A stretch of 64,000 bases of DNA, from the NCBI GenBank assembly GCA_023663825.1, contig JAMPGQ010000003.1, positions 1 to 64,000 of the forward strand. Direction: 5' to 3'. Position 1 is the first letter of the stretch. Each line of letters starts with the position of its first letter. Positions 1 through 64,000 of the stretch are shown one piece after another. This DNA comes from Anaeroplasma bactoclasticum (GTDB taxonomy: Bacteria; Bacillota_I; Bacilli_A; Acholeplasmatales; Anaeroplasmataceae). The translations under genes were made by a program, and so were the position numbers. A model generated the notes under the pieces. That model made no database searches. It was not told where the DNA came from and saw only the letters and a program-made list of their open reading frames with translations.

Positions 1-82
1 TGCAAGTATTTATGTTCAACTATTAACAGCGGAATTTACTTTTTCAATTAACTCACGAAATTTAATACGCTTACTTTATAAT

Positions 83-128
83 CAGTTGTCCTCAATTTGT
101 GGACAACTGAATTTTTATATGATATAAT
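83..128 (+). promoter_or_regulatory. Promoter with overlapping inverted repeat upstream of the Fic gene
   Basis: A good -10 (TATAAT, 123-128) lies 17 bp after a -35-like TGGACA (100-105). A 9-bp perfect inverted repeat, CAGTTGTCC (83-91) and GGACAACTG (101-109), covers the -35, as an operator would. Almost the same sequence (one mismatch over about 27 bp) recurs inside the gene at 316-342. That the site binds the Bro-N domain of the gene product is inference. Confidence 0.6.
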
Positions 129-150
129 TAATATTAAGGAGTGGAATATA

Positions 151-1011
151 ATGCATACAAAAACTTCAATAAGATATTTTAATGATACTCCTATAAGATC
201 TAGATGGGATGACGAAAATAAAAAGTGGTGGTATTCAGCTACAGATGTAATTATTGCACTTACAGAAACTAAGAATCCACGAAAGTATTGGAATACATTT
301 AAATCAAGACATATTGAGTTGTCCTCAGTTTGTGGACAACTGAAATTAACTGCTATAGACGGAAAACAGTATATGTCAGATGTACTTGATGAGGAAGGAA
401 TAACTATGGTATTGGTATTTATTTCATCTAATCTTAAGATTGATTTTAGTAAATGGATTAAAGGCTTGGCTAGTCCACTTGATGAACAAAGTAGAGCTAG
501 AGCATATGAGTTGTTTGATAATGGACTTTTGGATACGATAGAAGTAGGGACAACAAGAGGATTGCAACAAATTCATTCCTATTTATTTTCGGGTCTTTAT
601 GATTTTGCAGGAAAGATTAGAAGTCAAAATATTTCAAAAGGCGGTTTTACGTTTGCAAATTCTATGTGCCTATCTGAAATACTAAAAACAATAGATGAAA
701 TGCCACAAACAGATTTTGATTCAATTGTAGATAAATATATAGAAATGAATATAGCCCACCCTTTTATGGAGGGTAATGGTAGAGCTACTAGAATTTGGTT
801 AGATTTAATATTAAAAAACCAACTACATAAAAGCATAGATTGGTCTAAAATTGATAAGAAGGAATATCTTAACGCAATGGAAGAAAGTCCATTGAATGAT
901 AAAGAAATAAAAGACTTACTAAAAAAAGCTCTTACCGAAGATATAGAAAGTCACGAGTTTTTTATGAAGGGGATTGATTATTCCTATTATTATGAGGAAA
1001 TAAATGAATAA
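151..1011 (+). CDS. Bro-N / Fic domain fusion protein
   Basis: A 286-residue protein. The first ~110 residues resemble the Bro-N (phage antirepressor-like) domain, with the typical [14 protein letters not shown] and QLKLTAxDGK signatures. The C-terminal half is a Fic domain with the full catalytic motif [12 protein letters not shown] (His203 to Arg), so AMP or other nucleotide-monophosphate transfer onto a target is expected. The ATG at 151 is preferred over the upstream TTG at 97 because AAGGAG (136-141) sits at ideal distance and the 97 start overlaps the promoter. Such fusions are common in phage-derived and defence islands. No separate antitoxin gene is seen next to it; control may come through the Bro-N domain and the operator-like repeat upstream. 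Family call is firm, target unknown. Confidence 0.85.
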
Positions 1012-1113
1012 TAAAAAATTTAAAAATTCAATAATAAATAAAATAAAGAATCCTCTAAAATTTGAAAGAAAAACATACTATAAGAAAAGATTTTACAGGT
1101 TTTTAAATACTAA

Positions 1114-1163
1114 GGGATGTGGAACAATCAATTTTCCACTCCCTTTTCTTTTTTCTTTTTCTT
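1114..1163 (+). terminator. Rho-independent terminator after the Fic gene
   Basis: GGGATGTGGAA (1114-1124) pairs with TTCCACTCCC (1134-1143) apart from one bulged base, followed by a long T-rich tract to 1163. It lies about 100 bp after the Fic stop codon; the sequence between is AT-rich without features. Confidence 0.6.
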
Positions 1164-1223
1164 GAGCAAAGAGGGTAAAAATTATAAGATTAAAATGATA
1201 CAAAGAGAAAGGAAACTGAAAAA

Positions 1224-1384
1224 ATGAAATATAAAATTTGGTTAAACGAGTGGCTTGAAAATTATGTAAAAGTATCTTAAATTAGAACAATAGAAAGATA
1301 TGAACAAATCATAAGTGAGCATATTAGCGCTAAGTTAGGTGATTATGATTTATATGCATTAGCACTATATTGATTCAAAAATAT
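1224..1384 (+). pseudogene. 5' fragment of a tyrosine integrase gene
   Basis: This stretch repeats the first ~165 bp of the intact integrase at 3262, including ~20 bp of its leader with the GAAAGGAAAC ribosome site. It differs by scattered substitutions, a 3-nt deletion that creates an in-frame TAA at codon 19, and a 1-nt deletion near 1365. Homology stops abruptly at 1384, where transposase sequence begins. It is therefore a dead remnant of an earlier, related element. The comparison is direct; the history is inferred. Confidence 0.85.
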
Positions 1385-1807
1385 TACAAACCTATAGTGG
1401 GTTATGGAGAATTGAAGAATCCTTTAGAATTACAAAATCTAGAATTCGAAGCTAGACCTATTTTTGTTAGAACTCAAAAACATATTGAGGGTCATTTCTT
1501 AATTTGTTTTATTTCTTTATTACTCATTAGATTGCTTCAACTAAAAATGAATTATTCTCTTTCTGCTGAAAGAATCATTAAAGCTCTTAATAGTAGTATG
1601 TGTATTATTGACTCATTAAATAAGGTTAGAGTCTTAAAAAATGATGAGGTGTTATCATTTGACAAAAATAATAGGTTGACATTTGATAACCAAACTATAA
1701 ATAATTTGATTTTAATTATGAAGGCAATGAATACTGCAGTTCTTTATGCTAAATATACAAAACTAGAATTCGATAAATATTTGAATTCTATCGTTTTTAA
1801 AACTTAA
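1385..1807 (+). pseudogene. C-terminal remnant of an IS1634/IS4-type transposase
   Basis: The reading frame ending at 1807 encodes EFEARPIFVRTQKHIEGHF followed by a hydrophobic LICFISLLLIRLL stretch, typical of the C-terminus of IS1634/IS4-like DDE transposases. Just upstream, in another frame, 1405-1440 reads WRIEESFRITKS, the motif that normally precedes ARPIFV in this family, so a frameshift lies near 1440. The N-terminal catalytic region is absent. The left edge is fused to the integrase fragment at 1384; a short GC-richer patch (1868-1902) after the stop may be the old IS end. The exact IS family is not certain. Confidence 0.75.
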
Positions 1808-2026
1808 TCAAGGTCGTTCCCTTATTTCAATTTCCTATAGTAGATTTTTGTAGCATAACAACTGTAAAACTCGGGTTTCTTTTTTTAGGCAAATCCGGGC
1901 CGCAATTTATTAAAATGATTCGTAGTTTTGCATTTTTACTGCGTTTTCGTTGCGTTTTCTATGCAATTTCATAGTATTTTTTTGCATTTTTCATTTGCGT
2001 TATGAATTTGATATGATATAATATAA
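1808..2026. other. Non-coding stretch with TGC(A/G)TTTT repeats
   Basis: No gene is seen. Between 1927 and 2000 the motif TTGCATTTT or TGCGTTTT occurs several times. A -35-like TTGCGT (1995-2000) and a TATAAT (2017-2022), 16 bp apart, form a plausible promoter just before the RyR remnant. Confidence 0.4.
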
Positions 2027-2206
2027 GTAAATTTAGCAAAGAGTAAAGGATGGAGCTATGGAGAAAAGCTAGATCGTGAGAATAAAACACATCCTCTATT
2101 AGTTCCATATAGTGAACTATCTGAAAGTGATAAAGACTATGATCGTAGAACTTCACTAGAAACTCTTAAACTCTTATTAAAGCTAGGATATAAAATTCAA
2201 AAGTGA
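2027..2206 (+). pseudogene. RyR-domain remnant
   Basis: An open frame of about 59 codons, without any in-frame ATG, GTG or TTG near its beginning, encodes GWSYGEKLDREN, then THPLLVPYSEL, then DYDRRTSLETLKLLLKLGYKI before TGA (2204-2206). This matches the consensus of the RyR (ryanodine-receptor) domain, including the W-x-x-G, K/T-H-P-x-L and D-R-x-(S/T) positions. Bacterial RyR domains occur in conflict-related proteins, often as sensor modules. With no start codon and no N-terminal partner this is a truncated leftover. Recognition rests on motif memory. Confidence 0.65.
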
Positions 2207-2307
2207 AATTAGACATTTAGTATTTCAATTATTACTAGTGAAATGATTGATGAATGCATTGTATGGTTTTTTGTGCTTAAGAGAATATAATTGTTATTCA
2301 AATAACA

Positions 2308-2336
2308 TTGAAGTGATGGCATAATTGTGCTATAAT
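2308..2336 (+). promoter_or_regulatory. Promoter of the toxin-antitoxin pair
   Basis: TTGAAG (2308-2313) and TATAAT (2331-2336) are separated by 17 bp. An AGGAGGG ribosome site (2356-2362) follows 5 nt before the antitoxin ATG. Confidence 0.7.
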
Positions 2337-2367
2337 TATATTACAAGATATAAGTAGGAGGGTCTAT

Positions 2368-2628
2368 ATGCCACAGATAATACCGATTAGAGATTTAAGA
2401 GATACAACAAAAATATCTGAGATGTGCAATGCCGTAAACGAACCAATTTTCATAACAAAAAATGGGTATGGAGATATGGTAATCATGAGTGTGTCTGCTT
2501 ACGAGCAGCAGTTAGCTCTTGTGGATATGTATGTAAAAATAATGGCTGGGAAGGTCCAAGCGGATAGTGGAGAATTATTAGATGGTCCTGAAACGATGCT
2601 GAAGTTGAGAGCAAAGTATGCCAAATAA
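2368..2628 (+). CDS. Phd/YefM-family antitoxin
   Basis: An 86-residue protein that begins with the typical antitoxin pattern IIPIRDLRDTTKISEMC followed by NEPIFITKNGYGDMVIMS and AYEQQL, the Phd/YefM DNA-binding dimer fold. The C-terminal third is expected to wrap the toxin. It overlaps the next gene by 11 nt, the usual arrangement for a type II toxin-antitoxin pair, and the pair has its own promoter and terminator. Antitoxins of this family usually repress their own promoter. The label is secure; which named subgroup it belongs to is not. Confidence 0.88.
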   Translation: MPQIIPIRDLRDTTKISEMCNAVNEPIFITKNGYGDMVIMSVSAYEQQLALVDMYVKIMAGKVQADSGELLDGPETMLKLRAKYAK

Positions 2629-2941
2629 ATTTACTTTTAAAATAACACCACTTGCTGAGTCTGATATTGACTTAACATTGAGTTACATAGCAATTCATCT
2701 TTGTAATGAAAAGGCGGCAAGCAATTTATATTTAAAAATCGAAGAAACAATTGAAATGGTTTGTATGTTTCCATTTTCGTCTGCTGATTGTAAGTGCTTT
2801 TTAATTTCTGATGAAAATATTCGTCATGTGCCGATAGATAACTATTGCTTAATCTATGAAATCAAGGAAGAAGAAAAACGTCTTGATATTTTACGATTTT
2901 GTTTTTCGAAAATGGATTTGACAAAGATGTCGTTTAAATAA
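2618..2941 (+). CDS. ParE/RelE-superfamily toxin
   Basis: A 107-residue protein with the RelE/ParE layout: N-terminal strand FKITPLAESDI, a helix pair (LSYIAIHL, KAASNLYLKIEETIEMV) and a C-terminal sheet containing IRHVPIDNYCLIYEI and LDILRFCFSK. The pattern I-x-x-Y-C-L-I-Y-E is closer to ParE than to mRNA-cleaving RelE, so gyrase inhibition is possible, but the target cannot be decided from sequence. It is translated from an ATG inside the antitoxin gene, so production is coupled to the antitoxin. Confidence 0.82.
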   Translation: MPNKFTFKITPLAESDIDLTLSYIAIHLCNEKAASNLYLKIEETIEMVCMFPFSSADCKCFLISDENIRHVPIDNYCLIYEIKEEEKRLDILRFCFSKMDLTKMSFK

Positions 2942-2963
2942 AAAAATCCTATAATGAACCAAA

Positions 2964-2992
2964 ACAAGCATCAAAATGGTGCTTGTTTTTTT
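2964..2992 (+). terminator. Terminator after the toxin gene
   Basis: ACAAGCATCA (2964-2973) pairs with TGGTGCTTGT (2977-2986) with one G-T pair and a 3-nt loop, then a run of T. The region from 2993 to 3261 has no gene. Confidence 0.8.
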
Positions 2993-3163
2993 GTGATGTA
3001 TTAAATATGGAAAAAATTTTGCTAGTAAAAACCTAGTTAGGGGCATTTACTATCAAACTGTTTTGTCAGGCATAGTGTGATAGATAGAGTAGGACGTTCA
3101 GAAAATTCTGAATTTAATGATAGGAAGCTTAGAGTTTTTTGAAAAAATTGGTTCTCTAAATTC

Positions 3164-3231
3164 AAGTGTATGTAAGGGGGAAACCATACTACAAAAAAGA
3201 GTGTATGTGAATTATAAAAAAAGATGTATGT
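3164..3231 (+). repeat. Three short direct repeats upstream of the integrase
   Basis: The core (G/A)TGTATGT occurs three times: within 3164-3173 (AAGTGTATGT), 3199-3208 (AGAGTGTATGT context) and 3222-3231 (AGATGTATGT). They lie 30-100 bp before the integrase start and could be arm-type binding sites of the recombinase or of a regulator. Short AT-rich matches of this size can also be chance. Confidence 0.35.
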
Positions 3232-3261
3232 TAGATACAAAAAAGAAAGGAAACTAAAAAA

Positions 3262-4188
3262 ATGAAATATAAAATTTGGTTAAACGAGTGGCTTGAAAAT
3301 TATGTAAAAGTATCTTCTAAAATTAGAACAGTAGAAAGATATGAACAAATCATAAGTAAGCATATTAGCCCTAAGTTAGGTGATTATGATTTAGATGAAT
3401 TAACACCTATATTGATTCAAAAATATGTGTCTGAATTATTAACACAAGGAAATAAAAGAACAGGATTAGGGCTAGCCCCTAACACTGTAAATTCTATTAT
3501 TAATGTGGTCCAAAGCTCGATTCATTTGGCTTATGATTTTGGGTTAATCTTAAATGGAATGACGAAAATAAAACGACCTAAGGTTATAGAAAAAAAGGTA
3601 GATTGTTTTACTATTTTAGAGCAAAAAAAGATAGAAAAGGAAGTCTTAGAAGGCAGTAAACCATATATGATTGGTGTGATTATTAGTCTATACACAGGAT
3701 TAAGGATAGGAGAGCTGTTAGCTTTAGAATGGAGTGATTTAGATTTTTCCTTAGAAATTATGAATATTAGTAAGTCTTGTCATGATGGAAAAATTGATAA
3801 TTGTCAATTTGGTAGAATTATAGATACACCTAAAACAAAATCATCCATAAGAACGATTCCACTTCCTAAAAAGCTAATCCCTATATTAAAAAACTATAAA
3901 AAAATTTGTCGTTCAAACTATATTATTTCCAAAGGAAATAAGGAAATATCGATAAGAACATATCAAAGAAATTTTAAGGCATTATTACAAAAATTAAATA
4001 TAGAAAATCACACCTTTCATTCCTTAAGGCACACATTTGCTACAAGAGCATTAGAATGTGGGATGGATGTTAAAACATTATCTGAAATATTAGGACATAA
4101 ATCTCCTGTGATTACATTAAACCGATATGTTCACTCTATGTTTGAACATAAAAAAAAGATGATGAACATCATCGGAAAATTATTATAA
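3262..4188 (+). CDS. Tyrosine recombinase / integrase
   Basis: A 308-residue site-specific recombinase. Residues 1-95 form the SAM-like core-binding domain (TVERYEQIISKHISPKLG, LAPNTVNSIINVVQSS). The catalytic domain has all expected residues: Arg148 in TGLRIGELL, His253-x-x-Arg256-His257 in HSLRH, His279 in LGHKS and the nucleophile Tyr289 in LNRYVH. It lacks the extra N-terminal arm-binding domain of Tn916-type integrases, so it is on the short side. Ribosome site GAAAGGAAAC precedes the ATG. Being followed at once by the long cluster at 4448 suggests that it moved, or still moves, that cluster. A decayed copy of its 5' end lies at 1224. Confidence 0.93.
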   Translation: MKYKIWLNEWLENYVKVSSKIRTVERYEQIISKHISPKLGDYDLDELTPILIQKYVSELLTQGNKRTGLGLAPNTVNSIINVVQSSIHLAYDFGLILNGMTKIKRPKVIEKKVDCFTILEQKKIEKEVLEGSKPYMIGVIISLYTGLRIGELLALEWSDLDFSLEIMNISKSCHDGKIDNCQFGRIIDTPKTKSSIRTIPLPKKLIPILKNYKKICRSNYIISKGNKEISIRTYQRNFKALLQKLNIENHTFHSLRHTFATRALECGMDVKTLSEILGHKSPVITLNRYVHSMFEHKKKMMNIIGKLL

Positions 4189-4197
4189 AATAAATGG

Positions 4198-4220
4198 TTT
4201 TGTCTTTTTCAAAATGACAC
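4198..4220 (-). repeat. TTTTGTC-N11-GACA element, reverse-oriented copy
   Basis: TTTTGTC (4198-4204), 11 bp, then GACAC (4216-4220). Read on the minus strand it has the same ATTTT(C/G)AAAAA centre and GACAAAA end as the elements at 26270 and 29652. It lies 10 bp after the integrase stop. Unlike the other copies it has no matching -10 downstream. Confidence 0.5.
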
Positions 4221-4224
4221 AAAT

Positions 4225-4379
4225 GATTACAATCAGTGTTAGGTACTTGATAAAATTATACCATAATTTACCATTTTTAGCAATAAAATACAAAAAATAT
4301 TGTCAAAAAAGAGCAAACAAAGTTAGATCTACCCTTTACACTTCTAATTTTAACACTGATTGTAATCATCAGTGTTAGG
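4225..4379. repeat. Inverted-repeat region between integrase and the long operon
   Basis: A 17-bp sequence (4225-4241, GATTACAATCAGTGTTA) recurs exactly in inverted orientation at 4351-4367. The second copy is part of a perfect palindrome, TAACACTGAT (4351-4360), 7 bp, ATCAGTGTTA (4368-4377). ATCAGTGTTAGG itself is directly repeated at 4232 and 4368. The 109 bp between the copies are AT-rich and non-coding. It could be an attachment or arm-site region of the adjacent integrase or a repressor operator for the operon that follows; the sequence cannot tell which. Confidence 0.75.
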
Positions 4380-4465
4380 GGAAATCGATAAGTCTAATGT
4401 CGAACAAAAATTTATAAGGAGGAAAAGTACAATCATTTAGACAATTTTTGATTTACTATATTTCA

Positions 4466-5062
4466 ATGTTTATGAAACAACAACAATACATTACATCACA
4501 TAGGTTCCGTGTGAAGAGAGCAAAAGCTTATTGCAATGAGTCCCCAGAACCTATTACTATCTTCGATAGAGAAGCACTAGTGGAATTTTATCTGTTAGAA
4601 GATGTAGTTCGTCTTTATGAATACAGATTGAAAAACGAGAAACAAAAGATTGTTGACACTGTAGCAGGTAAAAAAGCAAAAAATCTTAATTTAGAAAAAT
4701 TCACCGCTATAATAAATATTTTCAAAGCGGCAATTGAAGTTGCATGGGCGGAGATAACTTCGGGAAATTACAGTTCAGTTTGGAAAGCCATTCCAGAGCA
4801 TGCTCTTATGAAAGCAGCTGGCAGTACAAAGTATTTACCAGAGTTAAAAGCAATAGCAGTTGATTTGTTAAAAGCTCTTTCTAATGATTCATTAAATGCA
4901 ACTTTACAAAATCAAATGCTTGATTCTGCTCTTGCTGAGCTAGAAGACCACGAGGCAAATGTTCGTAGAGTAAAAGGTATTCCATCTACAGAAGAGATAG
5001 AGGAAATAATTAAAGCTGTAGAGTTGATAATTCCAGACAAGAAAAAAACAAATCTAGTATAA
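4466..5062 (+). CDS. Unknown helical protein, first gene of the ESCRT-like cluster
   Basis: About 198 residues, almost entirely predicted helix, with no signal peptide, membrane segment or recognised motif. The N-terminus is basic (RFRVKRAKAY) and there is a Trp-containing middle (AWAEITSGNYSSVWKAIPEH). The start is unresolved: a perfect AAGGAGG lies at 4416-4422, but no ATG, GTG or TTG follows at 5-10 nt; the first in-frame candidates are TTG 4448, ATG 4466 and ATG 4472, 25-49 nt away. Only 16 nt separate it from the ESCRT-III-like gene, so a shared role is likely. Function unknown. Confidence 0.7.
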   Translation: MFMKQQQYITSHRFRVKRAKAYCNESPEPITIFDREALVEFYLLEDVVRLYEYRLKNEKQKIVDTVAGKKAKNLNLEKFTAIINIFKAAIEVAWAEITSGNYSSVWKAIPEHALMKAAGSTKYLPELKAIAVDLLKALSNDSLNATLQNQMLDSALAELEDHEANVRRVKGIPSTEEIEEIIKAVELIIPDKKKTNLV

Positions 5063-5078
5063 AAGAGAGGATAAAAGA

Positions 5079-5705
5079 ATGGCAAAATTAAGTAATGAAG
5101 AAAAAATTATTGGTACACTTGACAAATTGGATAAGTCCTATAGAGATTTACATAAGTTTGGGGCTAAATACGATTATCATATTGATCAAGCGGCTATGCG
5201 TGGAGATGATGCTAGAGCTAAACAGTTAATCAAACAAAAAATTGGGGTTTATTCTTTAGCAGAGCAATTATCAACATTAAAAGCAAATATCGAATTGGGT
5301 GCTTATACATCACAGGTTGCTTCTAATTTAGGTTCCCTTCCAGATGCAATTGCTGGATGCAAGGGTTTATTAGCAGAATCACCTAACTTTAAAAAGCTGG
5401 GTGATAGCATAAAGAGAATTTTTAAAGATATGCAAAAGCCTGCTGATGAAATAGCGAAATTGAATGGTATTCTTGATGGAGTTCTTGCTCCAAAATCTGA
5501 AACAAGCACTTTAACAAGTCGTCTAGATGGTGTAAGTGAAGATGAAACCTCCGATCAATTTAAGGCTGAATATGCTGCTATGATGGAAAGAATTAAAGCT
5601 AAAGTTACACCAGAAATGGTTTCTAAGCCTGTTGAAACTGTAGATACTGCTACAGGTGATATAGATTATGCTGGTATTGTAGAAGAAGAAAACAAGAAGA
5701 AGTAA
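5079..5705 (+). CDS. ESCRT-III/Snf7-like helical protein
   Basis: A 208-residue soluble, nearly all-helical protein. Several features resemble the ESCRT-III core: a first long helix (residues ~5-45), then RGDDARAKQLIKQK at ~42-55, which mirrors the GDxxxAKxxxxxK segment between helices 1 and 2 of CHMP/CdvB proteins, then a long helix (SLAEQLSTLKANIELG), shorter helices with KKLGDSIKRIFKDMQ, and an acidic Ser/Glu-rich C-terminal tail ending in DIDYAGIVEEENKKK. Size and order match ESCRT-III. The strongest support is context: the next gene encodes a Vps4-type AAA ATPase with an MIT-like domain, the usual partner. Homology is inferred from pattern, not proven; a generic coiled-coil adaptor is the alternative. 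Confidence 0.6.
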   Translation: MAKLSNEEKIIGTLDKLDKSYRDLHKFGAKYDYHIDQAAMRGDDARAKQLIKQKIGVYSLAEQLSTLKANIELGAYTSQVASNLGSLPDAIAGCKGLLAESPNFKKLGDSIKRIFKDMQKPADEIAKLNGILDGVLAPKSETSTLTSRLDGVSEDETSDQFKAEYAAMMERIKAKVTPEMVSKPVETVDTATGDIDYAGIVEEENKKK

Positions 5706-5715
5706 GGTGAAGTAT

Positions 5716-6918
5716 ATGGCAGAGGCAAGCATGATTAGTATTTTTAATGGTAAAGTAAGTGCTTTTAATAATGCACTTAAGAATGATGATTCAGAACAAG
5801 TCTGTGCAATCGGTATTGACATGCTTCATATTGCATTAGATGAATGTGCAAAAGCCAATGTCAGTACAACAATAAAGGATACATATAAAAGGCAAGCTAT
5901 GACAGCTTGTACTCATATTGCAAATATGGCAAGAAAACCACGTCATTCTTTACAATCACCTAGTGATGTAGAGGGTGAAAATGATCCATATTATGTAAAA
6001 AAAGAGTGGTTTTCAAGTGAAGTTCCACCTTTAAATTTCACCAATATAATTGGTGTACAAGAGGTCAAAGATGCTTTTATGGTTGATGTGGTTGCACCAC
6101 TACGACCAGAATTTAAAGAGATTTACAAAAAGTTCCGAGGGGATCAAATGGGTAGCCAAATCTTACTCTATGGTCCTCCTGGAACAGGTAAGACACATAT
6201 AGTAAAGTGTTTAGCTGGTGCATTAAACTGCAAAATTGCAGTTGTTCAAACAAGTGAAGTTTTAGCTAGCATAGTAGGGGTTGCCGAAAAGAACATCAGA
6301 GATGTTTTTGAGCAAGCTGGTGAGCTAGATCGTTGTATTATTTTCCTAGATGAAATAGATAGTATTTGCAGTGATAGAAATTCTGATGACTCTCGTCATA
6401 CTAAATCTATTTTAACTACAATGCTAACTTGTATGGATGGTTTTTTAAAAACCAAAAAAGATGGGCAACTTAGAATTATTGTTGCTGCAACAAATCTACC
6501 ATGGAAATTAGATTCAGCTTTAAAACGTGGTGGTAGATTCGAAACACAAATTTACGTACCCTTGCCTGATGAAAAGGCGAGGGAAAAGTTTATTGAATTA
6601 GACCTTTCTAAACTTCCTCATAGCACAGAAGTCACTATTAAAGGCCTTGCAAAAATGCTTGAAGGATATTCGGGGGCTGATATTAAGGCTATAATGAAGC
6701 AAATTGCGAACGAACCTTTAAGAAGAGAGGTTAAGAATATTTTAAATCCTGAAATCAAATGTGCTTTAGGCGAAGTAATCACATTGAAAGATTGTGAAAA
6801 TGTAATTAAAAATTATATTAATGTAGTTACACCTGAGATGTTATTACACTTTGAGGCGTATGATAAAGGTATTTCTTATGAAGAATTAGTAAAGGTGTTA
6901 AAAAGTAAAAATGACTAA
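5716..6918 (+). CDS. Vps4/katanin-like AAA ATPase with MIT-like N-terminus
   Basis: A 400-residue ATPase. Residues 1-75 form a three-helix MIT-like domain; residues ~100-400 form an AAA domain of the classic type, starting with FTNIIGVQEVKDAF. Walker A is GPPGTGKT (153-160), Walker B IIFLDEID (Asp212, Glu213), sensor 1 VAATNLPWKLD, and the Arg-finger region LKRGGRFETQIYVPLPD matches Vps4/katanin/spastin. The C-terminus also resembles that clade (EGYSGADIKAIM, then TPEMLLHFEAYD). The pore-loop aromatic, Trp in Vps4, is replaced: SIVGVAEKN. ATG 5716 is preferred over GTG 5707 because GGTGA (5706-5710) spaces correctly. Likely role: remodelling of the ESCRT-III-like neighbour or other clients using ATP. 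Confidence 0.85.
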   Translation: MAEASMISIFNGKVSAFNNALKNDDSEQVCAIGIDMLHIALDECAKANVSTTIKDTYKRQAMTACTHIANMARKPRHSLQSPSDVEGENDPYYVKKEWFSSEVPPLNFTNIIGVQEVKDAFMVDVVAPLRPEFKEIYKKFRGDQMGSQILLYGPPGTGKTHIVKCLAGALNCKIAVVQTSEVLASIVGVAEKNIRDVFEQAGELDRCIIFLDEIDSICSDRNSDDSRHTKSILTTMLTCMDGFLKTKKDGQLRIIVAATNLPWKLDSALKRGGRFETQIYVPLPDEKAREKFIELDLSKLPHSTEVTIKGLAKMLEGYSGADIKAIMKQIANEPLRREVKNILNPEIKCALGEVITLKDCENVIKNYINVVTPEMLLHFEAYDKGISYEELVKVLKSKND

Positions 6919-7900
6919 AAGTAATATTATTGCAACGTATTATACTAATGCGAAAGAATTAATCAAGCAAAAAAATCCTATAGCAGCACGATCTTACGTT
7001 TTGCAAATACTAAATGCTGCTGTCCAGACGTACAACTCTGCTACGTCTATTTTGCTTAAAGCCAAGACAGCAGCATTTTTGGATAGATGGATATTAGTTT
7101 CCAAAGATTTATATGATAAAGGAATTACTGATTATGTATTAGAATGCTTTGGTTTATCCAGCCAAGCATTAAGCTCATCTAGTAATTCGAAGCTAAATTC
7201 CATTCCGAAACAACAGGAAAATAAATCAGATGATTCTATCGACTTTATGGGATTGATAGAAGAGACCTCAAAAACTCAAGGGTGGTGTGCTGAATTGTTT
7301 GAAAAATACAAGTCAGCTGTTGTCCAACTTACAATTCAGACCTCTAATAATAATGCAACTGGCACTGGATTCATTATCTCGAATAAGGGATATTTATTAA
7401 CCAATGATCATGTGGTGTATGATAAAGAAAGCAATAATTATTATAAAAAAATAAAAATGTCTTTTACTGATAGTAAGAAAAATTATCCAGTTGAGGTTTT
7501 ATTTTCTGATAAAAAAACGGATATCGCTTTATGTAAGTTTAATTTTAAAGAGATAGAAAATATGTCTGTAATTAAGATGATTTCAGACTACAACAAGTTA
7601 TTGCAAGGGGCAGATTGTTTAGTGATTGGCAATGCCTTTGGAATGGGGCTTGCTCCATTTACTGGTGTTGTAAGATTTACAAAAAATGATAAAGGAGACT
7701 TGGTCTATACAGCACCTTCAAACCCAGGAGATTCAGGAGGTCCTGTTCTAAATCGTCAAGGAGAATGTATAGGCATAAATAAATCAAAAATGGTTGCAGT
7801 TAATGGTGTTCAAGCAGAAGGGTATGCAAATGCTACCTCTGCTGAAATTATAAATCAAATTTTAGATAAATGGATAAGAAATAATAACATTGAATTTTAG
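6911..7900 (+). CDS. Trypsin-like serine protease with MIT-like N-terminal domain
   Basis: A 329-residue protein without signal peptide, so cytoplasmic. Residues 1-85 are a helical domain resembling that of the neighbouring AAA proteins. Residues ~100-110 contain SIDFMGLIEE, which matches the tail of the ESCRT-III-like protein. Residues ~135-325 are an HtrA/trypsin domain with a complete catalytic triad: His167 (TNDHVV), Asp204 (TDIAL) and Ser275 (NPGDSGGPV). There is no PDZ domain. It overlaps the Vps4-like gene by 8 nt. Cytoplasmic trypsin-like proteases with short helical adaptors are known from bacterial conflict systems, where they are thought to be effectors or to cleave partner proteins; that role here is inferred. 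Confidence 0.85.
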   Translation: MTKSNIIATYYTNAKELIKQKNPIAARSYVLQILNAAVQTYNSATSILLKAKTAAFLDRWILVSKDLYDKGITDYVLECFGLSSQALSSSSNSKLNSIPKQQENKSDDSIDFMGLIEETSKTQGWCAELFEKYKSAVVQLTIQTSNNNATGTGFIISNKGYLLTNDHVVYDKESNNYYKKIKMSFTDSKKNYPVEVLFSDKKTDIALCKFNFKEIENMSVIKMISDYNKLLQGADCLVIGNAFGMGLAPFTGVVRFTKNDKGDLVYTAPSNPGDSGGPVLNRQGECIGINKSKMVAVNGVQAEGYANATSAEIINQILDKWIRNNNIEF

Positions 7901-7914
7901 AAAGGATACAAAAG

Positions 7915-9345
7915 ATGGAATTTAGAGATTTATTTAGAGAAAAGTATAGAATAGCTTTGCTAGCTGCAAGAAAGAATAATCAGGAAGAAACTTTAGCAGG
8001 CTTACTTGATTTATGTGATCTTTTTTCGGAGCAATATAAAAAAAATAATGGGGATACCATTCTGATTAAAGCTAAGCTTTGCTATTGGAAAGAAACTTTC
8101 GAAAAATATGCATACATAATTCGTAAGTTTGGAATAGGTGATCGAAGAATTCAAAAATTATTCGGGCTTGTAGATGATCAAAATTTGCCATCTTTTGAGG
8201 ACATAATAAAAGGAAAGGGAAAGGTAGATGTTTCTGAGGATGTAGGCGCATCAGAACGTATTTCTATAGAAGGGATTGTCCCTCCAGTTTCTGAAGAAGT
8301 ACCAGAAGAAAAGCAAATAGAAAACCCAATTCCTGTCGAATACCCACAAACTCCTGTAATACCTCTTCAAGAAAAACCAGTTTATACTCCAGAATCTTTA
8401 AAAGGATTTATTGGACAAGCTCATATAGTAAAAGACTTATTAAAGGAAGTTGCAATTGCTAAAAATGAGGGGAGAAAACACCTTGATAACATTTTATTGT
8501 TCGGAAATCCTGGATTAGGAAAAACCACTTTAATGAAATTAATTGCTGATGAATTAGGGGTTAAATTTGAATTGCTTGATTGTTCTCAATTTAGAAATAG
8601 CCAACAATCACTAAAAGCTTTACAAAATTTCTTCATGAGAATTGCAAGAGATAATGAGCCTGTTGTTATAGCATTAGATGAGATACATATGCTTACAGAT
8701 GAACTTCAGTCTAGTTTGCTAACACTTTTAAATAACCGTGTTTATGTTTCTCCTTTAGATGTAAATGGTCAATGCAAACGTATCCCTATTGAAGAATTTA
8801 CATTTATAGCAGCTACAACAGATGATGATAAAGTATTACCTACAATCAAGAATAGATGCCTTAGATTAACATTTCAACTAATAGATTATACTTTAGATGA
8901 ATTAAAACAAATTTATAAAAATAAGGTAATGTCAAAAGGTTTAACAATAACAGATGAAGCAATTGAAACTTGTATTCCTCGTAGTCGAGGTGCAATCCGT
9001 TATGTAAATTCTATTGTTGATGGTCTTAATAATGCTTTATACAATGATGAAGGTGTTCGTATATCTACGAATATAGATTTAGATTTAGCACTAGCCTATT
9101 TTGAAGAAAAGGGTATTGATGCAATAGGTTTGGATAAAAAAGATCTTGAAATTCTCAACGTTATTCAACAAGAAAATAGTGGAGTAATTAGTGCTGATGT
9201 GTTGTCAGCTAGAGTAGGATTAGAAACAAAGAAATATCTATCAGAATATGAAAGATATTTAATTAAAATTGGTTTTATATCAGTGTCTGGTAGAGGAAGA
9301 AGTCTTACTGATAAAGCTATAAATTATTTAAAGGAGGAAAAATAG
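7915..9345 (+). CDS. RuvB-like AAA ATPase with MIT-like N-terminal domain
   Basis: A 476-residue protein. Residues 1-80 resemble the helical N-termini of the two preceding proteins; 90-155 is a Pro/Glu-rich linker. From ~160 onward it reads like RuvB: LKGFIGQAHIVKDLLKEV, Walker A GNPGLGKTT (197-205), Walker B IALDEIH (Asp255, Glu256), sensor ATTDDDKVLPTIKNRC, and a RuvB-type winged helix at the end (GLDKKDLEILNVI, YLIKIGFISVSGRGRSLT). True RuvB is ~330-340 residues, without this N-terminal extension, and works with RuvA; no ruvA or ruvC is near. It is probably a specialised paralogue acting inside this operon, perhaps on DNA or on partner proteins. Confidence 0.85.
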   Translation: MEFRDLFREKYRIALLAARKNNQEETLAGLLDLCDLFSEQYKKNNGDTILIKAKLCYWKETFEKYAYIIRKFGIGDRRIQKLFGLVDDQNLPSFEDIIKGKGKVDVSEDVGASERISIEGIVPPVSEEVPEEKQIENPIPVEYPQTPVIPLQEKPVYTPESLKGFIGQAHIVKDLLKEVAIAKNEGRKHLDNILLFGNPGLGKTTLMKLIADELGVKFELLDCSQFRNSQQSLKALQNFFMRIARDNEPVVIALDEIHMLTDELQSSLLTLLNNRVYVSPLDVNGQCKRIPIEEFTFIAATTDDDKVLPTIKNRCLRLTFQLIDYTLDELKQIYKNKVMSKGLTITDEAIETCIPRSRGAIRYVNSIVDGLNNALYNDEGVRISTNIDLDLALAYFEEKGIDAIGLDKKDLEILNVIQQENSGVISADVLSARVGLETKKYLSEYERYLIKIGFISVSGRGRSLTDKAINYLKEEK

Positions 9346-9346
9346 T

Positions 9347-10087
9347 ATGACTAAGGAAAACTTTTTAAAAATGGTTGAAACCAGTACTTTGGATGCAACA
9401 CTAAAAAAAGAATATTTATATAAATATGAGAATCTTTTGGCAATAGTAAAGCCTCAACAAATTTTAATACAGGATTTAAACGAATTTGAAAAAGAATATT
9501 TATTTGAAATATTTATACGAAATAATGATTATGAGAAAATAAAAAGCAAATTATCTGATATATATAAAAAATTAAATAATTGGCTGATATATAAGTACAT
9601 ACCATTAAATATAAAGGAAATTGCAGATGTGACAAAAGGACTAGCTCATACCGCAAGGACTGCTGTATTTAAGCATAAATGGGATAAAATAATGCATAAA
9701 AGGAGCCATTGGCTTTTTATATTATTCATCGTTTTATTTTGCATTTTATCGGGGGCAGTTGCTATTTTTTCATTTCTTGAAATGTTTAAAGTTTTAAAAA
9801 CAAATGGAGAAATTTCTGCAATTTGTGGAATTCTAGATTTCATTAATGGTATAGTATTTTTTATTGTAGAAAGAATTGATGATGCTAAAAAGAATAGTAT
9901 GGAACAAAAGTGTGATGAGGCTTTAGGTAATACGGAAATTAATATAAATCCAAAGAATATAGATAAGAGAAAGTTTAAAACAAAATTAAAAAATAGTAAT
10001 AATAATGTAATTGTGAATGGAGACATTTCTGTTGATTTAGATGATTATCTTTATCTTAAAGGAAATAGGAAAGAGGAATTTTTGTGA
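9347..10087 (+). CDS. Two-TM membrane protein
   Basis: A 246-residue protein of unknown family. Residues 1-110 are helical and charged; two hydrophobic helices at ~121-147 and ~155-175 (HWLFILFIVLFCILSGAVAI; ISAICGILDFINGIVFFIV) probably form a membrane hairpin with both ends in the cytoplasm. The tail contains KLKNSNNNVIVNGDISV, repeated in altered form at the very start of the next protein. AAGGAGG (9331-9337) lies inside the preceding gene, and the stop overlaps the next start (GTGA), so it is translationally coupled on both sides. It may tether the cytoplasmic components to the membrane. Confidence 0.7.
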   Translation: MTKENFLKMVETSTLDATLKKEYLYKYENLLAIVKPQQILIQDLNEFEKEYLFEIFIRNNDYEKIKSKLSDIYKKLNNWLIYKYIPLNIKEIADVTKGLAHTARTAVFKHKWDKIMHKRSHWLFILFIVLFCILSGAVAIFSFLEMFKVLKTNGEISAICGILDFINGIVFFIVERIDDAKKNSMEQKCDEALGNTEININPKNIDKRKFKTKLKNSNNNVIVNGDISVDLDDYLYLKGNRKEEFL

Positions 10088-13000
10088 ATAAATTAAAAAA
10101 TAGTAATAATAATTTAATTTTCAATAGTGATGTTTATATTTATATAAACATTGTACAAGGCAGTGAAGGAAATCCTAATTCTGAAACCTCAAAATCTGTT
10201 TCTTCGGGAAAAGAAATTTCACTAAATATTTACACAGATGATTTAAATTCAAAAAATCCTAATTGGATTAATGATTTAAGTAAAGGATCTTCCAATTCAC
10301 AGATGTTAGAATTTATTTTTACTAAGGTTAAACAAAATTTAACTCAGATAAAAATGGAAGAAGAAAGTGGATTAAAAGATATAGTAAGTGATGCTGTAGA
10401 CCATGCTTTTGCAACGTATCTTTTGGAACACAAGGAAAAAGGCTCATTAATAATGGCAGATAGTATAGCTAGTAGTTTTGAATATAAAAAAGATATAGAC
10501 TACCTGAACTCCATTAAGGATGTAATTCCGAAAGCACAAAACAAGTATTTTGTGTTTTTGTCAGCTATTACAAAGAAAAAAAATAATAATAAAGAAAATA
10601 CTATAGAGTATAAAGTGGCATTGCAACTGAAAGAGTATTTTGAAAAAAAAGATATTGGCGTTTTTTGGTGGGAGGACCCGAGTATCAAAAGTCATAATTG
10701 GAATATTTCTACTAAAATTGCGATGGGGCTTGGTTTTTCAACAGTTTTTGTTGGATTGGCTTTTGATTCTATAAGCAAAGATAAAGAAAAAGGAAATTAT
10801 ATATATAATTGTCTTTTTGATGATAAAAATGCTTACAAAACACCAAACTTTTTTAAGTATGAAGTAAGTAAATTTAGTTTATTGTTTAATAAAAAAGAAT
10901 CAAAAAAGTTTTTCAAGGGCATAATTAACACCAAATCTGATTTTTCAAAATTTGTACCAAAGCAAAGATTTATGCGATTTTTCACTTTTGAATCACCTAA
11001 GGATTTTACTCCTTATCCTGATTTTAACGGTAAGGAGGATAGATGGATTTCAATTGATGAGCCATTAGGTTCTTTTAGCGAGGAGGAAAAGATTCAAGCA
11101 ATATTTAATAAAATTGTGCAAAATTTAGAAAATCTTCCATTTCAAAATTTCAAAAATAACAAATATGATGATTTATATAAACCTTTTGACATTACAAAAA
11201 TGAATGATCAGCCGTATACAGATGATTTTTTAAAAGATCAAACATCACCCAGTTTAAATGAAAACTATCAAATGATACCTTCTGATTATTTTTTTGAATA
11301 TTTGATTATAGACAAGAACGGAAAAAATGCTAAAAATCATTTTCTTATTTTCCCAGAAAAAGAATATACGAAAACAGGAAATATAAGTTGGAATATCAAA
11401 CTTATAGTAAAAGATTGGAATTATAAGGAAATTTTTAACAAATCAAGCTTATTGAGCGACTATGAAAAGATTGGAATCACAAAAAGTTTTGATAGTGAAT
11501 TTGATGGGGAAACTTATCCAACTTGGACTAGGAAAGTCTATGATGATTCTAAATCATGTGCATATGATTTATGTACAGATGTATTTACGAATAATGAAGG
11601 TAAAATGCAGGGTAAAATTTTATTGATGAAAAGAGATGGAGAAAAAATTGAATTTTATTACTCTATTAATTTTATTCCTAAACAAATCATTAGATATCGT
11701 ACTAAAAATAGAAGAATTAAATTGCTAGATAAGACAAATCTTCCATTAAAAATAAAAATTGCTTTTCCAAAAAGTACTGACAATGGTATTGGGTGCTTAA
11801 CCAATTCTGGGCTAAGAGATGACGAATATATTCTTAAAAACAATCTAAAAGTATCTGGGTTGAAAAAAGGGTGTAGATTGAGGCTGCAAAAAACAACAAA
11901 AAATAAGTATATAATTTTAAAATCTATGGATAGTCAAGCTCTTGATATGATAAAACCACTAAAGTCAAGCCCCCAGAGATGCATTCTTTGTGGCAATATT
12001 GTTTCAAAAAAAATCAAAACTTCTTGCATGGGAGTGTCTAAGCAAAAGGAAAACCCTAAATGCAAGCATAATTATATTTATGATGTATTTGATTTTGAGG
12101 ACAATGATTCTGCACAACGGCAATTTAAAATAAAAGATATTGAAGTTCAAAAGGATAACAAAACCTATATTTATAAGTGTGAAACAGATCAGTTACCACC
12201 ATCTCCTACTAAAAACTCAGAAATGGCTTTGCCAGAAAATTTTAGAAATGGTGTAGTAATTTCCTTTGTAGGAGAGTCTAAAACTGGAAAATCTACCTTT
12301 ATTTCTAGTCTATTTGGTGTATCCAATAATATGGTACATGATAATATCATAAACAATTCATTGCAACCATATGTTTCCAAAACATCATTCTATTGTGATA
12401 ATGTTCCAACAAATTACAAAGAAAATATGAGCAGATATATTTTGGAACATGATTATACTGCTTTAAAATATGGTGATTTTATTAAGCCGACTAGTAATGT
12501 GGGGGAAACGGAACCATTTGCAAGATCACATATACCATTTATATTGAGACTTGAAGGTATACAAAATAGTGATGAAGAAGCATATCTATCGTTTTTTGAT
12601 GCACCTGGTGGAACGATGTATAAAAAACTTAAAAATAATGATAAACCATACGATACTCCATTTTCTGAAAAAAATAATGATTATGTGATGTTATTTAAGT
12701 CAGATAGTATTATTTTAATTGTAAACGGCACGCCAAAACCAAATGAGGAACAGCAAAATGAATTAAATGTAGATGGTGTCACCCAAATTTTACGATCTAT
12801 AGATGCTTATAAGGAAAAAACGAAAGAGTTCTATGAAAAAACTATTTTGGCAGTGGTTTTATGTAAATTTGATGAGTTTGCTAAGGACTTTGATGAAAAT
12901 AGTTATACAAGAATGACTGCACCTACTGCATATGCTAGAATTTTCAAGAATTCTGAGCGGCATAAGTATATTGAAATGTGTTCTAAAGAAATAAAAAGCT

Positions 13001-13230
13001 ATTTAAATAGTTTTAATCAAACTTCAGGATTATTAAATGAAATAGATAAATATAAGCACCATTGTTTTTTTGCAACCTCTTCCATCGGAAGAACAGATTC
13101 TGTTATTAGAAAAATAGATATTGATTCTGATAGTAAAAAAGATACCACACAGTCAATCTTTTTTACTACACCATATAATATAGAAAATATTCTATTATGG
13201 ATTATGTATCAAAAAGGCATTATTTTATAA
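10084..13230 (+). CDS. TIR-like, zinc-finger and GTPase fusion protein
   Basis: A 1048-residue multidomain protein with no TM segment. Residues ~150-330 look like a TIR/SEFIR-type domain: KYFVFLSA, YKVALQLKEYFEKKDIGVFWWEDPS and STVFVGLAFDS fit its first strands and helices. A Cys cluster starts at 633 (CILCGN, later Cys/Cys-x-His). Residues ~715-1048 are a P-loop GTPase: GESKTGKST (730-738), a G3-like DAPGG (839-843) and a G4-like CKFD (927-930). This resembles the double-GTPase/GAP1 conflict systems, in which a GTPase partners a GAP1 protein, here probably the next gene. The GTG start overlaps the previous stop by 4 nt. The TIR call is tentative; the GTPase call is strong. Confidence 0.75.
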   Translation: MNKLKNSNNNLIFNSDVYIYINIVQGSEGNPNSETSKSVSSGKEISLNIYTDDLNSKNPNWINDLSKGSSNSQMLEFIFTKVKQNLTQIKMEEESGLKDIVSDAVDHAFATYLLEHKEKGSLIMADSIASSFEYKKDIDYLNSIKDVIPKAQNKYFVFLSAITKKKNNNKENTIEYKVALQLKEYFEKKDIGVFWWEDPSIKSHNWNISTKIAMGLGFSTVFVGLAFDSISKDKEKGNYIYNCLFDDKNAYKTPNFFKYEVSKFSLLFNKKESKKFFKGIINTKSDFSKFVPKQRFMRFFTFESPKDFTPYPDFNGKEDRWISIDEPLGSFSEEEKIQAIFNKIVQNLENLPFQNFKNNKYDDLYKPFDITKMNDQPYTDDFLKDQTSPSLNENYQMIPSDYFFEYLIIDKNGKNAKNHFLIFPEKEYTKTGNISWNIKLIVKDWNYKEIFNKSSLLSDYEKIGITKSFDSEFDGETYPTWTRKVYDDSKSCAYDLCTDVFTNNEGKMQGKILLMKRDGEKIEFYYSINFIPKQIIRYRTKNRRIKLLDKTNLPLKIKIAFPKSTDNGIGCLTNSGLRDDEYILKNNLKVSGLKKGCRLRLQKTTKNKYIILKSMDSQALDMIKPLKSSPQRCILCGNIVSKKIKTSCMGVSKQKENPKCKHNYIYDVFDFEDNDSAQRQFKIKDIEVQKDNKTYIYKCETDQLPPSPTKNSEMALPENFRNGVVISFVGESKTGKSTFISSLFGVSNNMVHDNIINNSLQPYVSKTSFYCDNVPTNYKENMSRYILEHDYTALKYGDFIKPTSNVGETEPFARSHIPFILRLEGIQNSDEEAYLSFFDAPGGTMYKKLKNNDKPYDTPFSEKNNDYVMLFKSDSIILIVNGTPKPNEEQQNELNVDGVTQILRSIDAYKEKTKEFYEKTILAVVLCKFDEFAKDFDENSYTRMTAPTAYARIFKNSERHKYIEMCSKEIKSYLNSFNQTSGLLNEIDKYKHHCFFATSSIGRTDSVIRKIDIDSDSKKDTTQSIFFTTPYNIENILLWIMYQKGIIL

Positions 13231-13279
13231 AATGAATGAAAGGAATATTATTTTTATAATATTTTAAGGTGATAGTAAA

Positions 13280-16200
13280 ATGAGAACATGTATTCAAGTG
13301 GCTTGTTTAGACGAAGGCGATGATCAATCATTTTATTCATATAATTCTAATGGAAATACTTCCCTTGTTTCTATTTCACGAACAAGTGCTGAAAAAGTAT
13401 TTTCGATTAATTCTAGTTTTAATAATTCAATTGATGGAGCAATGGTTTATAATTTTGATAATGCAACTAAGATTAATAAGTTTGCTTACAAATCTACCAA
13501 AAGTGTAAATTCTTATGATGGTTATTTATTATACATTTTTTTTGATTGTGATGATTCAAATCCTTTTAAAAAAGAATATTGTATTGATTATATGGATAGT
13601 TATCCTGAATGGATAAAAAAAGGATTGACAACAAAAGATGTAAATTACAATTTGCAAAATTTTACATTATGGTTTCGACCAAATAAAACTGTAAACACAG
13701 CTTTAGCAAAAACAAAAAAGAAAATTTTATCAGTCATAATTGATAAAATTCTAGAAATTAAAAAAAAGGATCCAGTCATATCAAGCATAGGACTTGTTTC
13801 AGAACAACTAAATGCAGAGGATTTACACAATATATTAAAGTGTGCATTAAGAAGTTTGCCTGTTAGCCTTGCAAATCAATATTCTTTTGATGTTAATGCT
13901 GGAAGTAGTATTAGAGGATTGGATATATATTGCACTACAACTATAAAAGAAATAGAGTGCCACGATTTAAAAAATTTGATAATTAATATAGATCATGAAG
14001 ATATATATGAAAATTATAAATTTAATAATTTATATGCAGAATATTTGTGTATATCTTCAGACTTTTGTTCAAATCTGCTCGAAAACGATGTTTTTGATTC
14101 TCTGTCTAATGCCGATGAAATTATTGACGAATTAAATTCAATGTTTTTATCCCACATAGTAAATTTAAGATTTTCATCCTCAGAAGATTTAACGGATGTA
14201 GTCTTAGATGATTATAGGCGGATTCTTGATAAGGTGAAAGAAACTGAGGTTTCAAAAAAGATAGGATTAAATCTTGCTAGCAAGATTTTCTTCAAATCAA
14301 ATTTTTTCTCTATATCAAAAGAAAATAAGGATTATTTTTTTGAAAATTTTTTGACCAATGATGTAGATTTCGACGCAAAGCTAGATGAAAAATGTATTAA
14401 TCAGGTTTTTAATGCTGCTAATAATTCTGAGGATATTAAAAAATATTTTGCATTTTTATTAGATTGTTTAGAGAAAAATGTAGTTGTTAGTATTCAAAAA
14501 AATATTAAGTCCTTTTTGTATGATGATTTTAACGATAGAAATGCAATACAAAGTAATAAGAAACCGATATCTATGCTAGTAGATTATTTTTTAGAAGAAA
14601 GTGATAAATCTTCATTTTTGGAAATCTTCTCCTCAAATTATGATTTAATATCTCTTTTTAATATTATTAAATCTGCTTTAGCCACTCTACCTAAAGAGTG
14701 TAGGAATCTTTATCAATTCGAAAAAATAATAAATGAGGCTGATGCAGGGTTCGTTTTAAAGAAAGAAAAAAGTGCTGGGCTTTCTAAAAAAATTCCTATT
14801 GGTATTGATATTAATTATAGTTATAAAAACTTATATGCAGAGTATATGAATTTAGATTATTTGGATGCAGTTTCTATTAATGAAAACTTAACAGATAGTG
14901 AAAATGTAATCGAACAGTTAAATTTGTTGGCAGGAGTCAAATTAATTAATTCGTTGTATAAAAAAAACATTTTAGAAGAATTCGATATAGATAATTGTCA
15001 AAAATTATTGATGTCAAAATCAAATGAACAATTAAATCAACTCTCTGTTGATATGGCTTATAAAATATTTTTTAGCTCCAATTTCTATAAAATATGCGAT
15101 GAATCGGAAAGGATAACTTTTTTTAGCAATTATTTAGATGGAACACCTTCAAACTTGTATTCCAAAGACAATTACGTCCAAAATATGATAAGTGTATTAG
15201 GGGAAAATTATTCTACCGAACAAATAAATAAATATTTTGATTTTTTAATGGATTATTATGTTAGAGAAAAAAATTCAAGCTTGAAAGTTTTAGAAGAAAG
15301 TGTAGGAATTGTTTTATATTGTAATTTTGATTCGTATTCTGTCGATATGCGTAATAAATTTATTTCTTGGTGGCAAAGTATGAATGATTTAGAGATACGC
15401 AAATATTTTAGTCAATGTTGGAATTATAAAGAGAGCGAATTCATCAATGAATATATTCAGAATGCTCCTTTCGATCTTAAAATGTGTATTCTTGAAACAT
15501 ACAAAAGTACGAATTTAAAAAAAGATGACGAGAACAATTGGATAATGAATATATTTAAAACACTATATTTTGATAAAATGGATTATTTTTCTCAAGTATA
15601 TGAGCTTTTATCCTCGAAAATTACTATTTCAAAGGGATTGAACGCCTTTTTTTGCTTGAAATTCAGTGAATTTTTAACTGGTTATTTTAATACTATTAGT
15701 AATGAAATTACTAATACTAATCTTAAGTTTTTTGAGGATCAGATTAATCAACTAGATGCTACTGCAACAAAGTTAAATTTCAATAAGAAAAATGAAAATT
15801 ACAAGAAATTAGTATCAAAAATGAATGAAAGTTTATTGAAAGAAAAAAGACTTGATATACTTTCTGAGGAAAATCAACGGAGTATAATTTTTGATTCAGA
15901 ATTACCTATTACAGGACCTAGAGAAGAAAAAAGAAAAAGATGGATAGATCGATGTTTCAAAGAAAGAAAAGATGGTAAAACTGGTTATAAGAATAATAGC
16001 GGAGGAAAACCAATGCGATTTGTAATTAGTAGCTTGATTTCGTATTTGATAATATTAGTGATTTTGTGGGTATTAAATGTTTTGATTATACCGTATTTAA
16101 GAAATTATGGTATATTAACCATATTTATAAAAAATGAGATTATTTGCACTTCTATTTTTTCTATATTTTTAATTTGTGGTTGCTTTGTTATTCATTTATA

Positions 16201-16336
16201 TTACTTTATTATAGCATGTAATCATGAGTCATATATTCGTCATACAAGTGTTGCATTTAGAATTGTAGTTTACTATTTTTTATCTGTGTGTATAATTTTT
16301 CTAATGTTATTGTTGAGCGGTTTATTAATATTTTAG
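13280..16336 (+). CDS. GAP1-like protein with C-terminal membrane helices
   Basis: A 1018-residue protein. The N-terminal ~170 residues are beta-rich. Two copies of a helical module follow, about 277 residues apart: NILKCALRSLPVSLANQYSF (near 184) and NIIKSALATLPKECRNLYQF (near 461), each followed by an NLYAEY segment and an (A/Y)xKIFFxSNF segment. The AL-x-x-LP...-(Y/L)-x-F pattern recalls GTPase-associated protein 1 (GAP1) domains. The last ~105 residues contain three or four hydrophobic helices, so it is membrane anchored, mostly cytoplasmic. RBS AAGGTGA precedes ATG 13280. Its position right after the GTPase gene supports a GTPase-partner role. Homology to GAP1 is by pattern only. Confidence 0.6.
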   Translation: MRTCIQVACLDEGDDQSFYSYNSNGNTSLVSISRTSAEKVFSINSSFNNSIDGAMVYNFDNATKINKFAYKSTKSVNSYDGYLLYIFFDCDDSNPFKKEYCIDYMDSYPEWIKKGLTTKDVNYNLQNFTLWFRPNKTVNTALAKTKKKILSVIIDKILEIKKKDPVISSIGLVSEQLNAEDLHNILKCALRSLPVSLANQYSFDVNAGSSIRGLDIYCTTTIKEIECHDLKNLIINIDHEDIYENYKFNNLYAEYLCISSDFCSNLLENDVFDSLSNADEIIDELNSMFLSHIVNLRFSSSEDLTDVVLDDYRRILDKVKETEVSKKIGLNLASKIFFKSNFFSISKENKDYFFENFLTNDVDFDAKLDEKCINQVFNAANNSEDIKKYFAFLLDCLEKNVVVSIQKNIKSFLYDDFNDRNAIQSNKKPISMLVDYFLEESDKSSFLEIFSSNYDLISLFNIIKSALATLPKECRNLYQFEKIINEADAGFVLKKEKSAGLSKKIPIGIDINYSYKNLYAEYMNLDYLDAVSINENLTDSENVIEQLNLLAGVKLINSLYKKNILEEFDIDNCQKLLMSKSNEQLNQLSVDMAYKIFFSSNFYKICDESERITFFSNYLDGTPSNLYSKDNYVQNMISVLGENYSTEQINKYFDFLMDYYVREKNSSLKVLEESVGIVLYCNFDSYSVDMRNKFISWWQSMNDLEIRKYFSQCWNYKESEFINEYIQNAPFDLKMCILETYKSTNLKKDDENNWIMNIFKTLYFDKMDYFSQVYELLSSKITISKGLNAFFCLKFSEFLTGYFNTISNEITNTNLKFFEDQINQLDATATKLNFNKKNENYKKLVSKMNESLLKEKRLDILSEENQRSIIFDSELPITGPREEKRKRWIDRCFKERKDGKTGYKNNSGGKPMRFVISSLISYLIILVILWVLNVLIIPYLRNYGILTIFIKNEIICTSIFSIFLICGCFVIHLYYFIIACNHESYIRHTSVAFRIVVYYFLSVCIIFLMLLLSGLLIF

Positions 16337-16351
16337 TAGGAGGTATTTTTA

Positions 16352-17374
16352 ATGAATAGAAAATCAGAAAAGAAGTTACTATTAATTGCTCGTAATTCGG
16401 CAACTATTCTTTTTATACTTTTTATAATTATGTTAATATGTATTCTTGTCAAATTAAATTCTAATTTTGATAATGATGGTAGGATAATAAAAGATGAAAA
16501 AACTTTTGTAAGTGCACTTTTAAATAATAATAGCACAAAGCAAAATCAAAATTATTATATTGCAAATGCATTTGACATAAATATAGAAAGTTTACCTCAA
16601 GAGAATATTATTTTTTATGGTAACTTAGATGGACGAGGCTATCAAATTAATATTAAATCCAAAAATACCGAACCTGCTTATTTAGAACACCCTATATTAT
16701 ATAAAATAGAGAATGATGCAAATATTTCTGGACTTAATATAAAATTAGAAAAAAGTGTGATACTAGGTTCAGTAGATGGTAAAAAGGATTGTGCATTATT
16801 ATCAAATTATAATTATGGATCAATAAACAATTGTTTTGTTGAAGTTGAACGTCAATGTATAGGAAAGAATTGTTCTAATGCTGCTTCCTTAGTCAACTAT
16901 AATTTTAGTGAAATTTCAAATGTTTGCTTGAAATTAAAAGAATTATCTGCTGTAGATAATTCAATTGGAAATTGGAAGTGCCGTTTTGGTGCACTAGTAA
17001 CAATTAATTTTGGAGTAGTTGAAAATATTTTGGCTGACATTCATTTTGAATTGGATATAAGCACTAGATTAGATGTATTTAGGAATGGCTATAATAATCA
17101 ATTTGTGGGATATTTATTCTGTGAGTTGTCGAAGAATTCAAAGGTTAGTGATATTTATTTGTTCGGTAGAACAGAACAAGGTGTTGCTTTTCCATATTGG
17201 GAAAAGGCTTGCGATACAGGTATAATTGGATATAACAAAAAAGATTATTTAGAAATTACGGATTCGTTTTTTTTGGAATTAAGGAAAAATGCTGATTGGG
17301 AGAATTATTGGAAATTAGATAAAACAGAGGATTTTCCCGTGCTAAATATAGGACAAAAACATAAGATGAGGTGA
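16352..17374 (+). CDS. Membrane-anchored GLUG/beta-helix-like protein
   Basis: A 340-residue protein with one N-terminal membrane helix (~residues 8-36, LILFILF-type hydrophobic core after a Lys/Arg-rich start), so the bulk is probably outside the cell. The exterior part has short imperfect repeats of the GLUG/beta-helix kind: GNLDGRGYQINI, NDANISGLNIKLE, NYGSINNCFVEVE, NFSEISNVCLKL, NFGVVENILADI. Such solenoids are typical of adhesin-like surface proteins. AGGAGG (16338-16343) precedes the ATG; the gene follows the GAP1-like gene by 15 nt and precedes the next by 4 nt. A related but lipidated protein is encoded at 44359. Ligand unknown. Confidence 0.65.
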   Translation: MNRKSEKKLLLIARNSATILFILFIIMLICILVKLNSNFDNDGRIIKDEKTFVSALLNNNSTKQNQNYYIANAFDINIESLPQENIIFYGNLDGRGYQINIKSKNTEPAYLEHPILYKIENDANISGLNIKLEKSVILGSVDGKKDCALLSNYNYGSINNCFVEVERQCIGKNCSNAASLVNYNFSEISNVCLKLKELSAVDNSIGNWKCRFGALVTINFGVVENILADIHFELDISTRLDVFRNGYNNQFVGYLFCELSKNSKVSDIYLFGRTEQGVAFPYWEKACDTGIIGYNKKDYLEITDSFFLELRKNADWENYWKLDKTEDFPVLNIGQKHKMR

Positions 17375-17378
17375 TAAA

Positions 17379-20300
17379 ATGGCTGAAAATAAGGAAATTA
17401 CTAAAAAAATTATTAGAAACAAGGTAATTGTTATTTCGCTACTCTCCGTACTATTTATATTTAGCGTTTTTTTGGCTACTTATAAACTTTTTCAAAAGCA
17501 GTCCAGTCAAAATGAAATATCATTAGTTTTAACTTCCTCAACTGGAGATAGTATCTATGTCGGAGGCGAAGGAGAAATTTTTGCTTTACTAGTCACGGAT
17601 GGTGAAGATGAACAGTTGCAAGGAACTTTTCTTTATGAGAGTGATAGTGAAATGCTTCAGTTCATTAATGAAACTGGAAAATTTAGAGTAAATGATGTTA
17701 TTTTAGATGGTTTTGATTATAATGATTCAGTAAGTATTACTGTTACTTGCAACATTAATGATATACATCTAACTCAAGTTATTTCTCTTCGAATAACTGA
17801 AGCTATACCACATAAAATAACGTTTGTCTATCCTGATAAAAATGATGTTATTTCATCTGTGATTGGTGAAGATTATGTTATATATGAAGGATATTGTTTA
17901 AATGAAATACCTACACCTAGTTTTGGTGTTCATCAGTATAAATGGATAGTTGATGGAAGCAACGAAGAATATAATCCTTTGACGGATAAATATTATTGGC
18001 ATGGAGATATAGTTTTGTCTGCAAAATTCGAAGAAACCAGTATTATTTTTAGAGATGAATTAAATAATACCACAGATAGTCAATCAACAAAAGTTATTTA
18101 TGGAGAAACAATAAATACTGATTTGTGGAATAGACCGCTTGATAAAGATGGGTGGCATTTTGTAGGATGGTTTCCAGATATATCTTCTGATGAACTAGAA
18201 AATGGCGTAAAGGAACATAAATTTTGCCTTTTGACTAATGAATTAGTGGCAAAATGGGAGGCAAAACCCATAATCGACCCCTTATTTAATACAAAAGATG
18301 CAATTCCATCTAATATTTCAGTTGTTTATAATATGGAAATACAAGGATTAATGAATCCCAATTACTTAAATGATGGCATATTCATAGAATGGGTTACAAG
18401 TGATAATGATGGTATGGAGATATCTATTCATAATGGAAGTATGTATCCGTTAGGAACTAATATGAAGATTTATGCCAAGATTAAATTTCCTATTGAATTT
18501 AATTACGAAGGAACTACTGAGAATGTCGAAAATGAGAAAAAACAGTATTATATAATATATAATGAATCTTTATCTTCTCAAAACATTTCTTTACCACAAC
18601 CATTATATTTACAAGAGAATGGATGGAAATTCGATGGATGGTATACAGATATTGGTGGTGCTGGTAAGCAGTGGACTTCCGATAGTAAGTATGTAGAAAA
18701 AATAAAAGACAATGAAAGTGGGAAATTAAGATTATATGCAAAAAGAATATCAAGTATAACCTATCATAGACTTTTAGATATCAATGGAGAAGCAACAAAT
18801 GAAACAATCACCGTCCCTATAGTATACAGGCAAAATATAAATATAATATCAGAAGAAAATATTTTATCTGATGAAAAGATTGTATGGAAGTTTGATGGAT
18901 ATTATAATGTTCCAAATGGTGTATTTCAATTAAATGATACCGAAAACGAAAAAATAGATTCTTTAAAGAGTTATACTGGAAAAGGAGAAATAAATTTATT
19001 TGCTCGTTGGTCCTCTTTTATACATTTTACTGTGGATTTAGCAAAATATGCAGATCCTACCAAGCCATTAGGATCAACTCAAAGTGATTTATCAGTTATA
19101 TATAATGGAGAGTTGCCTATACTTCCAAAGGTAAATTACACAATTTCTAATGATGATACATATTTTGAAGGATGGTTTACTGAAGAATACGGTTTTGGTA
19201 AGCAAATTCAACAAGGTGAACTTTATAAAGGATATGGAGAGCAAACTTATCATAGTAGGACAAGGATGACAATTTATTTTAATGATCCCTTACATCAAGT
19301 ATATGAAAGACGAGACTTCATTTATGGAAAATCTTTAGAAGAATGCAAAAATATCGTAGAAAATGCAACCATTCCAAACTTTGAAGAAAAAGGATGGAAA
19401 CATACTGGATGGTCTGTAAAGGATTTGGGGGATATAGAGATAGAGGATTTTTTGAATTTACCTTACTCATTCATTACACCATATTTATTTGATGCTAATT
19501 GGGAAATTACGATTTTTTATGATACGGATTTGGGAAGTATTCAAAATGTTTATGGTAATATGAATAAATATGACACATATCGATATGGGCAGATGCTTAG
19601 ATTAAAAAGACCGGGTAAGCAAGGGTCTTGGGAATTTGCTAATTGGTATACGGAGTTATATGGCAAAGGAATATGTCTTGAGGATATATCTACAAGCAGT
19701 GAAGAATTTATCAATATAGTTAAAAGTAATAGTGAGCTTATTGAAGGAGTATATTGTGTTAGAATATATGCAAAATGGGTTTCGCGAACACTTTTAAACT
19801 ACGGAAATGGATACGAGCCAAACGAAAATTTAGCAAAACAACTAGAATTTATTTATGGACAAGCACAAGCTCAACTTCCCTCAAATGAAGAAATCTCTGA
19901 CAGGGATGGCTATTCTAAGGGAAATTGGTATAATAATAGTGATTTTTCAGGCGATTCAATAACAAAAAATACCACTATATTTCCACTGGATTTTAGTACA
20001 ATCTATTACGAATGGATTGGAGGAACATGTATGGTTTATTTAGATTATATTGGAGAAACAGGAACAAGATATCAAGTCGCATATTTGAATAATGTTATTA
20101 GAGGAAATGATATGCCTGAAATATCAAATGATATTTTACCTAAGAAGGATATTCCAAAGAATGCAGGTGTTTTCTTAGGATATTATTGTGAAGAAAACAA
20201 TAATATTTACTATAATTACAATGAAGAAGTAGGATTCACAAGTGCACGCATTTTTGATATAGTTGGAAGTGAAGTTCATTTGATCGGAAAATGGGGAGTT

Positions 20301-21509
20301 TCTTATTCAGTGCTCTTAGATTCGAATGGAGGAAGTGGAGGAACGACATCAATAAATGTAGTATATGAACAAGAAATGCCAAGTAATGCTAAAATTGTGT
20401 CACCTACAAGATATGGCTATACTTTTAAGGGTTATTATGATAATAAGACTGATTTAACAGATGAACACATGTATTATAATGCTGAAATGAAAAGTACCCA
20501 AAATTGGAACAGAGCATCGGGAGGTACATTATATGCAAAATGGTCTGCAAATCAATATAGGATAACTTTTGATTCTAACGGGGGTAATTCTCCAAGTTTT
20601 ACCAATAATGATTATATTTTTGGGAAACCATTTGGTATTTTGCCTACAGTAACTAAAAGTTCCACTTCTAGAAAAACATTCTTCACCACTATAGTCACCA
20701 GTTATGAATTTGTTGGATGGTATACGGATGATGAGACAAAAATCACAAATAATTCTGTTCTTTCACTTGCTGGTAATCAAACATTCTATGCTCATTGGAA
20801 ATCAAGTGATTCTGAATGTGTAACTGCTGGAACATTGGTTACTCTTGCGGATGGAACACAACTTCCTGTCGAACAATTGAAAGGTAATGAAGAATTAATG
20901 GTGTGGAATATTTATACTGGAAGAATAGATAAGGCACCCATATTGTTTGTAGATAGTGATCCAGAAGCAGAGTATGAAATTGTGAATCTTATTTTTTCAG
21001 ATGGTACGATAACAAAAGTAGTTACTGAACATGGTTTTTGGGATTATGACTTAAATGAATGGGTTTATTTGAATAAGAATGCCAGTCAATATATTGGTCA
21101 TTATTTTAATAAGCAAAGTTTTGATATAGAAGGCAAGGTATATAACGAAAAAGTTCAATTGAAAAATGTCATTATAACTAATGAGATAACAACAACATGG
21201 AGTCCAATAACATATTCCCATTTTTGCTATTATGTAAATGGAATGTTATCGTTGCCAGGTGGTATCACAGGCTTTTTCAATATATTTGAAGTTGATAAAC
21301 AAATGAAAATAGATGAAACAAAGATGCTTGAAGACATTGAAAATTATGGTTTATTTACATATGATGATTTTAAGGACCTTATTCCAGAAACAGTGTTCAA
21401 AGCATTTAATGGGCAATATCTTAGAGTATCAATGTCCAAAGGATTGATAACTTGGAATGATATTTTATTATTAGTTGACAAGTATGGATCATATTGGGAA
21501 ACAAATTAA
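17379..21509 (+). CDS. Large surface protein with Listeria-Bacteroides repeats and Hint domain
   Basis: A 1376-residue protein: N-terminal signal-anchor helix (~15-36), then an ectodomain with about eight Listeria-Bacteroides (InlB B-type, Flg_new) repeats, recognisable by motifs such as GWHFVGWFPD, GWKFDGWYTD, YFEGWFTEEYG, GYTFKGYYDN and YEFVGWYTD. At ~1147 a Hint (intein/hedgehog-like) domain begins: Cys1147 in CVTAGTLVTLADGTQLPVEQL-type block A and His1218 in VVTEHGFWD block B. The last ~90 residues are helical and acidic. Hint domains cleave or splice themselves; here it could release or process the C-terminal piece. It is the last gene of the cluster, with no cell-wall LPxTG motif seen. 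Repeat and Hint calls are strong; function is open. Confidence 0.8.
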   Translation: MAENKEITKKIIRNKVIVISLLSVLFIFSVFLATYKLFQKQSSQNEISLVLTSSTGDSIYVGGEGEIFALLVTDGEDEQLQGTFLYESDSEMLQFINETGKFRVNDVILDGFDYNDSVSITVTCNINDIHLTQVISLRITEAIPHKITFVYPDKNDVISSVIGEDYVIYEGYCLNEIPTPSFGVHQYKWIVDGSNEEYNPLTDKYYWHGDIVLSAKFEETSIIFRDELNNTTDSQSTKVIYGETINTDLWNRPLDKDGWHFVGWFPDISSDELENGVKEHKFCLLTNELVAKWEAKPIIDPLFNTKDAIPSNISVVYNMEIQGLMNPNYLNDGIFIEWVTSDNDGMEISIHNGSMYPLGTNMKIYAKIKFPIEFNYEGTTENVENEKKQYYIIYNESLSSQNISLPQPLYLQENGWKFDGWYTDIGGAGKQWTSDSKYVEKIKDNESGKLRLYAKRISSITYHRLLDINGEATNETITVPIVYRQNINIISEENILSDEKIVWKFDGYYNVPNGVFQLNDTENEKIDSLKSYTGKGEINLFARWSSFIHFTVDLAKYADPTKPLGSTQSDLSVIYNGELPILPKVNYTISNDDTYFEGWFTEEYGFGKQIQQGELYKGYGEQTYHSRTRMTIYFNDPLHQVYERRDFIYGKSLEECKNIVENATIPNFEEKGWKHTGWSVKDLGDIEIEDFLNLPYSFITPYLFDANWEITIFYDTDLGSIQNVYGNMNKYDTYRYGQMLRLKRPGKQGSWEFANWYTELYGKGICLEDISTSSEEFINIVKSNSELIEGVYCVRIYAKWVSRTLLNYGNGYEPNENLAKQLEFIYGQAQAQLPSNEEISDRDGYSKGNWYNNSDFSGDSITKNTTIFPLDFSTIYYEWIGGTCMVYLDYIGETGTRYQVAYLNNVIRGNDMPEISNDILPKKDIPKNAGVFLGYYCEENNNIYYNYNEEVGFTSARIFDIVGSEVHLIGKWGVSYSVLLDSNGGSGGTTSINVVYEQEMPSNAKIVSPTRYGYTFKGYYDNKTDLTDEHMYYNAEMKSTQNWNRASGGTLYAKWSANQYRITFDSNGGNSPSFTNNDYIFGKPFGILPTVTKSSTSRKTFFTTIVTSYEFVGWYTDDETKITNNSVLSLAGNQTFYAHWKSSDSECVTAGTLVTLADGTQLPVEQLKGNEELMVWNIYTGRIDKAPILFVDSDPEAEYEIVNLIFSDGTITKVVTEHGFWDYDLNEWVYLNKNASQYIGHYFNKQSFDIEGKVYNEKVQLKNVIITNEITTTWSPITYSHFCYYVNGMLSLPGGITGFFNIFEVDKQMKIDETKMLEDIENYGLFTYDDFKDLIPETVFKAFNGQYLRVSMSKGLITWNDILLLVDKYGSYWETN

Positions 21510-21551
21510 AAAGTGGACAAAATAAAACCAATATCCCAAATTAATGATATC

Positions 21552-21574
21552 AGAATTAAAAATTCTATTTTGTC
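21552..21574 (+). terminator. Weak possible terminator after the long cluster
   Basis: AGAATT (21552-21557) and AATTCT (21561-21566) form a 6-bp AT-rich stem followed by ATTTTGT. It is a poor hairpin, so read-through into 21637 is possible. Confidence 0.3.
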
Positions 21575-21615
21575 TCATTCTATGTGACAGTTTTTGAGTT
21601 GGAATATAGTATAAA
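21568..21615 (+). promoter_or_regulatory. Shared-architecture promoter (copy 1)
   Basis: TTTTGTC (21568-21574), 11 bp, GACAG (21586-21590), then TATAG at 21605 and TATAAA at 21610-21615. The spacing of all parts equals that at 26270 and 29652, although the right arm of the inverted repeat is incomplete here. The ribosome site GGAGG (21623-21627) follows. Confidence 0.5.
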
Positions 21616-21636
21616 TATAATTGGAGGTTTAAAAAT

Positions 21637-22173
21637 ATGAAAAATGAATTATTTGATTATATCTATTCAATCTTTGAAGAAAAGATTAATGAAAAAAAAG
21701 CAGTTTTAAATCAAGAGGGTATAGAAATTATCCAGACGGCTTATGTTAAATCTACTAAAACGCTAGATATTTTAGACCAAATAGATGCGGAAATGGGTAA
21801 GGTAGAAAAATATTTAAGTAAATATGATAATGAACCTACTATGGCTGAAGTCATCAATAAGATTTTAAAAGAAAATAGTCTAACTATATCTAATGTAACA
21901 AAAAAATTAGAGCATAGACAAGCTAGACAAACAATTTATCGTCTTGCTAACTATGCTAATGAATCTTCAGCCAAAAAAGATACTCTCATTTGTTTGGCAT
22001 TTTGTGCTGATGCTTCTTTAAATCAATTAGAAAGATTATTAAACTCAAGCGGTTATATTCTTGCCAAAAATAGTCAAGATGATATGTTAGTACAATATTG
22101 CTTTGAGAACGAAAAGTCAATTGAATTTTATGAGAGTATGAAAGAAGAACTATTTGGTGAACTAATTAAATAA
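21637..22173 (+). CDS. Atypical XRE-like helix-turn-helix regulator
   Basis: A 178-residue protein. Residues ~70-145 resemble a divergent lambda-repressor (XRE) domain: MAEVINKILKENSLTISNV, then RQTIYRLANYAN, KKDTLICLAFCADASLNQLERLLNSSGYILA and a C-terminal DDMLVQYCFEN. The block 'KDTLICLAF...LERLL..SGY' is typical of XRE-type regulators whose last helices follow the HTH. Residues 1-65 are a helical coiled region. It is the first gene of an operon with an Hsp70-like ATPase, preceded by GGAGG (21623-21627). As the only DNA-binding candidate in the operon, it could control the TTTTGTC-N11-GACA promoters; this is inference. Confidence 0.6.
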   Translation: MKNELFDYIYSIFEEKINEKKAVLNQEGIEIIQTAYVKSTKTLDILDQIDAEMGKVEKYLSKYDNEPTMAEVINKILKENSLTISNVTKKLEHRQARQTIYRLANYANESSAKKDTLICLAFCADASLNQLERLLNSSGYILAKNSQDDMLVQYCFENEKSIEFYESMKEELFGELIK

Positions 22174-22196
22174 TTTAGTATACGAGGAGGAGTGTT

Positions 22197-23453
22197 ATGA
22201 AATATGATTCTTACAGTGAGGTAAAGGAAAAATTAAAACAGATAGGAAACCAAATTTTTGGTTACGATACGGATACTGATAATCACCTGCGCATTTATAA
22301 AGCAGAATTTGAATTTGCTTGTGAAATGGTAGGAGCTATTGCTGGAATGGATATTTATAATTCATCAGAAACAAAAGTGCCAATTAGTTTGATACAATGT
22401 TTACAAATTTACGACTCAATCGAACAATCTAAATCGAAATTTGAAACATCTCTTGTTTCGGATGAAAGGTTAAAAAAATGGGTGAACAAAACATTTGAAA
22501 TAGTTCGAACTATTTATAAAACAAAAACAGCAAATGATGAGGATAATGCAGAAACTTTAAAGATTGAAAAACATAGCAGAATAAAATATTGGGTGGTGAA
22601 AATCCTTGATATAGCTAGTACAATACTATTGTTAATTTTTGCTGGTTGCTGGATTATAGAACCTGAAGGAAATTGGGAGGCTATAACCGTTGCAATAAGT
22701 GGTGGAGTCAAAATTGTTTTCGAGGTTTTGCAATTATTTCCTAAGAAAAAACAGGAAAAATTGAAAGATAAGATTCAATTTTACAATTATGAAAAAAACG
22801 CATTATTGGAATTTGAAAAAACCTTAAATGAACAAAAAATTAAATTAGAAGAGAAAATTTCAAAAACATCTGAGATACAAAGTGAAAATAAGAAATTGCA
22901 AAGCGAAAACAATTATTTGAATAGTGAAAATAAGAAATTGCAAAGCGAAAACAATTATTTGAATAGTGAAAATAAGAAATTGCAAAACGCAATTGCAGCA
23001 AAAAAGAAGAAATATTGTAAAGTATGCAATTGGAAATTTGATAATTCTGATTTGCAAAATGAAACGTGCAGCATTTGTGGGAACATTATTAATATCGCTG
23101 ATACTGATATTTCAACAGCACAACGAAAACTTAAAAATTATTCAATATTCGATGAACGTGGTCAATATAAGGTTAATCCAAATGTAAGCAAACCACATCC
23201 ACAATATGTTTTTATAGATCAAAAAAATTATAATAGTATGATTGAAAATGATAAAAAGCTTTTTTTAGAGCAAAGTGAGTTAATATATACTATTATTATA
23301 TCAAATGAAATTGTACCCCTTGTAAATCTCAAATTTGTTCCGTCTAGTCATTTCGGAAAGATTTATATTCAAAATGGTCAAAAACGAATAGTTATATATG
23401 ATGGTATCAATATGAATCAAATTATAGGAAATGAGGAAATAGAAAATGCTTGA
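22197..23453 (+). CDS. Membrane protein with repeated coiled coil and zinc ribbon
   Basis: A 418-residue protein. One or two hydrophobic segments lie at ~132-176 (LDIASTILLLIFAGCWII and a weaker one). Residues ~195-265 form a coiled coil that includes tandem 14-residue units SENKKLQSENNYLN, encoded by a 42-bp DNA repeat. A zinc ribbon with two CxxC pairs follows (CKVCNW ... CSICGN). The C-terminal ~120 residues are alpha/beta and unknown. GAGGAGG is placed ideally before the ATG; the stop overlaps the next gene by 8 nt. With a GrpE-like and an Hsp70-like gene downstream, it may be a membrane adaptor of a chaperone complex. Confidence 0.7.
   Translation: MKYDSYSEVKEKLKQIGNQIFGYDTDTDNHLRIYKAEFEFACEMVGAIAGMDIYNSSETKVPISLIQCLQIYDSIEQSKSKFETSLVSDERLKKWVNKTFEIVRTIYKTKTANDEDNAETLKIEKHSRIKYWVVKILDIASTILLLIFAGCWIIEPEGNWEAITVAISGGVKIVFEVLQLFPKKKQEKLKDKIQFYNYEKNALLEFEKTLNEQKIKLEEKISKTSEIQSENKKLQSENNYLNSENKKLQSENNYLNSENKKLQNAIAAKKKKYCKVCNWKFDNSDLQNETCSICGNIINIADTDISTAQRKLKNYSIFDERGQYKVNPNVSKPHPQYVFIDQKNYNSMIENDKKLFLEQSELIYTIIISNEIVPLVNLKFVPSSHFGKIYIQNGQKRIVIYDGINMNQIIGNEEIENA
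22881..22986 (+). repeat. 42-bp tandem repeat inside the coiled-coil gene
   Basis: Unit beginning AGTGAAAATAAGAAATTGCA occurs at 22881-22922 and 22923-22964, with a partial third copy at 22965-22986. Copies look identical, which suggests recent expansion and a length-variable coiled coil. Confidence 0.9.
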
Positions 23454-24132
23454 AGCAATAGAAAATAATTATGATTTGGCAAATGTAATTTTACTTTCCA
23501 TAATTGCCATTGCAATTGTTATAGAGGTAATTGTAGAAATAATTAGTTTGTCAGGAAAAATACGAAGATTAAAGTCTAAAAAAAATGAATCAGATAAAAA
23601 AGAGCCTGTTGAACTATGTCCCGAAAGTTATTCTGATGATGAGTCAAAAAAGGACGATTCAAAAGATGACTTTATTCAAGAAGTAAAGCAATCTAAGAAT
23701 AATGTCGAAGAAATTAAAGTCAAAATTAAGCAAATTGCAAATGAGATTATAAAGGCATTGGATGATTACGATAATGATCGTTATTATATTCAACTGGAAA
23801 GTCATATGTTAAGAATAGTAGATAATTTAATAGATGAAGATAATATATGCGAATGTTATAGAATTTGTGCATATGAAATGAATGCATGTTCCCTGGTTGG
23901 AAATGATAAAAACTCATATGTTTTTTATGCCTTTCTAAACAAAATGGAATCATATCTATTAAGTTTATGCGATGATTTTGAGCCTAAACATTATGATAAC
24001 TTTGACTACATTGAACATACTCCAGATTCTGTTTCTGAAAAAAGGACAGGGAAAGTTAGATACACAATTAAAAATGGAAAAAAATATAAAGAGGAGGTTA
24101 TAGTTAAGGCTATAGTTTGCCTTGACGAGTAA
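23446..24132 (+). CDS. GrpE-like protein with N-terminal membrane helix
   Basis: A 228-residue protein. Residues ~14-35 form a membrane helix (ANVILLSIIAIAIVIEVIVEI), followed by an acidic, disordered linker (~45-75). Residues ~80-160 are helical with QEVKQSKNNVEEIKVKIKQI, similar to the long GrpE helix. The C-terminus, GKVRYTIKNGKKYKEEVIVK then AIVCLDE, fits the small beta domain of GrpE, where a Gly-Tyr... and a final A-x-V-x-V pattern are conserved. The adjacent gene encodes an Hsp70-like ATPase, so a nucleotide-exchange role is plausible. A membrane-tethered GrpE is unusual. Assignment is moderate. Confidence 0.5.
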   Translation: MLEAIENNYDLANVILLSIIAIAIVIEVIVEIISLSGKIRRLKSKKNESDKKEPVELCPESYSDDESKKDDSKDDFIQEVKQSKNNVEEIKVKIKQIANEIIKALDDYDNDRYYIQLESHMLRIVDNLIDEDNICECYRICAYEMNACSLVGNDKNSYVFYAFLNKMESYLLSLCDDFEPKHYDNFDYIEHTPDSVSEKRTGKVRYTIKNGKKYKEEVIVKAIVCLDE

Positions 24133-24136
24133 ACTT

Positions 24137-25948
24137 ATGAAAATTACAATAGATTTTGGAACTAAATTTACATATATTGGAACTTGTAATGATAGAGGGG
24201 AATTTATTCCTCTATTGGATAATAGAATTATAGATAAGGGGTATCCAACAACTATCGAAGCAAAAGAATTTGAAAACGATGAAATCAATGAAAACAATAC
24301 CTTGATTGATGGCACTTTATTCACGTGCTATAGTGGCAAAGGTGCTGGTCGTGTAAAGAAAATCTTAATTGAACTCATTCGAAATTCAACAATGAAGAGC
24401 GCAGAACAAATATTGTATAGTCTGTTTAATAGTTCACCTAATTTAACATATCTTACAAAAGATATTTTTATAGCATTGTTTACAGTATTACTCAAAAAAA
24501 CATTGTTTTTTTGTGAAAATAACAGTCTTTTCCTTGCTGAAAAAAATATAAATTATGAAATGTTAGAGGCGATTTATATTGCCTTTCCTGAATTTTCTAC
24601 GATTCCGAATACATATCAATCCATTTTGCAGCACTGTATGCGGCAAGCTGTTATTAATTCGAATTGGATAACTTCTAAAGATATTTTATATGCTTGTGTT
24701 GAAGAGGCAAAATGTCTACCATATGCGTTAAATTTTAAAAATAAATACGTGAATGAAGAAGTTTTATTTATCGACATTGGAGGATATACTAGTGATTATT
24801 GTTATTTAGATAAAGAAGGTAAGTTAAACCGTAATAATGCTATATCTATTGACACAGGAACAGATGAAATTGATAGGATCTTATTAATGTATATCAATGA
24901 AAACACCCCTTCACTATTCAACCTTTATATGAACAATCCCATTGAATTAGATACTTTAAAGCGTCAACTAGAACAAGGACATATGGAAGCCAACATATTG
25001 CCCGTTGAGTATAGGGATAGTTTAATTGATAATCGTGGAAAATTAGTTTGGAATGTTTTAAAAGAAAAAATTTTTCACAAATTGAAAGAGTTATTCCCAA
25101 TTGTAAACACCATAGTGTTATCTGGCGGTGGGTCAAATATTGCTAATATTGTTGAGCAAGCAAAAGTGGTATTTCCCAATGCTACCGTTACTACGATTCA
25201 ATTAGAAAACCAAAATTCTGGAGAATCATATCTTAATAGCAAGAGCATAATTTGCTATGGAGCATATCTTCAAGCTAACGATCGTGTTGAACGTTCCAAG
25301 CAAGATGATAATATCGCAAGTGATCGTGAATATGAAAAAAAAGTGTGCCAAATGGACAATATTATGGCAAATGATGGTGAGGATTTATTTAATAATTACA
25401 ATGAGGATGACGATTATATGTATATGTTGATGACCCAAGGTCCATATCAAAGGGATAGTTATTCTGAATTAAGAAGCTTTATCTATGGAAGAAGTGGGTC
25501 TACTGCAGAAAACATTACATATACTGAAAAACTACTTTTTGGAAGACTAAAAAGTGAAAATATAAAACCAGGTTTTTCAATACAGGAAAGTGAATGGTCA
25601 AACTATTTAAACTATCAATTAAAAGAATTAGATAAATCAGAAGATAATGTGGTTGTCATCAAAAAAAAGACTACAAACCAAACGGTAAGTGTTTTAATTG
25701 GAGTTGTTACTTATGTTTATAACATTATGCCTGTTTACCATGTCCTTGCAATTTATAATGATAGTGGAGAAACTATTTCTGTAAAGAATGGCGAAGGATA
25801 TAAAGAAATTAAACATCGTGAACTTATTAAAGATATAATTTTTTTCAATCGAGTGTATATCTCAGATTTATCAACTCTAAAACGAGCACCACACACTGCT
25901 GATGAGTATTTAGAAAATAAGAAAAAGTTAGAGAACTCTCTTGAATAA
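24137..25948 (+). CDS. Hsp70/actin-fold ATPase
   Basis: A 603-residue protein of the Hsp70/actin (ASKHA) superfamily. Phosphate-1 loop at the N-terminus (IDFGTKFTYIG), phosphate-2 loop at Asp213 (FIDIGGYTSDY) and adenosine motif at ~329-335 (LSGGGSNI). After ~residue 385 the protein diverges; there is no recognisable substrate-binding DnaK domain, but an acidic linker and an alpha/beta C-terminal part. ATG 24137 is chosen because it gives the natural MKITIDFG start 4 nt after the previous stop; a TTG at 24122 is possible. It is probably a dedicated chaperone-like or scaffold ATPase working with the GrpE-like and coiled-coil proteins, not housekeeping DnaK. Confidence 0.8.
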   Translation: MKITIDFGTKFTYIGTCNDRGEFIPLLDNRIIDKGYPTTIEAKEFENDEINENNTLIDGTLFTCYSGKGAGRVKKILIELIRNSTMKSAEQILYSLFNSSPNLTYLTKDIFIALFTVLLKKTLFFCENNSLFLAEKNINYEMLEAIYIAFPEFSTIPNTYQSILQHCMRQAVINSNWITSKDILYACVEEAKCLPYALNFKNKYVNEEVLFIDIGGYTSDYCYLDKEGKLNRNNAISIDTGTDEIDRILLMYINENTPSLFNLYMNNPIELDTLKRQLEQGHMEANILPVEYRDSLIDNRGKLVWNVLKEKIFHKLKELFPIVNTIVLSGGGSNIANIVEQAKVVFPNATVTTIQLENQNSGESYLNSKSIICYGAYLQANDRVERSKQDDNIASDREYEKKVCQMDNIMANDGEDLFNNYNEDDDYMYMLMTQGPYQRDSYSELRSFIYGRSGSTAENITYTEKLLFGRLKSENIKPGFSIQESEWSNYLNYQLKELDKSEDNVVVIKKKTTNQTVSVLIGVVTYVYNIMPVYHVLAIYNDSGETISVKNGEGYKEIKHRELIKDIIFFNRVYISDLSTLKRAPHTADEYLENKKKLENSLE

Positions 25949-26130
25949 TTATTTGTGTAGTTAAAATAAGAGAGGGCTGATAAGAAACGTTTTATTATGC
26001 TACTTGGTTTAGGTAATCTATTAGAAGACAATTTCAGCTATTTTCATAAACTATTAGAATTGTTTCTCAATAGAGAACTTTTCTTTTAAAATCAGCCAAA
26101 TATATCATATTATTAAAATTTGAAATTTTT
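25949..26130. other. Non-coding gap after the Hsp70-like gene
   Basis: AT-rich. GGCTGAT near 25975 and ATCAGCC near 26091 are inverted, about 110 bp apart. A 30-codon frame (ATG 25997 to 26089) lacks a ribosome site and is not called a gene. Confidence 0.4.
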
Positions 26131-26160
26131 TTGAATTCTTTTTAAAAGTGCATATATAAT
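26131..26160 (+). promoter_or_regulatory. Promoter of the candidate small RNA
   Basis: TTGAAT (26131-26136) and TATAAT (26155-26160) are 18 bp apart. The predicted start, near 26166, falls at the 5' side of the stem of the candidate RNA. Confidence 0.5.
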
Positions 26161-26163
26161 AAA

Positions 26164-26250
26164 AATTACTTATGGGTTAACAAAAAAGCTGTGGTTTGAC
26201 GAAAATTGTATTCAAACAAGGTTTAAATGCCTCCTTAAGTAATTTTTTTG
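26164..26250 (+). ncRNA. Candidate structured small RNA of about 85 nt
   Basis: AATTACTTA (26164-26172) pairs perfectly with TAAGTAATT (26236-26244), followed by a run of T ending at 26249, so the closing stem doubles as a terminator. Inside, GTTTGA (26194-26199) pairs with TCAAAC (26212-26217). Just before the 3' stem arm lies TGCCTCCTTA, which contains CCUCCUU, the anti-Shine-Dalgarno sequence. It has its own promoter. It could act on ribosome sites such as GAGGAGG (26324-26330) of the next gene. No known family was recognised. Confidence 0.5.
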
Positions 26251-26269
26251 TTTTTTTAGAAACTAAACT

Positions 26270-26317
26270 TTTTGTCATTTTCAAAAAGACAAAATTTCAT
26301 CCTTCTTATAGTAAAAT
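26270..26317 (+). promoter_or_regulatory. Shared-architecture promoter (copy 2)
   Basis: TTTTGTC (26270-26276), ATTTTCAAAAA, GACAAAA (26288-26294): an inverted repeat lying where the -35 should be. TATAGT begins at 26307 and TAAAAT at 26312, at the same distance as in copies 1 and 3. No consensus -35 is present, which suggests an activator or repressor site. Confidence 0.65.
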
Positions 26318-26337
26318 AAAATCGAGGAGGAGTGACT

Positions 26338-27150
26338 ATGAACTTAAAATTAATGAAGAAGATGATTCAACAATTTATGTCAAAGGAATTCAATGAAAGA
26401 TCAAAATATATCTTTATTTTGAATTCATTTCTAGACAATCAATTTAAGGAATTAGAAAAAGAAATAGGAAAACCTAAATTAGAAGGCCTTACTCCTATAA
26501 ATCTTTATGTTCAGGCAAAAGAATTATTTGAAGAAAATAAATATTTTGAATGCTTAACAGTTTTAAAACCTTTGATTGAAAACTGTTATTCATCTGCAAT
26601 TTATCTTGCTTATAAGATTTATGATGAATATTATCGCCATCATGAGGATGAATATGAAAAGGTTAAAGAAGAAATTGATTTTGATTTAATCGAAGATATG
26701 TATTTTTATTTATATAAGACATATAGGGAAAGCACATTTCATGTTCCATTTTATTTGACTGATTTAGTTGAACATAAAGCTTTTTTAGATGAGGATGAGA
26801 AAGAAGAATATGTCTATACAATTTTATTAAATTATTATGCGAGATGTAATGGATACGATATGCAGTTATATCAAATTGCCGATGATTTGTGCCAGGATCT
26901 TATGAGATTTAACAAAGGACTTGTATGGATGTATTTTGCTGCTATTAAAGGAAATATATATGCTAAATACAGCTTAGCACTAGCCTATGAAGCTATTGAG
27001 CATTATGAGGGTGCATTTTACTGGTGTAATAAGATTGTTGGAAAAACAGATTTAGAAGCAAATAAGGAAAACTATTATTTGATTAAAAAGCTTGCAGAGG
27101 AAAACGAAGATATTAACAAAGCCTTATTAAGGAGAAAGTCTAATGCCTAA
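26338..27150 (+). CDS. Sel1/TPR-like helical repeat protein A
   Basis: A 270-residue, all-helical, acidic protein without signal or membrane helix. Near the C-terminus it contains a Sel1-like repeat, KGLVWMYFAAIKGNIYAKYS then LALAYEAIEHYEGAFYWCNK, with the typical A-x-x-G-x-x-x-A-x-Y-x-L/I spacing. An earlier part (LYVQAKELFEENKYFECLTV) also looks TPR-like. It is paralogous to the next gene, with which it overlaps by 8 nt. ATG 26338 is chosen over GTG 26332 because GAGGAGG (26324-26330) is 7 nt upstream. Such proteins usually act as scaffolds; the partner is unknown. Confidence 0.75.
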   Translation: MNLKLMKKMIQQFMSKEFNERSKYIFILNSFLDNQFKELEKEIGKPKLEGLTPINLYVQAKELFEENKYFECLTVLKPLIENCYSSAIYLAYKIYDEYYRHHEDEYEKVKEEIDFDLIEDMYFYLYKTYRESTFHVPFYLTDLVEHKAFLDEDEKEEYVYTILLNYYARCNGYDMQLYQIADDLCQDLMRFNKGLVWMYFAAIKGNIYAKYSLALAYEAIEHYEGAFYWCNKIVGKTDLEANKENYYLIKKLAEENEDINKALLRRKSNA

Positions 27151-27976
27151 GATTGATATTTACGAAAGAACTAAACAATTTTTATATCCCGAATACAATA
27201 CTATAGAAGGAAAAAAGAAAATATTAAATTTCATCAAGCTTCCAAGCTTTATGAAAGTGTGTTATGAATTTAATCCAATTACTCCAGAAGATGATTTTTA
27301 TGAAGCAGCTCGAATTTTTGCTGAAAATGCTTTTAAAAATCAAAAATATAAAGAGGCTTTTGAAATATTAAAGAAGCCTATCCAAATTGGGTATATTGAT
27401 TCCATAAAGCTAGCTTACAAATGGGAGGTAAAATTATTAGATGATATTTCAAACTATATATCTAATGAAGATCTAGAAACATTAAATAATCAATATGAAA
27501 TAGTAGCCCGCGAGAAGTTTTCTAATCATATCTCCAACAAAAAAACCTGTGATCTAGCGAAAGAACAAGCTGCAACAAAAAAACTTCAAGATAAAGTGAT
27601 ATTCTTTAATTTAAATAGTTTAAATTGGGCTGCTCGCTTTGGTAGAACAAAAATGTGTTACGATAGAGCTGTTGAAAGATATAAGGACAATATGGACAAT
27701 ATGGGTTTATTTTGGATGCATCTAGCAGCCATCCAAGGACATCAAACAGCCAAGTATTTTATTGGAATAGAATATGAAAGAATTGGAGATTATAAGGAAG
27801 CATTAAAATGGTATAAGGATGTAGTTGAACCTAAAAATTGGATGATAGGGACAAGCTATACAGCTCATATGTCTAGTGTATTATGTAAAAAAAGTACAAC
27901 CTTAAAGCTCTTTAAAGAGGCTGCAGAGGAGTATTGTACTAACTTAGAGGATATAAAATATATTATAAAAGAATAA
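27143..27976 (+). CDS. Sel1/TPR-like helical repeat protein B
   Basis: A 277-residue protein clearly paralogous to the preceding one: DDFYEAARIFAENAFKNQKY is matched by the earlier AKELFEEN segment, and NMGLFWMHLAAIQGHQTAKY then FIGIEYERIGDYKEALKWYK by its Sel1 repeat. All helical, cytoplasmic. AAGGAG lies inside the previous gene just before the ATG, so the two are translated together. The basic N-terminus (YERTKQFLYPEYN) and the KKTCDLAKEQAATKKL segment are not found in the paralogue. Function unknown; the tandem pair may form a heteromeric scaffold. Confidence 0.75.
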   Translation: MPKIDIYERTKQFLYPEYNTIEGKKKILNFIKLPSFMKVCYEFNPITPEDDFYEAARIFAENAFKNQKYKEAFEILKKPIQIGYIDSIKLAYKWEVKLLDDISNYISNEDLETLNNQYEIVAREKFSNHISNKKTCDLAKEQAATKKLQDKVIFFNLNSLNWAARFGRTKMCYDRAVERYKDNMDNMGLFWMHLAAIQGHQTAKYFIGIEYERIGDYKEALKWYKDVVEPKNWMIGTSYTAHMSSVLCKKSTTLKLFKEAAEEYCTNLEDIKYIIKE

Positions 27977-28301
27977 TGTATTAACCATTTTACATACGAA
28001 CTTAAGTATTTGAGGTTTGTTTGAAATAGGAGGGATTTAGACAATGCCAAATAAGAAAGATGATATATAAGTTCAGAAAGAAATTATACAAACAACCATG
28101 CCTCAAAATGTGGGAGAAAAACTAAAGTCTTTAAGCTAAAAAAACGGCATTCAACTTCATTACTAAAATAACAAGAGAATATTTTTGTATTTACTAATTC
28201 TTCACACTCTTTATTTTAAGCAGCGTGTTTAAAAAATTTACATCTCTTCTTGGTTTCAATTTACTTTTTTGGTAAAATGAAATCAAAAAAGAGGGAACTT
28301 C
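27977..28301 (+). other. Gap with a broken small ORF
   Basis: AGGAGGG (28028-28034) correctly precedes ATG 28044, but the frame stops after eight codons (MPNKKDDI, TAA 28068-28070). The same frame continues open to 28139 (QKEIIQTTMPQNVGEKLKSL). This looks like a small gene interrupted by a nonsense mutation; family not recognised. The rest is AT-rich. TTGGTT (28250-28255) and TAAAAT (28273-28278), 17 bp apart, form a promoter for the HigB remnant. Confidence 0.5.
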
Positions 28302-28501
28302 ATGAAAGTTGTTTATAGTGCTCATAGAGTAGAGGAATTATGTACCAACGAGGAAAAGCAATTATTAAATATGGACCCCTTGTAGGTAAAAAACTAATAG
28401 ATTTAGTGATTTTATTAGAAGAAGCAGCAAATCTTTTTGATGTTTCTAAACTTCTACAATATAGACTGCATCCTTTAACTGGAAATAGAAGAGGTGAGTG
28501 A
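28302..28501 (+). pseudogene. Frameshifted and shortened HigB-type toxin
   Basis: ATG 28302 opens MKVVYSAHRVEELCTNEEK, like the start of HigB/RelE plasmid-killer toxins. Near 28355 the homology moves to another frame: AIIKYGPLVGKKLIDLVILL, EEAANLFDV, LHPLTGNRRGE, then TGA 28499-28501. Without correction the original frame ends at 28386. The usual C-terminal strands after GNRRG are missing too, so two lesions exist. Its end overlaps the HigA-like GTG by 4 nt (GTGA). The toxin is probably dead. Confidence 0.8.
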
Positions 28502-29583
28502 GCATTATTGGAAATAAAAGAAGTGTAAATCATCCGGGAATCTATTTATTAGATGCCATAGAAGCGTTAGGAATGACCCAATATGAATTTGGAAAGCGTA
28601 CTAATATTCATCCTAAAACAATTACGCAATTAATCAATGGAGAAGCAAATATAACTTTTGAAATTGCTAATAACTTATCTATGTTTTTTGGAAATAGTGT
28701 TGAGCTTTGGATGAATCTTCAAACTCGATACAATTCTTATTTAAAGGAGAAGGAGTTGGAAGAAAATCAAGAAAAAGAGTGGGAAATAGTTAAATTATTT
28801 GATAAGGATTTTTTAAGTCAAATTTGTAAAATAGAATTTGACAAGTTGAGTAACAGTCAGATTATTGCTGAACTGAAACGCTGCTTTATGGTAACATCAT
28901 TACAAAATTTAAAGACCCCTGATTTATTTTCATTTTGTAAAACTAGTGTTATTAAGGATACAACTGAAAAACAGATTATCTTAAGAAATGCTTGGATTTC
29001 ATACGCAATGTATTTAAGCAAAAATATAGTTTGTGAAGAATATAATAAGTTAGAGTTATTAAATGTCATACCTAAGCTAAGAAGCTTGACTTTAGAAAGA
29101 CCAGATATATTTGAACCTAAATTAAGACAATACCTTTCTTTAGCTGGAATTAAATTTGTTGCATTACTATATTTGAAAGGTTCTAATATATCTGGAGTAA
29201 CTAGGTGGCTACCTAGTGAAAAAGCAATTCTAGTGGTTGTAAATGATTGTGGAAAAAATGCAGACAGAATATGGTTTAGCATATTTCATGAACTAGGTTA
29301 TGCTTTCCAAAATCATAAAAGACATTTAACGATAAGTTTAGAAAAAAATAACATAATTGATCATGATGAAATTGAAGCAAATCAATTTGCAGAAAATCAT
29401 TTAATCCCCTTAGACCAATATAAATTATTTATTTTAAAGAATGATTTTTCTATAGATGCCATCAAATGCTTTGCTGAAAGTATAGGTATTGCAGATTATA
29501 TAGTTATTGGAAGATTAAAAAAGGATAAATTGGTTGATTGGACTATGTATGATGATTATCATATAAAATATTTTATTTGCTGA
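28498..29583 (+). CDS. HigA-type XRE antitoxin fused to a degenerate ImmA/IrrE domain
   Basis: A 361-residue protein. Residues ~5-85 are a HigA-like HTH: HPGIYLLDAIEALGMTQYEF, then TNIHPKTITQLINGEANIT and FFGNSVELWMNLQ. Residues ~190-345 resemble the ImmA/IrrE zinc peptidase fold with IFHELGYAFQNH and the downstream EIEANQFAENHLIP segment. The zinc motif HExxH reads HELGY (His264-Tyr268), so the second His ligand is lost and peptidase activity is doubtful. Long HigA proteins with such a tail are known. With its toxin broken, it may survive as a solitary regulator. Start is GTG; a terminator follows at 29612. Confidence 0.8.
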   Translation: MSIIGNKRSVNHPGIYLLDAIEALGMTQYEFGKRTNIHPKTITQLINGEANITFEIANNLSMFFGNSVELWMNLQTRYNSYLKEKELEENQEKEWEIVKLFDKDFLSQICKIEFDKLSNSQIIAELKRCFMVTSLQNLKTPDLFSFCKTSVIKDTTEKQIILRNAWISYAMYLSKNIVCEEYNKLELLNVIPKLRSLTLERPDIFEPKLRQYLSLAGIKFVALLYLKGSNISGVTRWLPSEKAILVVVNDCGKNADRIWFSIFHELGYAFQNHKRHLTISLEKNNIIDHDEIEANQFAENHLIPLDQYKLFILKNDFSIDAIKCFAESIGIADYIVIGRLKKDKLVDWTMYDDYHIKYFIC

Positions 29584-29611
29584 TGATTCTTATTGATATT
29601 TTTAAAAATTT

Positions 29612-29655
29612 AAGTGAATGAAGAAGATTATCTTTTCGCATTCACTTTTTATTTT
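29612..29655 (+). terminator. Terminator after the HigA-like gene
   Basis: AAGTGAATG (29612-29620) pairs with CATTCACTT (29639-29647), followed by TTTATTTT. It ends directly beside the next promoter element. Confidence 0.65.
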
Positions 29656-29699
29656 GTCATTTTTAAAAAGACAAAATTTAAAGGTGAGTATTGTATAAT
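29652..29699 (+). promoter_or_regulatory. Shared-architecture promoter (copy 3)
   Basis: TTTTGTC (29652-29658), ATTTTTAAAAA, GACAAAA (29670-29676), then TATTG at 29689 and a perfect TATAAT at 29694-29699. Same spacing as at 21568 and 26270. It serves the operon starting at 29725. Confidence 0.7.
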
Positions 29700-29724
29700 G
29701 GGGCTGTAAAGGAGAAGAAGAGAT

Positions 29725-30288
29725 ATGATTTTAGCAGATTACATTTTAATTTTAGTTGTTTTAGGAGTAGCCTTAGTAGGTGTTTTATTAGGATTTGGAA
29801 AAGGAATAAAAATTCTAACTAAAGGAATCATAGGTATTTTAATCTCAATAGTAAATTGTTATTTCTTATTTGGAATGGTGATTCATATTGGTTTTGTAAA
29901 AGATTTTATGAACATCATTGTAAATGGTTTGACAAATGCTTCCAATTGGTTTTGCAATTTTTTACTATTAATTCGAATTGAGATGGTTACTGTAGCTGTA
30001 TTATTATTTGCTGTAGTCATGATAATTCGGAAGATAATCATCGCAATTATAGCAAATATAGTTGAATCAGATCATGTAGTATTTAGAGTAATCAACAAAT
30101 CGTTAGGCGCTTTATTAAGTGTTGTAGCATTTGTTATAGTTGCTTTAATTGTGCTACAAATTGTAGTAGCAGTTCAGCATGATAGTGGCGCTCTATATTC
30201 CTTTTTTAAAGGAAGCTTCTTCCATTTAGATGAAATTTATTTACATAATCCATTACTTGAAGTCTTCGATAAGTTTGTTAGAAAGTAA
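29725..30288 (+). CDS. CvpA-family membrane protein
   Basis: A 187-residue protein with about four membrane helices. The start, YILILVVLGVALVGVLLGFG then KGIKILTKGIIGILIS, is typical of CvpA: a first helix followed by a short cytoplasmic F/G-x-x-K-G turn and a second helix. A second CvpA-family protein is encoded at 57768. CvpA proteins are conserved but poorly understood; in Enterobacteria the name comes from colicin V production. As first gene of an operon with ClpP, a VirD4-like ATPase and FtsK, it could supply a membrane platform. AGGAGAAGAAG precedes the ATG. Confidence 0.72.
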   Translation: MILADYILILVVLGVALVGVLLGFGKGIKILTKGIIGILISIVNCYFLFGMVIHIGFVKDFMNIIVNGLTNASNWFCNFLLLIRIEMVTVAVLLFAVVMIIRKIIIAIIANIVESDHVVFRVINKSLGALLSVVAFVIVALIVLQIVVAVQHDSGALYSFFKGSFFHLDEIYLHNPLLEVFDKFVRK

Positions 30289-30317
30289 AAGTATGTTGAA
30301 CAAAAGGAAAAGGGGGA

Positions 30318-30623
30318 ATGATGGATATTTTAGATATTATATTAGATGAAGAAAACGTAGATCCAATTGTGCTAAAAGATGAGAAAGAAAAAACTTATCG
30401 TTTTGAACAAATTGCAGTAATACCTTACAATCAAAAAATCTATTGTATATTAAAGCCAATAGATAAAATGCATAATGTTGCTGAAGATGAAGCTATTGTG
30501 TTTTATGTTGATGAAAGTAAGGGGGTACCAATTCTATTAGTAGAAAAGAATGAGCTTGCGGCTTTAAAGGTATTTGATGAGTATTATAATTTATTAGAAA
30601 AAAGATTAAATGAGGAGGAGTAG
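30318..30623 (+). CDS. DUF1292-like small acidic protein
   Basis: A 101-residue acidic protein resembling DUF1292: an N-terminal ILDEENVDPIVLKDEKEKTYRF with the D-E-x-G/x-x-x-x-F-E pattern, then FEQIAVIPYNQKIYCILKPID and EDEAIVFYVDE. DUF1292 proteins are small, Firmicutes-specific and of unknown role, often next to yrrK and mreB-type genes. A strong run AAAGGGGGA precedes the ATG. It is followed by ClpP with a 2-nt gap, so the two are surely co-transcribed. Confidence 0.6.
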   Translation: MMDILDIILDEENVDPIVLKDEKEKTYRFEQIAVIPYNQKIYCILKPIDKMHNVAEDEAIVFYVDESKGVPILLVEKNELAALKVFDEYYNLLEKRLNEEE

Positions 30624-30625
30624 AA

Positions 30626-31186
30626 ATGAAATCACAAGAAGAATTTTCAGCACAGTATTCCTTAAGCAGGAATACAATTAACATTTTTGGGCCAATTGAT
30701 GACCGTATGGCAGAGCTTGTTATTGCCGAGCTTCAGTATCTAGATGATAAGGGGGCAGAAGAGATTATTTTGCAGATTAATTCACCAGGTGGAAGCGTAT
30801 CTGCAGGACTTGCCATTTATGATACGATGAATTTTATTAAGGCTAGAATTATTACAGTTGGTATTGGTATGGCATCAAGTATGGGAGCCTTCTTACTTTC
30901 TGCAGGATCTAGAGGATATCGTAGAGCTACAGAAAACTGTGAGATTTTGATTCATCAGCCACTTGGTGGAGCTAGTGGACAAGCAAGTGATGTTATCATT
31001 GCTGCTAAGCATATAGAACGCATAAGAAAGAGATTAAATCAAATCTTATCAGATAATACAGGAAGGTCAATGAAAACCATTCAAAGAGACACAGATCGTG
31101 ATAATATCATGACCGCCCAGGAAGCCTTAGAATATGGCATAATTGATGCTGTTATACCAAGTAAAAATAAAGCAAAGGAGAAGTAA
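30626..31186 (+). CDS. ClpP-family serine peptidase
   Basis: A 186-residue ClpP subunit with the full triad: Ser85 in MASSMGAFLLSAG, His110 in EILIHQPLGG and Asp159 in DRDNIMTAQEALEYG. IILQINSPGGSVSAGLAIYD is the typical oxyanion-hole strand. ClpP forms a 14-mer barrel that degrades unfolded protein delivered by an AAA partner (ClpX, ClpC). No full Clp ATPase is adjacent, but the next gene may encode a degenerate AAA-like protein. The N-terminus is ~5-10 residues shorter or divergent compared with housekeeping ClpP. The embedded location suggests a second, specialised ClpP; whether it is the only one in the genome cannot be seen. Confidence 0.92.
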   Translation: MKSQEEFSAQYSLSRNTINIFGPIDDRMAELVIAELQYLDDKGAEEIILQINSPGGSVSAGLAIYDTMNFIKARIITVGIGMASSMGAFLLSAGSRGYRRATENCEILIHQPLGGASGQASDVIIAAKHIERIRKRLNQILSDNTGRSMKTIQRDTDRDNIMTAQEALEYGIIDAVIPSKNKAKEK

Positions 31187-31188
31187 AT

Positions 31189-32808
31189 ATGTTTGATATA
31201 TTAACAGAAAGCTTTCTATTTGAATACTTTCTATATAGTTCACTCCTTGGTAAATATTTTTGTTCAAAAGATATATTTCATTGCTTAAAGGAAATCTTTT
31301 GCATAAAAGATATGGAGGATTTATATGAAACTATAGAAAGTGAAATAGTAAAGGATATTAAAACGGAAGAGGATTATAAGAGATATAGAAGAATAAAACA
31401 ATATAATGAGCTTATAGAAGTGCCTAAGCTATTTGAAGAAAAAGAAGAGATACTCATTTCCTTAAAAGGAAAAGCAATGAATACTGCGAATCAGTATGCT
31501 TTATTTGCTTCAAATGAGATGACAAAAACCTTGATTGAAAGAAACATTCATAATTATGCAAAACAAGGCAGTATTATTGCTATGCGTGTTTTAGGTACAC
31601 TAGAATGTGCTGGTATCTTTGTTGAAAAGAATAAGAAAAGTGGTCTTAAGTATTTAGAAAAGGCCACACAGTGGGGAGATACATTTGCAGCATTATCTCT
31701 TTTGAAATTTGATGAGGGGCATAGAAAATCTACCTTAGAGAAGTTAAATGCTTCTATATTTGAAACACCATATGCATTTTTATCTTGCCAGCTTCAAAAG
31801 GAATATAATATAAAGACAACTAAGGATAATAAAGAAATCCTATTACTAAAAAAAACATTTGCTAGTGGTAAGTTAAAACAGGATGTTTATGAGCCTTTAT
31901 ATGCTAGATTAATTTTTGGAAGTACATTAAGTATAAAGGATAAAGAAAAGATTGTTTTTTCAGAAAATAAAGAAATTATTTCAGAAGCCTGTGATTTGCC
32001 TTTGAAGTTTAAAGAGGATGATATAAGTGTTGATGAATCTGTATTGATGACTATGCCTATTATAAGATTAGAAGAACAACACAATCTTCTTGTAGGTTTA
32101 AGGAATAGTGATTTAAGAACAATCAAAACCTATAAGCCTTTAGGAGTATATAGTGATTCTTTATATGCTTTAGATATTTATACAAAGAGTATTATAAAGA
32201 TGTTAGATCAAAACCATATTGAAAAAATTGAGGTAAGTGATTTAAGAGGAACAGATTTTGAGCCTACCAAGAACCATACTTTTATTCGCTATGCAGAAGA
32301 AGGAAAAAATAATATTTATCTTTTAATTTTAAAGGGAGAAATAGAGGATTCAATTTTAGAAAATATAATGAATTTTTTAAAGAGTGATAAAAGAGAAAGG
32401 TTTTATTTAAATCATCCCGCAGTGAATTTGAATTTAAGTCAGATTCTGCCTATCTGTATTTGTGATAAAGAGAATGCGAGCAAGCTAAAGAACTTTGTTG
32501 AATTCATTAAAGTAGCAAATATCAATTCTAATGAAAAGACAAATGTTATAAAAGCTATGCTAGAAGAAAAGAGTAAATCATATCTTCTACCTTCTACAAC
32601 AATAGAAGAGCCTGCATTAAAGGAACTTGATGCATTATCCTTAGAAAGCATAGATAAAGTGTTAGATAAGGTCTTAAAGGAATACAGAGTAAAGAATGAA
32701 AAAATTCATTTAACTGTGGAAATGCTTAAGCCATTTGTAGAGGATAAAAAGAAAGCTACTCAGAAAACGACATATGGGTTTGGAGGAATAATCTATGAAA
32801 ATAACTAA
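31189..32808 (+). CDS. Large protein with Sel1-like part and degenerate AAA-like C-terminus
   Basis: A 539-residue cytoplasmic protein. Around 120-180 it has a Sel1-like repeat (YAKQGSIIAMRVLGTLECAG, NKKSGLKYLEKATQWGD). From ~350 the order of elements recalls an AAA+ domain without Walker motifs: NHTFIRYAEEGKNNIYLLIL, FLKSDKRERFYLN, ILPICICDKENASKLKNFVE then FIKVANINSNEKTNVIKAML, which resembles the sensor-1/lid region of Lon- or ClpX-type proteins, and finally a lid-like helical end. No P-loop exists, so it cannot hydrolyse ATP. It follows ClpP by 2 nt and overlaps the VirD4-like gene by 14 nt; a role as ClpP or ATPase adaptor is inference. Confidence 0.5.
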   Translation: MFDILTESFLFEYFLYSSLLGKYFCSKDIFHCLKEIFCIKDMEDLYETIESEIVKDIKTEEDYKRYRRIKQYNELIEVPKLFEEKEEILISLKGKAMNTANQYALFASNEMTKTLIERNIHNYAKQGSIIAMRVLGTLECAGIFVEKNKKSGLKYLEKATQWGDTFAALSLLKFDEGHRKSTLEKLNASIFETPYAFLSCQLQKEYNIKTTKDNKEILLLKKTFASGKLKQDVYEPLYARLIFGSTLSIKDKEKIVFSENKEIISEACDLPLKFKEDDISVDESVLMTMPIIRLEEQHNLLVGLRNSDLRTIKTYKPLGVYSDSLYALDIYTKSIIKMLDQNHIEKIEVSDLRGTDFEPTKNHTFIRYAEEGKNNIYLLILKGEIEDSILENIMNFLKSDKRERFYLNHPAVNLNLSQILPICICDKENASKLKNFVEFIKVANINSNEKTNVIKAMLEEKSKSYLLPSTTIEEPALKELDALSLESIDKVLDKVLKEYRVKNEKIHLTVEMLKPFVEDKKKATQKTTYGFGGIIYENN

Positions 32809-34483
32809 TCGTATATTAACAGGCTATGAAAATACAAAGCTTATGCATTATGAGAAAATGCCTTTAACATTTCCCAACACAGTTTACTATGAGGATTTAG
32901 CAAATCAAGAAATAAAAGGTGTTCTTAAGGCAAATCGTTATATTGATGGAAAGCTCGTTCAAACTTATTCTGAATTAGAAAATCATGTTGGAGTCATTGC
33001 TGCAACACGTTTAGGTAAAACCTCAGAGTATGTGATTCCTACAATTCTTTCCTTTGCCAAGCAGAAAACAAAGAAAAGAATGATTATCTCTGATCCTAAA
33101 GGAGAACTTTATAAAACTACAGCAGAAACATTACGTAAAGAGGGCTATAATGTAAAGCTATTTAACTTTAGAGATTATCAGCATTCTGAATATTGGAATC
33201 CACTTACTCCAATTTACAGGCTATATCAAAAAGCCTATAGTATAGAAGATGAGGTTGGAATTATAGATACAGATCATGGGGTAAGAAACATTTTCCGTGG
33301 CATTATTTATGAAAGCCAGGAGGAACTAGATGAAGCAATCAATAGAGCACAATCCATTTTAATGGAAGAGGTAGGAAATGAAGTTGATAAGATTGCTGCA
33401 ATTACAATTTTTACCAATAGAGGAGATGATCCCTATTGGGAGGATTCTGCTCGTATCCTTCTTACAGCCATCATTTGGGGAATGCTAGAGGATAGTCATC
33501 TTGAAAATGAAAATGAAAGAATCACAGAAGAAAAATTTTCCTTTAGTACAGCACTGATGATTATGGATAGTATTCATGATGATGGTGGTGCAAGATATAA
33601 TGATGAAGGATATTTCACCTCTAGAGATTCCACCTCAAAGGCTTTAAGATTAGCTAAAAACTGTATTTTAGAAAATGCTCAGAGTACTAGAAAATGTATA
33701 GTAAGCTGCTTTAATACGAAAATGTCTATTTATAAATCTAGTACGATTCGTTTAATTACAAGCTGTAATAGTTTTGAAATGAGTGAATTAATTGATGAAG
33801 AAAAACCAATTGCTATTTTTATTGCCTATAAGGATGAGCTTAAAGCTCACTATCAGGTAATTAGTTCTCTTGTTCAAAATGCCTATAGCTTTTTAATAGA
33901 ATACGCCAATCAAAAGCCTTCTGGAAAGCTAGATGTTCCCTTCTATTTCATCCTAGATGAGTTTGGTAATTTTCCTAAAATTACAGACTTTGAAACTGTA
34001 GTCTCTGCTTGTGCAGGAAGAAATATTTGGTTTATCTTGATTTTGCAATCCTATGCTCAGCTCAACAATGTTTATGGGTCTGATATTGCAGAAATCATTA
34101 GAGATAACTTAAATCTACATGTTTTTATTGGAAGTAACAATCCAGAAACCCTAGACGAATTCAGTAGAGAGTGTGGACAGATTACACGTATTTCTCCTTT
34201 ATGTGCTTTAAATGGAAGTAAAGAAGAAATTGAGAATTATCAAGTTGAAACAATACCTTTAATGCCTAAAAGTACCTTAGCGAATTTAAAGGTTGGAGAA
34301 TGTATCGTTACAGAAGCAAATAGTGGATATGTATTATATTCTAAATTAGAAAGATACTTCCAATGTGAGGAATTTAACAAGCTTCCTTTGGCAGATGATA
34401 AAAAGTATCTCACACATATAAATCCACTAGACCGTAAGTATATTTATATACGTAAGCCTAAACCTGAAGACTGGGATTATTAA
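32795..34483 (+). CDS. Soluble VirD4/TraG-like (T4CP) ATPase
   Basis: A 562-residue ATPase of the type IV coupling-protein family. Walker A reads AATRLGKTS (residues 69-77), followed by the typical SDPKGELYKTTAETL and the NPL segment; Walker B is FILDEFGNFPKI (Asp388, Glu389). The family motif ILQSYAQLNNVYG and IRDNLNLHVFIGSNNPETL are present. Conjugative VirD4 proteins usually start with two membrane helices; none is seen here. No relaxase, VirB4 or other transfer gene is in the window, so this is probably not a conjugation system. It may translocate DNA or protein with its operon partners. Confidence 0.88.
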   Translation: MKITNRILTGYENTKLMHYEKMPLTFPNTVYYEDLANQEIKGVLKANRYIDGKLVQTYSELENHVGVIAATRLGKTSEYVIPTILSFAKQKTKKRMIISDPKGELYKTTAETLRKEGYNVKLFNFRDYQHSEYWNPLTPIYRLYQKAYSIEDEVGIIDTDHGVRNIFRGIIYESQEELDEAINRAQSILMEEVGNEVDKIAAITIFTNRGDDPYWEDSARILLTAIIWGMLEDSHLENENERITEEKFSFSTALMIMDSIHDDGGARYNDEGYFTSRDSTSKALRLAKNCILENAQSTRKCIVSCFNTKMSIYKSSTIRLITSCNSFEMSELIDEEKPIAIFIAYKDELKAHYQVISSLVQNAYSFLIEYANQKPSGKLDVPFYFILDEFGNFPKITDFETVVSACAGRNIWFILILQSYAQLNNVYGSDIAEIIRDNLNLHVFIGSNNPETLDEFSRECGQITRISPLCALNGSKEEIENYQVETIPLMPKSTLANLKVGECIVTEANSGYVLYSKLERYFQCEEFNKLPLADDKKYLTHINPLDRKYIYIRKPKPEDWDY

Positions 34484-34501
34484 AAATGTGGGTGTAAAAT
34501 A

Positions 34502-35185
34502 ATGGGAAAGATTGATCAATATATCAAACTAAAAAAAACTGTTTCTATCCCAGAAGTCCAAAAGGAAAGTGGTTTGAATTATCGCCTTATCCATACGTTA
34601 TTTATGAGGCTTTTAAAGAATGGTCAATTAAAAAAAGTAGATGAGTTATATTATACATACATTAGAAGTGAAGAAGATCCTTTGTATATTTATGCATTAT
34701 GGTTGTGTATAAAAGAAAACCAATTCTCTATTAGATTCCTTCAGCAAAGACTATTCATAGATGAAAATACGGCAAAAAAAATTGAATCATGGCTAACTAA
34801 AAATAAATACGTAACATCAAATAGGTTTTCAAAGGAATTCATATCTAAGGAAAAATTTTTAAACCTTTATGGTCCCTTAGATTGGGATGAAAATGATTTA
34901 AAAGCCTTTGACACATGGACTATAGAAGGTGTAAAAGATTTAGAGCGAAGACAAGCAAATCTCCTCTTTACTTGTGAGGAATACCTTCAGGTTGCTCAAG
35001 CCTTGATTCAATCCAACATAGAAGCTACCAAGGAAGAATTTATCCATGTAATTGAAAACCAGTATCAAGAGCATCAAAAAGATAAAAAAATGATGGCCAT
35101 ATTATTAAGGATGATGGAAACCATTGTAGTTATGGATAATCAAAGATTTACGCTTTACAAATTTGGATTTATATTATCAAAATAA
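34502..35185 (+). CDS. FtsK-gamma-like winged-helix protein, paralogue 1
   Basis: A 227-residue protein with two helix-turn-helix units. Unit 1 (~1-60): SIPEVQKESGLNYRLIHTLF. Unit 2 (~60-105): YIYALWLCIKENQFSIRFLQ, RLFIDENTAKKIESWLTKN, which resembles the FtsK gamma domain (S-I-S-x-L-Q-R-x-x-x-I-x-x-x-x-A). A conserved end motif FLNLYGPLDWDENDLKAFDTW also occurs in paralogue 3. The C-terminal 90 residues are helical and unique. The gene lies between a VirD4-like and an FtsK translocase gene, so it may recognise DNA for them. Confidence 0.6.
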   Translation: MGKIDQYIKLKKTVSIPEVQKESGLNYRLIHTLFMRLLKNGQLKKVDELYYTYIRSEEDPLYIYALWLCIKENQFSIRFLQQRLFIDENTAKKIESWLTKNKYVTSNRFSKEFISKEKFLNLYGPLDWDENDLKAFDTWTIEGVKDLERRQANLLFTCEEYLQVAQALIQSNIEATKEEFIHVIENQYQEHQKDKKMMAILLRMMETIVVMDNQRFTLYKFGFILSK

Positions 35186-35199
35186 AGGGGGGATTACAA

Positions 35200-36063
35200 A
35201 TGAATGAAATAGAATTAGAAAAATACTTCATAAAACATAAGGAAGTCTCTATTCCAGAGCTTCAAAAGAAATTTCATTTAAGCTATAAGGAGATTCACAG
35301 CATTATTTTAAAATTTCTAGATGAAAAAATCATATTTTTAAAGGATGCTTTGAATTATGCATATATAGAGCACACAGAAAAATTACCTTTAATTTATAAA
35401 CAGGTTTTATGGGATTGTATTAAAAATAATTATGTATCTTCATCCTATATGCAAAGAAAATTTTCATTATCTGTTTTTGAGGCAAGAGACATAATAAACT
35501 GGATGAGGGAAAATGAATTTATAGGACAGCTTCCCTTTCCAGAGGTTCAAATGACAAAGCATCAATTTATAGAACGCTTTGGGACTATAACGGAAGATAT
35601 TGAGGAAAAAAAGATAGAAGTGGATATAGATTCCTTTTGTGATACCAAGCCAGATGAAACTAAAAGTATGAAGGAACTCTTAAATTCTCATAGAGAAGAT
35701 CTCAAAAAAAGAATGCAGGAATGTGAGAATAAATTAAATCAAGAGTCTGTCGATGAAATAAAGAATAGTGAAGAAGATGACTTAGATATTATCAAATATT
35801 GTGACCCATTAGAGATATTAAATGAGCCAGAAACATCCTTTGAAAAAAGATATTATGATGTGATAGAAAAAATCCTATTAGTTGACAAGGAAATCCTGCA
35901 ACAAGCATTTTTATCCATAGTGAAAAAAATTTTGGAATTTCCGTTTGTTTCTGGTACTGCGTTAGAATCTGTCTATGAAAAAGTGTATCAGAATATATCA
36001 CAGCTAACAGAAAAGGAATTTCAAGGCATTAAGGATATTATATTAGATAAAAAGGGAGAGTAA
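35200..36063 (+). CDS. FtsK-gamma-like winged-helix protein, paralogue 2
   Basis: A 287-residue protein with the same two N-terminal HTH units: SIPELQKKFHLSYKEIHSII and YKQVLWDCIKNNYVSSSYMQ, FSLSVFEARDIINWMRENEF. The end motif is changed to FIERFGTITEDIEEK. A long acidic, coiled linker (~135-210) and a helical C-terminus follow (LLVDKEILQQAFLSIVKKIL). AAAGGGGGGA precedes the ATG. The N-terminal identity with paralogue 3 is high (PELQKxFHLSYK), showing local duplication. Role as DNA-reading subunit of the adjacent translocase is inferred. Confidence 0.6.
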   Translation: MNEIELEKYFIKHKEVSIPELQKKFHLSYKEIHSIILKFLDEKIIFLKDALNYAYIEHTEKLPLIYKQVLWDCIKNNYVSSSYMQRKFSLSVFEARDIINWMRENEFIGQLPFPEVQMTKHQFIERFGTITEDIEEKKIEVDIDSFCDTKPDETKSMKELLNSHREDLKKRMQECENKLNQESVDEIKNSEEDDLDIIKYCDPLEILNEPETSFEKRYYDVIEKILLVDKEILQQAFLSIVKKILEFPFVSGTALESVYEKVYQNISQLTEKEFQGIKDIILDKKGE

Positions 36064-36067
36064 GAAG

Positions 36068-36553
36068 ATGAATCCAAAACTAGAAAAATATATTATAGCT
36101 AAGGAAGCATTTTCTATTCCAGAGCTTCAAAAGGAATTTCATTTAAGCTATAAAGCGATACGAATCTACATTGAAAAGCTAGTTCAAAGAGGAAAGATAA
36201 GATCTCTAGATGAACTCAAGTATTCCTATGTAAGAAATGAAGAAGACCCCTTATACATATATGTCTTATGGCTAACTATTAAAAGCTCTAATTTTGCCAT
36301 AAGCTATCTTCAAAGGATGCTTGATATAGGTATAGATAAGCTTCAAGCAATTATAGACTGGATGAGAGAAAAACAATATGTTAAGACAAGACCCTTTGAT
36401 AGAGTAATCATCACAGAAGAACAATTCTTAAGTCTATATGGTTCTTTAGATATGGATTGTGATGATCCTAATGCATTTTCCAACTGGAAATCAGATCATG
36501 AAGAAGAAATAAACCAATATATAAAGTCAAAGACTTCAAAAAAAGTCTTCTAA
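36068..36553 (+). CDS. FtsK-gamma-like winged-helix protein, paralogue 3
   Basis: A 161-residue, minimal version: SIPELQKEFHLSYKAIRIYI, then YIYVLWLTIKSSNFAISYLQ, MLDIGIDKLQAIIDWMREKQ, and FLSLYGSLDMDCDDPNAFSNW. The second unit is the closest of the three to the FtsK gamma winged helix. It ends without the additional C-terminal domain of paralogues 1 and 2. Only 4 nt separate it from paralogue 2. In true FtsK the gamma domain reads polar KOPS/SRS sequences and steers translocation; separate polypeptides with this fold are unusual. Confidence 0.62.
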   Translation: MNPKLEKYIIAKEAFSIPELQKEFHLSYKAIRIYIEKLVQRGKIRSLDELKYSYVRNEEDPLYIYVLWLTIKSSNFAISYLQRMLDIGIDKLQAIIDWMREKQYVKTRPFDRVIITEEQFLSLYGSLDMDCDDPNAFSNWKSDHEEEINQYIKSKTSKKVF

Positions 36554-36567
36554 TAAAGAATATGATA

Positions 36568-36611
36568 GACTATCTTTTGATTCTAGAAAAACTGAAATGC
36601 TAAAGATAGTC
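36568..36611 (+). repeat. Inverted repeat in the gap before the FtsK gene
   Basis: GACTATCTTT (36568-36577) is perfectly inverted at AAAGATAGTC (36602-36611), with a 24-nt loop. No T-run follows, so it is not a standard terminator; it may be an mRNA processing or protein-binding site. The rest of the 160-bp gap has no other feature. Confidence 0.6.
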
Positions 36612-36712
36612 CTTGATGACTGAAATTGGGATTAAAATGGTAGAAGAAATTTCTTCGTTAAATAAAAGAAAAGATTAGCTTAATATAAGATATTTTAAAA
36701 AGGAAAGAAAAA

Positions 36713-38227
36713 ATGAAAAGAAAAGAATTATTCAAAAGCATGACCACAATAAAAGATTTTACAAAAGATGAAAATGGTCATAAAAAAGTAAAAATAAATA
36801 ATATTAAAGAAGAAGTATTAACTAAAATACCTCTAGCAATATTTTTTAATTGCTGTGAGAAGTATAGCATAACCTATAATGAATGCCTTCTTTTGATTCA
36901 AGTCTTGGCCACTAAAACCTTTAGAAATAGTGGAAAAAACTTATTTTTAAATGAAGCAAACAAAGAAAAAATGATTTCTATTTGGGAGATTATGAAAAAG
37001 CTTTATACTCATAAACTATGCCTAAATTATCTAAAGAAGGATTTACTCTATTTAAGAAATGCTAGCTTATGTGAAGATAATTTCTTTAGTATGCTTGTTA
37101 AGCTTGGAAAAAGCAAGAATCTACATCGTAATTCTTCTAAATCATTAGACAAAAGTTTATATCATATCCCCTATAATATATTAGATGAGGTAGAAGTGGA
37201 TAAGGATTTCTTTATTCAAAAGGCTTGTATAAATTTACCACTCGGGGTAGATAAGAACAAAAAAGTAATTTATGCAGATTTATATAAGCTTAAGCATCTG
37301 TTACTATCAGGGGCCACTAAAAGTGGTAAATCTATCTGCTTACATACAATATTAACCTCTTTATTATCAGCAAATCATCCTTTAGAATTCAAATTAATTT
37401 TGATTGATTTTAAAGGAGTTGAATTTACAGTTTATAAGGATCTACCACATCTTGCAATGCCTATTTTAACAGATTCTAAATCAGCAGTAGCTGCATTAAA
37501 ATGGATTACAAGCGAAATTGAAAGTAGAAGTCAGTATTTAGAATTTGAAGAATACCTATCTTCCTTTCCAACCATCGTCATTGTTATTGATGAATATTTG
37601 GATTTAGTTATGGACTATAACGAAGAGGCAACAAAATCTTTATCTTTAATTGTTCAAAAAGGAGCTCAGGTAGGGATTCATATTATTTTATCTACTGCTA
37701 GACCAACACGAGATATTATATCGAACACATTAAAAGCATCTATTTCAAATCGAATTGCCTTCCGTGTGACAACATATATAGATAGTGAGGTAATTATAGA
37801 TAAGAGGGGTGCAGAGCTTCTAAAAGGTCGAGGAGAAATGATTTTTAAGAAGGAAGATACCTATATTCCACTTCAAGGAATCTACATAAAGGAAGACCTT
37901 ATTGAAAGAATTTGTATGTATATAAGAGAAAATTATTCACAGGAATACTTGTTAAATCAACAGGATTTAGATAAAATAGAAGTTAAGGCTCCAAAAAAGG
38001 AAATAATAGATGAAAAGCTTTTATATGAGGTTGCCTTATATTGTATTGAACAAGGGATAGTGAATATAAATTCAATCCAATTAAAATTTTTTTTGAGGTT
38101 TAATGTGGTGGTAGCTATATTACAAGAACTCGAAAAAAGAGGTATAGTTTCTCCTAAACAAGGAGTTTATGGCAGAACTATATTAGTTGATAAGCAAAAG
38201 CTTAAAGATATAATCAAGGTAGAATAA
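36713..38227 (+). CDS. FtsK/SpoIIIE-type translocase without membrane domain
   Basis: A 504-residue ATPase. Walker A is GATKSGKS (200-207), preceded by INLPLGVDKNKKVIYADLYK and HLLLSGA as in FtsK/SpoIIIE; LILIDFKGVEFTVYKDLPHL and Walker B IVIVIDEYLDL (Asp293, Glu294) follow, then LSTARPTRDIISNTLKASIS. The last ~65 residues form a gamma-type winged helix (FLRFNVVVAILQELEKRGIV). The N-terminal 190 residues contain no membrane helices, unlike cell-division FtsK (~750+ residues with four helices). Probably a mobile-element or specialised DNA pump, working with the three gamma-like paralogues upstream. GAAAGGAAAGA-type ribosome site. Confidence 0.88.
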   Translation: MKRKELFKSMTTIKDFTKDENGHKKVKINNIKEEVLTKIPLAIFFNCCEKYSITYNECLLLIQVLATKTFRNSGKNLFLNEANKEKMISIWEIMKKLYTHKLCLNYLKKDLLYLRNASLCEDNFFSMLVKLGKSKNLHRNSSKSLDKSLYHIPYNILDEVEVDKDFFIQKACINLPLGVDKNKKVIYADLYKLKHLLLSGATKSGKSICLHTILTSLLSANHPLEFKLILIDFKGVEFTVYKDLPHLAMPILTDSKSAVAALKWITSEIESRSQYLEFEEYLSSFPTIVIVIDEYLDLVMDYNEEATKSLSLIVQKGAQVGIHIILSTARPTRDIISNTLKASISNRIAFRVTTYIDSEVIIDKRGAELLKGRGEMIFKKEDTYIPLQGIYIKEDLIERICMYIRENYSQEYLLNQQDLDKIEVKAPKKEIIDEKLLYEVALYCIEQGIVNINSIQLKFFLRFNVVVAILQELEKRGIVSPKQGVYGRTILVDKQKLKDIIKVE

Positions 38228-38248
38228 TTATAATTAGGAGGTGCTACA

Positions 38249-38941
38249 ATGATTTATGTAACAGGAGATACACATGGGAAAATTGATTTCAGCAAGTTAC
38301 TTTCTACTAAATTGATGGGTTTAACAGAAGAGGATTATGTAATTATTTGTGGGGATTGTGGAGTTTTATTTTTTCCTGATGAAAAGAATGAGATGATAGA
38401 AATGTATTCTTCTTTCCCATTTACAATTTTATTTGTAGACGGCAATCATGAAAATTTTGACTTACTCAAAAGCTTTCCTGTTGAAGAGTGGAATGGTGGA
38501 AAGGTGCATAAATTATCCGATACTTTAATTCATTTAATGAGAGGTCAAGTATTTGAAATAGAAGGCTATACCTTCTTTACCTTTGGAGGTGGATTATCCA
38601 TTGATAAAGCATTTAGAGAACCAGGAATTAGCTGGTGGTCTGATGAAATGCCCACAGATGAGGAAATAAATGAAGGAATAAAAAATTTAGCACACTATGA
38701 TAATAAGGTGGATTTTGTATTAACACATGATTGTCCAACCTCATTAGAAAAGCTAGTAAGTCTTTATACCTGGAAATCAATTCAACATTCCAAATCCAAT
38801 GAAGCATTGGAAAAATGTAAAGAAGGGTTATCCTTTACACATTGGTATTTTGGGCATTATCATTTTGATAGAAGATTATCAGAAAAATACACTTGCTTAT
38901 ATAAGGATATTATATGTATTTCACCTAAAGAAGAAGTTTAG
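38249..38941 (+). CDS. Calcineurin-like metallophosphoesterase
   Basis: A 230-residue protein with the two-metal phosphoesterase signatures in order: GDTHGKI (residues 6-12), VIICGDCGVLF, VDGNHENFD, FVLTHDCPT and YFGHYHFDR. These supply the Asp, His and Asn ligands. The size and GDTHG start resemble small Firmicutes phosphoesterases of unknown substrate, not YmdB or MPE-type DNA nucleases. TTAGGAGGTG precedes the ATG. It lies 21 nt after the FtsK-like gene and is probably in the same operon. Substrate cannot be predicted. Confidence 0.88.
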   Translation: MIYVTGDTHGKIDFSKLLSTKLMGLTEEDYVIICGDCGVLFFPDEKNEMIEMYSSFPFTILFVDGNHENFDLLKSFPVEEWNGGKVHKLSDTLIHLMRGQVFEIEGYTFFTFGGGLSIDKAFREPGISWWSDEMPTDEEINEGIKNLAHYDNKVDFVLTHDCPTSLEKLVSLYTWKSIQHSKSNEALEKCKEGLSFTHWYFGHYHFDRRLSEKYTCLYKDIICISPKEEV

Positions 38942-39100
38942 TTTATTTGTTTTAAAAGAAACGTTAAAATGTGTATTTACATCTTACAATAGATGTGTTA
39001 TAGCAAAGAAAAGCTAGTAAAGGTCTATAGATAAGGGCTCTACTTCCTATAGGCTTATGAAAATTAAATTGTCGAAAGAGAGTTTCTTACAATGGTAGAT
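38942..39100. other. Non-coding gap
   Basis: AT-rich and without a supported gene; an overlapping frame of the phosphoesterase gene runs into it as a shadow. Nothing else is seen before the terminator at 39101. Confidence 0.4.
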
Positions 39101-39159
39101 AAGTGTGATTGAAAATGATTAAGTACAAATTGTACTGTCAAATTTAATCACGCTTTTTT
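39101..39159 (+). terminator. Terminator with branched stem
   Basis: AAGTGTGATT (39101-39110) pairs with AATCACGCTT (39146-39155) with one G-T pair; an inner AAGTACAA/TTGTACT hairpin sits in the loop, followed by a run of T. It probably ends the operon 29725-38941. Confidence 0.7.
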
Positions 39160-39178
39160 GTTTTGAAAGGAAGATTAA

Positions 39179-39244
39179 ATGAAAAAGTATCATATATTAG
39201 AGCCTAGAAAACAAAAAAATCCGAGAAAAAAGGCTAATAAATAG
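39179..39244 (+). CDS. Possible 21-residue basic peptide
   Basis: ATG 39179 follows AAAGGAAG at good distance. The peptide MKKYHILEPRKQKNPRKKAN-K is strongly basic and resembles the first ~20 residues of small basic antitoxin-like proteins (motif L-x-PRK-x-NP). It may be a truncated remnant or a real peptide. After it, at 39271-39279, lies TTAGCACTC, a perfect left half of the HrcA operator CIRCE, with a poor right half. Confidence 0.3.
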   Translation: MKKYHILEPRKQKNPRKKANK

Positions 39245-39364
39245 CCCTTGGATTTTTATTAGCTCGTATGTTAGCACTCGACAAATCCTAACGTGCTCTA
39301 ATTCTAGCATGTTGAAAATCTATTTTCAATTCTAATTTTTCAAATTTAAAATACTTAAAGTTTT

Positions 39365-39907
39365 TTACATTTTAAATTCTTTTTGATATGCAAGTGCCTC
39401 TAATTTTTTAATATTCAATATATTAAAAAGCTTATTATGCTTTGAAATGATTTCTTTAGACTCAAGATATTTCAATGTTTTAGATAAAGTAGTTTTATTT
39501 ATATTGAGATAGAAGAATAAATCAGTAATAGATAATGTAATATAAAAGCTTTCAGTCTTATTATTTAAATATTCAAAATATAAATATCTTGATAGTTTTG
39601 TAATAGGATCATTTATTAGAAGTAGTTCAGTTTGATTTTTCTTTTCTTGAAACATTTTGGATAGTATTGGAAAATAGTTCATATCAATATCACATTTATC
39701 TATCCACTCTCCTACAACTAAATCTAAAGCATAATATTCATCTAAAGTATAGGAATTATAAAATATTTGGTCTAGGAATAAATAGTCCTTTGGACCATAG
39801 GTTTCTGTTTTTCTTTTGCTAGTGATATGGCCTTTAGTTATCTTAAATATTTGATTGATATATGCATTTTTAGTTATGATGATTTCGTTTCTCAAATATG
39901 TCTTCAT
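39365..39907 (-). CDS. Crp/Fnr-like transcriptional regulator
   Basis: A 180-residue protein with an N-terminal cupin-like sensor part (MKTYLRNEIIITKNAYINQI, KITKGHITSKRKTETYGPKD, reminiscent of a cNMP-binding jelly roll) and a C-terminal winged helix (~130-175: LSITDLFFYLNINKTTLSKT, LKYLESKEIISKHN). No Fe-S cysteines and no cAMP Arg-Ser pocket are seen, so the effector is unknown. It starts directly after the terminator of the dehydratase-activator genes on the same strand and may be expressed by read-through, linking it to anaerobic metabolism. Confidence 0.75.
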   Translation of the reverse strand: MKTYLRNEIIITKNAYINQIFKITKGHITSKRKTETYGPKDYLFLDQIFYNSYTLDEYYALDLVVGEWIDKCDIDMNYFPILSKMFQEKKNQTELLLINDPITKLSRYLYFEYLNNKTESFYITLSITDLFFYLNINKTTLSKTLKYLESKEIISKHNKLFNILNIKKLEALAYQKEFKM

Positions 39908-39913
39908 ATAAAA

Positions 39914-39941
39914 AAACTAAGCTGTTGATTTTACAGCTTAG
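39914..39941 (-). terminator. Terminator of the dehydratase-activator operon
   Basis: CTAAGCTGT (39917-39925) and ACAGCTTAG (39933-39941) form a perfect 9-bp stem with a 7-nt loop; on the minus strand a T-run follows. It overlaps the stop codon of the gene at 39931. Confidence 0.85.
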
Positions 39942-41205
39942 CATCCTCGTTTTCTTCGATTTTTTCTCTAGCAATTGCTAGCATAAGTTTAATTCTATTT
40001 TCTTGGTTTACCTTAGTAGCAGAAGGATCATAATCAATGGCTACAATGTTTGCGTCTGGATGAAGCGATTTAATTTTCTTCATAACTCCTTTACCACAAA
40101 TATGATTTGGCAAGCATCCAAAAGGTTGTGTACAAATAATATTATCGTATCCAATTTCAACAAGTTCCATCATTTCAGCTGTTAAAAGCCATCCTTCCCC
40201 CATTTTTGTTCCGTGAGATAAAATTCCTTCAGATAAATCTTTCGTATGAGAGAAGTATTTCATGGGTGTGAATTTTGTATTCTTCATACTATTTATCATT
40301 AGCTTTTCTCTACGTCTTAAATACCATATGATAAATTTAGACCCTAATTTTTTTATTTTTCCATGTCCATAAAATTCACTATCATAGATGGAATTGTATA
40401 GACAATAAAGAATGAATCCATAAAGACCAGGAACCATAACTTCAGCATGCTCACTGACTAAAAAATCCTCTAAATGGTTGTTTCCTAGTGCTGCATATTT
40501 CACATAAATTTCTCCAACAACACCAACCTTAGGGATGGCATGAGATAAGTCTAAGGATAGAGCATTAAAGCTCTTAGCAATGGCATTTAGATTCTTTCTT
40601 AAGGCTCTATAGGAGACCCCTTTTTTCTTACCGAATTGTTCTCCTATTTTTTCTACCCAGCTTAGGGCTAGCTTTTTAGCAGAACCAGCTTCTACCTCAT
40701 AGGAACGAGTCTTATTGAACAGATACATTATTTCATCACCATAGGTCATTGCAGCTGCAATCTTTTTTATAAGAGAATAAGTAAGCTTTAAACCACTATC
40801 CTTCTCCAGATTTGAAGCATTTAGGGAAACTACAGGAATAAAACCATAGCCTGCTTTATCTAATGCCTTTCTTAAAAGGTGAATATAGTTAGAAGCTCTA
40901 CAGCCACCCCCTGTTTGAGTAATTAGAAGAACTAATTTATCATGATCTGTTCTGTGGTTTAGATTGTCAATGAACTGACCGATAACAAGTAATGCTGGAT
41001 AGCAAGTATCATTATGCACATACTTTAAACCCTCTGTAACAACATCTGGACCTTCGTTTTTCATAATCTCTACGTTATACCCTGAAACAAGAAGTGCCTT
41101 TTCAAATAATGCCATATGAAAAGGAAGCATAGAAGGAATTAAAATGGTATGAGTTTTACGCATAGAAGCGACAAATCTTGGATATTCTTTAACTTCCGAT
41201 TCCAT
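39931..41205 (-). CDS. 2-hydroxyacyl-CoA dehydratase D-component-like protein
   Basis: A 424-residue protein matching the C-terminal part of large acyl-CoA dehydratase activase-related proteins (HGD-D type): Cys-containing HNDTCYPALLVIGQF, LLITQTGGGCRASNYIHLLR, and QPFGCLPNHICGKGVMKKIK. The cysteines could bind a [4Fe-4S] cluster. Its ATG shares one base with the stop of the preceding minus-strand gene (TAATG), so the two are translated together. In many Firmicutes both parts form one ~1400-residue polypeptide; here 968 + 424 residues equal that length. The substrate of the complex is unknown in most organisms. Confidence 0.82.
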   Translation of the reverse strand: MESEVKEYPRFVASMRKTHTILIPSMLPFHMALFEKALLVSGYNVEIMKNEGPDVVTEGLKYVHNDTCYPALLVIGQFIDNLNHRTDHDKLVLLITQTGGGCRASNYIHLLRKALDKAGYGFIPVVSLNASNLEKDSGLKLTYSLIKKIAAAMTYGDEIMYLFNKTRSYEVEAGSAKKLALSWVEKIGEQFGKKKGVSYRALRKNLNAIAKSFNALSLDLSHAIPKVGVVGEIYVKYAALGNNHLEDFLVSEHAEVMVPGLYGFILYCLYNSIYDSEFYGHGKIKKLGSKFIIWYLRRREKLMINSMKNTKFTPMKYFSHTKDLSEGILSHGTKMGEGWLLTAEMMELVEIGYDNIICTQPFGCLPNHICGKGVMKKIKSLHPDANIVAIDYDPSATKVNQENRIKLMLAIAREKIEENEDAKL

Positions 41206-44111
41206 TAGTTTTCCTCCTTTTGTTTCAATGCTGCAAATAAACTTCTAAGACGAATCTTAACTGCACCTAAATTTGTAATCTCATCAATCTTAATTTGTGT
41301 ATAAATCTTATTATGATTTTCTAGAATGGTCTTGCATTCATCAGTAGTTACTGCATCTAGTCCACAGCCAAAACTAACTAGTTGTACTAAATTCATATCC
41401 TTTTGTGTAGTACAATATTTCGCTGCTGCGTAAAGTCTAGCATGGTATGTCCATTGATTTAATACACCAACCTTAAACTTTGGAACTAAATGAGAAATAG
41501 ATTCTTCTGTAACAACAGCTACATCAAAGCCGTTGATTAACTTATCAATGCCATGGTTAACCTGTGGGTCAACATGGTAAGGACGTCCTGCAAGGACAAT
41601 GATCTGCTTTTGATTTAATCTTGCAGTTGAAATGATTTGGTCTGCTTGTTTTCGTAAATCGGCTAAATACGTTTCATATGCTTCATAAGCAAGAGAAGAA
41701 GCCTTATGAATTTCTTTTTTTGAAATATTGTAGTCCTTTAGATGTTCCCTCATCTTTTGTTCAAAAATATCTTTATCATGTATACCAATAAATGGATGAA
41801 TGAATTTAATATCTTGAACGTCCTTCACATTATTTTCGATAGTTTGTGGATAATATGCCACAATAGGACAATTGAAATGATTATCTCCTTTTTTCTCATC
41901 AATGTTATAACTCATACAAGGATAGAAGATAGTATCTAATTCATCTTGTTGTAATTTTGCAATATGTCCGTGAACAAGCTTAGCTGGATAACATACTGTA
42001 TCAGAAGGAATTGTATGCTGCCCTAATGTATAAAGCTTTTCATTAGAAAAACCACTATTATATACTTCAAATCCTAAATTAGAAAAGAAGGTATACCAGA
42101 AAGGCCAAAGCTCATACATATTTAGGATAAGTGGAATTCCTAGTTTTCCTCTTTTCCCTGGTATAGGTTTATAACTCATCAGTTTATTACGAATATATTC
42201 GTATAAGTTTGAATTATTATTTGTTATCTTTTTAGCTAGTGGCTTCTCACAACGATTTCCACTGATAAACTTATTTTGGTTACTTCCAAAGGTATTTAAA
42301 GAAAGAAGACAATTATTATTACAGCCCTTACAAGTAAAGTTTTGAACCTTATGCTCAAATCCTTTTAATTCTTCCTTTGTAATGGTTTTAGAATGTTCTA
42401 GCTTTAAAGACTTTGCATAAAGGGCAGCACCATAAGCACCCATAAGTCCAGAAATATTAGGACAAACCACATTTAAGTTTAATTCCTTTTCAAAAGCTCT
42501 TAGAACAGCCTCATTATGGAAGGTTCCACCTTGAACAACAATATTTTTTCCTAATTGTGCACTTGTAGTGGCACGAATAACCTTATATAATGCATTCTTA
42601 ACAACAGAAATAGATAAACCTGCTGAGATGTTTTCTATGGTTGCTCCATCTTTCTGTGCTTGTTTTACAGAAGAGTTCATAAATACGGTGCATCTAGAAC
42701 CTAAATCTACTGGTTTATCTGCCATAAGTCCGAGCTTTGCAAAATCTTCAATTTTATAACCTAAGGCATTTGCGAAGGTTTGTAAGAAGGAGCCACATCC
42801 GGAAGAACAGGCCTCATTCAGAAAGATATTGGCTATTGCATTGTTTTCTATTTTAAAACATTTGATATCTTGTCCACCAATATCAATAATGAAATCAACA
42901 TCGGGTTTAAATTTGGCAGCCGCTCTAAAGTGAGCCATTGTTTCAACAAGACCAGCATCTAGGTTAAAAGCATTTTTCGCAAGCTCTTCGCCATAACCGG
43001 TAGAAGCACTACCAGCAATATTTAGATTAGGATATTTATTATATAATTCAGTGAATATATTATGGATAACCTCAACTGGATTTCCTTTATTAGGCTGATA
43101 CTTCTCAAAACGAATTTGTTCATCTTCATCGATTAAAACAAACTTAAGAGTAGTAGAACCACTATCAATACCCAAATAGAGCTTTCCAGTGTATTCTTCT
43201 AATGGAAGACTATCAATATGTGCTTTTGCGTGACGACATCTAAATTCTTTTAATTCAGTTTCATTAGCAAATAAAGGTTGGTTATATGCATAGGTTGCAA
43301 GATTGATGTAGCTTTGTAAATCCTTTAGCTTTTCCTTGATTTGAATCTTTTCTTTAGCACAAAGTGCTGCACCTATAGCAACATAATATAATGAATTTTT
43401 AGGGCAAATTCCTTGAACATTTAAAGCAGAATCAAAGCTTGCCTTTAATTCAGATAGGAAAGTTAAAGGTCCACCCAAGTAAGCAACATTACCTTTAATC
43501 TCTCTACCTTGAGCAAGTCCACCAATTGTTTGATTTACTACAGCATTAAAGATAGAAGCAGCAATATCAGATTTGGAAGCTCCTTGATTTAATAAAGGTT
43601 GAATATCTGATTTAGCAAATACTCCACAACGAGAAGCAATAGCATAAAGCTTTTGATGGTTTAAAGCTAAACCATTGATTTCTGTGATATCTACATTAAG
43701 TAAGGTTGCCATCTGGTCAATGAAGGCGCCAGTACCACCAGCACAGGATCCATTCATACGAACCTCCATTCCATCAGTCAGGAAAAGAATTTTAGCATCC
43801 TCTCCGCCAAGCTCGATGATACAGTCTGTTCCTGGAATTAATGTATTTGCAGCAATACGGGTAGCATATACCTCTTGAACAAAAGGAATACCTACGCCTT
43901 CAGCAAGTCCCATACCAGCAGAACCAGAAATAGCTAGATAGCATTCTTCATCAATCCATTTTAAATCAATGAGCTCTTGAAGCTTTGTGATAATATTGTC
44001 TTTTATATGAGAATAATGACGTTTATAGTCAGAATATAAGATTTGGTTATTTTCGTCTAATACAACACACTTTATTGTAGTTGAGCCGACATCAAGTCCA
44101 ATTTTTTTCAT
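41205..44111 (-). CDS. 2-hydroxyacyl-CoA dehydratase activator, two ASKHA domains
   Basis: A 968-residue protein with two BadF/BadG/HgdC-type ATPase domains: the first begins KKIGLDVGSTTIKCVVLDEN and has GGEDAKI and GSCAGGTGAFIDQMA; the second begins YLGIDSGSTTLKFVLIDEDE (~330) with IGGQDIKC and EACSSGCGSFLQTFA. The Cys of these ASC motifs hold the [4Fe-4S] cluster at the dimer interface in HgdC. A DUF2229-type domain (~650-960) follows with CKGCNNNC. The ATG at 44111 is used because GGAGG lies just upstream and the longer frame overlaps the promoter. It probably delivers electrons at ATP cost to a dehydratase-like partner. Confidence 0.88.
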   Translation of the reverse strand: MKKIGLDVGSTTIKCVVLDENNQILYSDYKRHYSHIKDNIITKLQELIDLKWIDEECYLAISGSAGMGLAEGVGIPFVQEVYATRIAANTLIPGTDCIIELGGEDAKILFLTDGMEVRMNGSCAGGTGAFIDQMATLLNVDITEINGLALNHQKLYAIASRCGVFAKSDIQPLLNQGASKSDIAASIFNAVVNQTIGGLAQGREIKGNVAYLGGPLTFLSELKASFDSALNVQGICPKNSLYYVAIGAALCAKEKIQIKEKLKDLQSYINLATYAYNQPLFANETELKEFRCRHAKAHIDSLPLEEYTGKLYLGIDSGSTTLKFVLIDEDEQIRFEKYQPNKGNPVEVIHNIFTELYNKYPNLNIAGSASTGYGEELAKNAFNLDAGLVETMAHFRAAAKFKPDVDFIIDIGGQDIKCFKIENNAIANIFLNEACSSGCGSFLQTFANALGYKIEDFAKLGLMADKPVDLGSRCTVFMNSSVKQAQKDGATIENISAGLSISVVKNALYKVIRATTSAQLGKNIVVQGGTFHNEAVLRAFEKELNLNVVCPNISGLMGAYGAALYAKSLKLEHSKTITKEELKGFEHKVQNFTCKGCNNNCLLSLNTFGSNQNKFISGNRCEKPLAKKITNNNSNLYEYIRNKLMSYKPIPGKRGKLGIPLILNMYELWPFWYTFFSNLGFEVYNSGFSNEKLYTLGQHTIPSDTVCYPAKLVHGHIAKLQQDELDTIFYPCMSYNIDEKKGDNHFNCPIVAYYPQTIENNVKDVQDIKFIHPFIGIHDKDIFEQKMREHLKDYNISKKEIHKASSLAYEAYETYLADLRKQADQIISTARLNQKQIIVLAGRPYHVDPQVNHGIDKLINGFDVAVVTEESISHLVPKFKVGVLNQWTYHARLYAAAKYCTTQKDMNLVQLVSFGCGLDAVTTDECKTILENHNKIYTQIKIDEITNLGAVKIRLRSLFAALKQKEEN

Positions 44112-44145
44112 AGGATACCTCCAGACTTTTCTTCGTTCAAAAAGT

Positions 44146-44174
44146 ATTATATTATAAATAATATAACAAGTCAA
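44146..44174 (-). promoter_or_regulatory. SigA-type promoter of the activator operon
   Basis: On the minus strand TTGACT and TATAAT are 17 bp apart (plus-strand AGTCAA 44169-44174, ATTATA 44146-44151). It is one of the best promoters in the window. Confidence 0.8.
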
Positions 44175-44283
44175 TTAAAGAAGATTAGAAAAAAATATGA
44201 GTTAAAACATCTACAAAAATGATTCCCTTTTGAAATTTTTTATAAATTTCATAAAAATTACGCTTTCATTATGTGATTTGTTC

Positions 44284-44312
44284 TTGATACAATTATAAAT
44301 TTACGATATAAT
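44284..44312 (+). promoter_or_regulatory. SigA-type promoter of the GLUG lipoprotein gene
   Basis: TTGATA (44284-44289) and TATAAT (44307-44312) with 17-bp spacing. It is divergent from the activator promoter. Confidence 0.8.
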
Positions 44313-44358
44313 ATTTAAGAAGTGCAAAATTTTTTGGTATGTAAAGGATTTGATTGAT

Positions 44359-45942
44359 ATGAAACGTTTAATTGCATTCTGTTCAACCCTATGTTTAGGA
44401 TTTTTACTAGTATTAACAAGCTGTACTGAAAAAAATAATTTACCTAACATTGAGGGGTCTTTAGATATTAAAATCTTTAAAACAGATATTAGCGTTACCG
44501 CACAATTTATAGATAGTGAAGAACATGACTTATATTATGATAATGTAAAGTCTTATGTAACTGTAAGTAGTACAGGAGAAGATGCTAAGGAAATTTCTAG
44601 AAAAGATGTAACAATTACTAAGCCTTCAACTGAAGAGATAAGTCTTAGTGGAAATAAGCTTGATTTTTCAAGCTTAACTTCTGATACATTGTATTCAGTA
44701 AAACTAATTATCTCTTCTAAGGGACAACAAAAAACCCTAGCAACTAAAGAAGTTACTACTTTAAGTACAGGTGAAAGTGAAGAAGATCCAATTTTAGTTG
44801 ATAGTTTAGATATGCTTCTTGGGATGAATAAGACAAAGGATGCATATTATAAATTGACTACAGATATTGATTGTGGTGGATCTATTTCTTCTATCTTTAA
44901 TTCTAGTAGTACTTTTGCTGGAACCTTTGATGGAGATGGTCATAAGATTTATAATTTAAAGTTTGATAGCAATCAATATACTGGATTATTTGGCTATATG
45001 ATTGGTGCTACAGTTAAAAATTTAACCATAGAGGCTCCAGAATATTCAGCAAGTCGTAGTAATACATATTTAGGAGCTTTAGCTGGTTATGCGAAGCACT
45101 GTAAAATATCTAATATTACTATAATAGAGCCCAATTTTAGCCATTCAGGGCAAACAACTACATTTGCTTATATTGGTGGTCTAGTTGGTCAAGCCGAAAA
45201 TTCCACTATTGAGAATTGTACAGTAAAAGATATTGATTTGAATGTTAAAGATGCAAGATTAAAGATGTATGTTGGTGGATTAGTTGGTGAAAATAAAAAT
45301 TCTAAAATAACGGATTGTTATGTAACAGGAAATGTTGTTGCCAATATTTCTTATACATCTAATAAAGATGGTTGTTTATATTTAGGTGGTTTTAGTGGAG
45401 TAAATGATTCTACCTTAGGCATTTCTAATTGTTATTCTAAGGTGAATGTTAAAGTGACAGAACCAGAAAATGTAACGAATGAAGGTAGAAAAACCTTTAA
45501 ATTATGTGTTGGTGGCTTTAATGGTGGAAATATTCACTATGCATCTAAATTTGATAATTGTGCAAGCCTTGGAGATTTGGATATTACAGTGATGCATGCT
45601 TGGTTTGCATATGTTGGTGGCTTTGCAGGATATACAGATAACCAAAACATATCCCTATATGATCATTGTGTATATGTACCTGGTGAGAATGGACTAGTAG
45701 CAAAATTTGCTAAATTGGCAGAGAATGCTGCAGAGGATGCTAAAATAGATCAAACTGCATATATTTCTTTAACAGTTGGATTTGTTGGTGCAAAAAACAC
45801 AAATACAATTCATACAATTGCTTATAGTGAAAAAATAGAAGTCATTAATGAACATGAAAATTTAACACATATACCATATGTTGTAAGTCAAGATTTAACA
45901 AATTTTAGTTCAACAATACGTGATGTTGTTTTAGAGCCATAA
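44359..45942 (+). CDS. GLUG-repeat lipoprotein
   Basis: A 527-residue exported lipoprotein: signal MKRLIAFCSTLCLGFLLVLT with lipobox LTSC (Cys22). Residues ~30-145 are beta-rich, Fn3-like. From ~150 GLUG and beta-helix repeats follow: FAGTFDGDGHKIYNLKFDS, YTGLFGYMIGATVKNLTI, YLGALAGYAKHCKISNITI, YIGGLVGQAENSTIENCTV, YVGGLVGENKNSKITDCYV, YLGGFSG, CVGGFNGG. ATG 44359 is preferred over TTG 44350 because AAAGGA (44343-44348) spaces correctly. Such proteins are surface adhesins or sugar-binding factors of gut Firmicutes; the ligand is unknown. A terminator follows at 45945. Confidence 0.85.
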   Translation: MKRLIAFCSTLCLGFLLVLTSCTEKNNLPNIEGSLDIKIFKTDISVTAQFIDSEEHDLYYDNVKSYVTVSSTGEDAKEISRKDVTITKPSTEEISLSGNKLDFSSLTSDTLYSVKLIISSKGQQKTLATKEVTTLSTGESEEDPILVDSLDMLLGMNKTKDAYYKLTTDIDCGGSISSIFNSSSTFAGTFDGDGHKIYNLKFDSNQYTGLFGYMIGATVKNLTIEAPEYSASRSNTYLGALAGYAKHCKISNITIIEPNFSHSGQTTTFAYIGGLVGQAENSTIENCTVKDIDLNVKDARLKMYVGGLVGENKNSKITDCYVTGNVVANISYTSNKDGCLYLGGFSGVNDSTLGISNCYSKVNVKVTEPENVTNEGRKTFKLCVGGFNGGNIHYASKFDNCASLGDLDITVMHAWFAYVGGFAGYTDNQNISLYDHCVYVPGENGLVAKFAKLAENAAEDAKIDQTAYISLTVGFVGAKNTNTIHTIAYSEKIEVINEHENLTHIPYVVSQDLTNFSSTIRDVVLEP

Positions 45943-45944
45943 TT

Positions 45945-45965
45945 GGAGCGAGTGCTCCTTTTTAT
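45945..45965 (+). terminator. Terminator after the lipoprotein gene
   Basis: GGAGC (45945-45949), GAGT loop, GCTCC (45954-45958), then a run of T. Confidence 0.75.
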
Positions 45966-45988
45966 GCTAGTTATAGGAGATGAAAAAA

Positions 45989-47317
45989 ATGGGACTTAAG
46001 ATATATAACTCTTTAACAAATCAAATAGAAGAGTTTGTGCCAATCCAGCCTGGAAAAGTAAATATGTATGTCTGTGGTCCAACTGTCTATAACCATATAC
46101 ATATTGGAAATGCAAGACCAGTGGTTTTTTTCGATATGATGAAAAATTATCTAGAGTATTTGGGCTATGAAGTTCATTATGCTTCAAATATTACAGATAT
46201 TGATGATAAAATTATTAATCAAGCTATTGCAGAAAACAAAACAGAAAAAGAAGTTGCGGGATTTTATGAAAAAAGTTATTTTGAAGCAGTAGAAAAATTA
46301 GGAAGTACTAAACCAGAATTTATTCCTCATGCAACAGAATACATTAGTGAGATGATTTCTTTTATTGGAAAATTAATAGAAGAAGGCTATGCTTATGAAG
46401 TAGATGGAGATGTCTTCTTTCGTGTAAAAAAAGTTTCTAATTATGGATGCTTATCTAATCAGGTAAGTGATGATTTAGAACAAGGAGCTAGAATCTCTAT
46501 CAATGAGAAGAAGGAAAATCCATTGGATTTTGCCTTATGGAAAAAAACGGAAGTAGGAATTAAATGGAAATCTCCATTTGGAGAAGGACGTCCCGGGTGG
46601 CATACCGAATGTGTTGTAATGAATCATAAGCTATTTGGAGATCAAATTGATATTCATGGTGGTGGAATGGATTTGAAATTCCCACATCATGAAAATGAGA
46701 TTGCTCAAAATGAAGCATTGTATCATAATTCTTTAGCAAAGTACTGGATGCATGTAGGTAGATTAGAATTTGAAGGACAAAAAATGTCAAAATCATTGCA
46801 TAATGTTATTTATGTGAAGGATTTAGAGAATAATAAAAGTGGGATGATTCTGCGTATGGTATTAGTATTCACACCATATCGTAATAATTTTTCTTATTCA
46901 CAAGAAATATTTGATCAATATGAAAAAATATTTGATAAGTGGCAAAGAGCATATAAGCAGGGTTTATATGAATTGCAATTAATGAATATTAAAAATGGTT
47001 CTTTTGATGTGGCTGATATGCACGAATTTGAAGAATATATGAATCAAGATTTTAATGTCCAAAATGTAATGATGCTCTTAGAAAGAATTACGAAGGAATT
47101 GAATGTATCTATTCGTAGTAAAAATAAAGAATGCATTGTTAGCAAGTGGCATACAATGAATAAAATTTTACATATTCTAGGGATTAATTTATTTGTTCAT
47201 CCGATGGAGAAAGTTAAACTAGAGGTATATAGAAAATGGAATGCTGCTAGACAAAACAAAGAATTTGAAGTGGCAGATACTTATCGCAGGCAGCTTGTGG
47301 ATTGGGGTATCTTATAA
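45989..47317 (+). CDS. cysS: Cysteinyl-tRNA synthetase
   Basis: A 442-residue class I synthetase. The N-terminus has MYVCGPTVYNHIHIGNARP with the Zn Cys and the HIGN variant of the HIGH motif; TECVVMNHKLFGDQIDIHGG with GWHTEC, FPHHENEIAQ, and KMSKSLHN follow. The C-terminal anticodon-binding part is slightly short. The ATG at 45989 is chosen because AGGAG (45975-45979) is 9 nt upstream; ATG 45980 touches it. It is first in the conserved Firmicutes order cysS-mrnC-...-rlmB. No T-box leader was recognised in the short upstream gap. Confidence 0.96.
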   Translation: MGLKIYNSLTNQIEEFVPIQPGKVNMYVCGPTVYNHIHIGNARPVVFFDMMKNYLEYLGYEVHYASNITDIDDKIINQAIAENKTEKEVAGFYEKSYFEAVEKLGSTKPEFIPHATEYISEMISFIGKLIEEGYAYEVDGDVFFRVKKVSNYGCLSNQVSDDLEQGARISINEKKENPLDFALWKKTEVGIKWKSPFGEGRPGWHTECVVMNHKLFGDQIDIHGGGMDLKFPHHENEIAQNEALYHNSLAKYWMHVGRLEFEGQKMSKSLHNVIYVKDLENNKSGMILRMVLVFTPYRNNFSYSQEIFDQYEKIFDKWQRAYKQGLYELQLMNIKNGSFDVADMHEFEEYMNQDFNVQNVMMLLERITKELNVSIRSKNKECIVSKWHTMNKILHILGINLFVHPMEKVKLEVYRKWNAARQNKEFEVADTYRRQLVDWGIL

Positions 47318-47694
47318 TGGATGCTAATTTATATAATGGATTAACCTTAGCTTATATGGGGGATGCAATTTATGAACTATATGTTAGAAAATATGCATTA
47401 TCTTTAGGCTTTATGAAAGTAAATGAGCTTCATCAAAAAGTGACGTGTTATACAAATGCGTTAGCTCAAGCTCAAACTATCCATTATTATTTAGAACAAA
47501 ATTTGTTAACCGAAGAAGAAGTTAGTATTTTTAAGCGAGGTAGGAATTCTCATATTCACACTAAAAGAAAAAATGTGGATTTGGCAAGCTATTTAGATGC
47601 TACAGGCTTTGAAGCTTTATTAGGTTATTTGTATTTGAAAAATGAGATAATACGTTTAGAAGAATTAATTGAGATTTCTCTAAATAGAAATTAG
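47317..47694 (+). CDS. mrnC: Mini-ribonuclease III
   Basis: A 125-residue protein equal to the RNase III catalytic domain alone: LAYMGDAIYELYVRKYAL (with the catalytic Asp), then KVTCYTNALAQAQTIHYYLE, RGRNSHIHTKRKNVD and YLDATGFEALLGYLYL, whose Glu is the second metal ligand. MrnC matures 23S rRNA ends. Its ATG shares one base with the cysS stop, as in Bacillus. Confidence 0.95.
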   Translation: MDANLYNGLTLAYMGDAIYELYVRKYALSLGFMKVNELHQKVTCYTNALAQAQTIHYYLEQNLLTEEEVSIFKRGRNSHIHTKRKNVDLASYLDATGFEALLGYLYLKNEIIRLEELIEISLNRN

Positions 47695-47704
47695 GAGGTA
47701 AACT

Positions 47705-50700
47705 ATGGCAACTTTTGATGACAAGAGTATTTTCACTAGGCGAGAGACTAAAGAAAAATCTATACCCGAGACTCAAGATACAACTGAGCTTGAAGAAGAA
47801 GTTCTTGATCAAGAAGAAATTCAAGATGAAAAAGAAGAAGATGTCGTTTTAGATGAGGATGAAGAATCTTTAGTAGAGGCAAAAGTCATTGGAGAAGAAC
47901 TAATCGAGAGTGAAACTGTTCGAAAAGCGCGTGAAAAACGAGAGAAAAAAGAAAAGAAAATAGCTGAAAGACAGTATGCCAAAATGGTTAAGCAGCATCG
48001 TAAATCATTAAAGAAAAATCCAGAAAATATCAAAAGATATGACACGGATATAGAAAAGGGTTTGCCTGATGATGTGGTTGAAAAACGAGTTTTAGATAAT
48101 TTGGTAAATGCAACTAAAAAAGGCTCAACAAAGTCTAGAAAAAAGATTGTATTTTCTAATATATTTACTTTTTTTAATATTTTAACACTCTCTATAGCCA
48201 TTTGGCTAATGACAGTACAGGCATGGACAGACTTAGTATTTTTAGTAATTGTTACTGCAAATACAGTTATTGGTATTTATCAAGAGTTAAAAGCAAAAAA
48301 GACAATTGATAAATTATCGTTATTATCTGCGCCTAGTGCAGTTGTGATTCGAAATGGTTCTAAACAAGAAATTAGTGTTGTTGATGTTGTGCTAGATGAT
48401 TTGATTGAGCTAGAATCTGGTAATCAAATTTGTGCAGATAGTATTGTAGTGAGTGGTACAGTTGAAGTTAATGAATCCTTATTAACAGGTGAAAGTAATG
48501 CAATAATTAAAAAGCCTGGAGATTTATTGTTTTCTGGATCTTTTGTAGTTTCTGGAAATTGCCGTGCTAGAGTAGATAAGGTTGGTAAAGATAATTATAT
48601 TGAAAAATTGTCTGCTCAAGCAAAGCTTTACCGCAAGCCTAATTCAGATTTACTTAAGTCTTTGAAATGGATTATCCGTGGTATGACACCGATGATTATT
48701 GTTACAGGAATTACATTATTTTTGTTACAATACTTTAATCCAAGTATTACCTATGTTACTGCTGTTCGTAAAACAGCAGGAGCAATTATAGGTATGATTC
48801 CTTCTGGATTATGGTTGTTAACCTCTATTGCCTTATTTGTTGGTGTTATTAAATTATCTCAAAAAAATGTATTAGTTCAAGAACTATATTGTATTGAGAT
48901 GCTTGCAAGAATTAATGTCCTGTGCTTAGATAAGACAGGTACAATTACAGATGGTACGATGAACGTTAAAAATGTAATTGATTATAATAGTTTCTTTGGA
49001 CTTACAACGAATAATATAGTTTCAGCAATGTTAAATGCGTTAAATGAAAACAATTTAACGGCTGTAGCTTTACAAAAAGAATTTGGATTAAACAAAAGAA
49101 TTAAATTTATTGAAACTATTCCATTTAGTTCTCAAAGAAAATTTAATGCAGTTACATTTGATAAAATGGGTACATTTGCATTAGGTGCTCCTGAATATGT
49201 ATTAAAGGATCAATATACTCAGGTCCAAAAGGAAGTACAGAAGAATGCTGCTTTAGGCTATCGTGTATTGTGCTTAGCTCATTTCAATGGGTCAATACAA
49301 GATAAAAAATTACCAAATACTGCTGCAGAGGTTGTATCCTTAATCTTGATTGAAGACAACATAAGACCTGATGCGATTAAAACGATTAATTACTTTAAGG
49401 AAAGTGGAGTATCTGTTCGAGTTATTTCAGGTGATGATCCATTAACTGTTTCTAAGATTTCAGAGCGTGCAGGTATAGAAAATGCAAATGAATACATTTC
49501 TCTAGAAGGTTTATCTGATGCAGAGGTTGAACGTGCAGCTTTAAAATATACTGTATTTGGGCGTGTTTCGCCATCTCAAAAGAAGTTATTGGTTACTGCA
49601 TTAAAAAATGATGGTAAAAAAGTAGCGATGACAGGTGATGGTGTTAACGATATTTTAGCTTTAAGAGAAGCAGATTGTTCTATTGCGATTGCATCAGGTA
49701 GCGAGGCTGCTCGTAATGTAAGTCACTTGGTTTTACTAGATTCTAACTTCGACTCTATGCCTAAGGTTGTATCTGAAGGTAGAAGAGTTATTAATAATGT
49801 TACGAATGTTGCTTCCTTATTCTTAACGAAAACGATCTTCTCCTTATTGCTTGCTATACAGGCAATGATAAATGGTGGTGGATATCCAATTTCAACAAAC
49901 CAGTTGATTATGATTGATTTATTTGCCATTGGTATTCCTTCCTTCTTCTTAGCTTTAGAAGCTAATAATAAAGAAGTAGATGGTAACTTCCTTGCAAACA
50001 TCTTAAAGGGTGCCTTACCAGGAGCCTTGACAATTATGATTATATCGTTACTAATTTTTGGTTTGTCGGGAAGCTTAGATTTAGATACAATATCGATTCA
50101 AACGATTATTGGTATTGCAGCAACTCACACCTGCTTAATGGTTTTATTTAAAGTATGTAAGCCATTTAATACTTTAAGACGAACCTTATGTATCTGTTGT
50201 TATGGGGCATTCCTAATCATCGCCTTCTTACTACCACAGTTCTTAGAATTTAGACCATTGGTTGGATTTTCTCAGTATTATAATTCTTCTATAAAAGAGG
50301 ATGTATATACTGCTTCTCCTAGCATAAGCAGAAGTGATTTAAATACTTATGTTTTTAAAGGGAAATATTTGGATGGCTTCCAAAAGAATACGACTGAACC
50401 GAATATAAGTATTGCTTGTGTTCAAAAAGGAAATAAATTCTATTATGCCTTAAATGGTATTATTGCGTATAAAGAAGATGCTGAAACAAAGGAAGTATTA
50501 TATAGTGAGGAAGTAGTTATTCCAAGGATTTCTTTTCTGTCCAGTGGAAATATTGTTTTAGGAGGAAGTCGAATTTTCTATCAAAAGCAATCTTCTGATT
50601 CTGCATATATTGAGACAATTGATATTATTTATAAACCAGGCATAGAAGATAAATTTACACTAGATGCTGAAGGGTATTTACTCTATGATGGATATAATGT

Positions 50701-51580
50701 AATGCGAACATTAACAGAAACAGATAGTTATTATAATTTTTCAAATAAGTATGGTGGTAATGATAAAAAGGATGTAAAAGTATGTCTTATGCCTACGATT
50801 GAAATTACTAATGATCAATTGACTGTTATTTCTAGAAATTCTAATAGAAGTACTGCAGATGTGGATACAACTAAGACCTATAAAACAAGCCTTTCTTCAA
50901 GAGATAAAATAGAGCTTAAAATTGATCCATCAACCTTAGAACTTTTTGTAAATGGTAAGAAATTGGCTCCAACCCTAGCTGATGGAACCCAATCTCCAAA
51001 TACATATAAGGTAGAAATACCAACAATTTCCTTTGATCAAGAAGGCTATGTAAATATTAATGGTATTGATACAACTATACCTGTATCTAACTTTAATGTA
51101 ACAAATATAGAAAATGAGTATAGAGATGTTGAAATCAATGTATTACCTTATGATGCCTCTTATTATATAGTTGATCATATGACAGATTCCATTCCTACTC
51201 AAGGATATAACACAAATATTCGTTTATCTAATCCAAGCATTTGTCCAGAAATTACAACTGCTGAGGCTGGAAACTGTGTAATCAATGGTTATTATACAGA
51301 ATTTAAATATAATACATCCGCCTTTAAAACTGCACCAACCCTAAAGGTTGATGGAAATTATAATTTAGTCATTGGTGGAGTTGTTACAGATTATCGAGTA
51401 TCTCAGGATAGTGTTTCAACAACTACAGGTGGCATTGTAAAGGAATTAACAATATCTGCAAAAATTTTCTTATTGATGCTTTGTTTACTATCTATACCAC
51501 TAATGCGTTTATTACAGGCAATTGTTCCTTGGATTAAACGCCAAATTGCTTTAGTACAAAAGATATTATCTAAATTCTAA
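47705..51580 (+). CDS. P-type ATPase with large C-terminal ectodomain
   Basis: A 1291-residue cation pump. Residues 1-150 are an acidic, then Lys-rich cytoplasmic extension. The pump core has TGESNAII, the phosphorylated DKTGTITDG (Asp409), GDGVNDILALREADCSIAI and a TM4 motif GMIPSGLWLL; this resembles CtpE-like pumps (GM(V/I)PEGL), but with Ser for Glu. About 415 residues of beta-rich, probably extracellular sequence (~865-1250) follow the last core helices, closed by another TM helix (IFLLMLCLLSIPLMRLL). Related pumps are ~780-900 residues. Ion unknown; Ca2+, Mg2+ or K+ are possible. It starts 10 nt after mrnC with TTAGGAGGT. Confidence 0.85.
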   Translation: MATFDDKSIFTRRETKEKSIPETQDTTELEEEVLDQEEIQDEKEEDVVLDEDEESLVEAKVIGEELIESETVRKAREKREKKEKKIAERQYAKMVKQHRKSLKKNPENIKRYDTDIEKGLPDDVVEKRVLDNLVNATKKGSTKSRKKIVFSNIFTFFNILTLSIAIWLMTVQAWTDLVFLVIVTANTVIGIYQELKAKKTIDKLSLLSAPSAVVIRNGSKQEISVVDVVLDDLIELESGNQICADSIVVSGTVEVNESLLTGESNAIIKKPGDLLFSGSFVVSGNCRARVDKVGKDNYIEKLSAQAKLYRKPNSDLLKSLKWIIRGMTPMIIVTGITLFLLQYFNPSITYVTAVRKTAGAIIGMIPSGLWLLTSIALFVGVIKLSQKNVLVQELYCIEMLARINVLCLDKTGTITDGTMNVKNVIDYNSFFGLTTNNIVSAMLNALNENNLTAVALQKEFGLNKRIKFIETIPFSSQRKFNAVTFDKMGTFALGAPEYVLKDQYTQVQKEVQKNAALGYRVLCLAHFNGSIQDKKLPNTAAEVVSLILIEDNIRPDAIKTINYFKESGVSVRVISGDDPLTVSKISERAGIENANEYISLEGLSDAEVERAALKYTVFGRVSPSQKKLLVTALKNDGKKVAMTGDGVNDILALREADCSIAIASGSEAARNVSHLVLLDSNFDSMPKVVSEGRRVINNVTNVASLFLTKTIFSLLLAIQAMINGGGYPISTNQLIMIDLFAIGIPSFFLALEANNKEVDGNFLANILKGALPGALTIMIISLLIFGLSGSLDLDTISIQTIIGIAATHTCLMVLFKVCKPFNTLRRTLCICCYGAFLIIAFLLPQFLEFRPLVGFSQYYNSSIKEDVYTASPSISRSDLNTYVFKGKYLDGFQKNTTEPNISIACVQKGNKFYYALNGIIAYKEDAETKEVLYSEEVVIPRISFLSSGNIVLGGSRIFYQKQSSDSAYIETIDIIYKPGIEDKFTLDAEGYLLYDGYNVMRTLTETDSYYNFSNKYGGNDKKDVKVCLMPTIEITNDQLTVISRNSNRSTADVDTTKTYKTSLSSRDKIELKIDPSTLELFVNGKKLAPTLADGTQSPNTYKVEIPTISFDQEGYVNINGIDTTIPVSNFNVTNIENEYRDVEINVLPYDASYYIVDHMTDSIPTQGYNTNIRLSNPSICPEITTAEAGNCVINGYYTEFKYNTSAFKTAPTLKVDGNYNLVIGGVVTDYRVSQDSVSTTTGGIVKELTISAKIFLLMLCLLSIPLMRLLQAIVPWIKRQIALVQKILSKF

Positions 51581-51622
51581 TGTATGATTTTGTCGAATCT
51601 TGTGCATATTATTAAGGGTGAT

Positions 51623-51781
51623 ATGATGCAGGATGATTTTGATGAAATCAATCAGATAAAAAAACCAAGTTATTTTCTTCAGCGTTGTGTCAAGGTAGAA
51701 GAATTCTACGATTATGAATTTGCAACAGAATTCTTTGTTACTGCTCCCGTTGATGTAAATGACTTATATAATCAAAATTAA
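51623..51781 (+). CDS. Small acidic hypothetical protein
   Basis: A 52-residue protein (MMQDDFDEINQIKKPSYFLQ ... EFFVTAPVDVNDLYNQN) of unknown family. ATG 51623 is preceded by AAGGGTG; an in-frame ATG at 51584 lies without ribosome site. No membrane segment or motif. It sits between the P-type ATPase gene and a terminator, so it is probably co-transcribed with the pump. Confidence 0.5.
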   Translation: MMQDDFDEINQIKKPSYFLQRCVKVEEFYDYEFATEFFVTAPVDVNDLYNQN

Positions 51782-51789
51782 AATGAAAG

Positions 51790-51827
51790 CCTCTGTGTAA
51801 AAAATACATAGAGGTATTTTATTTTAG
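51790..51827 (+). terminator. Terminator before rlmB
   Basis: CCTCTGTGT (51790-51798) pairs with ACATAGAGG (51806-51814) with one G-T pair, followed by TATTTTATTTT. A TATAAT at 51840-51845 then begins the rlmB unit. Confidence 0.75.
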
Positions 51828-51874
51828 TTCTAAATTTGGTATAATAAGTACTAGAAAACAAAATGGTGAATGGT

Positions 51875-52579
51875 ATGATTAAAATATATGGGAAAAATTG
51901 TATTCGTGAGGCAATACGGAAAAACCAGGGGCTACAAGAGATTTTTATCCTAGAAGGAGTAGCTAAAAAGGATGAGGCTTTTTTAAATCTTTTAAAGGAT
52001 AAAAAAATAAAATATACAATCCAAACCAAAAAGCAAATGGATATGCTATTTGGGGATGGACACCAAGGCTATGGAGCCTATCATTTAGAGTATAAGGTGT
52101 ATGGTGAAGAGATAATTGAAGCTATCAGCTCTTCTCCTAAACGTATTTTATTATTAGATGGAATTATGGATCCACATAATTTAGGTGCGATATTAAGAAG
52201 CGTTGATGCTTTTGGATATGACGCAGTTGTATTACCTAAGAATAGAAGCTGCTTTATTACAGAGACTGTAGCTCATATTTCTACAGGAGCCATAGAATAT
52301 GTTAAAATTGCTTATGTGAATAGCTTATCTGTATTTGTAGATCGATTAAAGGATGCGGGGTATTGGATTTGTGGCACGGATGCCAAAGGTAGTACAGATG
52401 TTTCTTGTGTTGATTTAAGTTTAGATTTAGCTGTTATTATAGGTTCTGAGGGCTTTGGTATGAGTAAAACTCTTCTGCATAAGACAGATTATTTATTATC
52501 CATTCCTATGGTTGGACATGTGAATAGTCTCAATGCCTCAGTTAGTGCAGGTATTATTTTATATGCTTTAAAAAAATAA
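51875..52579 (+). CDS. rlmB: 23S rRNA (guanosine-2'-O)-methyltransferase RlmB-type
   Basis: A 234-residue SpoU/TrmH-family methyltransferase: N-terminal substrate-binding part (MIKIYGKNCIREAIRKNQ, FGDGHQGYGAYHLEY) and the knotted domain with LDGIMDPHNLGAILRSVDAF, VVLPKNRSCFIT, LAVIIGSEGFGMSKTLL and IPMVGHVNSLNASVSAGIIL. These are the three SPOUT motifs. ATG 51875 fits GGTGA spacing; ATG 51863 is also possible. It sits in the usual place between mrnC and the sigma factor. Confidence 0.92.
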   Translation: MIKIYGKNCIREAIRKNQGLQEIFILEGVAKKDEAFLNLLKDKKIKYTIQTKKQMDMLFGDGHQGYGAYHLEYKVYGEEIIEAISSSPKRILLLDGIMDPHNLGAILRSVDAFGYDAVVLPKNRSCFITETVAHISTGAIEYVKIAYVNSLSVFVDRLKDAGYWICGTDAKGSTDVSCVDLSLDLAVIIGSEGFGMSKTLLHKTDYLLSIPMVGHVNSLNASVSAGIILYALKK

Positions 52580-52588
52580 AAAGGAAAG

Positions 52589-53137
52589 ATGTATGTTCAA
52601 GCAAATGACAACGAATTAATTTATTTAATAAAAGAAGGAAATCAAGCAGCGTATCGTACTTTATATATTAAGTATGAGCATTTAATACGTAAGATTTATA
52701 ATGAAAATTTAAAAACGAGAGGAATTTGCTTTGCCGATTTCTTACAGGAATGTATGATGTGTTTAAATCGAGCTATTTATACTTTTAAAGAGACGTTTGG
52801 TTGCACATTTTATTCATATTTTTTGGTGATTATTCGCAAAAATTATTCTAAGCTAATGAGAACTAATGCTTTATATTTAAAGGAACACAATACCGAATAT
52901 ACACCAGAAAACCTTTTTGCTGATAGTAATTCTAAGTCTTTTTTAGTCGATTTAGTGATACGAGAATTGGAACTGACTGATGATTTAGAAAAGGATTTAT
53001 TTTATGAGTGCATTTTGAAAAATGTAAAAGTTGTTCAAATTGCTAAAAAGTATAAAAAAAAATATACGAGTGTCTATATTAAATATAAAAAAATCAAAGA
53101 GAAAATCGAAAAGATATTGACTAATGCTAAGGTTTGA
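52589..53137 (+). CDS. Sigma-70-like RNA polymerase sigma factor (SigH-type)
   Basis: A 182-residue protein with region 2 ([57 protein letters not shown]) and a shortened, Lys-rich region 4 ([39 protein letters not shown]). Its place between rlmB and rpmG-secE-nusG is that of sigH in Bacilli. Region 4 is divergent, so the promoter recognised may differ from classical SigH. AAGGAAAG precedes the ATG very closely. Confidence 0.8.
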
Positions 53138-53195
53138 TATAAAATATTATCAAGCCTTAAAAGGTTTTTTTATTTTGAAATTTGGAGGACTCATA

Positions 53196-53345
53196 ATGCG
53201 TACGAAGGTTATACTTGTTTGTGAGGAATGCTTATCAAGAAATTATACGACGACAAAGAATCCTCAAAAAACAACAGAAAGAATAGAAGTAAAAAAATTT
53301 TGTAAAGCTTGTAACAAGCATACACTACATAAAGAAACGAAATAA
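53196..53345 (+). CDS. rpmG: 50S ribosomal protein L33
   Basis: A 49-residue protein, [40 protein letters not shown], with both CxxC zinc pairs. GGAGG (53184-53188) precedes ATG 53196; the longer upstream frame is not used. Standard location before secE and nusG. Confidence 0.95.
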
Positions 53346-53357
53346 GGAGAAAAGATT

Positions 53358-53765
53358 ATGGCAGTTAAGGAAAAAACACAAGATAAGCCATCTCGTATTT
53401 GGCAATATCTTAAGGAAACTCACAAATGGGAAAATTATGTATTCTTAATTTTTTCAGTATTAGTATTAGTTCTTGGATGTTTAATATTAACAAACGCATT
53501 AAGCGTTAGACAAGATTTTTGGTTAATTGGAAAATATCCAAAGGCATTTGGAGGCATTTTAGTTGGTATTGCAGGTGTATTTACGATTTATGGATTGTAT
53601 CCATTTTTCAAGCCAGCTTTCCCAGAGTTTAAGAAAGTTACTTGGTTAACTTTAAGAAAATGGGTTGGCAATTCTATTCGTGTATTATTGTTTTTAGTGA
53701 TTTTTGCATTACTATTCCTTTTATATGATGCATTCATTACTCAAATTCTTGCAAGAATTTTCTAA
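53358..53765 (+). CDS. secE: Preprotein translocase SecE, long form
   Basis: A 135-residue protein. The C-terminal ~55 residues are normal SecE: FPEFKKVTWLTLRKWVGNSI followed by one membrane helix. The first 80 residues add a basic, charged start and two further hydrophobic helices (YVFLIFSVLVLVLGCLIL; FGGILVGIAGVFTIYGLYPF), giving three TM segments as in E. coli, unlike the ~60-residue one-TM SecE of Bacillus. Located directly before nusG as expected. Confidence 0.9.
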   Translation: MAVKEKTQDKPSRIWQYLKETHKWENYVFLIFSVLVLVLGCLILTNALSVRQDFWLIGKYPKAFGGILVGIAGVFTIYGLYPFFKPAFPEFKKVTWLTLRKWVGNSIRVLLFLVIFALLFLLYDAFITQILARIF

Positions 53766-53777
53766 TAGAGGTTAAAT

Positions 53778-54323
53778 ATGAGAAGATGGTATATTGTAGG
53801 AACCTATTCTGGTTATGAAAATGCAGTAAAGCAGGATTTAGAAAAGCGTAAGGAAACCATGAATATGCAGGATAAGATTTATCAGGTTATGGTTCCAGAA
53901 GAAATAATAGAAGTAACAGATAAAAAAGGAAAGAAAAAACAAAAGGTAACTAAGCTTTTTCCTGGATATGTTTTCGTTGAGATGGAAGTTGAAGGAGAAA
54001 TGGATGAGAAGGCTTGGTTTATGATACGTAACACACCAAAGGTAACAGGATTTTTAGGATCTAGTGGTGGTGGTACAAAGCCAGTTCCTGTACCTGTAGA
54101 TGAAATGAATCGTATTTTAATTTCTTTAGGTCTAGTGGAAAAGTCAGTTATGGATTTCAAGGTTGGAGATCGTATTGAAATTGTTTCTGGTCCATTTGAG
54201 GGGAAAATATATGATATTGCTTCTGTGAATTTAGATGCAGAAGAGGTTATTGTATTGGTTGAGATGTTTGGAGGAAGATCTACACAAATGACCTTCAGCT
54301 TCAAACAAATTCGCAAAATCTAG
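53778..54323 (+). CDS. nusG: Transcription antitermination factor NusG
   Basis: A 181-residue protein with the NGN domain (RRWYIVGTYSGYENAVKQDL, KLFPGYVFVEM, WFMIRNTPKVTGFLG) and the KOW domain (FKVGDRIEIVSGPFEGKIYDI, FSFKQIRKI). It binds RNA polymerase and links it to ribosome or Rho. Follows secE by 12 nt. Confidence 0.97.
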   Translation: MRRWYIVGTYSGYENAVKQDLEKRKETMNMQDKIYQVMVPEEIIEVTDKKGKKKQKVTKLFPGYVFVEMEVEGEMDEKAWFMIRNTPKVTGFLGSSGGGTKPVPVPVDEMNRILISLGLVEKSVMDFKVGDRIEIVSGPFEGKIYDIASVNLDAEEVIVLVEMFGGRSTQMTFSFKQIRKI

Positions 54324-54333
54324 CAAATAAAAC

Positions 54334-54362
54334 TTGCATTATAATCTTTTATGTGTTAGAAT
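54334..54362 (+). promoter_or_regulatory. Promoter of rpmE
   Basis: TTGCAT (54334-54339) and TAGAAT (54357-54362) with 17-bp spacing; GAAGGAG (54398-54404) then precedes ATG 54414. Confidence 0.6.
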
Positions 54363-54413
54363 AATTTGGAAACTTTCTATGATAGTAAATCATGGCGGAA
54401 GGAGTGTATTAGC

Positions 54414-54623
54414 ATGAAACAAGGAATCCATCCAGAATATAAGACAGTAAAGGTAACTTGTACTACTTGTGGTAGTGTATTCGAATCAGGATCTGTATTA
54501 GGTGAGATTCGTGTTGATACTTGTTCAAATTGTCATCCATTCTATACTGGTAAGCAAGCATTTACTCAGGCAGATGGTCGTGTTGAAAAGTTCAACAAGC
54601 GCTATGGCGTTAAAAATAATTAA
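54414..54623 (+). CDS. rpmE: 50S ribosomal protein L31, zinc type
   Basis: A 69-residue protein: [20 protein letters not shown], then [14 protein letters not shown] and [13 protein letters not shown]. The two CxxC pairs mark the zinc-binding form. The ATG at 54414 is fixed by GAAGGAG; an upstream in-frame TTG at 54366 is not used. Confidence 0.96.
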
Positions 54624-54631
54624 TGAAATAT

Positions 54632-54652
54632 AAGCCCTAAAGGGCTTTTTTT
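54632..54652 (+). terminator. Terminator after rpmE
   Basis: AAGCCCT (54632-54638) and AGGGCTT (54641-54647) followed by a run of T. Confidence 0.85.
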
Positions 54653-54675
54653 CTAGGAATAAGAGGGGAAAGAAT

Positions 54676-55260
54676 ATGCAGTATCATTTAAATAAACCAG
54701 GCTGGATAGAGGTCGTATGTGGACCGATGTTTGCTGGAAAAACAGAAGAGCTTATTCGTCGTGTAAAGCGTATGGATTTTGCCAAGAAGAAATATTTGAT
54801 TTTTAAACCAACTATCGATAATCGTTATTCAATTTCTGAAGTGGTTTCTCATAATATGCGAAAGGTTAAGGCTATAAATATCTCTTCATCAGCTGAAATC
54901 AAGGATTATTTAACAGATGATGTTGAAGCAGTTCTAATTGATGAGGTGCAATTTTTTGATTCTGAAGTTGTCGAAGTTTGTAAAAATTTAGCTAACCAAG
55001 GTCTAAGAGTTATTTGTACAGGCCTTGATTGTGATTTTAGAGGCAATCCATTTCCTATTGTAGCTAGCTTACTTGCAATGGCAGAAAGTATTACTAAACT
55101 AACTGCAATTTGTGTATGCTGTGGAAATGAAGCAACGATGACACAGCGTATCATTAATGGAAAGCCAGCAAAATATAGTGATCCTACTATTTTAGTTGGA
55201 GAAAAGGAATCCTATGAGCCTAGATGCCGTAGATGTCATGTGATAAAAAATGATGCATGA
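54676..55260 (+). CDS. tdk: Thymidine kinase
   Basis: A 194-residue type II thymidine kinase: P-loop GPMFAGKTEELIRRVKR, Walker B-like VLIDEVQFFD, the lasso segment GLDCDFRGNPFPIVASLLAM and zinc Cys pairs CVCCGN and CRRCH. It phosphorylates thymidine in the salvage pathway. Follows rpmE in many Firmicutes. Overlaps tadA by 11 nt. Confidence 0.96.
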   Translation: MQYHLNKPGWIEVVCGPMFAGKTEELIRRVKRMDFAKKKYLIFKPTIDNRYSISEVVSHNMRKVKAINISSSAEIKDYLTDDVEAVLIDEVQFFDSEVVEVCKNLANQGLRVICTGLDCDFRGNPFPIVASLLAMAESITKLTAICVCCGNEATMTQRIINGKPAKYSDPTILVGEKESYEPRCRRCHVIKNDA

Positions 55261-55702
55261 ATATTTTATGAGGGAAGCTTTAAAGGAAGCAAAAAAAGCC
55301 TATTCAAAAAATGAAACACCCATTGGCGCGGTTGCAGTTTATGAAGATAAGATTATTGCAAGAGCACATAACTTAAGAGAAACGAAGCAAGATTCTACAA
55401 TGCATGCAGAACTACAAGTTCTTCAGAAGGCTTGCAAAAAATTAGGAACATGGCGATTAGAACAAGTAAGTGTTTATGTGACCTTAGAGCCATGTGTAAT
55501 GTGCGCAGGGGCAATGATTCAAGCTAGAGTGAAAAACGTCTTTTATGGTGCTAAAAACAATCGTTTTGGAGCTCATCAAGGAGCAATTCATTTATTTGAT
55601 GTTCCATTTAATCATCAAATAAATGTAATAGGTGGTATATTAGAAGAAGAATGTGCAACTATGATATCCTCCTTTTTTAAAGACCTTCGATTAAAGTCTT
55701 GA
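55250..55702 (+). CDS. tadA: tRNA adenosine(34) deaminase
   Basis: A 150-residue deaminase: TMHAELQVLQKACKKLGTW with the catalytic HAE, and VTLEPCVMCAGAMIQARVKN with PCxxC zinc ligands. NNRFGAHQGAIHLFDVPFNH is typical of TadA and not of cytidine deaminase. It makes inosine at the wobble base of tRNA-Arg(ACG). Start ATG 55250 or 55253 within tdk. The SRP RNA gene follows, the usual neighbour (tadA-ffs-dnaX); dnaX is not next here. Confidence 0.93.
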   Translation: MMHEYFMREALKEAKKAYSKNETPIGAVAVYEDKIIARAHNLRETKQDSTMHAELQVLQKACKKLGTWRLEQVSVYVTLEPCVMCAGAMIQARVKNVFYGAKNNRFGAHQGAIHLFDVPFNHQINVIGGILEEECATMISSFFKDLRLKS

Positions 55703-55733
55703 ATTTTAAGCACTGTTGTGATATTATAATGTA

Positions 55734-55823
55734 GTCCTTAATCAATTATGTACGGTGAACCAGGTCAGGACCGGAAGGTAGCAGCCTTAAGCTAGTAGGT
55801 AATGTGGTTAAGGCGTTTTTTTC
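55734..55823 (+). ncRNA. ffs: Signal recognition particle RNA, short bacterial type
   Basis: Contains the universal tetraloop region GGTCAGGACCGGAAGGTAGC followed by AGCC (55763-55786), closed by GTCCTTAA at the 5' end and TTAAGGC at the 3' end. A TATAAT (55725-55730) lies just upstream and a T-run after 55815. It is ~90 nt, without the Alu domain found in Bacillus. Confidence 0.95.
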
Positions 55824-55830
55824 TTGTTTT

Positions 55831-55860
55831 AAAAAAACAGATAGTAAAATCTGTTTTTTT
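55831..55860. terminator. Bidirectional terminator between ffs and pepP
   Basis: AAAAAAACAGAT (55831-55842) and ATCTGTTTTTTT (55849-55860) form a symmetric stem with A/T runs on both sides, so it can end ffs from the left and pepP from the right. Confidence 0.8.
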
Positions 55861-55865
55861 AAAAT

Positions 55866-57644
55866 TTATATTTTCCTTGTATATTTTTTTAACCATTCCA
55901 CTTCATCTTCTTCAAGATAAGGACTGATGAGATGGAATACTTTTTTGTGATATTGGTTTAACCAATCTTTTTCATCTTGATTTAAAAGATTTACATCTAT
56001 TGCATCTAAATCAATCGGAGCATAGGTAATCGTTTCAAAGCCTAAGAACTCTCCAAAATCGCTTTTGCCCTTTGATACGCAAACCATTTCATTTTCAATA
56101 CGAATTCCATATTTGTTTTCTAAATAGATGCCAGGTTCATTGGTTGTAATCATTCCAGGAACAAATTCAGCTGAATCATTTCGTTCAGGAACAATTTGCC
56201 ATCTAAATCCATTCGGAGCTTCATGCACAGAAAGAAGAAAGCCTACACCATGTCCTGTTCCACATTTATAATCTAATAATTGCTTCCAAATTGGTCCACG
56301 TGCTAAAATATCAAGATTTACTCCTTTTACTCCTTTTAAAAATACTGCTTCAGATAAGGCTATTACAGATTTTAATACTGTCGTGAAATGAAGCTTTTGT
56401 ATATCTGTAATTTCTCCTAAGGCTAGAGTTCTAGTGATATCTGTTGTTCCATCTAGATAGTGGCCTCCAGAATCTATCAAAAGAAAATCATTAGGCTCTA
56501 ATAAATAATTAGATTCTTGAGTTGCAGAGTAGTGCATCATTGCACCATGATCCTTATAAGCACAAATGGTTTCAAAGGATATGTCAACAAAGCTTTCTTG
56601 GGCTTGTCTAAGCTTTTGCAGATGGCTTTGAACAGAAAGCTCGCTCAAAGAAGACTCTCCATTTATATTTGTTTTTACATAATACATTAATTTAGTAAAG
56701 GCTACCCCATCTTTTATATGTGCGTGAATTGTATTTTCAATTTCAACTTTATTTTTAATTGCTTTCATTAGAAGGGTAGGATCTGCCTTATTTATAAGAG
56801 AATTTTTGGGATTTAACAAGGAATAAATAGAATAATTTACTTTGTTTAAATCTAGCAAAATAATTTTATTTTCTATAGTGGAAAGATAAGAATAGAAGTC
56901 TTTATACTCATGGACTATTACCTCATTTTCTTTTAAATATTTTTCTATGAGCCTATCTATTTTTTTAGTATCTATAAATAAATGGCAATTTTCTTGATCA
57001 ATTATAGTGAATGCTAAAAATACAGGCGTATGAGGAATGTCATTGGCTCTTAGATTATAAAGCCATGCTTGATCTTCAAGGCTAGATAGAATATGGATAT
57101 CTGCTTTATTATCATTTATTTTTTGTTTTACTTCATATAGCTTATCCTTAAAGGTTTTGCCTGAAAAAAATTCTTCTAGTTTGTAAAGAAAAGAAAATGG
57201 CAAATGTGGTCGGTCTTCCCAAATTTCAGAGATAAAATCTACATTTGGATTTAAATTAATATTTGGTGCTTTTTTCAAAAGCTTTATTATAAAAGAAGTA
57301 GACATAACCTTTCCTTCAAAGGCAACTGTGCTGTTTTCATTTAGATGGTTAGCTAAAAATTCATCTACTGTTGGGACTCCAAGTGTTCCTTGCTTCATAA
57401 GGGTTATATTTTTGCCCTCTATTTGTTTACTTGCTTGAATATAATATCTTCCATCTGTCCAAAGGAATGCTTTTTTTGCTGTTATGACAAGTGTTCCTGC
57501 TGAGCCTGTAAAGCCAGTCAAGAAGGCTCTTGTCTTATAATACTCACTTAAGTATTCACTGTTATGTTCATCAGAAGTGGGAATAATATATGCATCAATT
57601 TGTTGTTGTTCTAATTTTTTTTGAATGTTTTTGATTTTATCCAT
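55866..57644 (-). CDS. Xaa-Pro aminopeptidase, M24B
   Basis: A 592-residue three-domain peptidase of the large pepP class: two creatinase-like N-terminal domains (YIIPTSDEHNSEYLSEYYKT, FLTGFTGSAGTLVI, FLWTDGRYYIQASKQIEG) and a pita-bread catalytic domain with LLIDSGGHYLDGTTDITRTL (two Asp ligands), GTGHGVGFLLSVHE (His) and MITTNEPGIYLE plus GIRIENEMV (Glu ligands). It removes N-terminal residues preceding proline. ATG 57644 is used, with GGTGA upstream; the TTG at 57656 is less likely. Confidence 0.93.
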   Translation of the reverse strand: MDKIKNIQKKLEQQQIDAYIIPTSDEHNSEYLSEYYKTRAFLTGFTGSAGTLVITAKKAFLWTDGRYYIQASKQIEGKNITLMKQGTLGVPTVDEFLANHLNENSTVAFEGKVMSTSFIIKLLKKAPNINLNPNVDFISEIWEDRPHLPFSFLYKLEEFFSGKTFKDKLYEVKQKINDNKADIHILSSLEDQAWLYNLRANDIPHTPVFLAFTIIDQENCHLFIDTKKIDRLIEKYLKENEVIVHEYKDFYSYLSTIENKIILLDLNKVNYSIYSLLNPKNSLINKADPTLLMKAIKNKVEIENTIHAHIKDGVAFTKLMYYVKTNINGESSLSELSVQSHLQKLRQAQESFVDISFETICAYKDHGAMMHYSATQESNYLLEPNDFLLIDSGGHYLDGTTDITRTLALGEITDIQKLHFTTVLKSVIALSEAVFLKGVKGVNLDILARGPIWKQLLDYKCGTGHGVGFLLSVHEAPNGFRWQIVPERNDSAEFVPGMITTNEPGIYLENKYGIRIENEMVCVSKGKSDFGEFLGFETITYAPIDLDAIDVNLLNQDEKDWLNQYHKKVFHLISPYLEEDEVEWLKKYTRKI

Positions 57645-57703
57645 TTTAATCACCAATTCCTATTATAACTTTTTTTATTAAAAAAAGAAATAGATTTCTT
57701 TTA

Positions 57704-57732
57704 TTGAAAAAAATAAATTATTATGGTATAAC
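57704..57732 (+). promoter_or_regulatory. Promoter upstream of the cvpA-like gene
   Basis: TTGAAA (57704-57709) and TATAAC (57727-57732), 17 bp apart. AGGAAGTGAT (57754-57763) is a near-consensus ribosome site. Confidence 0.6.
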
Positions 57733-57767
57733 AAGGACATATTATATATGATTAGGAAGTGATATTG

Positions 57768-58490
57768 TTGGATTTGAAGATTTGTGGTATTATAGATATC
57801 ATTTTAATATTATTAATTTTATTAAGCTTATTTATAGGCTTTAAAAAAGGGTTCCTAAAAAAAGCAATTGGATTAATAGGATTATTTATTGCGTTAGCAG
57901 TGGCGTTTGTTTTTTGCAAGCAGCTTGCTGGTGCATTTGAATCCTCAAACTTAGTTTATAAGCCTATTTTTGAAAATATTAAATCTAATGTTTTAGAAAC
58001 TGAAATCTTTCAAAATGCTGGTGGAAGTGATGCTACTATTTCTGATGTTTTAGTTTCTATGGGTATGCCTAAATTTTTTGCAAATATGTTTGCAGGTAAC
58101 ATTTCAAATGGAACAACTTTAGAAGCTTTAGCAAACAATATCGCTCATTTTTTTGCGCATATAATAACTGTTATTATCAGCTTTATTATTTTGTTTATAG
58201 GGGTATTTATTGCTGCTATTTTGTTAAAAATATTGGCAACAATTTTAAGAGGGAATGCAATCATTAGAACAATAGATGGTATATTAGGTATGGTTTTGTA
58301 TTTTTGTTTGTTTATGATTGTGGTTTATGCTGTGTTTGCTATTATGCGCTTATTAGGTCATTTTGAATTTTTTGCTGGCTTTCAAAAGTTTCTAGATGTA
58401 GATATGAAACTGAATGAAAATACTTTTAGAATATCTAAATTTTTTTATCAGCATAATGTAATTTATTCTTTCTTTGATATCTTTTTTTAA
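57768..58490 (+). CDS. CvpA-family membrane protein
   Basis: A 240-residue protein with about four membrane helices; KICGIIDIILILLILLSLFI then GFKKGFLKKAIGLIGLFIAL is a clear CvpA start. A loop of ~70 residues between TM2 and TM3 is outside. It starts with TTG: 57768 fits the AGGAAGTGAT ribosome site best; TTG 57765 and GTG 57759 are alternatives. In Bacilli a cvpA gene is usually next to mutS2 or zapA; here it is alone. Function uncertain. Confidence 0.75.
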   Translation: MDLKICGIIDIILILLILLSLFIGFKKGFLKKAIGLIGLFIALAVAFVFCKQLAGAFESSNLVYKPIFENIKSNVLETEIFQNAGGSDATISDVLVSMGMPKFFANMFAGNISNGTTLEALANNIAHFFAHIITVIISFIILFIGVFIAAILLKILATILRGNAIIRTIDGILGMVLYFCLFMIVVYAVFAIMRLLGHFEFFAGFQKFLDVDMKLNENTFRISKFFYQHNVIYSFFDIFF

Positions 58491-58506
58491 AAAAGGGAAT
58501 GAATTT

Positions 58507-58550
58507 ATTTCACGGTTTTTCTTTTAAAGTGTGAAATGCTATGATATAAT
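58507..58550 (+). promoter_or_regulatory. Promoter region with inverted repeat
   Basis: ATTTCAC (58507-58513) and GTGAAAT (58531-58537) are inverted around a T-rich centre, followed by TATAAT (58545-58550). The repeat covers the expected -35, which itself is poor, so a regulator site is likely. Confidence 0.4.
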
Positions 58551-58581
58551 AAAATATATGATTTAGAAAGGAAAATGGGAT

Positions 58582-59268
58582 ATGAGAATTAATCCGAAAT
58601 TATTTACAGTTGCTAATGATGCAGAGCCTGTTGATGTACAGGAATTCGATGGAAGAAAAATAGAAGTGTTTATGATGGAGCCTTATCCTCAGGTTAAAGA
58701 AGAATTTATTAATAAAGGGAAATTTGCGGTTTGGTCATCTATAGATGGTGTCAATTATCGTCTTTTTATTGAAGATGGGTATTACAATGAGCTTAAACCA
58801 CTATACTCTCAAGCGGTGAATAAGATATGGGTAGACTTTTGGGATACATGTGAAGGTATTTCTCGAAAAATGTCTAGATGTGTAATATTACCAGTTACTG
58901 TTGTAGCTATTGGTGGATGTATAGGCTTTTCTTTTTTAGAAAAGGGCAGTCTTTACGCAATGATAGCTGTAGTTGTTGTTGCATTTGTAATCATGCTATT
59001 TTGTAATAGACTTACTCGCAAAAAAATTTATGATGCGAATGCGGCGAGTGTTGAACTAATTAAAAAAACATTGGGTGGGACTAAGCAGTTTGATGAAATG
59101 CTAGAGCGCCAAAAGAATTATATGGATAGCTATTATGATAGCTTATATCCAGAAGAGGAGTTTGAAGAAGAGGAAGATGAAACATCTCCTTCTAAGGAGG
59201 AAGAAGAGGTAATTCTTTTAGAAGAGTCTGAGGCAGAAGCAGTTAAAGAGGTCGATAAGGATGAATAA
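58582..59268 (+). CDS. Two-TM membrane protein with acidic tail
   Basis: A 228-residue protein of unknown family. The first ~90 residues are soluble alpha/beta (EFDGRKIEVFMMEPYPQVKE, FAVWSSIDGVNYRLFIEDGY); two membrane helices follow (~103-122, ~124-145) and the last 40 residues are very acidic (EEEFEEEEDETSPSKEEEEV). It overlaps transketolase by 8 nt, so expression is coupled. The acidic tail faces the cytoplasm if the hairpin topology is right. Function unknown. Confidence 0.75.
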   Translation: MRINPKLFTVANDAEPVDVQEFDGRKIEVFMMEPYPQVKEEFINKGKFAVWSSIDGVNYRLFIEDGYYNELKPLYSQAVNKIWVDFWDTCEGISRKMSRCVILPVTVVAIGGCIGFSFLEKGSLYAMIAVVVVAFVIMLFCNRLTRKKIYDANAASVELIKKTLGGTKQFDEMLERQKNYMDSYYDSLYPEEEFEEEEDETSPSKEEEEVILLEESEAEAVKEVDKDE

Positions 59269-61237
59269 TTATATTGATGAGGAGTGTATTACAACACTTC
59301 GTGTCATTGGAGCTGAAATGATTACTAAAGCAAAAAGTGGTCATCCAGGGATTGTTTTAGGTGCTGCCCCAATCTTACACACATTATTTACTAGACATTT
59401 GAATATTGATTCTAATGATGAAAAATGGTTTGATCGTGATCGTTTTGTATTATCTGCAGGACATGGGTCAGCATTACTATATTTGCTACTCCATTTTTCT
59501 GGATTTGATATTCCTATGAAGGAACTTGCAAGCTTTAGACAAAAGGACAGCTTGACTCCAGGACATCCAGAGTATGGACATACTGTAGGTGTAGAGATGA
59601 CAACTGGACCTCTTGGTCAAGGGATTGCAACATCGGTTGGACTAGCGATTGCAGAAGCACATTTAGCTGCTAAATTTAATAAACAGCATTGCGATATTAT
59701 TAATCATAACACATATGTTTTATGTGGCGATGGTGATCTTCAAGAAGGAATTGCTATGGAGGCAATGTCCTTAGCAGGGCATCTTCATTTAAATAAGCTT
59801 ATTGTGTTATATGATTCAAATGATATTCAATTAGATGGCTCTGTTTCTCTTGCTGCTTCTGATTCAATAGAGAATAAAGTTAAGGCTATGAAGTGGAACT
59901 ATTTGAGAGTTGAAGATGGAAATGATGTTGAAGAAATTGATGAGGCAATTAAACAAGCAAGGCTATCAACAGATTGTCCAACTTTAATTGAGATTAAAAC
60001 AGAAATTGGCTATGGAGCACCTACAAGTGGAGAATCTTCTGTACATGGAAAACCATTGACAGAGGATGAATTAACTATTCTTAAGGATAATTTAAATTCT
60101 CGTCAAATGGCATTTACGGCATCTAAAGAGGTTAGTGATTATTTTCATTCTTCTATAGTTGTACGTGGAAGTCAAGCAAATTCTAATTGGAATTATTTGA
60201 TGTCAGAGTATGCTAGAAAATATAAAGAGGATTATGAGCTTTTAAATCAGTATATGTTTAATGATTTAAAAATTGATAATTATGATGGTCTTCCTGAATT
60301 TCCTATAGGAAGTAGCGTATCTACTCGTGTGGTTATGGGTAAGGTTTTAGACTGGCTATCTTCAAAATTACCAAACCTTATGGGTGGGTCTGCAGATTTA
60401 ACACCCTCTACAATGGTAAAGGGTGCTGAAGGAATATTTAGTAAAGTAAATCCTACAGGAAGAAATATTAAATTTGGAGTTCGTGAGCATGCGATGGCAG
60501 CTATCACAAATGGTATTACCTTACATGGAAGCTTAAGAGGCTTTTGTGCAGGTTTCTTTGTATTTAGTGATTATATGAAACCAGCCATTCGTTTGGCAGC
60601 AATTATGCATCTACCTTCATTGTTCTTCTTTTCTCATGATTCTGTTTGTGTGGGTGAAGATGGACCAACGCATCAGCCAGTAGAACAGCTTACTATGTTT
60701 AGAAGTATGCCAAATACAAATGTATTCCGTCCTGCTGATGCAAAAGAAATGGCATCTGCATTGTTATTATCTATTGAAACTAAGGAAAATCCTACAATTA
60801 TTGTTTCTTCAAGACAAAATCTTGAAGTGTTAGATTGTACAGATTTTGAAGGGGTTTCTAAAGGTGCTTATATCGCATTTGAACCTAAAGGTACACCAGG
60901 TGCTTTATTTGTAAGTTGCGGTTCTGAACTTGCGTTATGTATTAAAGTTGCAAAGCGTTTAGAAAATGAAGATATCTTTGTTCGAGTTGTATCAATGCCA
61001 TCTATGGATTTGTTTGAACGTCAAAGTGATGAATATAAGAATAAAGTATTACCTAGAAGAATCACTAAGCGTATGGCTGTAGAAATGGGTTCTAGTATGT
61101 GTTGGTATAAATATGCCTCTAAGGTTCATGGGATTGATGAATTTGGTAAATCAATGCCTTTAAAGTATATCCCTGAAGCTTATGGCTTTACAGAAGAAGT
61201 TATCTATAATGAATTTTTAGATGCCGTTAAAAATTAA
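59261..61237 (+). CDS. tkt: Transketolase
   Basis: A 658-residue thiamine-diphosphate enzyme: SGHPGIVLGAAPILHTLF at the start, DRFVLSAGHGSALLYLLLHF, GPLGQGIATSVGLAIAEAHL, the ThDP motif CGDGDLQEGIAMEAMSLAGH, and in the second half MGGSADLTPS, GVREHAMAAITNGI and HDSVCVGEDGPTHQPVEQL. All are complete, and length is normal. It shuttles two-carbon units in the pentose phosphate pathway. A terminator lies 12 bp after the stop. Confidence 0.97.
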   Translation: MNNYIDEECITTLRVIGAEMITKAKSGHPGIVLGAAPILHTLFTRHLNIDSNDEKWFDRDRFVLSAGHGSALLYLLLHFSGFDIPMKELASFRQKDSLTPGHPEYGHTVGVEMTTGPLGQGIATSVGLAIAEAHLAAKFNKQHCDIINHNTYVLCGDGDLQEGIAMEAMSLAGHLHLNKLIVLYDSNDIQLDGSVSLAASDSIENKVKAMKWNYLRVEDGNDVEEIDEAIKQARLSTDCPTLIEIKTEIGYGAPTSGESSVHGKPLTEDELTILKDNLNSRQMAFTASKEVSDYFHSSIVVRGSQANSNWNYLMSEYARKYKEDYELLNQYMFNDLKIDNYDGLPEFPIGSSVSTRVVMGKVLDWLSSKLPNLMGGSADLTPSTMVKGAEGIFSKVNPTGRNIKFGVREHAMAAITNGITLHGSLRGFCAGFFVFSDYMKPAIRLAAIMHLPSLFFFSHDSVCVGEDGPTHQPVEQLTMFRSMPNTNVFRPADAKEMASALLLSIETKENPTIIVSSRQNLEVLDCTDFEGVSKGAYIAFEPKGTPGALFVSCGSELALCIKVAKRLENEDIFVRVVSMPSMDLFERQSDEYKNKVLPRRITKRMAVEMGSSMCWYKYASKVHGIDEFGKSMPLKYIPEAYGFTEEVIYNEFLDAVKN

Positions 61238-61249
61238 TAGAAAGATAAA

Positions 61250-61278
61250 AATAACTGGTTTATACTAGTTATTTTTTT
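61250..61278 (+). terminator. Terminator after transketolase
   Basis: AATAACTGGT (61250-61259) pairs with ACTAGTTATT (61264-61273) with one G-T pair, then a run of T. Confidence 0.8.
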
Positions 61279-61296
61279 GAACCATAGGAGTAATAT

Positions 61297-62070
61297 ATGA
61301 AAAATTTAATGGTTGCTAAAAAACAATTTTTAAAAGACTATAGTCTAAAGGAGTTTCCAAGAGATGAGATTTATATTCAAAAATCAATTCCCTTTACAGA
61401 AGAGTCTATGAAGTATTTAAATGGAACACCTTTTTTAAATTTTGTTTATTTTGGTAAAGAGTTGTTTATAAGTGCAGATAGCGAAATTTATGATTTTGCA
61501 TACCAATATGCAAATCATTATAAGAACGAATTGTTTCGTCTTTTTGATGCACCAAATATATTTCATTTGAATAATGAACTGGAAAAGTATGGGTATACTG
61601 TGGCGCATTTAGCTCAATATTTTTTGTTGGATGATAGTAGACCAGTAAAAGTAGATAGTCCTTATTCCCTAGAGGTTTTATGCAAAGAACAGATAGAAAC
61701 TTTATATAATTTGGGTTTTGATATGGCACTTTGTGGAACTACAACCGGAAGAAGATGCGATGTTTTGGCTGTTGTATGCAAGATAGATAATCAAATTGCA
61801 GGTGTTGCAGGTTGTACGAATGATGGGGAAGAATTATGGCAAATTGGTGTAGATGTTTTGCCAAAATATCAGAAAAAAGGAATAGGAACAGTACTTGTTT
61901 GCCGTTTGTCAGAAGAAATTTTAAAGTTGGGCAAGTATCCATTTTATTGTTGTGCATGGAGTAATTTGGCCTCTAAAAGACTTGCTAGAAAAGCAGGCTT
62001 TGTTGATGCTTGGGTGGAATTATCTGCAAAATCAATAGAAGAGGAATGGATTAAAAAAATAAGAAGGTAG
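61297..62070 (+). CDS. GNAT-family acetyltransferase
   Basis: A 257-residue protein. The C-terminal ~110 residues form the GNAT core: DVLAVVCKIDNQIAGVAGCT, ELWQIGVDVLPKYQKKGIGT then VLVCRLSEEIL (acetyl-CoA pyrophosphate loop Q-x-x-G-x-G/I-G-T) and YCCAWSNLASKRLARKAGF. The N-terminal half is divergent and probably determines the substrate. TAGGAG precedes the ATG. Such solitary GNATs with an N-terminal extension are common in Firmicutes; substrate unknown. Confidence 0.85.
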   Translation: MKNLMVAKKQFLKDYSLKEFPRDEIYIQKSIPFTEESMKYLNGTPFLNFVYFGKELFISADSEIYDFAYQYANHYKNELFRLFDAPNIFHLNNELEKYGYTVAHLAQYFLLDDSRPVKVDSPYSLEVLCKEQIETLYNLGFDMALCGTTTGRRCDVLAVVCKIDNQIAGVAGCTNDGEELWQIGVDVLPKYQKKGIGTVLVCRLSEEILKLGKYPFYCCAWSNLASKRLARKAGFVDAWVELSAKSIEEEWIKKIRR

Positions 62071-62081
62071 GTAGATGGGTT

Positions 62082-62570
62082 ATGCAGCATTTGCATTTTG
62101 GATTTTCTTACATAGGGTTGATTTTTCTTCTCATGCTATTTATTCCAAATATCATATGGATAAAATTTAAACCCAAAGATTATGATAGTATTGCAGAAAA
62201 GGAAAATAAAATATTTGTATGGTTTGAAAGAATTGGAGAGACTTTGGTTACTTGTTTAGTTCTTATATTTGAGGATTTTAATATAAACGAAATATCCTAC
62301 TGGAGTTTATTTTTACTATTTGCATTTCTTTTGATGGTACTTTATGAAATCTTTTGGATTAGATATTTTTTAAGTGAAAAAACACTATCAGATTTTTATA
62401 GTAGTATCTTAGGTATTCCTATTGCAGGAGCGACCTTACCTGTTTTTGCAATGCTATTGTTAAGTATTTACGGTAAAAATATATTTTTATTGGTTTCTGT
62501 TGTTATACTAGGTATAGGGCATATAGGAATACATTTACAACATTATAAAGATTTAAAGGAATCAAGCTAA
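62082..62570 (+). CDS. Small multi-TM membrane protein
   Basis: A 162-residue protein with about five hydrophobic helices (SYIGLIFLLMLFIPNIIWI, LVTCLVLIFEDFNI, WSLFLLFAFLLMVLYEIFWI, GATLPVFAMLLLSIYG, FLLVSVVILGIGHIGIHL). Similar small proteins are common in Clostridia and Erysipelotrichia; no function is known. It follows the GNAT gene by 11 nt and ends within a terminator hairpin. Confidence 0.7.
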   Translation: MQHLHFGFSYIGLIFLLMLFIPNIIWIKFKPKDYDSIAEKENKIFVWFERIGETLVTCLVLIFEDFNINEISYWSLFLLFAFLLMVLYEIFWIRYFLSEKTLSDFYSSILGIPIAGATLPVFAMLLLSIYGKNIFLLVSVVILGIGHIGIHLQHYKDLKESS

Positions 62571-62584
62571 GGCTTGATTTTTTC
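62561..62584 (+). terminator. Terminator overlapping the stop codon
   Basis: ATCAAGC (62561-62567) and GCTTGAT (62572-62578), then TTTTTT. The TAA stop (62568-62570) lies in the loop. Confidence 0.8.
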
Positions 62585-62678
62585 CTTTTATAAAACTTTC
62601 AAAAATGAGAAAACTATAAAAGAAACATAAATAATGTGTGATTTCATTTTACAATTAAATTAGTAGGAGTGTGATTGT

Positions 62679-63911
62679 ATGTATTTATGTATTGATATGA
62701 AATGTTTTTTTGCATCTGTAGAATGTGTAGAACGCGGATTAAATCCTATGACTACTCCTTTAGTTGTAGCTGACGAGTCAAGAGGGAGAGGTGCGCTGTG
62801 CTTAGCAGTAAGTCCATATCTTAAGCAACAGGGAGTTAATAACCGAGGTAGACTTTATAAAATACCTAATCATTTATCTTATATTATAGCCAAACCTAGA
62901 ATGAAGAAATATATGGATTATGCAATCTTAATTCATAGGATATTTCTAAGATATGTTGCAGCTGAAGATATCCACACCTATAGTATTGATGAAGCATTTT
63001 TAAATATAGAACCATATCTCCATCTTTATAATAGTGCCTCAGCAATTGCATATCGCATTATGGATGATATTCATAGGGAGCTTGGAATCATTGCCACCTG
63101 TGGAGCAGGAGATAATTTATACTTAGCTAAGCTATCCTTAGATCTTTTAGCTAAAAAGAAACCACCTTATTATCATTATTTATCCTTAAATGATTTTTAT
63201 AAAACGTTATGGTATCACAAAAATTTGAAAGATATTTGGCAAATAGGATATGGTCTTTCCAAAAGGTTGCATAAATTAGGTGCCTATACGCTTCATGATA
63301 TTGCGATGATGGAGGTAAGTATTTTACAAAAGGAATTTGGAGTGATTGGTGTAGATCTTTATGAGCATGCTTGGGGAATAGATACTACAAGTATTGCAGA
63401 TATAAAAGCATATGAACCAATTTCTAAGAGCTTTTCAAGAAATCAAATTCTATTTAGAGATTATACAAAGGAGGAAGCTTGGACACCTTTAATAGAAATG
63501 CTTTTTCTTGCTTGCATGGATTTGGTATCTAAAAATATGATGGTAAGGCATATTTCCTTTTGTATAGGATATAGCAGGCATAGCGTTGATTCTTATCATA
63601 AGACATTTACCCTAGCTTTTTATACAGATGATTATTTTGAAATAAAAAAAGAATTACAAAAAGAATATAAGAAAGTTCAAATTGGTCCCATAAGAAGAAT
63701 AGGAATATCCTTATCAGGAATCATAGAAAAGGATAAGGGATATAACACGTTATTTTATGAACAAAATGAAAAATACGAAAGATTAACTGAATCTATACAA
63801 AATGTATGGGAAAAGTATGGTAAGAATTATTTAGTTATAGGAACAGCGGTTCGAAAGGAATCTACTTTATATCAAAGAAATCATCAAATAGGAGGACACA
63901 ACAGTGAATGA
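62679..63911 (+). CDS. Y-family DNA polymerase, UvrX/UmuC type
   Basis: A 410-residue translesion polymerase: catalytic Asp6 in YLCIDMKCFFASVECVERG, the steric gate region FFAS, and Asp104-Glu105 in YSIDEAFLNI. Thumb and little-finger domains follow (LKDIWQIGYGLSKRLHKLGA; GIDTTSIADIKAYEPISKSF). LNPMTTPLVVADESRGRGALCLAVSPYLKQQG-type loop length matches UmuC/UvrX, not DinB. AGGAGTGTG precedes the ATG. No LexA box of the Bacillus type was recognised upstream. It overlaps the next gene by 8 nt. Confidence 0.9.
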   Translation: MYLCIDMKCFFASVECVERGLNPMTTPLVVADESRGRGALCLAVSPYLKQQGVNNRGRLYKIPNHLSYIIAKPRMKKYMDYAILIHRIFLRYVAAEDIHTYSIDEAFLNIEPYLHLYNSASAIAYRIMDDIHRELGIIATCGAGDNLYLAKLSLDLLAKKKPPYYHYLSLNDFYKTLWYHKNLKDIWQIGYGLSKRLHKLGAYTLHDIAMMEVSILQKEFGVIGVDLYEHAWGIDTTSIADIKAYEPISKSFSRNQILFRDYTKEEAWTPLIEMLFLACMDLVSKNMMVRHISFCIGYSRHSVDSYHKTFTLAFYTDDYFEIKKELQKEYKKVQIGPIRRIGISLSGIIEKDKGYNTLFYEQNEKYERLTESIQNVWEKYGKNYLVIGTAVRKESTLYQRNHQIGGHNSE

Positions 63912-64000
63912 TAAAGAACGTAGAGCATCTAAATACTTACCTTTTGATTCTCTAAAGGGACTAAAGGAACGCATTGAACAAGAAGATAGGAGAAAGTTTA
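63904..64000 (+). CDS. Partial gene, probable polymerase partner (YolD-like position)
   Basis: GTG 63904 opens a frame running off the window: NDKERRASKYLPFDSLKGLK, ERIEQEDRRKF. GGAGG lies inside the polymerase gene at proper distance. Y-family uvrX genes are commonly followed by a small yolD-like gene; the xxYLPFDSLKGL motif fits such a protein, but the fragment is too short to decide. Confidence 0.6.
   Translation, partial: MNDKERRASKYLPFDSLKGLKERIEQEDRRKF

Follow-up and report, generated by a model that had tools for sequence, protein, structure and literature searches.

The gene pair at 10084-13230 and 13280-16336 is best read, tentatively and falling just short of what we would call probable, as the switch of a divergent conflict system of the DO-GTPase2/GAP1-N2 type, carried on an integrase-bearing island together with a motif-coupled 2TM effector and an ESCRT-type module. 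The strongest results are the exchangeability of the cassette that contains the pair and the matched motifs that join the 2TM protein to its neighbor. Both reading frames of the pair are open and complete as placed by the first-pass annotation, the first starting with GTG and encoding 1048 aa, the second encoding 1018 aa. The parts of the locus within the window (the whole stretch of 64,000 nucleotides that was analyzed) are given below, with identities to G051, a sister species, and G013, a member of another genus of the same family.

3262..4188, plus strand: tyrosine integrase, located where the island begins (Pfam Phage_integrase, 1.8e-28; G051 ortholog at the matching place, 68% identical)
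4448..5062, plus strand: conserved helical protein of 204 aa with no assigned function, gene 1 of the front block (orthologs of 50-83% in G051, G046 and G013, each adjoining Snf7)
5079..5705, plus strand: Snf7/ESCRT-III-type protein (Pfam Snf7, 3.3e-6, level with the curated threshold)
5707..6918, plus strand: classic AAA ATPase of the Cdc48/Vps4 class with a helical N-terminal domain of ~70 aa (Pfam AAA, 1.6e-36)
6911..7900, plus strand: HtrA/trypsin-like protease with a helical N-terminal domain of ~120 aa (Pfam Trypsin_2, 1.2e-20; NCBIfam degP/HtrA, 1e-26; orthologs 54-84%)
7915..9345, plus strand: RuvB-like AAA protein with a helical N-terminal domain (RuvB_N, 2.2e-17; RuvB_C, 2.5e-14)
9347..10087, plus strand: 2TM protein, a candidate effector acting at the membrane (hydropathy places its helices at residues 123-141 and 156-174)
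9983..10033, plus strand: junction motif in the C-terminal part of the 2TM protein, KLKNSNNNVIVNGDISV, whose counterpart lies N-terminally in the protein that follows (score 67, reached by 0/5000 shuffles)
10084..13230, plus strand: protein with a questionable TIR-like module, a Cys cluster and a DO-GTPase2 domain (reading of the ORF, profile match and alignments with relatives)
10090..10140, plus strand: junction motif in the N-terminal part of the GTPase protein, KLKNSNNNLIFNSDVYI, pairing with the C-terminal motif of the 2TM protein
10531..10986, plus strand: residues 150-301, an alpha/beta module that looks TIR-like by eye (~38% to G013, the best-conserved part of the protein)
11980..12063, plus strand: Cys cluster C633/C636/C648/C660, candidate zinc ribbon (read from the sequence)
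12253..13224, plus strand: DO-GTPase2 domain (PF19993, 1.7e-5; aligned with a true DO-GTPase2 and relatives)
13280..16336, plus strand: GAP1-like partner, divergent in sequence, carrying membrane helices at its C-terminus and a duplication within the protein (27% identity across 412 aa with the G013 ortholog)
13697..13924, plus strand: GAP1-M-like segment, residues ~140-215 (HMM linkage through relatives)
16352..17374, plus strand: membrane-anchored GLUG-type surface protein, downstream partner (26% to a protein of L014, E 4e-10, which itself matches Pfam Glug)
17379..21509, plus strand: large surface protein, anchored and carrying Listeria-Bacteroides repeats (Flg_new, 9.7e-21; homologs occupy this position in L014, L017 and L048)
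24122..25948, plus strand: actin/Hsp70-like ATPase (MreB-like, 1.8e-4; the G051 counterpart, 30% identical, matches HSP70 at 3.4e-11)
30626..34483, plus strand: back block of a ClpP-like protein, a Sel1-type protein and a T4SS coupling-type ATPase (CLP_protease, 3.4e-64; T4SS-DNA_transf, 4.5e-49)

Exploring the junction between the 2TM gene and the gene that follows it, we found that in all three readable loci a short motif at the C-terminus of the 2TM protein is matched at the N-terminus of its neighbor; the motif differs from locus to locus (KLKNSNNN in the window, NST.GxNSPNFxRTKxKNGNIxV in G051 and LQLFGIGN in G013) with no match between loci. Among 188 neighboring co-directional gene pairs, the three junctions ranked 1, 2 and 3 with scores of 115, 67 and 50, the next pair scoring 38, and the observed scores were attained by 0, 0 and 6 of 5000 shuffles per junction. 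These are the three junctions known in total, and the motif of G013 is short. All three repeats are in frame and always run from C-terminus to N-terminus. In the G013 pair 5 of 10 identical residues are encoded by different codons, and the residues stay while the nucleotides have drifted (71%); in the window this holds for 1 of 11, the first eight codons being identical in DNA (24 nt exact), and it is possible that this pair arose by recent duplication. The genes themselves overlap (10084/10087 in the window) or nearly touch, and the repeats are AT-rich. Apart from the motifs, the 2TM orthologs of G051 (27%) and G013 (30%) are conserved only around the TM region. In G051 the partner of the 2TM protein is a coiled-coil/zinc-ribbon protein with neither TIR nor GTPase, indicating that the coupling can do without the GTPase. 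Elsewhere in the window, the proteins at 22197 and 23446 showed a motif similarity reached by 8/1000 shuffles.

The island of G051 occupies the corresponding site of the chromosome (flank 93%), and comparing the two revealed that the front and back blocks are stable while the middle cassette has been exchanged between the sister species. The front block is 78-88% identical and the back block 63-89% (ClpP-like, Sel1-type and coupling ATPase 89, 63 and 82%, respectively), whereas the GTPase, GAP1-like and GLUG genes are absent and other genes stand in their place. Given that G051 keeps the ESCRT block and swaps the pair, we concluded that block and pair behave as separate modules. In G013 the ESCRT block, the 2TM gene, the TIR-like GTPase gene and the GAP1-like gene follow one another in identical order. 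Orthologous operons lacking the pair had been named in the first-pass annotation among the grounds for giving up its proposal; the outcome was divided, with G051 retaining the ESCRT block but neither the GTPase nor the GAP1-like gene, and G013 possessing them all. The back block recurs in G358 upstream of a DO-GTPase/GAP1-like pair (61, 29 and 55% identity). In distant relatives the pair is accompanied by anchored surface proteins, GLUG-type in 3 of 4 loci; no Snf7 gene was seen in the stretches read around these pairs. Relatives were found only through whole-genome searches within the class, single-protein searches of plasmids, phages, viral contigs and the species genome set yielding none. 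Searches for att repeats of the island and for a phage link were negative.

The GTPase motifs of the first protein proved real. It carries the P-loop GESKTGKST (residues 730-738), DAPGG and CKFD, the last being a [NT]KxD-type motif with C replacing N/T that aligns with true DO-GTPase2 members. The Pfam DO-GTPase2 profile (PF19993) matched it with 25.0 bits (E 1.7e-5), 2 under the curated cut-off of 27, and matched homologs in other genera, one of them (L047, 31.1 bits) above the cut-off. The window GTPase aligned end to end with a true DO-GTPase2 from the same class, and the closing motif (R/N)IE..(I/L)(L/I)W is common to the related C-terminal GTPases, found in other families of the class, and to this bona fide DO-GTPase2 (L049). 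The neighbor of L049 has unmistakable GAP1-N2 (1.6e-11) and GAP1-M (3.5e-6) domains. Together, profile and alignments support the assignment of the C-terminal end to the DO-GTPase2 family. The Walker B glutamate of the family (D..GE) is absent from the window protein (DAPGG) and present in the relatives and L049 (GE) and in G013 (TPGE); in G013, the closest relative, the NKxD motif has lost its lysine. Given these two losses, GTP hydrolysis may be unusual in this branch. Of the Cys cluster that had been described ahead of the GTPase, the four cysteines C633, C636, C648 and C660 are in place in the window protein but are missing from G013, its nearest full-length relative. An AF2 model of the GTPase domain from four sequences was uninformative (pLDDT 33).

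The second protein had been called a GAP1-like membrane partner, and here position and architecture held while the family assignment is less direct. Hydropathy predicts 3-4 helices, all within the last 100 residues (919-1018). A GAP1-like gene lies directly 3' of the GTPase gene in six genomes (the window, G358, G278, G235, G327 and G013), and in the latter five its product is of similar general size, with C-terminal helices wherever it is complete. The window protein, whole or in pieces, matched no Pfam GAP1 profile: GAP1-N2 was negative in all six genomes and GAP1-M in the window protein itself. Searching the whole genomes of G358 and G278 with GAP1-M gave best matches that were weak (E 0.05 and 0.18) and lay in the gene downstream of the GTPase, covering profile columns 27-63 and 15-63, the segment as expected. 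An HMM of this segment, built without the window sequence, found the identical full-length copy in locus L001 at 1.4e-6, with two copies of the segment used in the match. The internal duplication of the window protein scored 217 against a shuffle maximum of 89. Profile-profile comparison of the GAP1-like family with true GAP1 gave no signal, the sequences being too few. GAP1-N2 and GAP1-M profile matches are otherwise very rare in this class. Because the connection runs through weak GAP1-M matches in two relatives and the HMM link while the window protein misses every GAP1 profile, we label it, with caution, a very divergent GAP1-like protein, not a proven GAP1.

Directly 5' of the pair the genes run in the order Snf7, AAA, HtrA-like protease, RuvB-like AAA and 2TM protein. 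The Snf7 profile was matched above the cut-off by the G051 ortholog (1.8e-6) and at 1.4e-4 by that of G013. An ESCRT/Vps4-like unit in the same operon, as proposed earlier, is thus borne out by the Snf7 match and by a gene order repeated in a second genus, but its AAA ATPase (5707..6918) is nearer to Cdc48 (best PDB match, 4e-71) than to Vps4 (2.8e-40) and gave no profile match for an MIT domain. MIT domains had been suspected on the AAA, protease and RuvB-like proteins from their helix patterns; the sole signal was a weak similarity between the N-domains of the RuvB-like AAA and the protease (hhalign E 0.0027), and we do not claim them.

The TIR/SEFIR-like domain of the first-pass annotation found no confirmation in any test. 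Residues 150-301 read as a module of alternating strands and helices in which a YE pair is kept and Glu260 is conserved. Pfam searches with the whole protein and with the fragment returned a lone weak match to ThsB_TIR (E 0.04), which was discarded because its start precedes the strand presumed to be the first and its register is off. PADLOC, and TIR_2 over the genome, gave no match, a PDB profile search returned only spurious beta-lactamases, and Foldseek of a single-sequence AF2 model (pLDDT 40, too poor to count) gave no hit with E <0.001. The TIR label is therefore unproven and should be used with caution.

These data bear on three other explanations. It is possible, though we consider it improbable, that the locus is an ordinary divergent DO-GTPase/GAP1 system whose TIR-like module acts by NAD+ cleavage or nucleotide signaling, the matching ends being leftovers of duplication or gene conversion without signaling value. 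GTPase-centric systems are known to use TIR domains as effectors (PMC7159879), the module is the best-conserved part of its protein and the window motif repeats 24 nt exactly; against this, every test of TIR identity failed, G051 has a motif pair without any TIR or GTPase, and three unrelated motif pairs, in frame and always C- to N-terminus, are difficult to reconcile with leftovers, the more so since in G013 residues were kept and codons changed. An effect of the repeats at the level of DNA or RNA, as a recombination site or in translational coupling, with protein similarity as a side effect, would suit their AT-richness and the overlap or near contact of the genes. Yet all three repeats keep one reading frame, their sequences differ between loci, and in G013 the nucleotides drift while the residues stay, and we consider this explanation very improbable.

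Rather unlikely in our judgment is a function outside defense, in which the locus would serve the envelope or surface display, or would belong to a conjugative island, its ESCRT-type block, ClpP block, coupling ATPase and GTPase handling the export or anchoring of the large surface proteins. Anchored surface proteins lie downstream in the relatives that were read, the T4SS coupling-type ATPase and ClpP-like block recur 5' of the related pair in G358, and DO-GTPases have also been tied to envelope stress (PMC11237479). However, fast exchange of the middle cassette at one site and matched terminal motifs fit conflict systems better, and no relaxase or T4SS mating-channel gene appeared among the listed ORFs, part of which was covered by profile searches.

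The best reading of the locus is thus a variant of DO-GTPase/GAP1-N2 systems with two unusual additions, the homotypic-motif coupling and the ESCRT-type module. As in the GAP1-N2-type systems of Kaur et al. 2020 (PMC7159879), a DO-GTPase2 precedes a GAP1-like protein with C-terminal TM helices, a cysteine cluster lies ahead of the GTPase, Hsp70/actin-like and anchored partners are present and the effector part is variable. Unlike those systems, the window GTPase has a fused N-terminal TIR-like module and a terminal motif, lacks the Walker B glutamate and has a GAP1-like partner whose sequence lies beyond the Pfam models; large anchored repeat proteins replace the FNIII component, and the ESCRT-III/AAA/protease block is absent from the published description. 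In bacterial amyloid pairs, a small helical TM protein shares a motif at its C-terminus with the N-terminus of a receptor whose gene is adjacent or overlapping; these motifs are highly diverse between families, and the published cases are tied to NLRs (PMC7889193, PMC8086366, PMC12261475). By analogy, the layout of our junction motifs is that of such amyloid-signaling pairs: compared by layout only, they resemble the BASS pairs of Bell-domain effectors and NLRs (PMC7889193, PMC8086366) in having matched end motifs that differ per locus, but the partner is a GTPase protein (in G051 the coiled-coil/zinc-ribbon protein) instead of an NLR and the amyloid nature is putative. The front block resembles bacterial and archaeal Snf7-Vps4 neighborhoods (PMC11237479), where a Snf7-family protein adjoins a classic AAA ATPase, and differs from them in its Cdc48-like AAA, the extra HtrA-like and RuvB-like genes and the link to a GTPase/GAP1-like switch.

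On the favored reading of a motif-coupled conflict system, the membrane-anchored GAP1-like protein, together with the two downstream surface proteins, probably senses or relays a trigger and would hold and regulate the GTPase switch. Activation would expose or cluster the N-terminal motif of the GTPase protein, allowing it to meet its C-terminal match in the 2TM protein; the two would then co-assemble, probably in a cross-beta (amyloid-type) stack. This assembly would template, recruit or polymerize the 2TM protein into a membrane-damaging effector, and the Snf7/AAA/protease block may remodel, extract or cut membrane assemblies, thereby setting a threshold or ending the response. What we observe directly is the order of the genes, their conservation, the family matches and the matched motif pairs; the trigger, the direction of signaling, the amyloid nature, the toxicity and membrane damage and the role of the ESCRT-type block are inferred, as are defense itself and the thresholded abortive response suggested by the first-pass annotation. 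The literature that we found on this GTPase family consists only of sequence-based papers.

A review of amyloid signaling asks whether bacteria have signaling amyloids independent of NLRs (PMC7889193). The locus offers three compact candidate pairs outside NLRs, in Firmicutes and not in filamentous bacteria, wired to a GTPase switch and adjoining an ESCRT-III-type unit. A bolder and more doubtful idea is that they form an NLR-independent bacterial amyloid signalosome, in which the GTPase switch would signal to a 2TM killer via locus-specific prion-like motifs while the ESCRT-III/AAA/protease block of the same operon restrains or clears the assemblies. In animals, ESCRT-III repairs membranes in necroptosis and counters membrane damage in regulated cell death (PMC9622947). 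If true, the signalosome would correspond in bacteria to cell death by RHIM/MLKL and its restraint by ESCRT-III, and death signaling by short self-matching motifs together with ESCRT-type membrane control would be older and more modular than thought.

The Cdc48/Vps4-class AAA protein, the HtrA-like protease and the RuvB-like AAA protein (window 5707-10087) each carry a short helical domain at the N-terminus, and the N-domains of the protease and the RuvB-like protein show weak mutual similarity. The three N-domains could be MIT-like adaptors for Snf7. A 26-residue helical stretch is common to the proteins encoded at window 22197-23453 and 23446-24132 (8/1000 shuffles), being N-terminal in one and located mid-protein in the other, and possibly represents a second homotypic adaptor. 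In the GAP1-like protein (window 13280-16336), an internal duplication pairs residues ~150-430 with ~430-690 (score 217; shuffle maximum 89).

The last ~300 residues of the large surface protein encoded at window 17379-21509 (ECVTAGTLVTLADGTQLPVEQLKGNEELMVW...) read like a Hint/intein-type self-processing domain, and a homolog at locus L048 aligned across the same C-terminal region. The surface protein of the sister species G051 (L045:11238-15560) has its own N-terminal 2TM domain, which is similar to the junction 2TM proteins and is fused to Listeria-Bacteroides and leucine-rich repeats.

Around the island lie the following genes:
window 97-1011, Fic protein with weak Bro-N similarity
window 2368-2941, small gene pair including a ParE-family toxin
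window 28498-29583, HTH and M78-peptidase (HigA-like) protein

In the more distant relative G358 (L013/L014), a ClpP-like/Sel1-type/coupling-ATPase block orthologous to window 30626-34483 is found upstream of a DO-GTPase/GAP1-like cassette, and the place of the ESCRT block is taken by a ClpA/B-type AAA gene and a radical-SAM gene. The related cassette of G278 is flanked by a TIR-like protein (L015:4935-6011) and by a TIR-like/STAND-type/TPR/kinase-like giant (L016:9270-13091), both judged by eye, suggesting that this cassette resides in a defence neighbourhood.
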